From Heliocidaris tuberculata (lineage: Eukaryota > Echinodermata > Echinoidea > Camarodonta > Echinometridae): a DNA stretch of 64,000 nucleotides. The stretch spans positions 9,249,429 through 9,313,428 of the forward strand of contig CM046833.1 in the NCBI GenBank assembly GCA_025618425.1, written 5' to 3'. The position numbers were made by a program, and so were the translations under genes. The notes under the pieces were generated by a model. That model saw only the letters and a program-made list of their open reading frames with translations, did no database searches and had not been told where the DNA came from. How positions within the stretch are numbered: position 1 is the first letter of the stretch; each line of letters starts with the position of its first letter. Positions 1-64,000 of the stretch are shown in pieces.

Positions 1-446
1 AATTGGGAGAATTTGAACAGCGCCATCTTACGATCATTCTTAACTGAAGATTATAATTAGAGATTAGTTTCATTTAAATTGTCACTATTACCTCGTCTGG
101 AAAATATGTACTTACTTATTTCAAACTATTACTTTGACTTGCAAACTGGAAAATTGCCCGCCAGTTCATTCTAAGCCTCCACAAGGGAGAATGGTGCATG
201 ATGGAAAAATAAAAAGAAGAAGAAGAAAAAAAAAAAAAAAAAGGCGGCAGACGTTTTCCAAGTCCTGTTAAAAAGATGGCGTTATTGAGCAGGTTGAGTT
301 TAAGGTAACTTTAAGTATAGATGAATGCACTGCACAATTAACAGTATAGTTGTCGATGAATCGTGATTCATTAATAGGTGTTTTTTTTTTTTCCTCCGGA
401 TCATGATTGATTCCAATGACCTTTACCCTTTTTTACCTCTTCACAG

Positions 447-1773
447 TGGCCCTGAACAGCATATTTCAGTTTAACCCGGAAGTTGTTCTGTCGAGAATAG
501 ACCGAATCGCTGCACTCCTAGAAGATATGGGAACTGATGACAAGATGTATCTATTCATGCTTCTGTATGACGTCAGCAAACAAAACTCAGAGGTGTGATT
601 TTAAATTGAAATCGGAAAAAGCCCTAATGTGAAGTTATGTACGTTATCTTCATCAAGTACCTCTAACACGATAAAAACTACTTTCGAAAAATAAACTCGA
701 GGGCAATTTTAAAGGCCTATTGTACTGCCCATAGAAATCTTGTTCGGATTACGTAATACGCCATAGTAATGTTCGCACATTTCTAAAGGTGATAGACAGG
801 GCTATTGAAATTGTCTTGAGTTTATTTTTCGAAAGCAGTTTTTATCGTGTCCTCTATTGTACTTTAAAAGTTTCAGCTGTATTCAATGTCATATTTCATA
901 ATGTCTAGGCCTACTTAATTCCGTCAGGTCCAACTTTCGCATCCCACATGACTCCACACAATCTCTAGAGCAGCGGTGCTTTTTGTCATGGCGATGAAGG
1001 GGGGGGGGATGGGTTGACACTTATCCCTTAACATTGTAGGCTCTATACAGTCTTTACAGCATCTACAAACACACCACTGAAACAAAACAAAAACTTTCTT
1101 AAAAATGGTTTATCCGCAACACCCTCGACAACCATTGTACTAATGAATCTTCTTGACGATTAAGAAAATAAATGGTTTAGTCCACTTAGCCCTTTTAAAA
1201 AATGTATTCCATATAAAATACAGGGTTGGGGGTTATATCTGTATAAAATACCAACATCAAACAAACCAAAAAGTTCTAATTCGTTCTTGCGTTTTGTCGC
1301 TTCAGGTTCTGGTACCTCACATCGATCTAATGTTTGAGGATGTCTGCCACCCATCCCTGGTGCACTTCTGTTTCATGGCCCTGGCTAACATCTCACTCAA
1401 ACATGCCGAGCACTTCGTCAAACATATTGACAGGTGTGTCAAAGCGTGGAAACAGAATCCGAACGCAGCCTCCTCTGCCTGTAAGACTATCGCCAGTGTT
1501 GGTCGCCTCAGTGAGGTACAGTATATCAAACAAAAAACAAAAAAACAACACACAAACAACCATTAAAGGAAAAAAGGAGGGTGTTCTCTCGAAGATGGGA
1601 AAGTACACAAAATTCAAGAAACTTTAGAGACCTCTTTTGTAACGGAGACTAATAATGTGATCACGTGATTGAAACCCGATAGATTACACAGGTAAGGAGA
1701 GGATGAAAGAAAGACCGATAGAGAGTGAGAGAGAGAGAGAGAGGCTGAGATAAAGAGACAGAGACAGAAGAAA

Positions 1774-1812
<39 letters not shown>

Positions 1813-2152
1813 GGACTTGAGCAGATGAGTACAAAATAAGAAAGTTTCACAAACATTCCCGAAGTACTTATCTGAAAGTCGCACACTTCGCCCAGATATG
1901 CTACTATGAACATACATCATTTTCATTTTTTCAGAAAGAGGCAGCCAGATGTTTGAAGATTTTGTTCACCAAGATAAAGAGCGTTGAACCCATGTGGACC
2001 GCTGTCGTCCTCATGGAGGTCAAAAGGATAGGCCAGGCCCACAAGGAATGCCTGGCCGTGTACAAGCCTAACATTGAGAAGCTTAAGCAGTGCCAGGAGA
2101 CGGGGGTCCCAGGCCTGGTCCAGGGCCTGATTGATTTCCTAGAAGGCAGAAG
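447..2152 (+). CDS. Exons 1-3 of the Death-TIR gene: ARM/HEAT-like helical repeats
   Basis: The exons are 447-592, 1306-1515 and 1935-2152, with phase 0 between the first two junctions and phase 2 after the third. They encode amphipathic helices such as LSRIDRIAALLEDMG, CFMALANISLKHAEHFVKHI and EAARCLKILFTKIKSV, with the leucine spacing of ARM/HEAT repeats. In SARM1 an N-terminal ARM array holds the TIR domain inactive, so an autoinhibitory or sensing role is possible here but is only analogy. Repeat boundaries cannot be fixed by eye. An unrelated helical solenoid is the main alternative. Confidence 0.6.
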
Positions 2153-5100
2153 GTAAGCCGGGCCTGTATGAAAAGTTACAGAATACGGGTTTTCTTGGCG
2201 GATTTGGTGTCGTCACCATATCCTCTCGCCGTATCTTGTGCTCTTGAAGAAATACACCGTCGTCATACTTCAATCCTGTCCTGGTGGAATTAAGGGCTTC
2301 AACACAGGGTGCAGAAAACCTTAAACCTATGTTTGACACATTAAATGTAACCTTTTTATAGCTCCAAAAGACTTATAGAGGTATTGTTGTATGTTATGTT
2401 AGCTTGCTAGGACTTAGTGAAGATGTGGCCGAACAAAGAGAAGATATCGACAACTTGGACACTCGGGTAACGACCACGGAAAACGATGTTTCGAGAATCG
2501 ACGAGACCGTGGCCCAGCAAGGCGAGGATATCGAGAATGTGCGAAACGATGTCAACGACCAGGGCGAGAAACTGGATGACCTGAAGGAAGTCGTTGATGA
2601 GACAGTGGAGAAGGTCGAGGAGATCGACCATAAGGTAAAAACAGATTATTCATTTTCACTTTAAAGTTTCTTTCTAGAAAATGATAGAGAACATTGTGTC
2701 ACGATCAGTCAAGTTGTCGCCCCAACCGACCCCAAGCACTGAGAAGGTAGACGCACTAGCGTACCTAAGGGGGGGGGGGGCAGGGGGGCAGGGGGCAGAG
2801 TGCCCCCTGTCATCTTTTACTCGATTTTTTAGGATTTGTTTGGATTTTATTTTTTTATTTTTTATTTTTTATTTTTTTTGCTTGTCAGAGAATTATGGAG
2901 GAAAACATGTGATAACCCCTCCCCCCACTGATCGATTTTTTTTGAGGGCTGGCGAGAAAAAAAAAATGTGGCCATCTACCCGCCTTCGCCACTGGGTAGG
3001 CGGGTAGATAGATTCAAGAATGAGGAAACGACAACTTTGCCGCCAGGTTAATAATCCAAAGTCTGACAATCTGATATATTCTCGACATACACGAAATGTT
3101 CAAAAACAATGTATGAGTTTATTTTCAACGATTTATTTTAATGGCAAAGTTTTCGGGAGACCTTTTTCGTGTTATGCTGTTTCGGTAAAAGTTGGGCATT
3201 GTTTCGTCATTAATCAGACGATTTTCAAAGTCGTCGGCTGTTGTTGATTTGTTCATGAATATTCCTTACGGGAGAAAAAGAATAGGGAGAAAAGATATCC
3301 ACTTTGGCAGTAAAAGGAAGAGTAAAGGTTTGTTTCTTGTGTACCACTGTTTAGGAATGCCCATTAATTTAAACATGCTTTTTCTTGCTAAAGAAAACAT
3401 CTCTCTTGCCAAAGAAAATATTTCTCAGTTTTTATTTCAATTCGCAATGACGTCAAAATACGAAAATCTTTTGTACTCCACAGACGATTACTAACGCTCC
3501 AAAATGGTCACGTGACATCTCCAAGCTATTAAACCCCGAGCATGAGCACGACTGGAGATTCTTGGCAGTGCGGCTCGGGTACTCGGGTGAAGACATCCGC
3601 AACTGGGCCTTGTCACCCGATCCTACCATGGCTATCCTTGCTGAGTGGTACACGACTCACAAGAGCAGTGATGCCACCTACGCTGTACTCAGTGCGCTGG
3701 AAGACATGGGCAGAACTGACGCAGCGGAAATCATTACGCAGTCGTTAGAAGAAGCAGGTTTGAATATAAATTTTGTATTTGGAGCGATGTCGTTATTTAT
3801 TCTGGGTAGCATGAGTAGAACTTTTAAAATTAATAGCAGCATTGCATATTTGAATGTACATGTGGTGTGGTGGGAAAGAAAGAAAAAGGTCACCAGAGAG
3901 TGGAGCACAAGATGCGAGGTTCGAATCCGTGCCACAATTCAGCAGTAAGAAGAAATTCAACCCTTGAGTACTTCAGCGTGTTCATGCAACATAACTAAAG
4001 GCAGGGTAATTGTAGTACTCCGCAGGCTCTTTGAGCCTCCCCTTGGATTATGTGCCAGATATGAAAGTAGCTATTATCATTGTGTAATAAACAGAAATGC
4101 TGGTGCCACAGGCGCCCTCGGATGAGTCGGAGGAGCCCCCGACCGTATTCCTGAGCTACCAGTGGGACCATCAGCCCGAGGTAAAAGCCATCAAGAAGCA
4201 CCTCGAGATGGCAGGTTTCCCTTGCTGGATGGACATTGGTCAGATGGGTGGAGGAGACCAACTGTTTGCTAAGATAAGCCAGGGGATGAGGTCGTCGAAG
4301 GTGGTGCTGTGTATGGTGACAGAGAAATACTCAAACTCGGAAAACTGCAATAAAGAGGTAGCCTAAACGATGACTCAAGAATACGGACTCATATATAATC
4401 ATTGTCCTGCAAATATATCACAAGATATAATCACGTCCTTATCAAAATTCCGTGAACTTTGATTGGTGCGTAAATTTAACAGATTCACGTAGGTCTAACG
4501 GTTATGGCCATAAATATGTGTAATTCTTGTTGGTCAGTAAGATAGCACTGTTATTTTGACACGGAATAAATTCTCTGACCTAAAATACCTTTTTGGTATA
4601 CAAAATCTATCATTATGTGATAAACAGGATGTAAACGAAACATAAATTGACGACCAGTATACTTTCGATGATCTGACATTTGCTCCGGCGAAATTTGCCC
4701 CAGGCTTCATGTAATCAGTACTAGAGGTTGAGTCTCCCGTTGCGATTTTTGTGAGGAGTTAAGTTTAGGTAAACCCTATAGTAGTGATGGGTCCAGGGTT
4801 GAGGATAGGAATTTGGTTAGTGTTAGAAATTGACTCCGGAGCAGCTGTCGCCATAGAATTGGTCGTACATTGAATTTCTATATTTTACATTTTTGTTGTT
4901 TTCCAAATTAAATTTCCGGTTTAATATGAAGGTGAACCTTGCCAACCTGCTGAACAAACCAATCATCCCCATCCTCATAGACCACACTCAGTGGCCTCCA
5001 GAAGGCGCGATGAGCATGCTGTTTGCGCAGCTCCTCTACATCCAGTTCTATAACGAGAAGGAATACGTGAGGGGGGAGAAGTTCTGGGACGACGCCAAGT

Positions 5101-8100
5101 TCTCGGAACTGTTGGGTCAGATTTCGTATCATGCAACCCCAGATGAAAGCATGGTGTCTGATGGTATGAGAACAGAGCGTGGTTCATTCTAATATGCCGA
5201 TACTTTGACTATTCCAGTAGATTGCCGAACACGTTCTTTAGAATGTAATGAAACTCATTTTCAACATTCCCAGTAGAATTTCTGTCATAGGTTATAAAAA
5301 CATGTACTAAAATCATCCCACTTTTGCACCAATCCAAAACACACGTACCTCTAATTTATAAATATCGACGATATCACAAGACTTTTTAGTGCACCCCTCA
5401 TTCTGGATTATCGCGATCCGCAAAATATCCGCGGACGGACGTGAAAATTACAAGTTTTCTTGGGATTATATGTACACATTTTGGCGCTAATGTGCTTTCA
5501 TACGCCCTAGAGTTATGGTTCGGATTGGGGTTAGGGTAGGGTAACCCTTACCCTAACCCTATGGCATACAGCGAAAACATAGGGTGTACTAAAGCTCATT
5601 AGCACCCACATTTTGATAAGGAGTGAACCCCTCGGGAGTTTTACTCTTCATTGACCATCATTCCCCTCATCCTACAGAGTACCGCAATTGGATCCCGCAA
5701 GTCGAAGACACTCCTGTCACTGTAAAGACAGTTTCCGAGGATGAGAAGAAGTCACCTGTGCAGCATGAGAGTCATCTTACAGTAAGGACGATAATTTTCA
5801 AAAGATTGTTATTGGAGTATTGAGAACGGATAATGCTTTGAAATAAATTCCTATTGCACCTATGCCATTTTTTCTACATTTTCGTTAATATTTGAGATCA
5901 TTAGCTAGGCCCAACATATTTTCATTTGGAATGATTGTTGAAATTTTTTTTTTGTTGGTTGTACAGCACACTTAGAAAAATTGTCTTACTTCCTCGGTGG
6001 TCATTATTTAGAGCTACCAGAAAGAAAAAAAAAATAGTAAATTGAAAACTTTCCCGTTATATCTTCGAAATATTTTTTTTGATATAAAAAAAATAATTTA
6101 AAACATAAAAAAATGGATGGAATTTCAAGATTCTTTCTCCCTTCTTTTGCCCTACATTAGGTTTGCTTCATCCTTTGGATTCTAAGATGATGATGATGAT
6201 GATAATGATGATTCTTCACAGCATTTATATGGCGCCATATTTATGTTAACATTCAAAGGCCCAGATTCTTTAGCATTTCGTGCGGAAATATTAATTAAGA
6301 TCTTGAATATTATAAACAAGTCAACTGGACTTACTTAGTTTTAGCTTGCGACGTTTCACGTCCACTCCGGAACGCTTCATCAGGCCGACTGATCTTTGGC
6401 GGCAATTGGTTGTTGACCCGTGACGAGGTCGAGGAACTTCGGAAAACGTCGAGGAATCTTCCGAACTGCCGAGTTGTAAGCCCCGGCTAGGTTGTGTCGT
6501 AGGCCCCCTCCTCGACCCCGTCACTGGTCAACAACCAATTGCCGCCAAAGATCAGTCGGCCTGATGAAGCGTCCCGGAGTGGATGTGAAACGTCGCAAGC
6601 TAAAACTAAGTAAGTCCAGTTGACTTGTTTATAATATTCAATGTTATACCACCTGGATGATGGAGAACATTCATAGATATAATAAAGGGTGACTAAAATA
6701 GAAAATTAATTGCCCATTTTTCGTAGGAAGGAGTCATCAGGAGCCAAAAAATATCTATCACACACTTTTTTATGCATTCAGTCGTATTTCATAATTATTT
6801 GAAAAGTACATTTTTGCTGATTTACACAGTCATAAGCCCCGCCCCTAAAAAAACCCATCGAAGCGACATCATGATCACGTGATCTGTGACGTACGAGAAG
6901 TAAGGGAAAATATTCCACCAACCTATATACCATGCGCGCCCGCAGGCCCCGGCAGGCTCAGCCCGGTGCCGAGCATGACATTCACCGCATCGACCATTTG
7001 CATCGCATATCTTCGTGTGTTTAATTCCTCACAATAAATTTGATTTTGGGACACAATTTCATCAATAATGCCAAATCGGTGTATAGTTGCGGGCTGTAGC
7101 AAGACCCCTAAAGATGATGTAAGCCTACGTACATCATTTTCCTAAAGATGAAAATCTACGGAAATTGTGGCCGTAGAGGGATGTGCTGGCTATTACGTTG
7201 GTGTACGATCGACGGCAAACTCTGCTGAGCCACGTATGCAGCGCGGCCGGGCTTGGGCCCCGGGTGGGCTGCCGCACCAAAGCCATGTCAGTCCGGCCAT
7301 CTAGTTACACTCATCATAGTCGTCACACGTACATACACGCAGTATAACCAATCGTAATCCAATCCAATCCAATCTTTGCGCACTACCGAAAATGATTTTC
7401 ATTGGTTAAGCTTTGCTTTGTGCCCGCGGGAAAATCTCAAAAGGCCTTGGGCATATTGAATATTTGGAATATCAGAGATTTTGGAGAGATTTTTTTTTTT
7501 TTTACTTTCTATTTTGGGGGTTCAGCTTGAGAATTTGTTTATCAGAGTGAGACAGTCAGAATTGGGTGAATTGCGTGAGTCTCACGCTCAATGCGTGAGA
7601 GTTGGCAGCCCTGCATAATATATGGTCGAATTCCCCTTGCCACTGCACTTGAGCTTCTTCTCTTTCGGGATCGATAAATCATCTGATAAATCAAAGTTCG
7701 TATCTGGCTCAAAAGAGTCCTCCAAATCGGACTCGCGATCACTATCCATCTCTCTAAGTTACTCGAAGAATTCAGCCAAAAATCTAAGTCAGTACTTGTA
7801 CCGTATAGTACATGTAAAGCGAAGAAAAAAAAGGCGAGAGTACGAGTAAAAACAAACCAAACAAAAGCGTTCACCAGTCGCTTGGTACGAGGGGGAACAT
7901 AGTTGCCGTACTAAAGATGTGTAGTACATTGCACAGACGCATAAAACGGCTGTGTACGCGTTTAAGACCAATGCAAAACAACTGGGCGTTGTGGCGTGCG
8001 CCTGTAATCCAGCTAACAGTGGAAGTTATAAACTGATTCAGTACGTGGACCCAGGTTCGAGACTGAGTCACGTCTTTCGGATGGTGACGTTAAAGGTCGG

Positions 8101-10416
8101 TCCCAGACGTAAATAATCATATCTGATTGATACACGTCTGTAAAAACCCAATTACACACACACATATCGTTCAGGAAGCTCAGATGGATGAGAACATTGT
8201 TCAAAGAAAAGTTAAAAAAAAACAAAACAAGAGCTGTATATTGGGGCAAAAGTGTTCACTGATCTTGTAGAAAATATATTGATAATGATTATTCACTCCT
8301 AAGACTATATTGATTAATTTCCCTTTTTCATAAATTGTCCCTTGAACAGAGGGGTCAAATACCGCATTGTGTGTACAATGTTACATTGCCGCAGCCTGCA
8401 GATCTTGTGCCTCTTACTCTTCATACGTCACTTGGGGGTGTGACGTCAATTAGCCAATCAGCTCACGAGTTTTAAGGAACGGTCCCAAAACCTCTACTTT
8501 TCCCCCTTTTTCGCCAAAACGAGACATAATTTTGACAATCAATTGCCAGATTCGTGATTTGAAAGCAAAAATACATGGAAACAGCACCTTTTTTCTCTCT
8601 AATTTAGTCACCCTTTAAGATTCTACACCTCTTTCCTCCTTTGAGTCCATGCCGCTTCCATTTTTACTGCTGACTTTATCGTTTTCTTTTCAATTCAGGA
8701 GTCTTCAGAGCCCCCGTCCGTATTCATTTCATATCAGTGGGGCAAGCAGCCCGAGATCAAAAGACTGTTCTCACGTCTCACTGGTTTGGGCTTCCACTGC
8801 TGGCTGGATATCAATCAGATGGGTGGTGGGGATCCACTCTACTCTAAGATTGATAAAGGAGTTCGACATGCCAAGGTACGACATGGGTTTTCAACAATCT
8901 TGTCAAAAAGACTTTTAGATTGTATAATATATAGATTGACTTTTCGTTCAATTAGTTTTCAAGTTCATGTAATATATTTGTGGAAGGGGAGTGGGAAGAG
9001 GATGAGCAGGTGTTAGCAGGAGGATAAAACATCCTTTTGCCCCGAAAACTCCTGATTCATCGCTTCTAAAGTGATCCACATGGAAATGTGGAATCAAGTT
9101 TGTTTAAAGAAATATTAGCTCCAAAGAATCCACATTATTTTGCAGCACTTGATAAATCCATAAAGGGCCCATATAGCTACTTTTCTACAGAGCTTAACAA
9201 TTAATCATCCAACAAGATTAAAGCGATCAGGAATATTCAGTGAACAATTTAGAATGCAAAATGAACAGCATTTCGTCATTAGAAATAGTTTGAAATGACT
9301 TGAACACAAATATATGCTTTGACATGGCTATCAGGTCGTCATTTCATGTGTGACCCCAAAGTACGCCCTCTCCGCCAACTGTAGACGGGAGGTCAGCCTG
9401 TCGGACGCGCTCCGCAAACCCATCATCCCCCTGTTGCTTGAAGAAATGACGTGGCCGCCAGAAGGACCAATGAGCATGACCTTTACTCAGCTACTATACA
9501 TTGACTTTACCAAGGAGACCACTCAAGCAAGCTTCGAGGATGAAAAGTTCGATGAACTCGTTGAGAAGATTGGTAAGCATGCACAGCCGATGAGCGAAGG
9601 TGTACCTGCTGCGGAAGGGACGAGCGATGGAAAGTTGCGAACAACTACGCCCAAACGAGAAGGAACATCAGCGAATAGTGATAATCAAAAATCAACATCT
9701 TCTGGTGATGTAAGAGAAGGTAATAATGTCGTATCAGCAAAGGTGCTTTCATCAAACATGTACTTTTTTGGTCAACGGGGACAGATCACCCATAAATAAG
9801 TTAATTTATGTACAGCTAGTACGTACAAAATCACCCCCCCCCCCCTCGGAAAACAACAACAAGAAGCAAACAAACACTTTCCCCGGTATTCTACGGGTTG
9901 ACGTTAAAGCACTATGAACAAAGGATAACATAAACACTCCGGGAACATTTTAGAGATTTTTGTACGAAAACACAATATTATTAGGGCTTCTACTTTCATT
10001 AGATTTCTAAACGGATATAAAGCTCTTCAAAAACCACTGGGACATTACTTAGGGACAAAACATGACGGATGTGGGTGTGTAAATAATTTGCTTATAAGAT
10101 TCCGAAACTAAATTGAAAAAGTAGTAAAGTGTATTTTTAACAGCTTTAAAGGACAGCACACAATATGTAATTTATCTTGACATAGTAAGACAGTTATGTT
10201 TTAGATGTATCATGATGATTCATAAAAATTTTTTGGTCAGTCGCTTCCGCTGAAACACGATTTGTTTTTGTTTTTCTTTATATCATATTCTTATGTCAAA
10301 TTTCAGGGAAACATGCATCTCCAGTCGGCGACGATGTCCAGTCTAGAGATAGCAACTCTTCGCGGCCTCCGTCCGGGAAAAGGAACAAAAAATCTTCGGC
10401 ATGTTTGCTTCTTTGA
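447..10416 (+). CDS. ARM/HEAT-like, coiled-coil, Death, TIR-TIR, CaaX signalling protein (5' partial)
   Basis: Eleven exons join in frame with GT-AG borders: 447-592, 1306-1515, 1935-2152, 2418-2634, 3484-3757, 4095-4357, 4932-5163, 5678-5781, 8699-8875, 9335-9719 and 10307-10416. The sum is 2336 bases, giving 777 residues after one split codon. The first exon starts in phase 1, so the N-terminus lies upstream or was not found. Visible order: helical repeats (residues 1-190), acidic coiled coil (about 195-263), Death domain (about 268-352), TIR (about 365-505), TIR (about 560-690), Ser/Lys-rich tail, and C-terminal CLLL at 774-777. Death domains recruit partners by homotypic contact. TIR domains either scaffold Toll-type signalling or, in the SARM1 class, cleave NAD+. 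MyD88 has Death plus one TIR and SARM1 has ARM, SAM, SAM and TIR, so this order matches neither. Domain calls are from motifs read by eye; function is inference. Confidence 0.82.
666..850. mobile_element. MITE with ACACGATAAAAACT ends (copy 1)
   Basis: The 185-bp element starts ACACGATAAAAACTACTTTC and ends with the inverse. It is flanked by a direct 6-bp CCTCTA (660-665 and 851-856). A second copy lies at 36401-36584. It sits in the first visible intron of the Death-TIR gene. Confidence 0.85.
1717..1809. repeat. (GA)n microsatellite
   Basis: GA-rich simple repeat, purest at 1777-1809, in an intron. Apparent Ser/Leu reading frames on the opposite strand are repeat artefacts. Confidence 0.95.
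2418..2634 (+). CDS. Exon 4 of the Death-TIR gene: acidic coiled coil
   Basis: One exon encodes about 72 residues with heptad spacing of I, V and L among D, E, Q and N. It repeats a theme of the kind DIDNLDTRVTTTENDVSRID, followed by three more similar segments. This is typical of a parallel oligomerising coiled coil. The acceptor ending at 2417 was chosen over the one at 2410 because only the later one keeps phase 2 with exon 3; the earlier one gives an immediate stop. Oligomerisation would suit a receptor-proximal adaptor that clusters its Death and TIR domains. Confidence 0.8.
2753..2996. mobile_element. G-rich hAT-like MITE remnant
   Basis: It begins CACTAGCGTACC followed by a G-run and ends with CGCCACTGG. 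Internal text (TGCCCCCTGTCATCTTTTAC, CTTGTCAGAGAATTATGGAGG) recurs at 52710-52850 and inverted at 48240-48320, so it is a dispersed family. It lies in the intron between coiled coil and Death exons. Confidence 0.6.
3484..3757 (+). CDS. Exon 5 of the Death-TIR gene: Death domain
   Basis: The exon encodes 91 residues and contains a full six-helix Death domain signature. Visible hallmarks are DWRFLAVRLGYSGEDI (helices 2-3), MAILAEWYTTH (helix 4-5 Trp) and VLSALEDMGRTDAAEII (the family L-x-x-M-G-R-x-D motif before the last helix). Length is normal for the family. It sits directly before the first TIR, as in MyD88. It begins in phase 0 after the cag ending at 3483 and leaves one base for the next exon. 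Confidence 0.85.
4095..5163 (+). CDS. Exons 6-7 of the Death-TIR gene: first TIR domain
   Basis: Exons 4095-4357 and 4932-5163 encode a complete TIR. Visible motifs are TVFLSYQWDHQPEVKAIKKH (strand A and box 1), GFPCWMDIGQMGGGD (strand B and BB loop), KVVLCMVTEKY (strand C), NCNKE followed by VNLANLLNKPIIPI, and the QWPPEG turn. The E that ends exon 6 occupies the position of the catalytic Glu of SARM1-type TIR NADases, and the WP turn also occurs in SARM1. The acceptor ending at 4094 is preferred because it keeps phase 1 with exon 5; the one ending at 4111 breaks the frame. Enzyme activity is inferred only. Confidence 0.88.
5471..5620. repeat. Inverted-repeat MITE with telomere-like core
   Basis: The left arm reads ATTTTGGCGCTAATGTGCTT and the right arm is its degenerate inverse ending near 5617. 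The centre (about 5529-5560) reads GGTTAGGGTAGGGTAACCC and then its inverse, resembling head-to-head TTAGGG units, but it is too short to be a telomere relic with confidence. Confidence 0.6.
5678..5781 (+). CDS. Exon 8 of the Death-TIR gene: linker between TIR domains
   Basis: This short charged exon encodes 34 full codons starting YRNWIPQVEDTPVTVK. It follows the acceptor ctacag ending at 5677 and ends at a GTAAGG donor. Phases match on both sides (1 in, 0 out), which supports it as a real linker. No domain is recognised. The next coding exon is 2.9 kb away. Confidence 0.72.
6305..6640. mobile_element. Penelope-like inverted repeat with hammerhead-like cores
   Basis: Two arms of about 115 bp are inverted copies. 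The left begins AATATTATAAACAAGTCAAC; the right ends with its inverse. Each arm carries the sequence family GCTTGCGACGTTTCACGTCC ... TTCATCAGGC, a style of terminus known from Penelope-like elements. The right arm on the plus strand has CTGATGA at 6561-6567, a 6-bp stem GCGTCC/GGATGT with loop CGGAGT, and GAAA at 6587-6590, matching a hammerhead ribozyme core. The left arm has the same on the minus strand (6354-6383). No reverse transcriptase is present. Confidence 0.6.
7068..7176 (+). pseudogene. THAP zinc-finger start, frameshifted
   Basis: The ATG at 7068 opens MPNRCIVAGCSKTPKDDVSL, which has the first two zinc-binding cysteines (C-x4-C) of a THAP domain. A short insertion around 7128-7131 shifts the frame. 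The next frame continues HHFPKDENLRKLWP, the conserved THAP helix region, and then stops. The later Cys and His ligands are missing. THAP domains are DNA-binding modules of P-element-type transposases and of many host proteins; here the context indicates a dead transposase start. Confidence 0.75.
7984..8160 (+). mobile_element. SINE-like element with 7SL/tRNA-like promoter boxes
   Basis: The head reads GGCGTTGTGGCGTGCGCCTG followed by TAATCCAGCTA and later GGTTCGAGACTG, resembling the Alu domain of 7SL RNA and including A- and B-box-like stretches. The body contains CTTTCGGATGGTGACGTTAA, a motif common in invertebrate SINE tails. It ends in an ACAC run. It is inserted in the THAP remnant. Confidence 0.5.
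8699..9719 (+). CDS. Exons 9-10 of the Death-TIR gene: second TIR domain and basic tail
   Basis: Exons 8699-8875 and 9335-9719 encode a second TIR closely similar to the first: SVFISYQWGKQPEIKRL, FHCWLDINQMGGGDPLY, VVISCVTPKYALSANC, RREVSLSDALRKPIIPL and TWPPEGPMSM. The Glu in CRRE (visible residue 632) aligns with the SARM1-type catalytic position. The intron lies after HAK, whereas the first TIR is split after NKE, so intron positions differ between the copies. After the TIR the exon runs into a Ser/Thr/Lys-rich disordered tail. The donor is taken at 9720 because that phase yields the CaaX exon. Confidence 0.86.
10307..10416 (+). CDS. Exon 11 of the Death-TIR gene: polybasic CaaX terminus
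   Basis: Following the acceptor tttcag and read in phase 1, this exon encodes 35 residues ending GKRNKKSSACLLL and then tga (10414-10416). C-L-L-L is a canonical CaaX box. Leucine at the last position favours geranylgeranyl transfer, and the upstream K/R cluster is the usual second membrane signal. The alternative phase-0 donor (GTAAGA at 9710) would instead give a longer frame without such a terminus. The CaaX reading is preferred because the motif is complete at the exact C-terminus. Confidence 0.7.
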
Positions 10417-11742
10417 TGGTGGTTTACAAAAGATTTTAAACTTTAAACGCGCCAGGATTTACATGTAGATGGCTGTGTCAAACCAGTTCTGGTGTTTGTA
10501 TAATGTCTAATTCCCCCCCCCCCCTTTCCTACTTTTGCGAGGACCGTACGGTAAATCAGTTCATGATTCTTAAATATGATATTTATTTACAGCAGGGTGA
10601 AGGATACTGGAATGAAACTTGTTAGATATGATGTTAAATATTGTACTGTTTGCATTAAAAGATTTATATGTCAGGTATTTAAACGTTCCGTCCATGATCA
10701 TGATCCATTGAATTCTAGTGTAAATAAGTCAAGAGAACGCCAAATTCGTGCAGTCGTTCAAATTTCATCTGTCAACGTCATAAACTTGTCGCATGACAGC
10801 CACACAGAGGTTCGTGCAAATCGGGTGCTCACACACATACACACACCCACACCCCTACACAAAGGCACACACACACACACACACGCGCATACGCACATAT
10901 CATGAAAGTTTGGTCTAAACTTTTCAGCTGCTTCTCGTCATATCTTAAATATGGGGCATTTAAAATTAATTCCTTATTAGCAGGGCCCATTTCCCGTATG
11001 ATATTCTTACAAACTAACTTTTGAAAATGAGAAAGCTCATTTTTTTCATCTTTACCACAACTAAAACTTCTTTTTTAGAAAAAAGAAAAAAATCATTGCA
11101 TGTGGAAACAACCAGCCCTTCTGTCTATTAGGGCGGGATGTATGCCCTCGACACAAAATTCTCCGGATAGACGTCAATGCCCGCGGACACACTCTCATCC
11201 TTCTCTTCACACATAACAACAGGAAACAGAAATGCAAACATGAAACTGAAAGAAATGATACTGACGCTTATTTTATTTCGAAAGTGAAACAAAGAGAAGA
11301 GGCAAGTTTATATTACCATTATCACACTCTGTAGTCAAATCATACCCTTCCTGGGTCCCAACAAGTTATTAAGTTGAAGGGAAAGAACTTTTTTTAAGCA
11401 GTGTGTAATAATTCATATGCATAATTACGTAATTTTGATAGCACACACGTGACCCCAAAACATGTTTCCTGTCAAAAGCTAACTTGTATGTGTCCTACAT
11501 CTCACAAAATACCAATAGCAAATTGCAGATATGATTACTAGTATTGGTCACACACGTGAGCTGAGTGCAGAGTGTCACGTGTATAACTAAGCATGTCATG
11601 AACGCACTCTTTTTGGTCCTATTATTGCTTAGTTTCTTGACCTAATAAATAATTCGGCTTTCACTCAGTGATCGTGCTAAATCGTCAGAGTTCAGTTATG
11701 TAGCCCTATACGATAAGATCAAATTGTACTTAGCAATAATAG

Positions 11743-11999
11743 CAGGGGCGGCGCTACAGGGGAGGGGCAGAGGGGGCGACCGCCCCCCTATGATTTTTCA
11801 AGTAGTGAAAAAAGAAAAAAAAAGAAGAAAAAGGAAGAAAAGGAGGAAGAAAAGGGAAGAAAGAAGAAAGAGGAGTATTAAAAAGAGAGGTCTTTAACAT
11901 ATAACTCTATATTACCCCTGTTATTTAATGGAGAAAAAATATGACGTCATCTTTAGGTCGTCTTGCCCCTCCTATCAAAATACCCTGGCGCCGCCCCTG
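11743..11999. mobile_element. hAT-type MITE with perfect 8-bp target duplication
   Basis: The 257-bp element has ends CAGGGGCGGCGC and GCGCCGCCCCTG and is flanked on both sides by AATAATAG (11735-11742 and 12000-12007). The end sequence and 8-bp duplication are hAT hallmarks. The interior is purine-rich and non-coding. Confidence 0.92.
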
Positions 12000-12327
12000 A
12001 ATAATAGGACCAAAGGTTTATAGCGCAAATTTATAATGTAATGGACAATTTGTCCAAGGAGTTATTGATTTGTCAAAGCTGATATTTGCAGTTGAGAAGT
12101 GTGTAGTGCTAATGTTATTGCTGAGCATTACAACATCGGAATTCTTTAAAAGCTAAGTTATGGCAATTATGTGATTTCACTTTTATTTTGTACAAAGGAG
12201 CACTTATTTTCTAAGTGTAAGCTAAGACCTTTTCTGTGCACAGGATTATTCAAGGAGAATTAAGGACAAACGAATGACTTCTTTTTATTTTATCACTGTA
12301 CAAGCTAACTTTTCATGTCATTAGTCC

Positions 12328-12590
12328 GGGTCCGCTCGCTATTCACAAGAACCGCTATTTATAGAAAACCGCTATTCATTTAACACGCGCTATGAATAGC
12401 GGTCCTTATGAGTAGTTATGAATAGTGTTCCCTATGAATGGATGTCCTTATGAATAGCGAGGAAATTTGTCTATGGTTTGCTCGCTATTCAGAAGGACCG
12501 CTATTCGTACAAAACCGCTATTCATTTAGTCACGCGTTATGGATAGCGGTCCTTATGAATAGCGGTCCTTATGACTTGCGAGGTTACTCC
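12328..12590. mobile_element. Mutator-like MITE, copy 1
   Basis: The element consists of repeated, partly inverted ACCGCTATTCAT-type blocks, starts GGGTCCGCTCGC and ends GCGAGGTTACTCC. A perfect 9-bp duplication CATTAGTCC flanks it (12319-12327 and 12591-12599), the size typical of Mutator-like elements. Confidence 0.88.
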
Positions 12591-12888
12591 CATTAGTCCA
12601 CCACTTAGATTCCTAATAATTCATGATTTATATTACTACTTCTTTCAATTGATAACACAGAACTACTCATTTTATACATGTATACGTAATTAAAATGGCG
12701 TGGTTTCTTATCAATAAACAGGTTTTGATTCCCCCCATCAAAACCATCATTAAATTATTGACCTATTGACTACTTTCCAGTACTTGGAGTGTCGTGGTAT
12801 AGTGGTTTGCGTAATGACTGCATTAAAGAGTGGAATCATGCATAGTGTATAATTTTCTCTACGCTTGCACTTCAGTGCACCTATTCAC

Positions 12889-13133
12889 GGGTCCGCTCGC
12901 TATTCATAGGAACCGCTATTCATTTAACACGCGCTATGAATAGCGGTCCTTATGAGTAGTTATGAATAGTGGTCCTTATGAATGTATGTCCTTATGAATA
13001 GCGAGGAAATTTGTCTATGGTTTGCTCGCTATTCAGAAGGACCGCTATTCGTAGAAAACCGCTATTCATTTAGTCACACGTTATGGATAGCGGTCCTTAT
13101 GAATAGCGGTCCTAAAACTAGCGAGGTTACTCC
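12889..13133. mobile_element. Mutator-like MITE, copy 2
   Basis: Same orientation and nearly the same sequence as 12328-12590, 0.3 kb downstream. Flanks CCTATTCAC and CTTATTCAT match at 7 of 9 positions, consistent with an independent, slightly older insertion. Confidence 0.85.
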
Positions 13134-15025
13134 CTTATTCATATTCATTCATTTATTACTAAAGCATATAGATAAAATCACATTGCTTACACATTCATAA
13201 TGAAAATAAGCTTCTAAAGAATGTAGTTTATAAAACAAGCTGAAGATGTATATACTTGTATAATCAGCGTGAACAATCTTTGGGATCTTTGGTTTACTCT
13301 GATTATTTGGTCTGAACATTTACTGCATAATATCAATAAATATCAATAAATCATGTGACAATATTATAATGTCAGTGAGAAGTTGAGAACAGCTGGGAAG
13401 AGCAAGTCTGACATAAAATGTATGAAAATTAAGAAAAAAAAAGTGTGTACCCTATGTGTTTTTCATGAAGAGAAGATCCGAGTATCACTTTCTAACAATA
13501 CAATGATATTGATATAGAGATGTTACAAAGGATGAGTAAAAAATACAAAGTATTATAATACTTAAATAGTCCACCCCACCTGTACCCATTACCTGTGGTA
13601 TGTCACATGCACGACTGACCCAATGTCACAAACGTGACTAGATATCCTGATTAAAACTATATTACATAACAAAATTCTGATGCAACTTTTCACAGAATTA
13701 GTGCTATTTTCTAAGAAATAGGACTATGAAATACACCTACCGTAAATATTTACATTAAAGGTTTTGAAAATTCACAGAGATTCGGAGATGAAATCCGAGT
13801 TTCAAAAACATGCTTCCGTGCGAGGTCACGCACGAGACCTTCACCGTTTGACCTCTGACCTAGAGCAAGTGTTAAAGGCCATATATTGAGAAAAGAAGTG
13901 GTATGCGTTTTTATTTGGTAATATTAAAATGTGTGTATCAAAGAAAACAATCCTTTTTAAAATTTTCAAATAGCTCAACTAGAAAGTGCAATTTTTTGAA
14001 AATAAAAATCACCTTTTTGAGGGTTTGAAATTGTCTCGCAGTCAAATTTCGGCAAAATCCTGGCTTGTTTACTTTTCTATGCAAATTAGCACTGACGTCA
14101 TTGGGTAGAGTCGTATGACCTCCGCGGTACTGCTGCACAACACAGCATGGACTGGCAACCGCGAGTGAAGAGAAACTTTGGTCGACATGATTTTTATACT
14201 TCAAAATTATGTTTGCAAATCCATCAGTTTTGTTAAATATGATATGCAAACTAGTTTACAACATTTTATTCCAACAAGCAACCATTTTTCAGACAGTTCG
14301 CACAAGTTTACATGCATGAAAACTTTAAAAAGTCGGAGCCGACTTGCTTTCCAACTGGGCCATCATCAAGAAAATTGGATATTCACATACACACACACAC
14401 GCGCCGCCGATACGAACATTTTGTACTCAATAAGGGCTTTAATCAAGGGTACATATTATGCAAAAAAATTATTTTATTTGCTAAAATTGATGAAACCTTT
14501 ATTTCAATATGTTTATTATTTATTCACAAACCATATTCTTGCAATTGGGGGTCGGAAAAAAATCAACATATGAGCTCTTTAAGACCCTATTTTGTACTTT
14601 CTACTATTTGTACATCAGGAGGAATTATATTGGAAATGGAAACAATATGTGTAATATCTGTATTCATCGTTAAGCTTTATACATTATGATGTATACATAT
14701 CTTTATACACAAATGAAAAAAAAAACTAACAAAAAACGAGAACACATTCACGGAATACCTACACACTAATTTCATGTATACCATTGTATATTGTATATAC
14801 TAAGATAAGACATTTTCATTATTCCACGTGAGAAAATTCACATAAAAACTTACTGTTACCTGCATATATGTGAATCTCATTTTTAGCAACAAATGTCTCA
14901 CAAGGAGTAGAAAGAAAGCTGTCAATAATTTTTTTTTTCCTGGAAAGCTAGGAACTCTGAACAAAAATTCGGGAATTTGAAAAACAGAATACGCAAAAAT
15001 AATGAGTACCCCCGGAAACGGTATT

Positions 15026-17702
15026 CTAACAGTTGGAATAGATTGTGCCCTTTTGGCGTGCAACCGATGTCTGCATGGCATGTGGGGTTACCCTCTTTCC
15101 ACTATGAATTACCTTCTTCCCGAGCTTACAAACCTTAGGAGTAGGTCTACAACTGGAATGGTTCGTCTCGATCAGTTCATATCCGTCATCGCCCGGTTGA
15201 TAATTCCCTTTCGAAGACAACAATGCTGTGTACCCACCTCCATCAACGAAGGGTTTATTTGGTGGCTCTCCTTGAGGACGTTGCTTTCCTTTGCCGAGTG
15301 GCTCTACGGTGTTTTGGGCTGAAGAGATGATATTCACATAGGGAGGGCCGGGGGATGGTGCGTGGGGGAGACTGGTCTCTTTCGACTCCACGTCTTCTGC
15401 TTTTTCCAACAACTCAGGCTTTCGAAGGCGACGGCCCACATAGAAAGCTACTGTGATGAAGACTATGTATGATATGACCAAGATCATTCCGAGTGAAATT
15501 GCTGCAGAGTTAACACTCCGGTTGCCAAGGGGTGACACCGAGGCTGGGTTTCCGTCAATAGCTAACGTATTGCCGAGAGTACTGGATGATGTTGGTTTCA
15601 TGGAAGTGTTTGGTGTTGGTGTTCCAGATGTGCTTCCTCTTTGTGCCACACATGAGCAAGGTGTTGGTGTCACAGATATATTCTTTGTTGGTTTCACAGT
15701 TTTGCTTGGTGTGGGTGTTACATCTATACTTGTTGAGTTGCCTGTGAAAATGTAACCACATTATTAGAATTAGTATCCTTATCAAAAATACCCCCTTTAA
15801 TCTACAAGAAAAGTTGTAAACTAGAACAAGTGTTATTGGTGAATGATTGTCATTGTTTGTGTACAGCTTTAACACTAAGAAACAGCTTGTACATAATCAT
15901 CGCTGAAAATCGTTAAACCATACCACTAAAGATGAAACCAATTATCAATATTCGAATTTCACTTTGACCTAAATCGAAGAGCTGAAAACTATACCAACAA
16001 TTGCAAAAAATATACAAGCAATAATCATTCGAGGTAGGCGGCTGTCAGCGTGTGTATGCAAAGTTTGAACACTAAAAAAGAGCTAGTTAAAAAAATAAAT
16101 CATCGCTGAAAATCATTAAACCAAACCACTAAAGATGAAACCAATTATCAACATTCAAATTCAACTTTTGCCTCAGTGGAAAAGCTAAAAATTATACCAA
16201 CAACTGCAAAAACTATACCAACAATAGGCGGTATAGGCGGTTGTGAGCATGTGTATGCAAAGTTAGAACACTAAAAACAGAAAAAAGAGCTAGTAAAAAA
16301 AAATCATTGCTGAAAATCGTTAAACCATACCACTAAAGATGAAACCAAGAAAGAACATTCAAATTCCGCTGTTACCTAAACATGCTAAAAGCTTAAAACT
16401 GTACCAACAATAGGAGGTAGGCCGTTGTCAACGTGTGTATGCAAAGTTTGAACACTAAGAAAGAGCTATAATCATCACTGAAAATCGTTAAACCATACCC
16501 CTAAAAAGGAAACCAAGTATCAACATTCAACATGTTCAAATTCCACTTTAACTGTATTAATGGTAAAACTAAAAACAATACCAATAGTTGCAGGTGAGTG
16601 GTTGTTAGTGTGTGTTTAACACTATGAAAGAGTTAGTAAATAATTACCGCTGAAGATGAAACTTTCTTGGTCATCTGAATCATCGGCGTTTTCTTCTGCA
16701 TTGTCGTATGTCACAGGTCGTGTTCTTCTGGAAGGTAAGTTGGTATTCGAAATTCTAGTAGGCTGGTATGGATGCTTGGAAGGTTTAGGTGTGAGTGGTG
16801 TGCCTGACATCACATCTATCCAAAACAAATAAAATCAAGAACAAAACAGGTATCGACAATTTGATTTTTAATAAAAATGTTATATATTTCGAATATCTGG
16901 TTTTCTGACATTATGCTGTCTACTCCTTACTCGGGGGAGACTGTCGCCTATGCTTAGGTGCATGAATTTTCTCGTTCAAAGTAGGCCTATATTTTCAAAT
17001 TAACCCTTCATATATATATATATTCCCCAACTTATGTGGCTTTGGGAAATCTACAGAATACAATCCATCTTTGAAATTTATAACTGCATATAAGTAGCCT
17101 ACAGGACAGTAAGGTCTACTGTATTATGGAATCGTGAAGGAAATTGAAATCGAAATCATACTTATTTTGGGAGAATTACAACCAAAACAGGGAGGTTAAT
17201 AACTTGGTTGTTAAATTGAATGAACATGTTCCGAATTTGACAGCCCATTTGCGAATTTGAATGCCTGAGGTGTCCTTTCGGCAGTTGCCGATGACTTTGA
17301 ATGGTTCTTACATACGAGCTAATTTGAATGTATACGGAAATGAATTTAAATGATACAAAAGCAAAATTCCTTGCTCAAAACGTTATATATTATAAGACTT
17401 AAATGCACTTTTGAATGACAGAAGATGCAATAAACGATGTTTTTGCTAAATTGAATGAACGTTCTATCAAATTGACTGACAAAAGTGCTAAATTGGCCGG
17501 GGAAAAACTATATTAACATGAATTTGGCTTTTGGACTGAAAAATGGTAAGATTCATAATTGCATTAAGTATTTTGAACACTTACAAAGAATGTTTGATTG
17601 ATATTTTGTATCCTTACCTGTCTGTGCGACTGCCATACTAAAGAAGATAGAAATCCCGAGGAGAAGAAGGGAAAAAAGGCCAACGGGTCTCATTCTCACC
17701 AT
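15026..17702 (-). CDS. Single-pass type I membrane protein with tyrosine signalling motifs
   Basis: Three exons join in frame, both introns in phase 1: 17702-17618, 16815-16648 and 15741-15026. They total 969 bases, or 322 residues plus tag. Exon 1 is a signal peptide (MVRMRPVGLFSLLLLGISIF, then SMAVAQ). The ectodomain (about 28-165) is rich in Ser, Thr and Pro, has sequons NST, NIS, NTS and NRS, and shows no folded domain. One membrane helix (about 166-187) precedes a basic stop-transfer RRLRK. The cytosolic tail carries YVNI (Tyr 219, a Grb2-SH2 type site), YTAL (Tyr 255) and DDGYELI (Tyr 272, hemITAM-like). The family is not recognised. A mucin-like adhesion or immune-type receptor is an inference from layout. 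The first ATG at 17702 was chosen; a second in frame at 17693 is equally possible. Confidence 0.85.
15860..16650. repeat. Tandem repeat copying the exon 2/intron 2 border
   Basis: Units of roughly 170-210 bp recur at about 15860, 16065, 16265 and 16440, and the last runs into the true exon 2 donor at 16648. Each shares AAAGATGAAACC (minus strand GGTTTCATCTTT) followed on the minus strand by AGTGGTATGG, mirroring the real border CTTCAGCG|GTAATT. Later text in the unit, GTGTATGCAAAGTTTGAACAC, is also shared. Confidence 0.8.
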
Positions 17703-18743
17703 GACAGTGACCCCAAATCAATTTGTATAAAAAGAAAAGAAACAGTTCTTGCGTATGGCCAAGTACTTCTTGATCCTAAATAAAACAGAGTCAAGTATAT
17801 ACGATCGCGTCAGGCAAAATATACAACCTCCGAGAAAAAAAGATGCACGGAAATTTTAGCTATTGTGCTTCCTTGTTAAAAGTTTATAGTCACCGAAACA
17901 AACTGCGAATGAATAAATATAATGCACGAGCTAATAGGAAAGCGTTGTAGAGATAAATAGAGATAACTTTCGTTATAACATAAGAGTATTCTTCCTGCAA
18001 CTGTAAGCTTTGTAACATTTTCTGAAACCACAAACGGGTCATAATAGCCATAGCGGATGCTTTAGAATACCCCCCCCCCCCCCCCGAATCCCTTGCCCTA
18101 AATAATTTTCCAATTACAAATAGTCGTGAGGGGTCTGTTTATAAGTTTTAAGTACATTTTGATGACGAAAATTACACTTTTCACTCTAATAAAGCATAGA
18201 ATATAGAAACAGAAACTTCATATTTGGACACTGAAGAGACGTCGCGACGCATCGCCCGCTCCCTTTTGTGCCCTTATTGCCTATGGTCTCTTGGGCTTTC
18301 GGTCTATTAGGATATCTCCTCTTCAGATACGGAACTGAAAAAGAGAAAAGAATACGAAATATGTTTAACAATTTGTCGCTTTTATCCCTCGCCCGGATAG
18401 ACTTTGTTTGAATTTGATCCGAAATCCCTGGTTAAGAACATTACACATATTTCTTTTCACCCAAGGCTTTTAAAAACTATTTCGACTTCTACTTTTATGC
18501 AGGTTTATGCGTGTTAAAATTTTGGCAATTTCAGTGTCTGCTTCAGCGCTGCTTTTCCTAGATACGGAACTGGACAAATCTTATTGTATATTTCATCACT
18601 CTTTAGATATCATTATATTTTGATATGTCATAAAAGAGGCTGTTGATGCATAATTATTTGATGTAATTTTTGAAACATTTCTCAAATGTAGGCCTATGCA
18701 TTATCTTGAAAGTTTGGAAACACTTGAGAGAAAGATATAAACA

Positions 18744-18774
<31 letters not shown>

Positions 18775-19487
18775 CGGGAATGGGGGGGGGGGGTGAGAAA
18801 GATGGTGGGGATAAGAAAAAAAAAATAGAGAAAGGAAATGAGAGTCGACGGGGTTCTGATGGTAAGAGATAGAAGAAAAAGAGGGAGAGAGACTCAAAAC
18901 GATGGAAAGAAAAAATAAATTAAAAGAACAACAATAGTGAATGAGAAGGAGAGAGAGAAAGAAGAAAAGAGAAAGAGAGTGTGTACGCGCGCTTGCGTGT
19001 GGATGTGTGTGTGTGTGTGGGGGGGGGGGGGCTTGTAAAAGGAATAAAAGAGAGAAAATGATATAAAATCTGAGGGAAGAGTGAAATAGTGAGATAGACA
19101 GGGAAGCAAAGAAAAAAGAGAGCGAGAAGGTGAGAGACAGAGGGAGAGAGAGAGAGACAGAGAGAGGCAGAGGGAGAGAGAGACAGAGAGAGAGAGAGAG
19201 ACAGAGAGACGAGGAGATTGAAAAGCGATGACTTGGAAGATCGATTTACTTGAACAGCTGTCACGGTCACGTTCAGGAAACTTGGCAATGAAAACCCCAA
19301 ACTGAAACAATAGCAACAATATTCAACCCTTTGTCATTGTGATAGGCCTTCTAAACTAAGTAATTATGTATCTTGATGTTATTTTACCGCATTAAATACA
19401 ACGCTGTAAAAAGGGGTGAGAAAAGGGAGCAACATTGGAAATAGGCCGTAAATATACTTCGAAGTGAGTGTAAGCAAGTTTTATATA
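17703..19487. other. 5' flank of the membrane-protein gene; low-complexity DNA
   Basis: No gene seen. The stretch includes a C-run at 18070-18085, GA-rich microsatellites at 18747-18774 and 18930-19215, and G-runs at 18780 and 19018. Long Ser/Leu frames on the minus strand here are repeat translations. Confidence 0.75.
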
Positions 19488-19539
19488 CAGTGAAAACGCA
19501 GTATAAAGAGGTCTGACCCTGATAGCAGACTGACATCTT

Positions 19540-22500
19540 AAAGACGTCTTAAACTGGTCAAAACTCGTCCAACTCGTCATACGTCGTAAACATGACATCT
19601 TTACGATGTCTTAATGACGTCTTGTTAAAAGATGATTTTTGTAGCCAAAAAAATGACAATAATATGACGTGAATAAGACGTCTTGAAGACGTCGATAAGA
19701 CGTCTTAAAGACGCCTATATTAAGACCACTTTTGTCATTATTTTTTACAAAATTACGACATTTTAAAGACAATTTTAAGACGACTGTAAGACCACTAAAA
19801 TACTATTTAAAGACATCTTTAAGACGTCTTTAAGACGTCTTTAAGACGTTTATAAGACGTCTATAAGACGACTATATTAAGACCACTTTTGTCATTTTTT
19901 AAAACCAAAATACAACATATTTAAGACGTATCTAAGACGTCTAGAAGACCGCTAAAATACATTTTAAAGACATCTTCAAGACGTCTTTAAGACATCTATA
20001 AGACGTTAATAAGACGTCTATAAGACGCTTATAATAAGACCACTTTTGTCATTTTTCTTTACCAAAATACAATATCTTTAAGACGTATTTAAGACGTCTA
20101 GAAGACCACTAAAATACATTTTAAAGACATCTTTAAGACGTCTTTAAGACGACTACAATACGTTGATAAGACGTCTATAAGACGCCTATATTAAGACCAC
20201 TTTATCATTTTTTTAAAACCAAAATACGACATCTTTAAGACGTAATTCAGACGTCTATAAGACCGCTAAAATACATTTAAAAAACATCTTTTAAGACGTC
20301 TACAAAACGTTTATAAGATGTCTATAAGACGCCTATATTAAGACCACTTATTTCATTATTTTTACAAAAATACGATATCTTTAAGACGTATTTAAGACAT
20401 CCAGAAGACCACTAAAATGCATTTTAAAGACATCTTTAAGACATCTTTAAGACGTCTACAAGATGTCAGTAAGGCGTCTATAAGACGCATATATCAAGAC
20501 TACTTTGTCAATTTTTTTCCCAAAATACGACATCTTTAAGACGTATTTATGACGTTTATAAGACCGCTAAAATACATTTAAAAGACATCTTCAAGAGGTC
20601 TACAAGACCACTTTTTTCCCATTTTTTTGTCCAAAATATGACGTCTTTAAGACGTAATTAAGACGTCTATAAGACCGTTTAAATACATTTTAAAGACATC
20701 TTTTAAGACGTCTACAAAACGTTTATAAGACGTCTATAAGATGCCTATATTAAGACCACTTTTGTCATTATTTTTTTTCCAAAATACGATCTTTAAGGTG
20801 TATTTAAGACGTCCAGAAGACCACTAAAATACATTTTAAAGACATCTTTAAGACGTCTATACGACCGTTTAAATACATTTTAAAGACATCTTTTAAGACG
20901 TCTACAAAACGTTTATTAGACGTCTATATGACGCCTATATTAAGACCACTTTTGTCATTATTTTTTCCAGAATACGACATCTTTAAGACGTATTTATGAC
21001 GTTTATAAGACCACTAAAATACATCTTCAAGACATCTTTAAGATGTCTACAAGACCATTTTCCCCCATTTTTAATCAAAATACGACGTCTTTATGACGTC
21101 TATAAGATCCAACTTTTTGATATTTTTTCCCAAAATACCACATAATTAAAACGTCAATATAGATTTGCCATTTTCTTTTTCATTGTTCTTTAGGTCTAGA
21201 TCTAGAAGACCACTAAAATGAATTTAAAAGACATTTTTAAGACGTCTTTAAGACGTGTACAAGATGTCAGTAAGGCGTCTATCAGACGCATATATTAAGA
21301 CTACTTTGTCATTTTTTTTCCCCAAAATACGACATCTTTAAGACGTATTTATGATGTTTATAAGACCGCTAAAATACATTTAAAAGACATCTTCAAGAGG
21401 TCTACAAGACCACTTTTTTCCATTTTTGTCCAAAATATGACGTCTTTAAGACGTAATTAAGACGTCTATAAGACCGTTTAAATACATTTCAAAGACATCT
21501 TTTAAGACGTCTACAAAACGTTTATAAGACGTCTATAAGATATTAAGACCACTTTTGTCATTATTTTTTACCAAAATACGATATCTTTAAGGTGTATTTA
21601 AGACGTCTAGAAGACCACTAAAATACATTTTAAAGACATCTTTAAGACGTTGATAAGATGTCTGATACGACCGTTTAAATACATTTTAAAGACATCTTTT
21701 AAGATGTCTACAAAACGTTTATAAGACGTCTATAAGACGCCTATATTAAGACCACTTTAGTCATTATTTTTTTTCCAAAATACGACTTCTTTAAGACGTC
21801 TTTAAGACGTTTATACCGACCACTGAAATACATTTTCAAGACATCTTTAAGATGTCTATACAAGACCATTTTTTCCCATTTTTGATCAAAATACGACGTC
21901 TTTAAGACGTCTATAAAGATCCAACTTTTTGATATTTTTTTCCAAAATACCACATAATTAAAACGTCGATATATAGTTTTGCCATTCTTTTCTTTTTCAT
22001 TGTTCTTTAGGTCTAGATGTCCGTAGTATACTAGTAGTAGTAAATCATGTCACTGTGTGAAGCGTTTATTTTCGTAACAAAATTTATGACAGCAAAATAT
22101 GACGTCTATCACTGGCGTACACATGCATTGGGGCAGAACTTGCCCCCCCCCCCTCCTCAAAAAAGAAGAAAAAAAAAAAGTTCCACGACCAAGGAAAAAG
22201 AATTCAGGGGAAAAATTAAGAAATTAAGAAAAGGAAAAGGAAAGGGAAAGGTTAAAATATGAAATCATTTTCTGGATATTGTGGAAAAATCTATCACAAA
22301 ATTAAATTTTCATTTTAAGAAGGTCAAAATTTTCGCTCTCTCGCGTGCTCGGTGTTCTGCCCCCTCAAAATCAATTAAGTTGGGTCATTACGCCACTGGT
22401 CTTTATTATATCTTTAAGATGTCTTCAGGTCGTACTTTTTTCTCAGTTTGGACCAATATAAATGCGACATCGCGAAGACGTCTTAAAGACGCCTTTACAA

Positions 22501-22575
22501 AAGCCCCTTTTATTGGCAATTCCCCGTCCAAAATACGATATCTTTAAGACGTCTTATGTACGGTCACTTTTTTTG
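19540..22575. repeat. Left GACGTC array of the giant element
   Basis: About 3 kb of higher-order tandem units. Each holds several AAGACGTCTTTAAGACGTC-like palindromic blocks, then TATTAAGACCACTTTTGTCA and a T-run. Units are imperfect, roughly 150-250 bp long. A hAT-like MITE (22110-22398) interrupts the inner end. Confidence 0.9.
22110..22398. mobile_element. hAT-like MITE remnant inside the array
   Basis: Ends CACTGGCGTAC and TTACGCCACTG enclose a C-run, A-rich tract and non-coding DNA. The target duplication is not clear. Confidence 0.6.
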
Positions 22576-24474
22576 TTTTGTTCAAAAAGAGTGACGTCAA
22601 ATATACATGAATTATATTACTTTTCTATCTTTAGTAATTTACTCCCTCCTCATTTCGTTTTTAACGCTTAAATTAAATTTAAAAATAATAAACGATTATT
22701 ATTAATCATTGCACGGTATTTTAAAGCGCTATCATGTCAAAACAAAAAGAAAAGTTTGAAATGTGTGCATTGCTATGATCGAGCACAAATCATATATGCT
22801 GAGCAAGCAGAAATCATATTGCAGCTAGCTAGCTTGCATGTAAACGGTACGCGTTCGGCGCGGCCGCTGCCAGCGCAGCCTAGCCTGAATTAACGTGCAG
22901 CGCATATATGCATTTCACGCATAATGCACGTGTCTGATTCCGACTACACTGACTAGCCGAGGCCTGCCTAAGAAAATTTTACTTTACTTTTACTTTAGAG
23001 ATCAGTATTCCCATTGAATTTATACAATTACCGGTACTCGGTCTACATCAACCTGTACTGAATTTGCATACCGTACCGTTTGTCTTTGTGGTAAGTATAA
23101 AAATATTTCTTTAATTTTTAATTCTAACAACATACCTAACGTTAACTTAACGGTCGACGGTTGACATGGTTGACGGTTAAAAAACTTGAGCTGAGTGGCA
23201 TGAGTGGCTATGCCTATGGCCTTTTGTAACGGAAACCTGGTTAACCATGTTAACGGTTAGACTATTACAAAGTTAACGTTAGAGAGTTAGACCTGCTACG
23301 AAAGTAGTCACAGTGTCAGTGATCAACAATTGAAAGAGATTTTTTTTTAAATATCATCTGACTTTAGTAATAAAGCAAGCCAAAGTACGTTAATGTTAAT
23401 GAAAACTAACGGCTTAATTGCCATGATTGTAGAATACCCTACCATTTTCTGGCTAGACTACATGCATATATGACATGTTATGTATGAATGCATCGTTCTT
23501 TAAATGTGTTGTCTACTCTGTTATGGTAGGGTATTCTGCGATTGTTCCAAACTGTTTAGACCTAACTGTTACTATCTTGTTACTAATGTTAGTAATTGTT
23601 AGCTGAAAAGTGAAACTGAAAGTTGACTAAAGTAGAGTAAGACCCTACCGATGTACGGCTACGGCCTACGACTTGAGTACGAAGTACGAAATCTGAAAAT
23701 CGCCTAACATAATAAGGGCCTGTGCATTGATTTGATTAACTAATCGCATTAAGGTCCAAAATATGTCCCTTCTCTTTATAACCCATTTTCTCCGTTGTTT
23801 TGTACATGACCTTGAAAGACTAGCGTATTTCAAAGGGTAATTTATAAGCATTCAGACTGTCCTTTAGGCAAGCTATATACACTGTATCATTTAAAGCTTA
23901 GAATCCCTTCTTTTAGGTGCTGTAAAAAAACAAGAAACCTAAATTTCTGAATTATTTGTGGTATTGAGCCGGCGAGTCACATTTCTAGTAAACTAAGAAT
24001 ATACCAAGCGTGAAATATCAACAACTTATTGTACAATATGTTGTTTTTGTTTGTTTGTTTTTTTTTTTTGTCACTGAAGCATTGCTTATTGCATCATTTC
24101 ACAGAAGTTTTCTCCTCAAAACATTACAGAGAATCCCCAATTAAATGTTGTTTAATTTAAAACTTGCAGTTACAGTTGAACTCTGCAAAAATGATACACT
24201 ACCCCTAAACTTTAATTCCACCTGGGGATGGAGGAGGGAGGCTCCATCAATCACTTTTGATAAACTGACAAAAAATTCTGTATGCAGTATGCTCCATTGA
24301 GGTTCCCAGTAGTTGTACATGTACATCCACTGTCTTACTAATGAGAGCCAAAGACTTGAAAAAGAAATACATAAAAATTGATACAACATAAAAACTGACA
24401 TGAAGGAGGATAGAAGTTTAACAAATAATAGAAACCCTATGAATTACAGAAATTTTAATGGATTTTATTTTCAG
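22576..24474. other. 5' region of the DUF4806 gene
   Basis: A GC-rich patch (22846-22880, GCGCGGCCGCTGCCAGCGC) and a strong donor GTG|GTAAGT at 23089-23094 suggest a promoter and a non-coding first exon. No coding exon with the required phase was identified. A small MITE lies at 23431-23537. Confidence 0.35.
23431..23537. mobile_element. 107-bp MITE
   Basis: Terminal inverted repeat AGAATACCCTACCAT with its inverse at 23523-23537. GATTGT lies next to both ends, at a 2-base offset on the right, as a possible target duplication. Confidence 0.7.
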
Positions 24475-27400
24475 AACTCAAGTGCCTGTGTATTAAGGTT
24501 GAGGCGTTGAAGGAAGAAGTGAAAGCAAATTCAAAGGTTCTTCGACATGTTCTCCATATCATCACGCAAGGGAGAGAGGAGGAGGAGGTCGAGCCAAACG
24601 ACATGCCCTCTCTGCCTCTTAATCATGTGGAGGAGATGACCGCACTAAATGATGCTTTGAAGGATGCGTCAAAGAGAAAGTATTTTGTAAGCAAAAAATG
24701 TGTTAATGTTGAATTGAAGTAGTGAAAGAAACTTGACCTCCTGTTCATGTTACGTGTAGTTGTCAAAAGTAGAAGTGAAGATTTATTTTATTCTAAGTCT
24801 TAGTTTAATACAATTCGATTATGCCATTGGCAAGCATAATTCAAGTATGCTGCTTGTTACCCTTAAAGTTAACAAAAGAAGAAATAAAAAATTACTTAAT
24901 TCCATAAATGATTGATTATATAGCAATTTAAAGATTTTTTTTTTTAAGTGCAGGAAGACAAGTGCTAGAATATTTTTCCATGTTAAACTCGGAACATATT
25001 CATTAACCATATTGATGGCAACAATAATGTATTTATGATTTCTATATCAATTCAAAAAATACATTAGAATGATATATTGTAAAGCAAGCAGTTTTCAGGC
25101 TCAGCAAAAAATGTTTTCCTCCAATTTTTTTTTTTTTCATAGATATTTGTGTGCCATTTGGGAACAGTATTTGGAAATTCACCCCTTGCTGTGATGTTTT
25201 TCAGGAATGATAAACAAGAGTAATGCCATTGAGGATTTTCTAAAACTGATCAGTTCATATACTTGATTGCTTGTGCATCTAAATTTTGAAGGTGATGCAT
25301 GAAAAGGCAAGTAATAGCACAGATTTTATTGCATACTCCAGATGTCCATGATGAGTAAAGTAGGAGGAGGAACAGTGGTGGAAGCTGTGAATCGACAGTT
25401 GCAGACCTTGATGGAAATCAGGCTTGCCAACAAGTACAACTGGAAAGGTCAGCGAGGTGACAAGGTCAAATTCTGCATGCTGAAAGGAGTGATTGGTGTA
25501 ATATTTGGTAAATATAAAGCATTTTATTTGGATAAAATATAAATTTAAAAAGCAGTTGCATTTTAAAAACTATTCCTGAGTCAGGGGAATCTTTACAAAT
25601 TACGTGTAGGGTAATTAGGAATCAGTCTGGAGCACTTGTAAAATTTGTATAACTGTGCAACGGTTTGCCAATTCGAATCAGAAATTGGATGGTAGATTCC
25701 CTGTTGGGACCTTCATGAGACAAAGCCCTACATAGACCGAATGGGGGTGCCTTGCATGATGCTTAAGCACTGTCCTTATGAGAGAATCGGGTGAGGTGCC
25801 TCACCCGACACGATTACAACTAAGCCGAAGTCAGAAATTAGAAAATAGCAGCCTAAATACTGAAAATGATGTATTCAATACAGTGGGCATACCAGCTTTT
25901 TTCAAATTTCTGACATTTGGTTGAAATTTTTATGTAAATACAAGGTAGTGTATGGCTCATCAGTTTGCTTCCTCGGTGAGTGCGAGCGCTAGAATGTGTG
26001 TTGTGCACCGACATGTACAGTGCGCATGTACATGGCTTGCGCTTGCATTTGCTGAGGAAGTATATCAGCGAGCCATACACTGCCATATTTTACTTGAAAA
26101 TGTTACCCAAATCTTGGAAATTTCAAAAAGCTGGTAACCCAGCTGTTTTTATAAGATATCATTTTCAGTATTTAGGCTGTTATTTTCCAATTCCTGACTT
26201 TAGTTTAGCCGTAATCATATCGGATGAGGCACCTCACCCAATTCTCCCATAGGGATAGTGATTAAGCATCGTGCAAGCCACCCCTCGTACGGTGCCTGTG
26301 GGAGACCTCTGTCTGCATAGGACAAGAATCTTAAAAGTCAGAAAATGTTATTTCTCCTCCAAACAGACAGATTTCTCTGTTTAAGATCACAGATGTCTTT
26401 GTGTTTGTGAAAATTGTTTGTTTTCATACTCTAAATTTATCCCAATATTTTTCTCATAATTAAAAGTGATATATTTCTGATCTGGCAAGGAAGAATGCAT
26501 TAACTTGACTTCGCATGGTCAAGGATTTATCTAGTTTTTCAAACTTCGGGCAACATTTGGGAAGAAATTGAAATTGTAAGAATCCCTTAACTGTTGACCC
26601 CATGACTTCTTGATACCGACTGACTTTACAACAGCAACTGACCGTAATTTTAAAGCCAAACTCCAGTAATCACAGTAGGTTCAGACATAGATTAAACATG
26701 CCAAACGTTTTGAAATAACGAAATCTAATTGCAAATCCAGCATGGTGAAAATTGTAGGCTCGCGAATTGGTCATAATCAGTTATACCTCGGAGAAAAGAC
26801 CCGTCTAATTAGAGAAATCCTTGCTTATAAAGTAATTACTGATCAATTACTCATTATCTACCAGAATCATTTGACACATAATAAGCTTCATTTGGATTTC
26901 GCTCAACTTCATTTGGATTACACAAAATAGGAAGAATTCTTAATTTTTTAGATAGATCAACCACTGAACGATTAATCCATGCTTTTGTTATGTGCCACTT
27001 TGATTTCTGTAATAGTTTGCTTTCTGGTCTCCCTTCTCAAATTCAAAGACTACAACTCCTTCAAAATTCTGCAGCCCGACTTGCTACACGTACGAAGAAA
27101 CATGAATCAATAACCCCAGTCTTACGAGATTTGATAAATTATATTTATGAACCCAGTGCATCTTTTCATTTCTTTTCCTCTCTTCCTTACTAAGTGCATA
27201 GAGACATGCAATTATGCTTATGTGTTATGCGCTATATAAGAATGTTTAATTATTATTATTATTATTATATACATATATGTATATATACTGTTGGAATGCT
27301 GTACAAACAGTTAAAATGTAGTCGGGTTGCAGTTAGAAACTTAGAATACACTTTGAATGCCATTCATTATTTCTTTACTCTGAATGCACTTCAAAAGTTT

Positions 27401-27690
27401 TGTAAATAAGCAAGACTTACCACAGAATTTCATTCCAACAGCATTCTTGCTGATCCTGTCTCTAGTGTGACTAGAGTTTTAAGTTATCTATTTTTTCAAC
27501 AGATGCTGTACGAAGTAATCCTGGATTACACGACACAAAATTAAAGGATGAAGAAGAGGCTATGAAGCGATATTTAAGATATGCATATCAGCGCTTACCA
27601 AAGCCACTCCCGGGACCCTGGAATTTGCAACCAGCACCAGGATCACCTGAAGAGATGATTGTTGAGGAAGCTGAAGCTGAATCCAATTGA
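24475..27690 (+). CDS. DUF4806-domain protein (start not resolved)
   Basis: Three exons join in frame: 24475-24686, 25342-25507 and 27503-27690 (stop tga). The first opens in phase 1, so an upstream exon or an internal start is needed; the first in-frame ATG is at 24602. The protein begins with a basic coiled segment (KVEALKEEVKANSKVLRHVL) and then the DUF4806 pattern: LPLNHVEEMTALNDALKD, MMSKVGGGTVVEAVNRQL, RLANKYNWKGQRGDK, and a final helix DEEEAMKRYLRYAYQRLPKP. DUF4806 has no known biochemical role and occurs in multicopy animal gene families, some tied to transposons. It is the only coding unit recognised in the 15-kb element, so an accessory or DNA-binding role in transposition is a guess. 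Poly(A) signals AATAAA follow at about 27965 and 27995. Confidence 0.78.
25737..26305. repeat. Foldback (long inverted repeat) in a DUF4806 intron
   Basis: Two arms of about 250 bp are inverted. The left includes GGGTGAGGTGCCTCACCCGA and AATAGCAGCCTAAATACTGA; the right includes the inverse AGTATTTAGGCTGTTATTTT and GAGGCACCTCACCC. This would form a large hairpin in the transcript. Confidence 0.8.
26930..27270 (+). mobile_element. CR1/L2-type LINE 3' fragment
   Basis: The plus-strand frame FLDRSTTERLIHAF and then FCNSLLSGLPSQIQRLQLLQ, NSAARLATRTKKHESITPVL is the C-terminal reverse transcriptase region of CR1/L2 elements. It ends at a stop in 27191-27193. The tail GCGCTATATAAGAATGTTTA followed by ATT repeats is the usual 3' end of such elements. 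Confidence 0.85.
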
Positions 27691-28062
27691 TCAGGACAGC
27701 CGAGTGCTTTAGTTATGTATATGTTTTCTTTTTTTATGCCTCCACCCACTGAAGGTGTGTGCCGAAGGCGTTATTTATTTATTTATTATTTTTTTTTTTT
27801 ACTTCTCTTGTTTCTGTTCATGTACTTTTTTTTTTACCGGAATTGTCACATGATGTTATCTTTTATTTTTGATGTGTTATTGCACTGCTGTTCATAAAGT
27901 TGGAATGAAATTGTTGGCATGTGTACATGTACATCTATTTATGAAATTATTATGAAGGGTTCACAATAAATGAATGTACACATCCTCAGATTTCAATAAA
28001 CTAAACTGAATAAGTATTGTCTCGCATGAATCCTAAAGCATGTATTATTACATGTATGCGTA

Positions 28063-29066
28063 TAAAGCCCCTTTCACAATTGGTCTGCGACCGTTTGCGA
28101 CCATTTGATCGCACGACAGGCTGCAACAGGCTTCAATCGCCACCGATCTCATCAGGTCGCAGAAAGGCATTCACAAATGCAACAGCGGTCGTAAAACAAA
28201 AGCGACTAGAAGAGACCGTTGCACGAGTAAGTCGCATTTGCTCGCATATGCTCGTGCGAGTGGTCTTCCGTTCACATGCGAGAGTTGCAGGAGTGATTGC
28301 GAGTGGCTTGACGCCAATCACAATAGTCGCACGATCGATTGCATGGTCGTGCGAGTGGATGTGAGACCATGCGATCGCTTGTGCGATTGAATGAGACCGG
28401 TGCAAGTGGTCGTGAGAGTATTCGTGCGAGTGGCGTGGGGTATAAAAACCCCCTCGACAATTGACCAGTAGTCAGTTTCAAGTTGGCCTTCTTAATAGTC
28501 AAGATGCCAAAGAAGAAAGTTAAAAAGAAGAGAAAGTTGTTAGAGGAGGGCCCTGTTGCAGAGGATCATCTCCATAGTCCCCCTATATATACCCCCGAGG
28601 AATAGTCGCATACAGTCTCATACAGTCGTGCAACGGTAGTACAACGTTGTAAGATGTGCTGCGATCGGTCGTACAACAGTCTCATGGTCTTAGCACAATC
28701 ACACCCATTCGCAAGACTGGTCGCTATAGGTCGCTAGCGCACGTGCGAGTGTTGCACGACCTCCAGCCCACCCACTGCGACTATTGAGTCGTGCGAACTC
28801 TCGCATCTAATCGTGCAACGTTGTGCAACACTCATACGAGAATCGTACGACCTAATGCGAGTGAATCGATCGCATCTGGTCGTGTCTGGATTTTGTGCAT
28901 GTTCAAAGTTCAGATGTGACCAGTCACGACCGCCTCAGGTTCATGCGACCGCCTGCAACGACTGCGAGTGGTCGCAAGACACCAAGCGATCGGTCGTGCA
29001 ACACCCCGAAAAATCTGTTGCAGGCGGTCGCAAACTGGTCGCAGACCAATTGTGAAAGGGGCTTTA
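28063..29066. mobile_element. 1-kb DNA transposon with retained promoter and N-terminal ORF
   Basis: Terminal inverted repeat TAAAGCCCCTTTCACAATTG, with the inverse ending at 29066. The interior is crowded with TCGCA/TGCGA and GTGCGAG blocks on both strands. A TATA box (28441-28446) precedes a tiny ORF at 28504. Flanks do not fix the superfamily; Harbinger or piggyBac types are possible. Confidence 0.85.
28504..28605 (+). CDS. 33-residue basic ORF inside the MITE
   Basis: The ATG at 28504 opens MPKKKVKKKRKLLEEG, and the frame ends at tag 28603-28605. The first eleven residues form a strong nuclear localisation signal. It lies 60 bases downstream of a TATAAAAA box, the layout of a real promoter and start. 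The likeliest reading is the first codons of the parent transposase or its partner, cut off by internal deletion. Expression of such a peptide is not shown. Confidence 0.4.
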   Translation: MPKKKVKKKRKLLEEGPVAEDHLHSPPIYTPEE

Positions 29067-32000
29067 AGCAACCATGGCACTTTAATTACTCTGCATTGGT
29101 AATTACTCTTAATTCCTTACAAAACGGTACTTCTTAGATGTCATCAACTCTGTTTCAAACCAGGGACTTCTTAGTTATTGGGCTATTTCTGTACATCTGA
29201 ATCATGGACGTACCCAGTCGAGTACTTAAAGCTGGAAAAATGAATAAATGGTATTGTAATAATCGATTCATAGAGCACTCTGAGGTAAAAAAAAATAAAA
29301 AGAATTATTCCAACATTATGAGCAACAGTATACAATGATGTTGAAGGCTATATGATTGACGTTGATGGTTGTGCTATAAACCCCTCTGTAAAATATTCTA
29401 GTACAGTCCAGGTGCTGCGTGTGTAATAAGGGTTTCGCTATTTTACAATATTCCTTTGTGAATGAAGTGCCTGTAGCATTGGTGAGGATGGTGAAAATGA
29501 TTTTCCAGTATAAGTCTTGACATTATCAGTTAACTGATGGCCTACACTAAAACTTTCAGCGTAAATTTTTTACCTCAATAAGTAAACAAATATTCAACAA
29601 AAAGTTAGGGAAAATGACAACATATTTTCTTAATTTTCTGTTGCTGCCAAAGATATTTTCATTTGAACCAAGCCAATTCTATTGCAATTATGAAGTTTTA
29701 CAATGGTGCTTCCATTCCCAACACTTTCTTTGTTGGAAGTCTTTGCCAATTTATTAGTGATATGTATCTCATTTTTCTGCAGCTCATTTGTATTTATAGC
29801 TATACTTTTATTTAAACTGTTTGCACCGTATCAAACTGTATGTCAATGTATATGTGATACATGTATTTGCTATAGAATATTCATTTTATGAGCATGATAT
29901 ACAAATATTGATTGCAACTTTTAGGGGCACAGTTAAAGGCAGTCAATCAGTGGTGTTTGCATGTTTCTGGGCTGACTCAAGAAAACTTTGTCCATGGTCA
30001 AGGCTGGAGTTGCATGAAGGAGACCTAGCACTAGCTTTGTGATCTTTGTGGCATAATAGCTGGTACGCCACAAAGATAACCTAGCTAGTGCTAGCATGAT
30101 GTGTTCACTCAATAGTAGGCACAACATTAACTCCAGGCTGAACAGCCATGCCACTGCGGCCGCCGGGCCACTTGCCTGGTCTGGCAAGAGTATGACACAA
30201 GGTCTGTTAGCTGCATAGTGTGTAAGGTACCATCACAGCCATACACAATGATCTATGTCAGGGAGTAGAGCATTTTGCTGAGTGCTGACCCTCGATATAC
30301 TTTCAAATTGACCTAGATTCGTATACTGTACAAAAAGGTGTTCATTGCACCAGCAAACACAGATTTTACTCCAGATTTCCTTTGAAACTATGGTACAAGG
30401 TTATCTAGCATCTGTACTGCGCCCATCAATTTTTAGTTGTGTTTTTTTTTTAGATGGAAAGAAGAACATGCAAGTGGAGGTCTATTTTTTAACATACTAT
30501 TGTTGTTGTTGAGTAGAAATTTGGTGGTCAAAATATCAAGTCAAATAGCTACATGTAGCTGACTTCATCACCTGTCGACAAAACAATGGTTGACAATGTT
30601 GTATTCATGATATAGCTGTGCATCCACCAATATCTTCCCATGTTAAACACACTTTTATTGTTACTATACTGTGGTGGATAGTCACCCCAGAATAGACAAA
30701 GCAGCATGAATAATCAACACAAACTAGTGATCAATAGAAATAACTTTGTGTTACTTTCTTACAGAAAAAAAAAATTATTAATTATCATTGACCTTTAGCA
30801 AAATCAGGAAGGTGCAAATGTTATGCAGCACTCAACCTGTATAGATTAGCCTTGTCTTGGGTAATCAATACAACAGCACTATACTTTTGATTACGATTAT
30901 ATTCCATTCCTAACATTTCTGATTGTTTTGATGGAAAAATTTTGCACTCACTGTTGATCTTTATGGCTTTCTTTTAAGTTTTAAACAACTCATAATTCTT
31001 TTTGTGCGAAGCTAATTAGTTATACTGAATCAAATATGTATGATATACATAAGATAATAACTGTTCCCTTTGTAGCTGAAAAATATATCATAGCCCAAAA
31101 TACAACAAAATAAAGGCTGACATACATGTATTTTTATGATCAGTGCTGCCAGATATATTTTTGTCTTTCATTGTACCCCCCCCCCCCCCCACTTTTAGAG
31201 GGGGAATCTTCGACATTTACTGTTGATATTGTGTTTTGCATACATGTTGTCATATACTGTTATAAACTTGTATTTTTGGTGTTATTTAATAACTGATAGC
31301 ACACACTGTTGCAGCTGATGAATTTCATAACTCAAAAGTGAATATCTTGCCTATAATACAGTTGTATACCCTATCTTAGCCATTCTGGGGATAGCTTCAA
31401 GATTTGAATTTGACTTTTTTTTTTTTGGTACATGTATCACTGCTTTAGTCAGATCAAGCTCAGAAAAGAGTCAGAAGATGTATGCTTCATGTATATTGGA
31501 TAGTCAGTCAAAGAGATTTTGAACTGGAAATCATAATTGCGCATTGTCATTTAAACATGACTCAAGTCCAGCTTTACTCTTTGTGAAACAGTTCCTGGGA
31601 TGTTTTCTTTTTTAATCACTTGTTTATACTTTTATTTACTTGTACATGTATCTAATTTCAACAGTAATAGTAGTAGTAGTAGTAGTTATTTGAAATGTAT
31701 GAAGTATGAGTAGAAATTGATTTTGTATGTTACAAGTTGTGCCATTTGATCAGTGTTGTAAATAGAAAAAAAGTCAGGGAGAAAGGTTTTTTTTTATAAT
31801 CCTTTCATATTGAAAGCTCATGATATTTTTATGTACATAAACATGTATTTATCTCTAAGCACTATCCAAAAATGATGTGCCAAAAATCTTTCCAAATTGA
31901 GATGTTATGCAATACCCGTTCCTTGTGATCAGAAACACAAGTTCCTTTTCTAGCCTGAGCTGAGGACATGACGGTGAGATTGATTTTGCTCTATCTTGAG

Positions 32001-33359
32001 TTCAGGTCAATTGTGGGGTTCAAATACAGAACAAAATTGCAAATGCAAAGAAATTGTACTAAAGGTCGCATGGGAAAATCCTATCCATAACAGAAATATG
32101 AGACCACACACTGGTTTTGTTTTTTTATGCCAAAACAGGCACCCACCTTTTTGCTGGGTGCCATAGGCAATATGTTTTGGAGTTGGAGTTTGGAGTTATC
32201 CGTCCATCTATCCATCTGTCTCGCTTTTAGAAATGAAACGTGTGCCAAACTCATTACCATGATCCAGGCCGTCTTGTGAGATTGTGAGTAAAAATAATGA
32301 AAGATGCACAAGACCCGACGTAGCTGTATATACCACATATTCTTCTCCGAGCTTTCGGCTAAATATTAAGCCTTTTTCAACGATCTACAACAAAATATAA
32401 GAAACAAACTTAATGGCAAGCGTAAATGAACTGAAAGGAACTTAGGAAAAACAAAAATAAAATGTACAAACTAATATAAGCAAAATAAGGTAATATAGTA
32501 AAAATTATTACCTGCAGTAGTGGTTCTGTGGTTCTTGCTCATGTACGTGTGTTGAATCACATGATATGGTCCGTCACACGAGCTCAGTTCCGTAACATGA
32601 TTAGGGTTGGAAAGGAATATGGGTTAATTTTGATTTTGCTTTATCAACGGGGAGATTCACTTACGTGAATTTAAGTTACTATTTTTGTTTTCATATATCT
32701 TTTTGCTTTGAAAGGATGCAAAATATAAGATGTACATGTATGGACAAATCATGGGGGTTTTTTTATTTAAAAAAAAGGAAAATTTTATTAGATGTTCACC
32801 ACGTACATATATTGTAACCGTAATACATTAAGGTTACCAGCAAAGCTTTGTTTTACTGTAGGAATTATCGAAGCAACTTCTTGTATTTCTTGATACATGT
32901 ATATTTAATATGTGCATGCTGCCAACATGGGTATTTGTTTTCATATTTATTATGTATACTTATTAAAGGTTGAAGTATAAAACTAATGCCAGCTTGATGT
33001 TGCTCTTGCATGTAATTCGTATACTCTGTGTTATTGTTTGATTGCAGGCCTGGATCCAGGAAATGGGAAATACAGATGTTGCCTGTGTGGGGAGTAATGC
33101 CTTCACCTCCCATTGGATCCGGGCCTTGAGTGTATGGTTACTCAGCATCTGTTCAGTGTGCTTGCACGAAGAAGTCGGAAATGACAATGCAAGAAAAAAA
33201 AAACACATCTACTGTATTCTGAATCCGCTAACAAGTCTCGAATCATCAAACGTCTATGATTTGGTATCTCTGATGTCTTCTTTGTTGTTACAATGTCTTC
33301 AGGATGTACAAAAGACACTTTTTTATTCCTCTGCTCACATCGTGTAAGTGCCAGAGGCA
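29067..33359. other. Non-coding interior of the giant element
   Basis: AT-rich DNA with no supported gene. It contains a C-run at 31177-31191, a short (TAG)n tract near 31668-31688, and at 32336-32390 the text GAGCTTTCGGCTAAATATTA ... CCTTTTTCAACG, reminiscent of Penelope-like termini. Confidence 0.6.
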
Positions 33360-34550
33360 TTACCAAATATGATCAAGGATATGACGACTTAAGGATTAAC
33401 CTGTCTAAAGGACATCGTAAAGACGTCCAAATGACGTCTTATTTAGGTACTACACATGCAAAGGATGCTAAATGATGTCTTATTTTTATAATAAGCATGT
33501 CTAAGAGATATCCTGAAGGCATCCAAATTACGTCTTATTTTGTGTAATAAATACGTCTCGGAGACATCCTGAAGACATCCAGAAGACGTCTTGTTTTGAT
33601 AAACACGTCTAAGAGACATCCTGAAGACATCAAAATGACGTCTTATTTTGATAATAAACACGTCTCAGAGATGTCCTGAAGACATCCAAATGACATCTTA
33701 TTTTGATAATAAACACGTCTAATAAAAATCCTGAAGACATCAAAATGACGTCTTATTTTGATAATAAACATGTCTAAGAGACATCCTGAAGACATCTAAA
33801 TGACGTCTTATTTTGATAATAAACATGTCTTAGAGATATCCTGAAGACATCCAAATGACGTCTTATTTTGATAATAAACACGTCTCAGAGATATCCTGAA
33901 AACATCCAAATGACATCTTATTTTGATAAGAAACATGTCTTAGAGATATCCTGAAGACATCCAAATGACGTCTTATTTTGATAATAAACATGTCTTAGAG
34001 ATATCCTGAAGACATCCAAATGACGTCTTATTTTGATAATAAACATGTCTTAGAGATATCCTGAAGACATCAAAATGACGTTTTATTTTGATAATAAACA
34101 TGTCTTGCAGATATCCTGAAGACATCCAAATGACGTCTTATTTTGATAATAAACACGTCTCAGAGATATCCTGAAGACATCTAAATGACGTCTTATTTTT
34201 GATAATAAACACGTCTAAAAGACATCCTGAAGACATCTAAATGACGTCTTATTTTGATAATAAACATGTCTCAGAGACATCCTGAAGACATCCAAATGAC
34301 GTCTTATTTTGATAATAAACACGTCTATGAGACGTCATAAAGACATCCATATGACGTTTGTCGGGTAAAAATAACACGTCTAAACGACGTCATATGGACG
34401 TCTTTTTTTATCAATAAGACGTAATAATGATATCAAAATACGATGTCTTTAAGACGTCAAACGTGGGTGCAAACTGATGACTTTTTGACGTCTTTACCTG
34501 ACATCATTAAGACGTATAGCTTTTCGTCTTTAAGACGTCCTTAAGACGTC
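33360..34550. repeat. Right GACGTC array of the giant element
   Basis: About 17 imperfect units of roughly 55-57 bp with the theme AAATGACGTCTTATTTTGAT, AATAAACATGTCTTAGAGAT and ATCCTGAAGACATCC. The outermost 150 bp switch to AAGACGTC blocks like the left array and then the terminal repeat. The unit differs from the left array, but both are built on GACGTC. Confidence 0.9.
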
Positions 34551-34806
34551 AGTCTGCTATCAGGGGATATTCCTAATAATGTGTTATAACAAGGTAATAT
34601 TCCGGTCCCAACTCTTTATATTCTATTGTTTTTTTAGCCTGATATAGCACGATTCCTGCTATAACAAGGTAATATATATTGAGGGTCCCACGGACCTCGT
34701 TATACTAAGTTTCCACTGTATCATTGATGAAGGATGGGTTCGATCACACCTCCTTCCGGCTCTTGCAGAACACCAACCGCTGTTTCACAGGAAGAGGGAG
34801 TTTTCG

Positions 34807-35090
34807 TTCAGCAACGTACGCGCGATTCTAGGACGGATATTAACAATTGCACATGACAAAGGACGCCCGTGGCCGTCTTAAAGTCTTTGTGGAAAATTGA
34901 AGAACCGGAACAGTAGTTTCGTCCTAGATTCAGAGCGAACGATGCATTTGCAATTTATCGTGCGCTCTTGATCTAGCACGGTATTGCCGTTCTGGTTCTT
35001 TCATTTTCGACAAAGAATGCCTATAGGCGTCCTTTGTCATGTGCAATTGGTAATCTCCGTCCTCAAATCCTGCGTATGTTGCTGAACAAA
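34807..35090. repeat. Inverted repeat (foldback), about 280 bp
   Basis: The left arm starts GTTCAGCAACGTACGCGCGA and contains TTGCACATGACAAAGGACGC; the right arm contains the inverse GCGTCCTTTGTCATGTGCAA and ends TATGTTGCTGAAC. Flanking DNA to 35859 has no supported gene. Confidence 0.8.
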
Positions 35091-35859
35091 CACTTCCTAA
35101 TATCTTCGGGGACGAAGACCCTTTGGTTGGTTAATGCGTTACTTGGGTCCCGTCGAAAAATGTTGTGAGTAGAAATTTCAAGACTATGCTCGAAATAACC
35201 GAATCGTTCCCTGCGAGATCACTGTTTCACGCCGAAACTTCCGCGCCGCCACGGAACAAGTGAGTAACAGACCGAATTCGAAATCGTGGTCTTTCTCGAT
35301 GGCATCCCCGATGAAGAATTTTTACATTGCAAGGTTGTATCTCAGTGATGGCAAACACTACTTACGCCGGTGTATTTGTGCAATGTATTAGTTGAACATG
35401 ATAATTTCACTCTCAGTTTCAGTTTATTGTTTCATAATTATTTCACATTTACAGTGCTTTGTATCATAAATGGTACAAACAATATTATTGGTACAGACAA
35501 GATAAATGGTAGAAACAACATGAAATATATTGCCAGAGAAAATGAAAGAAGGTGAGTAGCCTACCTCATATCTATACGTTTGCATGCAGTATTAATTGAA
35601 AAGACCGTGCTAGAATAAAAGTGAAATATTGAGGAGCCTACGGAGAAAGCTATGCTTGTGAGTTATAGGCTCCAAAGGTCGAACTATTGATCAGAAACGT
35701 GTAAAATACCCATGAATTAGGATAACGGGAAAAAAGGGGAGAAAAAGTGACAGAATTATGATTATTTATTGAATTAAAAGTAATTGAGACTAAAATACTT
35801 TCGTTAATCGAAATAAAGAATCAAAAAAGGTCTCTACGGGAATCGTGCGTCTTTATGGC

Positions 35860-36107
35860 GGGGTAACCTCGCTAGTCATAAGGACCACTTATTCATAAAG
35901 ACCACTATCCATAACGCGTGACTAAATGAATAACGGTTTTGTATGAATAGCGGTCCTTCTATAAACCATAGACAAATTACCTCGCTATTCATAAGGACTT
36001 CCGTTCATAAGGACCACTATTCATAACTATTCATATGGACCGCTATTCATAACGCGTGTTAAATGAATAGCGGTTTTCTATGAATAGTGGTCCTTATGAA
36101 TAGCGAG
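35860..36107. mobile_element. Mutator-like MITE, copy 3 (inverted)
   Basis: Opposite orientation to the copies at 12328 and 12889. It starts GGGGTAACCTCGCTAGTCAT and ends ATGAATAGCGAG. It shares the internal TAAATGAATAGCGGTTTTCT and ACCATAGACAAATTACCTCG (in inverse). Confidence 0.85.
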
Positions 36108-36400
36108 TTCTATTTACTATCGCAATCTTCCTCAAGTTTCCTCGATATTCCGTGAAAACTACATGTGGAAGAAAGAATAACATAAAACATAAGTAAACTT
36201 TCGAAATGACATACATGCATAGCAACCTTGATTCATGTACATTCATATGCACCCATATATGTCACTAGATTACGCTCATAACGATGTGTGGTACTACAGT
36301 TAGAAAACACACCGAGTTCTTACTAATTTGCTTATCTAATCATAACATTATGGCAAATGGATCTATCATATTTTCTCTAAGTTATTGACTAACACATTAA

Positions 36401-36584
36401 ACACGATAAAAACTACTTTCGAAAAATAAACTCAAGGGCAATATCAAAGGCCTATTGTACTGCCCATAGAAATCAGGTTCGGATTACGTAATACGCCATT
36501 GTAATGTTCGCACATTTCTAATGGTGATAGACAGGGCTATTGAAATTGCCTTGGTTGATTTTTCGAAAATAGTTTTTATCGTGT
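36401..36584. mobile_element. MITE with ACACGATAAAAACT ends (copy 2)
   Basis: Same element and orientation as 666-850, with about 90 percent visual identity. ATTAA flanks both sides, allowing one extra base. Confidence 0.85.
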
Positions 36585-37560
36585 TATTAACCCTTTCAAG
36601 ACAATTGACCACATTTTCTGCACACATTATGTCCATTTTTATTGCCTGACCATATTGCGTTTGATGCCAGGAATTTTAAAAAAGAGAATAAGCTTTGAAA
36701 CCCTTAAATTGGCAACACACTGAGAGGTTCAAAATTATTGTTTTTCATCAAGATTGGCAATTTTTTCAACTTTTCGACAAAATTTCTAACCATGTATAGT
36801 GTTTTCAAAGACATTACACCTAATTAGAACCATGTAGAACTAAAAGAAAAAATTGATTGTTGCCAATTTAAGAACAAAATGGGATCTATTTAGCCATGAA
36901 ATAATTCCTGTCCTGAAAGGGTTAACAAATCTTCACCAGTATTGAATTAGCATAAAAAATGGCACGGAATATCATATCATTGCTTTCATAAATACTAAAC
37001 ACAAAACTCAATTATTGCACAATGTATAACATAATACTCTTCAAGGTTTTAGGGTCATTTGAAACTGGTTTAAAATAGCCTAGAAGGAGATAGACTGATT
37101 ATGTAATACAGTATGTAATGCATACATTGCTGTATCATTCACTTTCACTGTGCACGAATTAAAATAAAGTATAAGTCCTGACCTTTGTCACTTCATAGTT
37201 TTCAAATATAATTACATTAATATTTTCGCTAACCCCCTTGCCTCCTTTATAACCAAAAATACGCATTGCCAGTCCTTGATGTTCTGGATTAAACTAAACA
37301 ACTCTAATAATACAGTTACGCCGCCCAGACCGACAACAGACCAACAAAAAATCTCCCTCTGCCGGGAACCGATGCAGGCCCGACGACAAACCGATGACCC
37401 CTATTGACCTGGTACACAGCCCGATTGCATCCTGCCAGTTCCCAGCATCCATCCCGACAGCCGACATCTGTATAAAAAGCTATAGTCATGATCGTCCGGT
37501 CTGTTAAACCCATATTTTTTAGTTTTCGGGACAGAGTTTATAGTTAATTATACAGACGGC
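36585..37560. other. No gene seen
   Basis: AT-rich DNA and, at 37320-37520, a stretch rich in GACCGAC/CCGACA motifs that also appear in the 42.7-kb and 44.0-kb repeats. No coding support. Confidence 0.6.
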
Positions 37561-38412
37561 CAGTGGCGTATCCACGTGGGGGGAGGGGGGGAGGCAGAGG
37601 GGGGCACTTGAAGGGGGGCGCACGTGCCCCGGGCGGCACTTGAAGTGGGGCGCAAAAAACGCAAAACAGAGAAAGGAAAGGGGGAGAAATACAAGACAAA
37701 ATGCATAAGAAATTGTCTTTTATAGGTTTTGAAATGCAAAATTTTGCTATAGCTCGGTCGCTTTGCTCCCTCGCATAATTATGTTCAAAATCTAGCTATT
37801 TTGCGCCCCTATGGCGTTTGTAAAGTGTTAACCATTAATTGACTCAAGTTGCTTTGCCTCCCCCCCCCCCCCACTGCATAAGGCAGGAGCTTGTTAAATT
37901 TTGCGCCCCCCCCCCCCCCCCCCGGTGGGATATAAGTGCTTAAAAAGCACTAGTGTAGAACATTCGAAAGAAATCTTAAATTTGCCTTGCAATTGCCTTA
38001 CTCGATTCCTCAAATATTTTTCTTCAGGGTTTTCATTCATTTTGCCCCTCCAAAATAGGAATGTTCAAAATTCTAAAATATATATATATATATATATATA
38101 TATTGCTAGGTCGCTGTATTCCCTTAGTATTTTTTTTTTTTTTTTTTTTTTTGTAAGGGTAAAATACATGAGAAATTTCAATTTGAGGGGTGAAAAGGAA
38201 AAAAAAAATCTGCTGCTCGGTCGCGTTGCTCCCTCGCTTATACAATAACTCATCAAATTTGGGCCTACAACCCCGGGTTATGTGCATTAAAGCTCTTTTT
38301 CACGTAGTGCCCTCATTTCTAAATTAAAAATGCTCATTAATCTGAGTTTGGGCATGGGGGGGGGGCAGATTTGAGTTTGCCCCGGGCGCCAAAATACCTA
38401 GATACGCCACTG
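37561..38412. mobile_element. hAT element, 852 bp, perfect target duplication
   Basis: Ends CAGTGGCGTATCCA and TAGATACGCCACTG, flanked on both sides by CAGACGGC (37553-37560 and 38413-38420). The interior holds G-runs, C-runs, (TA)n at 38080-38102 and a T-run, with no transposase. Confidence 0.93.
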
Positions 38413-40790
38413 CAGACGGCTCCTCATGGGAAATAATGTTCTTTTTTTTTCTTCAACATATAGATTCCTATGTAAAATTTAATGCTGAAAACGATGGCAT
38501 CGACTGATTTTTGAAAAACAGTGCCCAAAGTGCCCAAATTTTATGTTTTAGTGTTCTTGTTCCTAAAAGGCCCAACGGACCAGTTAATCACTAGAGTCGA
38601 AAAAAGTGCTTTATTGCTGTCATATTCGCCAGAAAGGTGTCTTCGAACTTTGATTTTAGCACTCAGAATTTCTCCTGGAATGCTGAAATTTCGAACTATT
38701 GTAGTATGTTCATACGTCTTTGTACTGAGACCAGTTTAAAGAACGACATTGTTAAAGATCACTGCATCATTTCAGCAAGACCATGGGCCCTTTGATAGGC
38801 CTTTATTTACGAAAAAGGGCCTGAAACCTTTTTATTTATTTTTTCAACCGCCGAGTATTATTCATTTATACGTGACTATCACCAATAAGTTAGGCACATC
38901 ATGTGCATAATTATGTTTTGATATATGTTAGTCAGTGAAATATATGATATTTAATGCATTTTTAATTGGACCGTAATGAAGAGATTCAGGGCTCTCATCT
39001 CCTTTCAGGTGCCCTAAAAATTATGTAATCTTGGTTGATTTGATAAATACTATTTTTAGAACACATTTTCAAATATCTTTGGAAAGAAAATATGTCATGC
39101 CACTATAGTATAATGCTCAATAATCACTTAAGTTACATTTGGCCCTCTAAAATTAAAATGATACGAAATCAACCAAAACTCGCTCAAAAGCACATGTACC
39201 GCACACAGAAATGGGTATATGGGACTGCACACAGATGTGGCATGAATGTTCGGCCCGAACACTTCAGATATTTTTTGTCATACAGTATTTCGAATATAAG
39301 GGCATTTGAAGAGAAATCCTTTTCAGGGGACATTTCTACATGATGTTCTTCCAAAGTGACATAAAAGGAATGAGGAAGCTCACAAATTATTTTTCACCTT
39401 TCCCAGAACTCAACCTTCCCTTTGAAAATGTTCAAAACTTTCTATATATTTTTCTTGTGGCAATACATGTAGCTTTATTTTGTCCCACAGGACACATCGA
39501 ATTAAATCTCACCTTCATGCAAACTTATGCTGATTTTTGCCAATAATTGTACTATATGTACCTAGTCTGGATGAAGATCAAAGTGCTTGAAAATGTACTA
39601 AACTTTCCATATGTATTTGTTGTGCCTACAGATATATTTTTCCCACAGGACCCATCAAAATAACTCACATCTTCATGCAAAATTCCCCAAATTTATGCAA
39701 ATTTTGGAAATACATATCCAAAGTATTAAAATCAAGAAATATACTCTGAATACAGTTGTCTAATCATTTACCTGACCTTGTTTACCAATGAGTATCAAAT
39801 TGGAAGTGCTCGTATAGTCGGTTATTGATATACCATTGAAATCTTGTTTTATGCATTAATATACATAGATTTTAATAAAATAGTTTTAAAAGTCAAGGAA
39901 TATACTCAGAGCATCACACCTGAAATTATTTTATTACCTTACCTTATTCACCAATTTTTACAAATTTGAGGTACTTGTATAGTCATTTCTTGATATGTCA
40001 TTGGAAATGTGCATTATGCATAAATGTCAATCAGTTATAATAAATTACCATTAAAATCAATGAACATTACAATATTATTGCATTTATTAATTCTATTTTA
40101 ATCTAACTGATCGATCTAACCTATGTGGTAGAATGTGAAGCCCTTCCACAATTATTTTTTTGCGTATATCATATGTGTTTTATGCATTAATTAACATAAA
40201 TTGATATTAAGTTTGATGATTTCATCAGATTCACCTGGATATGAAAAATGAAGAAACTAGTTTATATTTTTCGAGACAATTGATTTTTTTTTGTGTATGT
40301 GTGTGTGTGGTTTTTGCATAGATTAGAATTTTTAAATAGGATGCCATTCACTGATTTCGTGGCACTCTATCTAAAATTACCGCTTTTAGTACATATGACT
40401 CACAGGCAAAAAATTGCGCTTTTGTAAAGTCTGTCCCCTAAATTTTGTTATTTTCGTCTTTATATTGATGGATCTCAAGGTGTGGAGATCACCACTGCAC
40501 AGTAAAGTGAAGTTCCATGGTTTCAGCCATTAAGGGGACAACGGTCAAGATTTAAGGGATAAAATGCAGGAGAACAAGATAATCATGTAAAAGGTGTGCG
40601 ATGGGTCTTATGGGCTTCTGTTCACGATATTTCCACTTGATTTTCATTCTTTCTTTCCCTCTTTGGCCTTTGGATGGGGATGAGTGCGAGCACTTGTTCT
40701 CCATGTCCCCGCAAAAACACTCCACTGGTGCAACCCACATACCCTATCGCTGGAGTTCCTACAAGCAGTGAGTGGCCTATTAAGGCCACC
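38413..40790. other. No gene seen
   Basis: AT-rich sequence without recognisable coding frames, splice patterns or terminal repeats. Two stretches near 39420-39540 and 39590-39700 share phrases (TTCAAAACTTTC/TGTACTAAACTTTC, CCCACAGGAC, CATCTTCATGCAAA), suggesting an old local duplication. Confidence 0.55.
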
Positions 40791-41200
40791 GCACACCTTA
40801 CGATCGGTCTGCGATCCGATTTCAGAAGAAAATGTAATATCATTTGACAAAGCATTTATAAACGAAAAATATTTTTGATTGAAGGTCTGAATAGTCAGAC
40901 AGATAGTAAAATCGATAATACGGCCTTTGCCGAGTTTTCTAGTCGGTGGAATGGCCAAATCGGCTCCGAGTCGTAGTGACGTCACAAAAATCGTACGACT
41001 GCCTACGATTTGAAACTAATTTTGCCCTTATTCTCTGTAGAAAGCTGACAGCTCACCAAAACCCTATATTTAGTATTCATATTACTTTTCAGATCCTAAA
41101 TAGGGTAGATTTCATGTGTTAAAATGCCAATATTTAATGCCACAGCGATTTATTTCACAAATCGGATCGCAGATCGATCGTAAGGTGTGCGGTGGCCTTA
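40791..41200. mobile_element. 410-bp MITE with long terminal inverted repeats
   Basis: The ends TAAGGCCACCGCACACCTTA and the inverse ending at 41200 continue into CGATCGGTCTGCGATCCGAT (with the inverse around 41160-41180). The style fits a Harbinger-type non-autonomous element. Confidence 0.85.
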
Positions 41201-41336
41201 AGGGGACAGAGAGGCAAGACTCCCGGGCGGCGCTTGAAGGGGACGTAAAAATCACAAAAGAGAGAAAGAAAGAGGAGAAAAGGAATACAATAATGGTCTT
41301 ATACGATACCTAGCTGAATGCAGTGTTAACTGATCA

Positions 41337-41495
41337 GGGCCCCGTTGCATAAAACTTGCCATTAACGGTAACTTTGCCATCAGTGGTAACTCCCATGGCA
41401 ACCTTGATTTTGATTGGCTGTTGAGTGATGTTACCATGGTAGTTACCATTGATAGCAGAGTTACCATTAATGGTAAGTTTTATGCAACGGGGCCC
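41337..41495. mobile_element. 159-bp palindromic MITE
   Basis: Ends GGGCCCCGTTGCATAAAACT and the inverse; subterminal TTACCATTAATGGTAA blocks. A truncated relative lies at 46812-46920. Confidence 0.88.
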
Positions 41496-41852
41496 AGAAA
41501 TGAAAATAGTGTTTTAAGGATTTAAAATGCTGGCATTTTCTGAAGCTCGATTGCTTAGCCTCCTTTCAATTCAATTTTTCTTCAAAATCTAATCATTTCG
41601 AGCCCTTATGTTTGATACAGATTTATTATAAACAGGGTTTTAAGTGTTCGAAATTTGAAAATACAAATTCTTCTTGCTCTTCAAGCTTGTCTTCAAAGGC
41701 TTAATCATGATTTCTTGAAAGAAAAAAGGTGCATAAAATGACATTTTCAAGGGTTCAACATTTGAGTGATATCCTAACGTTTCCAAATTCCTATCCAAAT
41801 TCCTTTAAATAATTTTTCGCTATTTTCATTAATTTCACTCCCAAATATCGAA

Positions 41853-44390
41853 GATGTAAACAGAACAGTGGTTTTCAATTTTAAAAATTTGAAAGAAACT
41901 TTAAAGCTCAGTAGTCGCTAGTGAGTCCAGCGTTCCCTTGCTTTTTTCACATGGGTCAAATGCATGAGAACTCTGGGTACAAAATTGAAAAGGAAATCTA
42001 CCGCTCGTTCGTTTTACTTCTTCGCATTTACAAGTTGTTTATGAAACTTTGGCTACTAGTGACAGGTCAAGTGCATTATAAAATCATTTCTATTTACTGC
42101 CATATTGCTGATTTCAAAGCGGAAATAAGTTTGGGTTGTATTTTAGTCTATACGTTTTGTAGGCAAAGGCTTTGAGATAAGCCACCGCTTACAAAAACCG
42201 CAATTGCCCATTTTCTGGCCATGGGCAGAATGTTGCAGGAGAGAAAGAATTCCATAAGTCACCTCTGAACCTTAATCTCAGTAGTCTCTAGTTATGGTTT
42301 GGTCAGTTTGTAGGTCTTAGGAAGTAACATGCTCTTGGTCTCAGGCATCATTATATCAGGATCCTTGCACCCAGCATCATGGACAGCTCCATTCTTAGGA
42401 ATCTTTAGAGTTTCCACCCTCTTTGTCTGGTCCACTTTTAAAGGGTTTTTGAGTACCCCCCTTTTTTTTGAGGGAGGGGGGGGGGGGGCTTGCGGACTTG
42501 TTAAATTACTTTTCTTGCCTCTTCCTCCTTTTGGTTTTTTGTATAATCGACTGGATGATACATAAGAAGGGGAAGGATCTTAATCACTGATTAATGATCG
42601 TATTGATATAATTTATGTGAAGGTTTCCCTTTCCCACTTAGACTGCCTCAAAGTTGGGATAATAAGATGATTTGTGTGAAAGCAGAAAAATAAGGGGGGG
42701 GGGGAGGGATGGTGAAAGTTTCGAGCATGCTCCAAAGATCTCACCCCGACAATTTCTGTAGCCCGACCCCAAGCCGAAGAGAGACCGACAACCCCGATAA
42801 CAGACCGACATAAAACTGACGGCAAACCGACCCCCGCCGACATTACCCCAAATGGCATAGTTTCTGTCGGTTTGAGGTCGGTCTTTTGGTGTGACTGCAG
42901 TGCACACCCATGACTATGTCCATCTTGCGTGGTTCTGAACGTAACCAGCTCGACTTGCCATGACCACTAGATGTCGCTATATCACTTTCTTTCAAAGAGA
43001 GCCGAAGAAAAACCAAACGAATAAAACAAAAGCATTTTCCAATGTTACTTTCACCACATGTCTCTTTAAAAGGGCCCATGCCAAGCAAATGCATGTTCAC
43101 TTTTGTTGATTTATGATGTAAACAGAACAGTGGTTTTCAATTTTAAAAATTTGAAAGAAACTTTAAAGCTCAGTAGTCGCTAGTGAGTCCAGCGTTCCCT
43201 TGCTTTTTTCACATGGGTCAAATGCATGAGAACTCTGGGTACAAAATTGAAAAGGAAATCTACCGCTCGTTCGTTTTACTTCTTCGCATTTACAAGTTGT
43301 TAATGAAACTTTGGCTACTAGTGACAGGTCAAGTGCATCACAAAATCATTTCTATTTACTGCCATATTGCTGATTTCAAAGCGGAAATAAGTTTGGGTTG
43401 TATTTTAGTCTATACGTTTTGTAGGCAAAGGCTTTGAGATAAGCCACCGCTTACAAAAACCGCAATTGCCCAATTTCTGGCCATGGGCAGAATGTTGCAG
43501 GAGAGAAAGAAAGAGATCCCGGAAATTCCATAAGTCACCTCTGAACCTTAATCTCAGTAGTCTCTAGTTATGGTTTGGTCAGTTTGTAGGTCTTAGGAAG
43601 TAACATGCTCTTGGTCTCAGGCATCATTATATCAGGATCCTTGCACCCAGCATCATGGACAGCTCCATTCTTAGGAATCTTTAGAGTTTCCACCCTCTTT
43701 GTCTGGTCCACTTTTAAAGGGTTTTTGAGTACCCCCCTTTTTTTTGAGGGAGGGGGGGGGGGGGCTTGCGGACTTGTTAAATTACTTTTCTTGCCTCTTC
43801 CTCCTTTTGGTTTTTTGTATAATCGACTGGATGATACATAAGAAGGGGAAGGATCTTAATCACTGATTAATGATCGTATTGATATAATTTATGTGAAGGT
43901 TTCCCTTTCCCACTTAGACTGCCTCAAAGTTGGGATAATAAGATGATTTGTGTGAAAGCAGAAAAATAAGGGGGGGGGGGAGGGATGGTGAAAGTTTCGA
44001 GCATGCTCCAAAGATCTCACCCCGACAATTTCTGTAGCCCGACCCCAAGCCGAAGAGAGACCGACAACCCCGATAACAGACCGACATAAAACTGACGGCA
44101 AACCGACCCCCGCCGACATTACCCCAAATGGCATAGTTTCTGTCGGTTTGAGGTCGGTCTTTTGGTGTGACTGCAGTGCACACCCATGACTATGTCCATC
44201 TTGCGTGGTTCTGAACGTAACCAGCTCGACTTGCCATGACCACTAGATGTCGCTATATCACTTTCTTTCAAAGAGAGCCGAAGAAAAACCAAACGAATAA
44301 AACAAAAGCATTTTCCAATGTTACTTTCACCACATGTCTCTTTAAAAGGGCCCATGCCAAGCAAATGCATGTTCACTTTTGTTGATTTAT
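41853..44390. repeat. 1.26-kb near-identical tandem duplication
   Basis: Unit 1 (41853-43114) and unit 2 (43115-44390) begin GATGTAAACAGAACAGTGGT and end GTTCACTTTTGTTGATTTAT. They differ by a few substitutions and a 14-base insertion in unit 2 near 43508-43521. Duplicate open frames inside each unit are non-coding by every sign available. Confidence 0.95.
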
Positions 44391-45241
44391 GATACCCTGA
44401 TCATCATTTATGTGGCAAAAAAAATATCTAGATATATGACATATATTTTATAATAAAAAAAATCAGTATTTTTTCTTCAGATTACCGGGATCCGCCCACA
44501 ACCCCCCCCCCCCCCCCCCCCCCCCGCAAAGCCATTTTTTACACGTTGCTGTCGTCAAACTGTAGTTAAAGTCAACCACCTTACGGTCATTTACTGCACT
44601 GCACCGATCCGAGCGAGCTTAGCTAGCGCTACAGCTGTAATTTTGTTGATTTGTTGACACTAGCGCGACGATCGATATCGCGATATCAATAGCATATATA
44701 TAGCGCGTAAAAACATACAGCCAAATCGAGTCGTACCGTCTGCGCTACATGTCTACATGTTTAGAGATCCAGTTTGATCCGGATTAGCCGTGCGTAACTA
44801 GTCCCCTCGTCGTGCGTTAGTACTTTTTTTTTGCACGGTCACGTGTTGTTATTTGACCAATCAGGATGGCTACTTTCTAACAGTCAGATCCAACTACGAA
44901 TAACCTGTTTTATAAAACTGTTTATAAAATGGGTTCAAGAATGTAGCCAATCAGATGCGCTGAAATAAGTTACGTGTGCGCTTTTTATTTTTCGCTAACA
45001 TGCACGGGAGTGCAAAAAGCGCGCGGCAAAAAGTGATAATGCACGGTTGAGATGCGCGTATCCACGTTCCGGTAAAACAATTCTCTCAAAGAATCACTGA
45101 ATGAAAGAATTTTTTTTTTTAAATACGTTGTCCATTCCTTTTCTGACAATCTTGGATGTTCCCTATAAAATGACAATAAGAGCAAATCATACCAAAATTA
45201 TGCCTTATTCCCTTTTTATCACATATCGTTTATAATGACAG
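44391..45241. other. No gene seen
   Basis: Contains a long C-run at 44503-44525 and AT-rich DNA up to the DUF6589 fragment. Confidence 0.6.
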
Positions 45242-45563
45242 ATCCCGGTTACTGCCTTGTTGGTGACAATGTCCAATGGCTCCGGAAAGCAACCCATGTA
45301 ACCAGTCAGAAGCAAAACAAAATGCAACTCTTCCACAATTGCATCGCAGTAAAGAACTTGAGGACGATACAACAGTCAGGGCTATTGATCTGCCCATCAA
45401 GACGTTCTTGCCCAGCCAAAAGGATTATACGGAACTCCGGATGAGGATGCGAGTCTTGGTGGAAAGAATTCTCCAAGCCAACCTAGATGCGTTCGCAGAC
45501 GAGAGTCCTTTGCAACATATCCCTCATAAGTATTCAAAGGAGTGTGCTCAGAAGAGCGAATTC
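45242..45563 (+). pseudogene. DUF6589-like transposon exon, frameshifted
   Basis: After a gacag acceptor the first frame reads GYCLVGDNVQWLRKATHVTS and MQLFHNCIAVKNL, matching the GDN ... H-F-x-x-A-V-K region of DUF6589 proteins. Between about 45340 and 45360 the frame shifts, and the next frame continues LPIKTFLPSQKDYTELRMRM and HIPHKYSKECAQKSE, the conserved P-x-x-Y and H-I-P-H-x-Y-S motifs. A GTGAGT donor follows at 45564. DUF6589 genes are found in repeated transposon-like loci in animals and fungi. Only one exon is present and it is broken. Confidence 0.65.
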
Positions 45564-45579
45564 GTGAGTTTCCAATTAC

Positions 45580-45581
<2 letters not shown>

Positions 45582-45639
<58 letters not shown>
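45582..45639. repeat. (TA)n microsatellite
   Basis: About 58 bases of TA directly downstream of the DUF6589 exon. Confidence 0.97.
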
Positions 45640-45641
<2 letters not shown>

Positions 45642-45885
45642 TAGGGCGTACAAATTTGAGACGCGATGAAATGTTTCATATATATAGGAAGGCCATGGCA
45701 AGGACTTTGATGCGCACACTGACACGCGCATTATACTTTTTGACTGCGCTTAATGTGATGTCATAAAGGAAAGCAAGTGGCGGCCTCCTTCATGTCCTTG
45801 ACTGTGCAGCGATTCTTTGCATTTTGATGGGGTTGGTAACCATTTTTGGACTTTATATTCAATATTGTTGACCCGTTTTATAAAA

Positions 45886-46050
45886 CAAATAATTCATGTT
45901 TTCTGGCTCGAGCATTAGTGATATGCACTGCACTCAGTTAAGTCACAATGAGACGGATAATGAACTCGACAAGTCTCGTTCATTATCCCATTGTGACTTA
46001 ACATTCGTGCAGTGCATATTCACTAATGCACTCGGAAACATGCATTATTT
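45886..46050. mobile_element. Palindromic MITE, about 165 bp
   Basis: Arms AATAATTCATGTTTTCTGGC ... GAGCATTAGTGATATGCACT and the inverse AGTGCATATTCACTAATGC ... ATGCATTATTTGT meet at a centre around 45970. Confidence 0.85.
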
Positions 46051-48029
46051 GTATATTAAATCAAATTTCGAGCCATTCACCATTTCTCAAAGTACATATC
46101 TAGTAGACTGTTAACATTTATGTTAACATGCTTTATAACACCTACACTCTTAAAAGAATTGGGCAAAAAAATTCGTCCGACCTGGCAATCCACTGCAAAA
46201 AAGTTATCACCAAGTCCATCTTTGGCAAGTCGATGTCAAGAAATTGTCATTCAAATTCACCACATAGACATGACTTTACAAAGGGGTGACGATTTCGAAT
46301 AACTCTTTGAACTCTTTCAGTCTTTGACAAAATCGATAGCAAAATGAAAAACAAATTCCGAAAATGAATGGCCATATACATGACTGTGCAATATCATGAA
46401 GTTGCAGGACAAAAGAAAATTTTAAAAAATTGTTCAAATTGACTGGAAACTCTATTATCTCACATTATTGTGAGCGCCCCTTCCCTATCTAAGCCAGTTG
46501 GTATGGAAATGTTTTAAAATTTTAACCTAAACATCACTATTCTGATGTCACTATGGATTTTTTTTTTGGTCTGATGATTCTTTTTGTTGGTGTTTAAGCA
46601 GATTTCTGCTCGCCAGCTTGAGGGAGGGGTGTGGGGGTGGGGGTGTTCGAATCCTCTGAACCCGAAACCCCCCCCCCCCCCCCCCGTTACAGGCCTACCA
46701 TGGACCTACTACAAACTTTTAAAAAATGAATAATTCTTTGAATGACGCTTTGAAAAAATCGATTGCAACATGGCAAAGTGTACAAAATTCGATAATGAAT
46801 CGTGAAAGACGACATTGGAAACCTTGATTTTGATTGGCTGTTGAGTGATCGATGTTACCATGGTAGTTACCATTGATGGCAAAGTTACCGTTAATGGTAA
46901 GTTTTATGCAACGGGGCCCAGCACTTCTTATTGTCAAATTTGACAAGTTTCTATTAAGATTTGAGTAGGGTGTTTTTAGAGTGAAGGGGAGAGATGATGG
47001 AAAGGGAAAATAACGTGATAAAATATCGGTCTTTCCGTCTAATTTGATACATTTTATTTCGATTTTGCCCCGTAACTTCCTAATCTGGCAAATCTATAAT
47101 TAATCAATGTCGTCTTTCACCATTCATTATCGAATTTTAATTAATTAATTAATAGTAAGTTTTGTGCAAAGGGGCCTTTGTATTATCGTCATAATTATGC
47201 ATGATTTCGAAAATGGTAATACAATGACATTTTGGTAAACTATGAATTATTTCATGCAGCAAATGGATCCTTTTCCCCATATTTTAAAGCATCTTTGATA
47301 CATCGATCTATGCTGTCTTAAAGATGGATAGCTGGGGCTGGGGCATTTGTTTCTGCACTAAGTTGTGTTGTCAATTAATTGCACAATACTTATTGTTATA
47401 TACTTTCGAAAATGAAAATGTAATGAATAATGAATCTAAATCTGAAATTTGTAACAAATGAATAATTACAGAACAAACTCATAACTGCAATCCATCCCAT
47501 GAGTAATAATTACTCATGTAATTCTTTTTTATTAGCGATAGCCAGTGTCATTTTTTGATTACTCAACATGAAAAAAAAAATCAAAACTTTTACAATGCAC
47601 ACATAAGATGGAACCCTTAGATTTAATAAATAAAACCGTTTTCTTATAGAGGTCTAACTTAGAACCACATATCACTTTATTATGACTCACTTTATTATGA
47701 TTCTACTATATAAACATTTAGCAATACATCAATAGTCACTAAAACACTGATTAAAACAACACATTATTATACTAACATGTTATAATTATGATCTTCGGCA
47801 CCGTTCAAACACGTAGGAAATTGAATGCAGTCCGAAAGTATATTCATTCTTTTTTCTCTTGCTACTGTTTGCGATTTGGAGTTACATGTTATTCCTTGAA
47901 ATGTGAGGCTATCAAATTCCTGTCAAAATGTTCTAATTTTTTTTAATAGCTTACTTAAACAGACTGGATATTTCAAATGGAAGGTCCAGACTGAACTGAT
48001 TAACTAATAATTATTTCAGTGATGCTAGG
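46051..48029. other. No gene seen
   Basis: AT-rich DNA with a C-run at 46670-46685 and the truncated MITE at 46812-46920 (end TAAGTTTTATGCAACGGGGC). No coding support. Confidence 0.6.
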
Positions 48030-48435
48030 CAGGGGCGGATCCAGGATTTCGTATAAGGGGGGGGGGCACACAAATGCAGGATTGTCAACTTTGGGAAACT
48101 GCTTGGAGGGAGACCCATATTTTTTTGGTCTCGCCAGCCTTCCAAAAGTCGCTCAGTGAGAGGGGGGGGGGGGGGGGGGGGGGGGTGGCGACCAAAAAAA
48201 AAAATTTCGCCAGCCCTCCAAAAGTCGCTCAGTGGGGGGGGGGGGGGGTTATGGGGTCCAATTCCCTCCATAATTCTCTGACAAGCACAAAAAAAAAAAG
48301 AAGGGTTTTCTGGTCGAAAGGGGGGGGGGGGCACAATCGCAAATAGGAGGGGCACAATGCATTGTTTTCCCTCAAAAGGGGGGGGGGGGAGGGACGGGCC
48401 GGGATTGCCCCCCCCCCCCCCTAAATCAGCCACTG
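48030..48435. mobile_element. hAT-type MITE, perfect 8-bp target duplication
   Basis: Starts CAGGGGCGGATCCAGG, ends CAGCCACTG, flanked by ATGCTAGG at 48022-48029 and 48436-48443. G-runs and C-runs fill the inside. Confidence 0.9.
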
Positions 48436-49082
48436 ATGCTAGGTATTCGCATCACACGCTGGAATCCAAAACGAAAATGATTGAAATACAAGTTGGTTTA
48501 CTACTGTTTTCTAGGTAGAGATAGATATTATTATATATGCGATATAAGAATGTTTTGATGCATGACTTTTCGAGCTCGCTTTATAAACAAATTACGTATT
48601 TTAAATTGATGTCCTTGATTGCACATCTCGTGCATGTGGGTTGATATGACATTGTATTTCATATAATAGCCTACATAGGCCTGAGATTATGTTATTCAAA
48701 TGTATCATTATAAAAAAAAAAGAACTAGACTGGGCAATCATGCATAAAATGCCAATAAAAGAGAAAAAAAGAAGAAGACAGATACATGGCCATGGAAAGC
48801 AAACAAATTATAGACATAACATACTTTCTATCGAAGAGAAAGCATTGAAAAATATTGTAAACACAAAAAGCTGGAAATAGTAATAGGAAAATAGTAACGA
48901 TTTAAAGGAGTAAACTTTACAAAAGACGGAACAAGAAGGACAAAGTGACAGGTGGGGGTTAGGACGGGAGGGTGGGAAAGGGACAAGATCTTGAAGGTTT
49001 CATTTCGTCTATAGATTTTGCTACACAGGTAAACAACAATCGTCATCAGGATCACTGAGGGATCAATGTTCATAAAAAGCAA

Positions 49083-50985
49083 TTAGTGATTTTTTTTCAA
49101 TTTACGTTTGAGAGTACTTAAACTTATACTGTCTCGTATATTTAAAGGGAGGGAATTCCAAAATTTAGGAGCAGTAAATGAAAAAGTATTCTGGGTTAAT
49201 GCTGTACGAGTTCTTGGCAAGTGATACAGATTGATTTGTCTAGTGGGATAATGATGGATTTCGTTATTTACTGTAAATATATTATTGAAGACAGTGGGCA
49301 ATTCATGGTTATGATACTGAAACATAAGTACAGCAAGATTGAGGCGGTAAATATCATAAATTTTTAGTACATTATTAGAGTGAAACAGACCATCTGTGTG
49401 GTGGCGATAATTAACATTACTTATAATTCGCATAGCCCTTTTCTGTAATAAAAAAAAACTCTGTCTAACAGGCATGCCGCACTGTTTCCCCATGCTAATA
49501 TTCCATAATTAAGATATGGTAAAACCAGTGTGGAGTATAGTGATAAAAGAATATTTGGCGGAAAAGACCATTTGAGTTTATTAATCATACCAATGTTTCT
49601 GGATATCAACTTACATACATTATCAATAATTATGATACTTCCATGAAAGTTTATTATCTATTATAGTGCCTAGAAATTTTGTTTCAATCAACTTCTGTAT
49701 TTGTGTATTATCTGTTAAAATCGGATGAGGTAGTTCGTTAAAAGTATTACTAAATAACATGTAATTTGTTTTTTCTAGATTTAGTGATAACTTATTAGCC
49801 TTAATTCATATTGCAACTGAATCCACTTCTGAATTAATCACATTACATAAAGTTTCTAGGCTTTTATGCGAAAAAAATAGATTAGTGTCATCTGCATGCA
49901 TAATAAAAGTCAATGAATTTGATGATCTATTGAAGTCATTTATATACAAAATAAAAAGTAAAGGGCCTAGAATAGAACCCTGTGGAACACCACAATTAAT
50001 ATTTCTTAAATGCGACATGCAATTTTCAATACAGACATATTGCTGTCGTTCGTAATAAATAAATCGTAATAAATAATTTCGAAACCAAATTGAATCTGAA
50101 ACAATGCCCCTTATGCCATAATGTGAAAGTTTGCTTAAGAGAATTTCATGATCTATTGTGTCGAATGCCATAGAGAAGTCTAAGAACATTCCTATTGTGT
50201 GGGTACCATTATCAGTAGAACTTGTAATATTATCAATTAGAGACAGGAGAGCATGTGTTGTATTATGGTGTTTTCTAAATCCGAACTGAGATTCATGTAA
50301 AATATCATTATTATTCAAAAAAGCCATTGTACGAGTTAAAAAACTACTTTTTCAAGTATTTTGGAAAAGGTGGTTAACAAAGATATTGGCCTGTAGTTTG
50401 AAAGCGATAAGGGGTTACCCTTTTTAAAAATAGGGATTATTTTGGCTAATTTCATTTTGTTTGGAAAAACACCTGTGTTCACTGGCAGAGATAGATTACA
50501 TATATAAGTGAATGGTTCAACAATACTTGCTATAATTTTTTTAATTATAAAATTATCCAGACCATCATGTCCACAACTGCGTTTACTTATAAAATTGTTA
50601 ACAATATCAAGGACTTCACCTTCATTTACAGGAGTAAAAAACATAGAATTAGGGTTAGGGTTTTGTAAGTAATCACAAAATTTTCTATCACAGTTTGGTA
50701 TCTTACTTGCTAAATTTGGACCTATTTCAACAAAATGATCATTGAAGTGATCAGCAATATCTTGTAACTCATTAATAGGTCTTTCATCAGTTTGTAACTT
50801 AGAAATAGTACTTTTCTTTTTTTGTTTATTCAGAACTTCATTGATTAATTTCCATGTGTTTTTAGCATCTCTGTTAACTCCCATTTCATGAGATTTCCAT
50901 TTGAGAGCATAGGACAAAGGGTATGTGCAGTTCCTGTAGTCGCTGGAATACATAATTTTTCCAAGTAGTAATCTCACACAATGGC
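49083..50985 (-). mobile_element. 5'-truncated, dead non-LTR retrotransposon (CR1-like)
   Basis: Read on the minus strand from about 50977 it encodes a reverse transcriptase: KIIPIFKKGNPLSLSNYRPI, SQFGFRKHHNTTHALLSLID, DFSMAFDTIDHEILLSKL, GVPQGSILGPLLFILYINDF, then the C-terminal region PFWNSLP-like PKFWNSLPLNIRDSIS ending at 49083. The catalytic box reads MHADD rather than YADD. There is a frame break near 50335, a TGA in place of an expected Trp codon near 49807, and another slip at an A-run near 49447-49455. The endonuclease domain is absent. Confidence 0.92.
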
Positions 50986-51674
50986 ATTAAATGTGTACCA
51001 GAGGAGAGGTGAGCCATGGATCCAGTCTCCTAATGATTAACTCTTTGCCCTGTGCATTATGAAACCCATGGCTGCTGGATTATTTCAAAGGGTGATTCTT
51101 TTGTACGTGATTTCTGTCGACGATCGTCGACAGAAGCGAGAACCCGGAAGTGACAGTGGTCGACAGTAGCGGGCTATGAGTTAATGGCTCATCTCTCCCC
51201 AGGTCGGCCTTTTTGACATGTGATTTGACTCCCTTCAAAGCAGTTGTATCAAATTCAATCAAAATCCTTCCAATAAATCTACAATGCATAGGCTACACTT
51301 TGCCCACAACAAAAGTAACTGTTCCTATGTAAATGATTGAAAGGGTCGAACCTCTATCTCTGAAATCCACTTTTTTGAACAATTTAGAGTTCTTCCTTCA
51401 CCTCATGTCTGTAGAGCTGTTATGAAACTTTTTGCCTTAACTGAAAAGAAAGATATGTGACACACTACCAACAGAGGGCGTTTGAACTTTCTTTCTTTCT
51501 TGAATGCAAGTGGTAGTTCTAGATGGTGGATCAACTCTCCTTGTGGCTCAACCCACCTGGATCTCCCCTACTGCTCTCTACCATCTCTGAAACATTTATT
51601 CGGAAATAGAGAAGCAGTATTCCAGACTTCATATAGGGAGAAAGATCGAAAAAATTAGATTCGGGAATGCTGCA
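50986..51674. other. No intact gene seen
   Basis: Unique-looking sequence with a short inverted motif at 51106-51135 (TTCTGTCGACGATCGTCGACAG). Part of the Tc1 element body may begin here, but it is too decayed to read. Confidence 0.5.
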
Positions 51675-52005
51675 GACCTACAAGAAACACTTGAACAGGA
51701 GTGGAAAGTCATCCCAGCTGAATACTTGAAGAAACAGGTTGACAGTATGCCAAAACGCGTTAATGCCTTAATCAAGGCAAGAGGTGGACCAATCAAATAT
51801 TGCCTGTAAAAAGATTTATTATTATTACTAAAATGCATTTTGTTTATTGATTTTAAGTGAAATAAGTCATGTCAAATATTTTTTGGTTTTGAAATGTTGA
51901 TTTCATTGTCATTATACAAAGTTTTTGGTTGTATTTCTAGAGAAAAAAGTCAAACACTTCCTTTTACAGGAGGTGGCTAATTAATATTGGCCAGTAGTGT
52001 ATACT
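51675..52005 (+). pseudogene. Tc1-type transposase C-terminus and 3' end
   Basis: The frame 51675-51809 reads DLQETLEQEWKVIPAEYL, KKQVDSMPKRVNALIKARGG and PIKYCL, then taa. This is the standard Tc1 transposase C-terminus (x-E-W-x-x-I-P ... L-x-x-S-M-x-x-R ... G-G). Downstream, CACTTCCTTTTACAGGAGGT and TTAATATTGGCCAGTAGTGT resemble a terminal repeat. The catalytic core is missing or unreadable. Confidence 0.82.
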
Positions 52006-52263
52006 GTACAAACGTAAAAAGTACACTAAAAAAATACCCGAAGGTTATTTCGGAAAAGCGGATTTAATGTGATGTGTTTTTATTTGACTTTTTTTATTCA
52101 TAGACTAATTCAAAAATTTGGCTGTTGTTTCGGTTTCGTGTTTATTTTGCCTTGTATCCTTTACACGAATGTTAAGTACTTTGAATCTGCTCGTCATCGC
52201 TTTCCAATCTAGCTTTCCTCTCTGTCTCTAATATCTCTTCCTATCTATTGAATGTTGAAAACA

Positions 52264-52400
52264 GGGGAGCGTTTCATCAAGTGCTTATCAGTGATTTCTA
52301 CCGACAAATTTGCTCTCAGCCAATCAGATGCAAGGATTTCAGTAGCTCATAACAGTTGTCGGTAAAAATCACTGACAAAACACTTGATGAAACGCTCCCC
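52264..52400. mobile_element. 137-bp MITE
   Basis: Ends GGGGAGCGTTTCATCAAGTG and the inverse CACTTGATGAAACGCTCCCC; inner arms also pair imperfectly. Confidence 0.88.
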
Positions 52401-52683
52401 TGATGATGCGCTTTTACCAATATGTATGAAAATATGACTGAAATGTTGTTAGGGCTGTGATGGTGAATAAGTACTGTTCTGCTTGTAAAAACAAACAAGA
52501 ACATAATATTGATAGTACATTTCTTTATCAAGGTGCGATATACCTAACCAAGGTATTAATAACCTGATTAAAAAAAAAAAATCAATGACAAGTGACATTT
52601 TTCATTTTGTCTGACACTCTTTAAAAAAGAAAGGTATTTTATGCTCAGCTCAAACATCTTCCATTTTATATGCTTTGTTACCA

Positions 52684-52880
52684 CTAGCGTACACAATGGG
52701 GGGGGGGGGGGGGGAAGGGGCAGATTGCCCCCTGACAACTTTTGACCCAAAGAAAAAGATTTTGAAAATATACATTGTGCCCCCCTTTTTTTAGAACATT
52801 TTTATTCATTTTTTTCCTTGTCAGAGATATTATGGAGGAAAACTGGACCCCATGAAATCTGGTAACCCCGCCCCCCCCCC
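52684..52880. mobile_element. hAT-like G-rich remnant
   Basis: CACTAGCGTACACAATGGGG start and the shared interior (GCCCCCTGACAACTTTTGAC, TATTATGGAGGAAAAC) mark the same family as 2753-2996. Confidence 0.65.
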
Positions 52881-53700
52881 TATGTCGTAATTATTATTCC
52901 AATTGCATGAATATAGTCAGTAGTCAGTATATATGGTAGAAGCTTAAAAGGTTGTACCATGTCTACACTCCAAAATGAGATTGTTATGAATAGAGTGTAG
53001 GTTGATGGTCTTTTAAGATCTTTTATGAATACCAATTGAAGAAGTCCTTGGAAATACTAATCATGTAAGCCAAAACGAAAGCAAAAATACTATTGACACA
53101 GTGGCGGATCTAAGGGGGGGGGGTTAGGGGGTTTAACCCCCCCCCCCCCCCCCCCCCCTTGGGCTGCCAAGTAAACATTTAATGTGCATAGGAAAACAAA
53201 AAAGAGAAAAAATAGAGCATGCAAGTATGCTTAAAATCGCAAGCTGGCAACCCTAAAAATGAAAAATCTCCCTACTGTGGGAGGGGGGTATCCTTCCTCC
53301 CACACCCTCCCCCCCTAGCTCGCTTCGCTCGCTCGGGCTCGGTCGCTACGCTCCCTCGCAATAACCAGCTCAGCCCCTCAAACCCCCCCCCCTTGGAAAA
53401 AAGCTAGATCCGCCCCTGTGACATCATGGGATTTCCCCGTTAACGGGGAATAGGAGGGGGGGGGGTTACTAAGTCGTAATCATTATTCCAATTGCACGAA
53501 TATAGTCAATTTATGAGATTGATATGTGTAGAGTATAGGATAAACGGGTTTTCAAGATCTTTTATGAATACCAATGAAAGAAGCCCTTGGAAATAAATAT
53601 CAGATCGTGTAAAGGAAACAAACGGAAACAAAAATACTATTGGCATAATGGGATTTCCCGTTTAAGGGGGGAATAGGAGGAAGGGGGAGGTTAGCTATGT
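52881..53700. repeat. Local duplication interrupted by a hAT element
   Basis: ATGTCGTAATTATTATTCCA ... GATCTTTTATGAATACCAAT ... AAAAATACTATTG (52881-53098) recurs at about 53470-53645, followed in both cases by a TGGGATTTCC sequence. The hAT element at 53099-53418 sits at the end of the first copy. Confidence 0.8.
53099..53418. mobile_element. hAT-type MITE
   Basis: Starts CAGTGGCGGATC, ends GATCCGCCCCTG. TGACA on both sides is the only visible duplication. Rich in G- and C-runs. Confidence 0.8.
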
Positions 53701-53828
53701 CGAAATTATTTTTAAAAAACAAGAATGGAAATCATTGATTCGGATTATTTACAAAATAGGAATCCCCCGTTTAGTGAGGGTTTATCAGACCACGTCCTCA
53801 TTCTGGGTGAAACCCTCCCCCCCCCCCT

Positions 53829-53860
53829 CCCCCACCCACACACACACACACACACACACG
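53829..53860. repeat. (CA)n microsatellite
   Basis: CA tract after a C-run, 0.3 kb upstream of the receptor-like gene. Confidence 0.95.
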
Positions 53861-54162
53861 CACACTCATCCGATTGTTGACGTAAGTTTATGTCATCAAT
53901 TGGCCACGACTCTGTGTTAGAGTCAACAGGTATAAACAGTCCAGCCTATCGGAGCATGCGTATGCGGCTCCCCAGGTTTGATACGATACCAATCAAAATT
54001 TCGGACTGCTGAACGTTACATGATTGCTTCTACTGCTTGAAAATTTACATGACATGTTATCTGTAACAATATCTACCTATTCAAGTGATGTAGCTTTGTA
54101 GGATTATTTGCATTATCAGCCAAAAGAAATCGAATACTTACATAAAAATACAGGAAGAAGAA

Positions 54163-56233
54163 ATGCCTAAAATGGGAGGGAAACGTGGCAAATATGACTA
54201 TTGTCATAACTACTTTCATATTGATCTGGAACGACAGAAGTTGATACAAACAGAGAAAACTGATTGTTCCACGTCGCCGAAAACCACGACGAGTCAAAAT
54301 TCACCCGTTCCACTCTATGTAAACCTAGCGATGATATTAAGCGGTCTTTGGCGTCCATCACCTAGAGGTCGCACCTCCGATGCCCGTGGTCGCAATGACG
54401 ATATCGATAACAAGAGTGAAGTCTCGATTGAAATGGAAAACAATTCGGCGATGTATACTCAGCGACTCAGCTCTGACGAGAAAACAGCAACCGTTTTCAA
54501 TGACATTGATTTTATCGCTGAAGCAGAATCAATAGATCTTAACCTCATCCATCGAAAAGTTTCAGGTGAGATAATTTTCTTTTTATTTGATAAGTCGATT
54601 TTAAATATTTTAAAGGGTAATACACATTTTTAGGAAAGCGTGCACCATTTTCACTTCTACAAAAGGTTTCATCAATGGATAATGTTGGAATATACCTTTT
54701 CAGCAGGTTTAGAAAGTAATAAAAAAAAAGTTCGCAGCTCGTACAATTTTCTCTAAGTGTTTCATGAATATTTGATAATGTCTTTAAATCTTACAAACAA
54801 GCTTCCATCAAAACAATACTGCAATTTTTCAAAGTACAACCTGTCGAGAATAACAGAGGTTTGTAGGGTTTGTAGGATACATGTAGGCCCTACTTAGTTT
54901 TTCCCTCATATAAAGAGCATAATACAATGAAATCTGTATGATTTTTTTCGGTGGAAACCCCGATGTTCCGTCATCATGGTCATGCGTGGCTAAAAAGTTA
55001 TACATAAGGTATTATTACACGAGATATTGTTAATCATTACCACAACATAATTTTCAATGTCACAGTGAATGTAAAATGTCGATATCTTTCTTTTCCTTCA
55101 GATGCTTCAGTGAATCCCTGGACTGAATTACTATTCATTACGGTTCTACTGTTTAATTTTGGTTGCTGGACAAAATGTTACATCACTTTGTTCTGCTTAA
55201 ACTTGAAAGAAAATGAAGTTCTACTCGACACTTTAGATTACTTGTGCTTTAGCATCCCGATATCTTCCGTGGTGGCTTTTCCACTGTATGTCCGCATTAG
55301 TACCTGCTTGAAACGTTTCAACACCAGATCGAATTCCATTCTGAAAATCTTAGATCTTCGGCATGTCAAAAAGTGCACAAAGGTGCTAATGCGAAGTGCG
55401 CATGGGCGCCAGTCTTTGACAATTCAGACGTTCATGCCCTTTTTCGCATTCTCATTTGCGAACACTTTTTTTTCAAGATTGTCAGTGATGTCTTTATTAA
55501 TCCTCCCATGTGCCAAATAGTACTTCATAATTTTTTTCGGATCCACGCAGCTCTATGTTTCATGTCTTATGGTGGATTCTGGTACATAATCTACATTAAC
55601 CGAGAGGCCCTTCATTGCGAATTGAACGAGGCGATTCTACGAATCGGTCAAGCAGCAATCCGCAATGAGATTGATCAGGCCCGACGTCTGATAAATCATT
55701 TGTACTCCAAGTACCACCTCCTACGAAAATTCACTGGAGTTTGGATGGCCGCCATGATGTTCGCTACGACGATTCATGTGGCATTATCAGTGATGTACAC
55801 TGATCTTGAATTGTCACATCTCGTGGAGGCTGACAGTAATTCAGGTTGGATGGCCTTCGGCTCCCTGTCGGATTTGACAAATACCTGGTTGCAGATTGCT
55901 ATGTTTTACGCCCTTCCGTTGGGTGCGCTGGACGGTCTCAACATCGAGTACCTTTGGAACCGCTTCCGGCATTTCATCACCAAGACTAAGGTCGAAGCGT
56001 ACTCGTCATTTTTTGACAAGGTGTTGCACTATGTGAAGGAAATAGACACATTGGGAACGCCATTGCTGAGGTGGACCGCCGCATTTCCGGTCACAGCTCT
56101 ATTATTCCCGTTACTTCTTAACATAAATTACCAAAATGGAACGTCTTGGAGGTACAGATTCCCATATCACCAATGCTCCAATGACACCTTAGTCCACTGC
56201 CTGGACTGTTCGCGCACGAACGCGATCCGTTGA
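54163..56233 (+). CDS. Seven-transmembrane gustatory-receptor-like protein, one frame break
   Basis: Exon 1 (54163-54565) encodes about 134 polar residues with no signal peptide. Exon 2 starts at 55102, and the phase 1 junction matches. Helices: WTELLFITVLLFNFGCW (1), YLCFSIPISSVVAFPLYV (2), FMPFFAFSFANTFF (3), IHAALCFMSYGGFWYIIY (4), VWMAAMMFATTIHVAL (5), WLQIAMFYALPLGALDGL (6) and AFPVTALLFPLLLNI (7). The long loop after helix 4 has the RLINHLYSKYHLLRKFTG pattern seen in insect gustatory receptors. A C-terminal tail with NGT and NDT sequons fits an extracellular C-terminus, as in that inverted family. The frame changes once, most simply at the eight-T run 55466-55473, by one base. This is either a sequence error or a pseudogene. 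The start at 54163 is the first Met; an acceptor-like CAG at 54150-54152 lies just before it. Family placement is tentative; total length is about 510 residues. Confidence 0.72.
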
Positions 56234-56905
56234 GAAAATAATACACCCCCAACGCTAAAACTGATATAGCCCTTCCAAATCGACCCTCGCAAACAGTCCA
56301 GTCGCATTTGCCAGTTTAACGACCGTTCCCGAAATTTTTCGGGGAGAATAGACCCGCTCGATCTACGCTGATTGGACGAAGAATATGCATCATTCATGAG
56401 TGATTACGTAATATTCAGTTTTTCAGTGGTGTTTGATCGGGGCATTGCGGGCACGGTGCGGGCAGGCCATGCAGAGCTCAACAAAGGCAGGCAGGGCTTC
56501 GCACGCAGACAAGGCGGCTTTTGCTGTGCTGATTCATTGAACCAACAAACGACATTTTAGTGACGATTGGCCATTTCACGTTATTCCAGTTCTTTATGGA
56601 GATGTCATGTTAATTAAGACATAATAACGTTTACTGGATATTATTTCAGCATTGTTGACCATTTCGACCATCAAGGGTATTTTGACCATATGACCATCAT
56701 TTTTTGAAAAGGCAAGAAAATGTGGCCTTGTCCCTATAGTATATAATTATTTTGGTCATTGTCTTATGGTAGAAAATGACTACATGTACTTGACATTATA
56801 GACAGATAATTATGTTGCAATATTTTAAAGAAGGTTTCTAATGTTTAAAACAGTGTTCTGTTGGAGCTTTTCATCATTGTAAACATATATCAGAAGCAAT
56901 ATTTG

Positions 56906-56974
56906 TTATAAACAGTTCAATAATACAAGATCTAATACTGCTAGTATTAGATCTTGTATTGAACTGTTTATAAC
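56906..56974. repeat. Near-perfect palindrome downstream of the receptor gene
   Basis: GTTATAAACAGTTCAATAAT ... AGATCTAATACT pairs with AGTATTAGATCTTGTATTGA ... GTTTATAAC around 56940; one arm has three extra bases. Confidence 0.9.
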
Positions 56975-59900
56975 AATAATTAACTTGCCTATATTTCAAT
57001 GTTCAAGTTGGGGATTGACCTTTGATAGGTAAATTAGCCTCTGTTACCACCCCCATACCACATATCAATTTTTATTTCTTCGTTCTGTTTTATAATTTGT
57101 ATTGCTATGCTTGTCCCTTTTGTTCTTATTTCATTCAATATGTGGAATAATAAACAGAGCTGTATGTTCGGATCACACCTTTTTGATCCTGCTAGACTCG
57201 GTTTGGTAGTATTTTGACCGTTGAATAAACCAACATAGTTTTTAATGTTTGGATTTTTTTATGAGATTCCCTCCTCCACTAAAAAAAAGAAGATTAACAT
57301 TTTTAATAATCAGGCAGATAAACGCAAAAATCAACTTGGACTTGTAATCTCCGCCATGACCCGATTCCATCCGCCAATCCTCATTGGCATGTTTCTATAT
57401 TATGCAAAGTGGCGCATATAATTATTACAGGGTCATCCCATACCCAGTCGGGACAAAGAGGGAGGTAACAAGTGGGTGGGGGGGGGGGGGGGGGGAGGAG
57501 GAGGCTCGTGTACCTGAAAAAGGATTAATATTTTCCCCTTCCCATCAGTAAAGGCAAGGGCACGGAAGGCATGAATCTCAAACTAAGGGAACGGACAGAA
57601 ATCCCTTGCCTCTTAATTTCACGGCACTGAGTGCACCAATGTATACATTTGACAACATATATGAATGTCAAAACAAAACTATTCTTGAATCGCAATAACA
57701 TGAAAATTCACAGTGTTGTACGTTTGAGCTTATCTAAAGGGACGCACTCGTACATGTATTTTCAGAAGGTTCATAATTCCTGAGGTTCCGAAGTCACTTC
57801 AAAACACGAATTTTGAAAAAAGTGGTCACTCCTCGGCACTTTTAAATGGTGATTTAACACTTCAGTTTTTAGATTGTATATGGAATTACAAACCTTCGAA
57901 GTAACGACACTTCGGAATTATGAAGCTTGGGGAAAACGACATAAGAGTGTGATCAGTTCGCGTCACGGACGGACATTTCAAAATTTTCCAATTTGGGAGG
58001 CTTGTAAAAATAAGTGATTAGCTGTGATGGATTGCTTTATGATTTATTTTGGAGGGTATAACTGGGTGTACTGAAAAATGATAAAACATGGTTGTCATGG
58101 TTACTTATTTAAATGAGAATGAATGAAATGCTCCATTTATTAGAGTGGGAGATAGATATTTGTGTTGACTTCTCATTATTCTTTTTATATCAATATCAGA
58201 ACAACATGATCTTGTCTTATACTTTTACTTGCAAATGTTAGTCAGATAAATTGGCTTCCCTATCAGACATTTTAAATTTCAAAACAAGCTTTAGATTTCA
58301 TAAGTTTCAAGTTTCTAACAGAAAATAAGCAAAATAGTCATATTACCGACATTTTCAGAACGGAATAGATACATCCAATAATTGATTTCGGACATAGAAG
58401 GAGTGGTGTAATGGTTATTCCGAGTCAAAAAGTGGCCATAACGACCAGAATGTCCTGAGTAAGGCCTATTCGACTGACATTCTTGGAATCAGAGCAAAAG
58501 TATACTTAGATACTTCTGGGTAATTAAGTTTGTCAAAATAATCTTCCCCACCAAAATTGTTCTTTTGGAGAGGAAGTCCGAACGGTTGCTGCTCACTAAT
58601 TTTTAGTTTCTCATAAAAATTTGCAAATACAATCATGTAGTCATAGTGGATCAAAGTGGGCATAATAATCGAAATGGTCAAAACGATTGAAGTACAATGA
58701 ATAATTTTATTGTTTTGGAACCTACACACATTTTCACATCAATTTTGGATATCGAGACCCACCCCTTTAATGATGCTGATCAAAAAAATTAAATCACATT
58801 TCGGGGGGAAAGGGACACAAATTGTTATTTTTGGGGCCTACCAAATCCTTCTTTGCTCTGATTCAATAAAACAATGTGTAACCAAAATGGTTATTTTTGG
58901 TCAATAAGTGGTCAAAGCTTTTCCGCTGCCTGTCCAAAGGCAGAGGGATAACCGTGACATGAGTAGGGTCATTTTTGGAATCAGTGCAGATACTACAGAA
59001 AGTTCACCAACACACACACCAAAGAGTTATCAAATCAAAGTTCTGTGATAACTCCTTGCACACACACACACACTGAATCGACGATCTTACTTATGCATAT
59101 TCATTACAGCGTGCGACCAGGCATTACGTCAGAATATATTAGCGTGAACTTTTGACCCCGCATCATGGCAAAAGCTTCTAGACGTTTTTTTTCGACGGGT
59201 GAAATTGTGGGGATCGCGCGATTAGTGGAGAGTCGCGCTCTGTGTGGGATATGCGTTAGAGAAAGAGCAGCGTTAGGGAATAAACCAAATATAAAAAACG
59301 GATAGAATCTAGACTAATGACACCTATGTGCCTGTCACTGCGGGTTTATTTTAATTGTAATGAATGTTGCATGCTCACGACGGGCGCTTTCAAGTGCGTT
59401 ATGACCTACGTGACGTTACGTTCACTAGATTGGGCGGGAGCGAAGGGGTTTGAGGTGACACCTCGATTCAAACGAAATCTGTCAGTAAATTCGACATTCA
59501 TATCCTGTCGGCTAATCTCAAAATTCCTCATTTTTGATATATTTATTCATTTATTAACTCTTTAGCTAGTTGAAAAAATTTGGGCTACCTTGTCCGCGAA
59601 TTTGGTTCGAAATCCCAATCTAAAATGGTCTAGCGACGCTCCTATTTATCTCGCGTCAAAAGCCGTTCCAATCGCTGACTGTGTTACGCCAGAAATTCAG
59701 TGACGCATCATGTTGAACGTTGGAGACAGCAGGATCTGTGATTGCCATGTTGATTCGCTTCTAGATTTACATATTAAACTGCGAGACGGTGTTTCTTTTT
59801 ATAAGGGAATGTTAGGAAAACATTCCCTTCATGAAAAAGACATATTTTTGAAAAAAGAACGGTCAAATTTGAATTCTATAGAAAGTCAGTTTAAAGGGAA

Positions 59901-60029
59901 AGTGAAAGATGGCCAAAAATTGAGTTGACAATTTGCATTTGCATTAAACGCAACCTTAAACATGAATAAAGTTATAATCTTTTATCGGAATCCCCTCGAA
60001 CTAGCATTAGGTATACTGCATTAGTTATA
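56975..60029. other. No gene seen
   Basis: Possible 3' UTR signals AATAAA at about 57149 and 57223, a G-run at 57478-57495, and AT-rich DNA. Frames at 59317-59565 and 59710-59928 lack domains or splice support. Confidence 0.6.
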
Positions 60030-60286
60030 CTACATTAGAATACTGCTCCCAAGTTTGGCATTTCTCCTTAACTAAGCACCGGTCAAATGCACTAGAAAGA
60101 ATAGAAAGGCGCTCTTTGAGAATCATACATGGTGAGCAGTATCATTCCTACAGTAATGCTTTCCAGCTACAAGGTTTGCATAAATTGAATGACGGACGCG
60201 TAGATCTATGTTCCAAATTTTCTAGAACTATAAGTGAAAGATTCCCAAAATGGTTACCCCCCCAGAAAAATTAAAAAAAATAAAAA

Positions 60287-60324
<38 letters not shown>

Positions 60325-60545
60325 AAAAAAAATAAAAAATAATAAATTTAAAAAATATAAAAAAATAAAAAAATCTGAACAACGCCGCCAACGCCATAGC
60401 GAAAGATACAGGGAAATAAAATGTAGAATTGAAAGATACCGTAAAAGTTCATTACCATATTTTGTAAGACTGCTGAATAATACATGGGGTTATGTCCTCG
60501 GACGCCTATGGTTTTGGCTCAATCCTGGAATATGTAATATATGAT
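60030..60545 (+). mobile_element. LINE reverse transcriptase 3' fragment split by an A-rich tract
   Basis: The plus-strand frame reads EYCSQVWHFSLTKHRSNALE, RIERRSLRIIHGEQYHSYSN, DLCSKFSRTISERFPKWLPP, the thumb/C-terminal region of CR1-like elements. A (TAAA)n-type tract (60268-60375) interrupts it. Then YFVRLLNNTW-type sequence resumes and stops near 60543. Confidence 0.75.
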
Positions 60546-60679
60546 AAATCAATATTGAACAGTCTATATAATTTCATTTCATAATTTCACAACAGAATCA
60601 ATTACAGCGATATTGATGAATAACTAGTTTCAAAAACACATTTAATCATTTTACGGGATTTATCTTTATTCAGCAAATC

Positions 60680-61300
60680 TCTCTCTCTCCCTCCCTCTCT
60701 TTCTCTCCCTCTTTCTCTTGGCCTTTTCTCTTTCCCGCTCCTTGTTTCACACTCTCTTTCTTAATAGCTTTTACTCCTTGTATTTCTTCTCTCCTCTGCA
60801 GGAAGATGCTAATTATTCCTATTGTAGTCTTTTTAATACACGTTCAAAGTCTAGTCTGGAAATATAACATTTTACTGGGATGCTGGGATATTGTTTGTGT
60901 ATTGCTCATATTTAAAATATGTATATATTTCTATGTAAATTCTTTTATTCGTTTGCAATGATAAATATTTCGATCGTATTTTACCTTCCAACTCTCTGTC
61001 AAGTTGTAAGTTTATGATGCCTTGCAATTTTTGTTATAAAAAATACAATCATCGTCAATATCTCAGCGTAACGAAATGATCAGCATTTCTAATTTCATGC
61101 ACTAGGTTTTCATTTCACGTACCTGACTGACACTATCTCTATTCCTTCCTCTCCTTCTCTTTCTCTTTCTCTCTCTCTCTTTCTTTCTCTTCCCTTCATT
61201 CTGCTCCGTACTTTCGATTCATCTATTTTTCACTTCCTTCTTCTCGTTTACCCCTTTCTCCCACTCTTTCCTCATCCCTCTCTTCTCTTTTCCTTTCAGC
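60680..61300. repeat. CT-rich low-complexity stretches
   Basis: CTCT-rich tracts at 60680-60720 and 61135-61300 with AT-rich DNA between. No gene. Confidence 0.85.
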
Positions 61301-61350
61301 CAAGTACTTCCTGTTTTTACCCACTTCAATTTCAATATTCAACCTTCAAA

Positions 61351-62136
61351 ATTGCAATATGTGAACATTAAACTGTTTTTGTTCATTGATTTATTATTAT
61401 GTTGTTTTTGTATCTCGTTACTCTATACATGTTTTTTTATTGAAATTTATATTTCGAAGTATTTTAAATGTTCATTTTTGCTCTATAAATATTTTCACAA
61501 TTCGGCAATCATTACTGACGCGATGAGAGTATAATAAAACCACTGAATTGAATTGAATTGCATTGAATTGAATAGTCAGAGCCAGAAGAGGCCAGTAGAA
61601 AACGTTGCGGTGAAATTATTACAGCAGTTTTAGTAACTGATTCATAAGTCGTTAAGAATAACTGACATTGATTTATTCCTCTCATATTTCTGCTTTTAAT
61701 AAAAACCATTTTATTTTCAGTTTTCTTTTTTAAACTAATGATTAACCGATTGGCAATATGTGAACATTAAACTGTTTTTGTTCATTGATTTATTATGTTG
61801 TTTTTGTATCTCGTTACTCTATACATGTTTTTTTGTTGAAATTGGAAGTATTTTAAATGTTCATTTTTGCTCTATAAATATTTTCACAATTCGGCAATCA
61901 TTACTGACGCGATGAGAATATAATAAAACTACTGAAGCGAATTGAATTGCATTGAATTGAATAGTCAGAGCCAGAAGAGGCCAGTAGAAAACGTTACGGT
62001 GAAATTATTACAGCAATTTTAGTAACTGATTCATAAGTCGTTAATAATAACTGACATTGATTTATTCCTCTCATATTTCTGCTTTTAATAAAAACCATTT
62101 TATTTTCAGTTTTCTTTTTTTCAAACTAATGATTAA
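61351..62136. repeat. Tandem duplication of about 400 bp
   Basis: GCAATATGTGAACATTAAAC begins unit 1 at 61353 and unit 2 at 61753. Both run through GCCAGAAGAGGCCAGTAGAA to TTTCAGTTTTCTTTTT. Small indels separate them. A decayed third partial copy may lie at 62690-62750. Confidence 0.92.
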
Positions 62137-62319
62137 CCGACTGGCTACTGGAACCGGATGACCCCTGTAATAAGCCTATGGGAATGAGAGAATTCAGTAG
62201 TCGAACAGGTTAACAATAAGGGATATGCCGAATCTTAAATCTAGAACTATTTGAATGACTGTGAAATGCACTTCGGTCCCTATCCCTTCGTTCAATATAT
62301 TTTTCTTAATTTGTGATAC

Positions 62320-63165
62320 ATTCTAAAAGAATTTACTTTTTATCCGTTTCTTATAACATATGTTTTCATGGGCGTACGGGGGGGGGGGGGGGGGGGAGCA
62401 GGCCTAGGGGTTGTAGTCCCCCTTCCCTTAACGTTGAATGCCATTATTCGTGCAGCGAGGGGCCAGAATACCCTGTGTATACAGGTAAGTTTATATAATT
62501 GTTACCATTAAAACGTGTCTCTCTTTGCTCGATTGAAAATTGAGGAAAATAGTACTTTGATATTCGGCAAGGGACGTCGTCTCCCCCACTCCGCCCTACG
62601 CCTATGTATATTTACAATGTATCATGTAAATACAAATATCTTGTATATAATCGGTTGAAAATCTGTTTCTCCCATATACCTGCTTTTAATAAAACCAGCA
62701 TATTCTCAGGGCTTACATTTGATTTGAAAATTAATGATTAACAATAAGAGATACTTTTCCCAACACAAACCTTAATTTATACTTAATTTCTTTTCTTATT
62801 ATATATTTTTACATTGGCGTTGGGGGGGGGGGGGAGGAGGGACAAGGAGCTGTAACCTCCCCCATCCCCTCGAACGTTGCATGCCATTATCCTTGCTGCG
62901 AGTTCCCCCAGTACCTAGTGAATACAGATAAGGAAATAAGATTGTTACCATTATAAAGTGTCTCTTTGCTCGATTGACAATTTATGAAAATGGAAAATTC
63001 GATATTCGGCAATGGGCGCCTATGTATGACTACACTCTAGCGGTTAATCACAGGGACAGTGGCGAGTGAGACACCCTGCGTGACCATGACATTGTATGCT
63101 TACCATGTATCATGTAAATATGAATATCTTGTATATAATCATCTAATAAAATTATTTTTTTATTG
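62320..63165. repeat. Diverged tandem duplication of about 450 bp with G-runs
   Basis: GCGTACGGGG/GCGTTGGGGG starts (62371 and 62817), then shared CGTTGAATGCCATTATTCGT/CGTTGCATGCCATTATCCTT, TGTCTCTCTTTGCTCGATTG/TGTCTCTTTGCTCGATTGAC and ATATCTTGTATATAATC. No coding content. Confidence 0.75.
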
Positions 63166-64000
63166 TTTCCCAATGGAATAATATCTATGCTCGAATCCCA
63201 TGAATTAAAATTGTTTTTGCTTGTAATGAAATAGTTAAAAAATACATCCTTATTGGTTATTAATAATGGAATTTTCATATATTTTTCAATATCATTCATC
63301 AAGTTGACTAGTAGTTGAGTACTTATGAAGGGTTTTGGAATAAAATACTCAAAACAATAAGAACAATAATTAACTGGTTATGGCAATTACAGCGTAAGTT
63401 TGCATCTCTCTGTTTCACCTATATAAGTATAAGTGAATGTGTCATTGTTTGTTGCGTGTGTGTGTGTACGTATGTTTCTTATTCATGAAATTTCATTCCT
63501 TGGACTACGAATTTGGGAAGTATTTATCGTATAATACGTTCGCTGCTTGATGTCTATAACAATGTTATTATTCTTTGCTGTAAAAAAAAAAGAAAAAGAA
63601 TTTTACAGTTTGATTCTCAGGAACCAATTAAAATGGGTGAAATCGTAATATCAGGGTATGTTAGTTTTATAGAGGGGCGGAATTCGACCAACATTCGACC
63701 GCAAAGGGGAGATCTACTTTGCATGGTCTGTATATGTGTATTGGATGGTTCAATGCATGATTTTTTTATTTTATGTGGATGCAGGTTTTTGTGAACGTGG
63801 GGTGGGGTGGGGGGGGGGGGCAATTTCGAAATTGTTGAGGCAGACAAAATGAACATCGAAGAAAAAAATAAAAAAGAAAAAAAATTTCTGAACTGATGAT
63901 TTATGTTCTACACGCACAGACATGCCGACACGCGCACAAAAACACAAACAAAATTCGAAAAAGAGAAAAATAAAGATTATTAGAGTGTTTTGGCCCTGGA
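63166..64000. other. No gene seen
   Basis: AT-rich DNA with a G-run at 63801-63820 and short (GT)n at 63458-63470. Confidence 0.6.

Follow-up and report, generated by a model that had tools for sequence, protein, structure and literature searches.

Positions 19517-34565 of the window, the 64,000-nucleotide stretch of the Heliocidaris tuberculata genome that we analysed, are occupied by a real, recently mobile and coherent DNA element with a canonical length of about 14.75 kb. It probably belongs to the animal TRC (Transposon Related to CACTA) branch of CACTA/EnSpm, as a giant non-autonomous DNA transposon that was active recently and is mobilised in trans, and its subterminal arrays of GACGTC sites would serve for synapsis. 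For a DNA transposon of about 15 kb with no enzyme gene detected, 28 paired copies, some of them young and near-identical, are unusual, since a long non-autonomous element would be expected to transpose poorly.

Boundaries, copies and recent mobility

The 18-bp terminus CCCTGATAGCAGACTGAC starts at 19517 on the + strand and its complement lies at 34548-34565; each occurs only once in the window. These inverted 18-bp ends had been recognised in the sequence-only reading, and the match reaches further, to 37 bp with 94.6% identity. The left TIR (19517..19553, + strand) and the right TIR (34529..34565, − strand) agree perfectly over the outer 18 bp and at 35 of 37 bp overall, with CCCTGATAGCAGA as the 13-bp core of the ends. 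GACRTC sites at 11-bp spacing are already present in the inner half of the left TIR. The TIRs are bordered by a 2-bp target duplication, GA, at 19515..19516 and 34566..34567. As proposed earlier, the element is nested in a split pogo-like repeat, whose inverted ends, 29 bp long and 86% alike, flank it on the two sides, and a pogo-like paralogue in L032 aligns across the joined site with a single GA (76.7% over 90 columns).

In the whole genome (897 Mb), the exact 18-bp end was found 46 times in forward and 42 times in reverse orientation, while the reversed-pattern control gave 0. From the table of exact end matches, 28 inward-facing pairs were put together by hand, and 22 of them were spaced 14.2-16.4 kb. 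An exact 2-bp target duplication of variable sequence was present in 26 of the 28 pairs, and 2 bp was the longest exact duplication in each of the 26. This count treats as two the C10 copies that have mirror-image flanks; for independent sites it is 25 of 27. Outside the 26 were a pair on C1, with a 7-bp but no 2-bp duplication, and C2c, with an assembly gap at one flank.

Three related empty sites were identified, one of them within the window, and each lacked the whole unit; among the sites examined there was none that lacked part of the interval. For example, the copy at C18:22275187 was inserted into a paralogue of a nested 1.0-kb element (28063..29066 of the window, with 30-bp perfect TIRs), so that window positions 28311-28428 represent a related empty site. 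Six copies were pairwise 99.70-99.88% identical over 14.7 kb with gaps left out (99.4% against C7a with gaps counted), and therefore the family moved recently. The claim of one coherent mobile unit is thus borne out by the 28 end pairs and by empty sites that lack all of it.

The nested 1.0-kb element was seen at the same position in the copies C7long and C10_16 and was missing from the young copy C9. Since copies at different loci share this one nested insertion, the element appears able to carry extra DNA around the genome. A small insertion in the left array (22110..22399), whose inverted ends are CACTGGCGTA/TTACGCCACTGG as judged by eye, falls inside a stretch alignable to C9.

The GACGTC arrays as matched ends

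The left subterminal array (19532..22640, + strand) is about 3.1 kb long and the right one (33395..34528, − strand) about 1.2 kb, so that the earlier description of both as multi-kilobase fits the left array and overstates the right. Exact GACGTC occurred 41 times in 19517-22640, where about 0.5 copies were expected, and 20 times in 33395-34565, where about 0.4 were expected; across the 10.7 kb separating the arrays it occurred 0 times. When one mismatch was allowed, the left array had 109 sites with the consensus TAAGACGTCTA, and 76 of their 108 neighbour spacings were a multiple of 11 bp. The same held for 50 of 59 spacings in the right array (left counts start at 19517 and right counts extend to 34565). 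The right array consists of 16.2 copies of a 55-bp unit, or five 11-bp steps, while in the left array the 11-bp unit lies within longer units, of 108-197 bp among others. The arrays thus differ in unit structure and share GACGTC, as had been noted from the sequence, and they also have a common 11-bp pitch.

The motif CAAAATANGAYRTC, of which about 0 copies were expected, was found in 10 copies in the left array, all on the + strand, and in the right array in 11 copies on the − strand and one on the + strand at 34434. It faces inward in both arrays, and this oriented pattern was repeated in the 8 other copies counted. CpG observed/expected was 1.67 and 1.25 in the arrays versus 0.66 between them. 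Because they have a common pitch and share the inward-facing CAAAATANGAYRTC, the two arrays are matched ends of one element and not unrelated satellites.

The differing repeat units of the arrays, and nothing else, would fit two unrelated satellites flanking a host gene by chance, or an assembly artefact. We give this explanation practically no credence, as it is refuted by the 28 paired occurrences, the shared oriented motif and the related empty sites. In the sequences examined, the ends were matched and paired and were not encountered as independent satellites.

These features suggest how a transposon of this length might move. A transposase encoded elsewhere would cut at the CCC ends and join the element to its target with a 2-bp stagger. 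GACGTC palindromes at 11-bp spacing would point to roughly the same side of the helix, and the inward-facing arrays would then offer a DNA-binding protein many putative binding sites from which to pair the two far-apart ends. Such synapsis could allow a very long element to move, even when loaded with nested transposons. With its 11-bp lattice at either end, the element is a natural experiment on the way in which end-binding sites may compensate for length, and the GACGTC lattice is a short, defined DNA probe with which to fish for the binding protein.

Transposase searches and classification

A six-frame Pfam scan of window positions 22001-33400 gave no match at E 0.1, and thus no Transposase_21. 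In the young copy C9, both halves of which were scanned in the same way, the longest open frame was 137 aa and there were sub-cut-off matches only, none of them to Transposase_21. We took as noise a TP6A_N match (E 9e-05, 22.7 bits against a cut-off of 26; 0.089 in another frame, with no single stretch passing), DUF7883 (0.14) and SAM_KIDINS220 (0.076). The sub-cut-off matches in C9 were attributed partly to repeats. A PF02992 (Transposase_21) search gave 0 matches in this genome but also in 0 of 14 control genomes, so that this 0 carries no weight.

A transposase had been anticipated in longer relatives. None was present in the three longer copies examined whole, as judged by frame lengths and by eye, and these copies were long mainly through nested insertions. 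In C7long the insert was 6.6 kb long and had inverted ends of its own; in C12long there were inserts of 8.2 kb (its longest frame gag-like by eye) and 410 bp, and the left array was longer; C10_16 had the 1.0-kb nested element seen in the window, plus 413 bp. The other copies of 22-53 kb were examined at their ends alone. In the copies examined, no autonomous partner with these ends was found. Protein homologue searches (0 hits), viral contigs (0 matches) and Rfam (0 matches) were negative, and the 3 exact 18-mers in bacterial and archaeal genome contigs (257 Gb) were below the approximately 7 expected by chance. The suggestion of a non-autonomous partner of another element, with no known transposase of its own, is therefore supported.

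We favour TRC/CACTA for the element because its CCC ends and 2-bp duplication match those of animal TRC elements, which have a CCC core and 2-bp direct repeats (PMC1636069). All 88 exact ends start with CCC, by construction of the query, and the duplication, seen in 26 of 28 pairs, is backed by the three related empty sites. A tandem-repeat region is also drawn in SmTRC1, but the 2-bp repeat was seen in only 7 of 14 copies of SmTRC1, a point against the assignment (PMC1636069). The Tribolium TRC TIR starts with CCCTAGTAGCA and the present element with CCCTGATAGCA, 9 of 11 positions being alike by eye, which is thin evidence (PMC1636069). The delimited TRC elements, in contrast, are 4.5, 5.2 and 9.2 kb long and have a Transposase_21-type TRC gene (PMC1636069), whereas the present one is 14.75 kb long, with kilobase arrays, a DUF4806 gene and no transposase found.

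DNA transposons with subterminal arrays are already known. Plant En/Spm has subterminal repeats at both ends, which bind TnpA, and makes a 3-bp duplication. Our element resembles it in the subterminal position of the repeats at both ends and in its large size, but TnpA/TnpD-like genes were not seen and the ends are CCCTG in place of the CACTA core of plant CACTA. Reported plant CACTA sizes are 8.3 kb for En/Spm and 14.1 kb on average for Rim (PMC1636069).

Other superfamilies were rejected by their hallmarks. ISL2EU duplicates AT and has TIRs that start with GG; here AT was found in 4 of 26 cases and the ends are CCC. The TA duplication of Tc1/mariner/pogo was found in 5 of 26. Elements of the piggyBac type have CC..GG ends and a 4-bp duplication, TTAA, while the longest duplication here was 2 bp in 26 of 28. 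The 3-bp TWA duplication of PIF/Harbinger was absent. MtPH-A6-4, a Medicago PIF/Harbinger element, also differs in its 3-bp duplication and in having no 11-bp GACGTC lattice (PMC2213677).

These absent hallmarks, with those of foldback/Mutator elements and the lack of a visible transposase, could point to an undescribed transposase superfamily, marked by CCCTGATAGCAG ends and by a target duplication of 2 bp with no fixed sequence. We consider this unlikely, though worth keeping in mind, as the TRC description covers both ends and duplication and TRC transposase relatives have been reported from the sea urchin Strongylocentrotus purpuratus (PMC1636069). For the same ends and duplication, and given the precedents for subterminal arrays, the proposal of a new class of giant DNA element was not supported.

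Long inverted ends of tandem repeats, with the oriented motif in both arrays, are also a feature of foldback (Mutator-type) elements. In the excerpted text of PMC4079207, Tetris of Drosophila, Galileo and a sea-urchin foldback element have such ends, and those of Galileo hold extra transposase-binding sites. That our element belongs with them is very improbable: Tetris makes duplications of 8-10 bp, against exactly 2 bp in 26 of 28 pairs here, and the foldback descriptions in that excerpt do not mention a DUF4806 gene (PMC4079207). Membership is refuted by the duplication length, and the structural likeness stands.

The DUF4806 gene and a second family

A spliced DUF4806 gene had been proposed between the arrays, and it was confirmed when three exons were joined by their splice sites (PF16064, E = 1.9e-06, 28.5 bits against a cut-off of 25). 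Exon A (24475..24686, + strand) encodes a coiled-coil-like stretch and the start of the domain, exon B (25342..25507, + strand) encodes the domain core and is intact in the window copy, and exon C (27503..27690, + strand) holds the stop codon. Six-frame Pfam scans of the unspliced window did not contain the match. A PF16064 profile search of the genome gave 0 matches and missed the known copies too, a false negative from the split exons. Searching PDB sequences with the protein gave 15 weak matches, none of them a BEN protein. The N-terminal part of the gene was not found.

The AG/GT splice sites of exon A were kept in 12 of 12 copies. The reading frame was intact in 4 of the 12 and broken in 8. 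Exon B had a premature stop in 6 of 10 copies in the first set compared, a further stop was present in C12long, and exon B was 1 base shorter in C10_16. The broken copies include the seven most alike young ones, each with a nonsense codon. Because the most recently spread copies carry nonsense codons, the gene is not needed in cis. Its description as cargo therefore stands, with the amendment that those copies carry it broken. The gene may be a passenger or a former regulator, and the element offers a testable role for DUF4806.

A second, older and short family (B) has the same ends, and these carry the same kind of sites as those of the 15-kb element. The 2-bp duplication was lacking in 3 of 10 independent family-B insertions, a point against the TRC reading. 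At the 14 family-B loci searched, two of them with just 1.5 kb of element, DUF4806 exons A, B and C were not found.

The DUF4806 protein might serve its own element as an accessory factor, binding the GACGTC lattice as a BEN-type dimer or oligomer, and intact copies would supply it in trans to broken ones. Its model would be TnpA on the En/Spm subterminal repeats. DUF4806 is described as a BEN subtype in the excerpts of PMC7764960 and PMC11472053; there, ACATGT and CCAATTGG are among the short palindromes recognised by BEN domains (PMC7764960), and BANP, in oligomeric form, binds CpG sites that are unmethylated (PMC11472053). In favour, GACGTC is itself a palindrome with a CpG, the arrays are CpG-rich, the frame is intact in 4 of 12 copies and the splice dinucleotides are kept in 12 of 12. 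We nevertheless judge it improbable, given the 8 broken copies, the family-B ends with such sites but no DUF4806 exon, and the lack of a synonymous excess, as in the window and C9 exons (2 synonymous and 5 nonsynonymous changes, too few for a good test). In the excerpt of the Hydra viridissima genome paper, a table gives DUF4806 counts of 69 and 54 in its first two columns, its header lying outside the excerpt (PMC7642931).

A more elaborate proposal, which we regard as rather doubtful, is that the transposon captured the BEN-type DUF4806 gene and expanded its palindromic site into 11-bp lattices, so that a BEN protein, acting in trans, would mark the ends or synapse them for the TRC/CACTA transposase. 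If so, mobility would persist even in copies whose gene is broken and in those burdened with nested transposons.

The family-B locus at C13:8299299 (4.1 kb) had an HTH_23 match above cut-off and a weak DDE_3 match; we read these as a nested Tc1/IS630-type element and not as the mobiliser. A search with the end pattern and a wrong spacer gave 7 forward and 16 reverse matches, versus 2 and 5 in the control, and added no more than one further family-B end.

Paired ends, target duplications and empty sites

The assembly containing the window, at C2:9249429-9313428, has 897 Mb in 69 contigs. The 18-bp inverted ends reported by the sequence-only reading for the window copy (19517-34565) match exactly, and the terminal inverted repeat (TIR) is 37 bp with 94.6% identity. 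Nesting in a split pogo-like repeat was also confirmed: 29-bp inverted ends of that repeat, 86% alike, flank the window copy on two sides.

Genome-wide, the exact 18-mer was present 46 times in forward and 42 times in reverse orientation (reversed-pattern control, 0). These formed 28 inward-facing pairs, with 22 spaced at 14.2-16.4 kb, five at 21.9-25.0 kb and one at 53.3 kb; the remaining 32 ends had no exact 18-mer partner. When both ends of all 28 pairs were checked, the 2-bp flanks were identical in 26, and 2 bp was the longest exact duplication in each of the 26. The young copy at C1:20231538 (loci L025/L026) had a 7-bp duplication (caagtct) and none of 2 bp, perhaps because the copy recombined or landed in a tandem repeat. 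No 2-bp duplication was scored for copy C2c, whose right end adjoins an assembly gap. Copies C10:27212629 and C10:27768640, 0.56 Mb apart with mirror-image flanks, look like an inverted segmental duplication including the transposon; counting them as one insertion, 25 of 27 independent sites carried a 2-bp duplication. The duplicated dinucleotides were AA (6), TA (5), AT (4), TT (2), GA (2) and seven others (1 each), so there is no fixed target.

An empty-site comparison, suggested by the sequence-only reading, revealed related empty sites with a single dinucleotide for three of 27 flank pairs within the searched set (the window and loci L004-L032). The joined flanks of C18:22275187 aligned without gaps to window 28311-28428, inside a nested 1.0-kb element (118 bp, 98.3%, single AT); L031 holds a second paralogue. 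The flanks of the window copy, once joined, matched a pogo-like paralogue in L032 (76.7%, 90 columns, single GA), and the right flank of copy C9 contains a local repeat matching that copy's site (85.5%, 62 columns, single TA). The 15-kb element moves.

Duplication of 2 bp of free sequence excluded Tc1/mariner (TA), ISL2EU (AT duplication and GG ends in the available text of PMC4482050), PIF/Harbinger and piggyBac. The Mutator/foldback group, with duplications of 8-10 bp (available text of PMC4079207), was excluded by the 2-bp length. In the available text of PMC1636069, a CCC core is described for animal TRC (Transposon Related to CACTA) elements, together with a direct repeat of 2 bp that 7 of 14 SmTRC1 copies carry; Tribolium TRC begins CCCTAGTAGCA, and S. 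purpuratus has TRC transposase relatives. Because of the free-sequence 2-bp duplications and these TRC traits, we classified the 15-kb element as most likely a giant non-autonomous TRC/CACTA-type element, for which a TRC transposase is predicted. A genome search with the PF02992 (Transposase_21) profile gave 0 matches, as it did in every control genome. No published match was present in the available texts on DUF4806 (also with transposons), BEN, foldback elements, subterminal arrays, sea urchins and ISL2EU; Repbase and most subscription journals lie outside this coverage, and the element may already be catalogued there.

Subterminal arrays and coding content

The left array (19517-22640) contained 41 exact copies of 5′-GACGTC and the right array (33395-34565) 20, compared to 0.5 and 0.4 for random sequence matched in dinucleotide composition; the 10.7 kb between them had none. 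When one mismatch was allowed, 76 of 108 neighbour spacings on the left and 50 of 59 on the right were multiples of 11 bp, so that the 55-bp unit of the right array corresponds to five 11-bp steps. The lattice starts in the inner half of the TIR, where GACRTC sites already lie at 11-bp distance. In the left array, all 10 copies of a composite motif, CAAAATANGAYRTC, were on the + strand; in the right array, 11 copies were on the - strand and one (34434) was on the + strand. The motif was absent from the rest of the window and arose about 0 times in shuffles. Since this strand bias is opposite, the arrays form an inward-facing inverted pair despite their unlike long units. The two arrays share one matched design: the earlier description of a common GACGTC and unlike long units stands, with the addition of an 11-bp pitch and an inward CAAAATANGAYRTC common to both. 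The observed/expected ratio of CpG was 1.67 in the left array, 1.25 in the right array, 0.66 in the interior and 0.81 in the whole window.

Three DUF4806 exons (24475-24686, 25342-25507 and 27503-27690) join in frame (PF16064, E 1.9e-06). Their splice dinucleotides were preserved in all 12 copies, and the frame was intact in four (window, C11, C2c and C7long). One premature stop in exon B was common to the six most alike copies, C12long had one stop in the frame, and exon B of C10_16 was one base short. An intact DUF4806 gene is thus shown to be unneeded in cis. No synonymous excess was seen in eight pairs of copies, where counts were too small for a strong statement. By eye, 22600-24480 showed no exon that would supply an N-terminus and a start codon. 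A six-frame Pfam scan of 22001-33400 detected no domain at E 0.1, and both halves of the young copy C9 gave only below-cut-off matches in six frames, the longest open frame being 137 aa (halves listed separately). A 540-bp palindromic hairpin repeat (25744-26284; outer arms 132 nt, 85% complementary) lies in one of the DUF4806 introns.

Paired ends, a 2-bp stagger and recent multiplication are established for this family (family A). Mobilisation would occur in trans. Subterminal tandem repeats are found in a PIF/Harbinger subfamily (PMC2213677), and Galileo repeats hold extra transposase-binding sites (as cited in PMC4079207), both from the available text; by analogy, an array-bound protein might synapse the ends. 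Candidates for this role are the transposase, an accessory protein and the DUF4806 protein. The last is a candidate because, in the available texts, DUF4806 is counted among the BEN subtypes (PMC11075544, citing Pan et al. 2023) and both palindromes and CpG sites are bound by BEN domains (PMC7764960, PMC11472053).

Age and longer copies

Six copies of ~14.73 kb (C9, C19, C13, C6b, C1 and C7a) were 99.70-99.88% identical in pairs with gap columns excluded; the first five were 99.4% identical to C7a with gaps counted. Compared to these six, C12long showed 99.5% identity outside its insertions and the window copy 98.2%. Judged by these identities, family A is young and multiplied recently.

The proposal to look for a transposase in longer relatives was followed by reading C7long (21.9 kb), C12long (25.0 kb) and C10_16 (16.0 kb) whole; longer relatives exist, and no transposase was seen in these three, as judged by frame lengths and by eye. 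Their extra length was mainly foreign insertions, and C12long had also grown its left array. The nested 1.0-kb element (28063-29066; 30-bp perfect inverted ends, TAAAGCCCCTTTCACAATTGG..., 51% GC, CpG observed/expected 1.18) was at the same position in C7long and C10_16, both at other loci, which is most simply explained if the carrier kept moving with it aboard. It has paralogues elsewhere, one of which is the target of another 15-kb copy.

Elsewhere in the window, a 1.27-kb unit in two tandem copies (41853-44393, 98.6% identical) is a recent local duplication. One Death-domain and two TIR-domain frames at 1147-9796 (+ strand), with an armadillo-like stretch seen by eye and lacking a Pfam match, suggest an innate-immunity gene of SARM- or NLR-like type. 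Together with the general appearance of the sequence, the Death- and TIR-domain frames also suggest an echinoderm source, probably a sea urchin. A reverse transcriptase at 49809-50986 (- strand; PF00078, E 6e-23) adjoins a frame that resembles its upstream part and has no Pfam match; by eye, the region is a non-LTR retrotransposon remnant.

Short relatives sharing the ends

Three of eight ends with loci given belonged to family A. The other five had the 18-bp end in common, with a similarity of 73-76% that reached no further than the first 168 bp; beyond this they diverged, except for one stretch in L010 resembling the opposite end of family A. The other end of these short relatives (family B), CCCTGATAGCAGAGACTGG, was identified in L010 and two more loci; with up to one mismatch, it occurred 22 times forward and 20 times in reverse (control, 0). 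Twelve family-B elements read end to end measured 576-4118 bp. At C7:13763059-13891237, one insertion is present in three segmental copies (L084-L086), ~61-65 kb apart with identical 14-bp flanks. Counting these once, 7 of 10 independent insertions had a 2-bp duplication; L078, L080 and the L084-L086 locus had none. Aligned pieces of the five family-B loci were mostly 85-93% alike, which argues that family B is older.

The ends of the two families are related (left 75.7%, right 76.9%), with unrelated middles. Spacings of 11 bp between exact GACGTC sites numbered 8 of 18 in element B9, 6 of 18 in L010 and 0 of 13 in element B5. These end similarities and spacings suggest an ancestral 11-bp palindrome pair that family A has expanded. 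A search of 14 family-B loci for the three DUF4806 exons recovered none of them; in L008 and L011 it covered 1.5 kb of the element, and in L005 and L009 1.5 kb of 2.0 and 2.6 kb. Just past the family-B element in L075 (C1:34745440-34755400), two adjacent frames of 528 and 779 aa read like gag-pol of a Gypsy-type retrotransposon.
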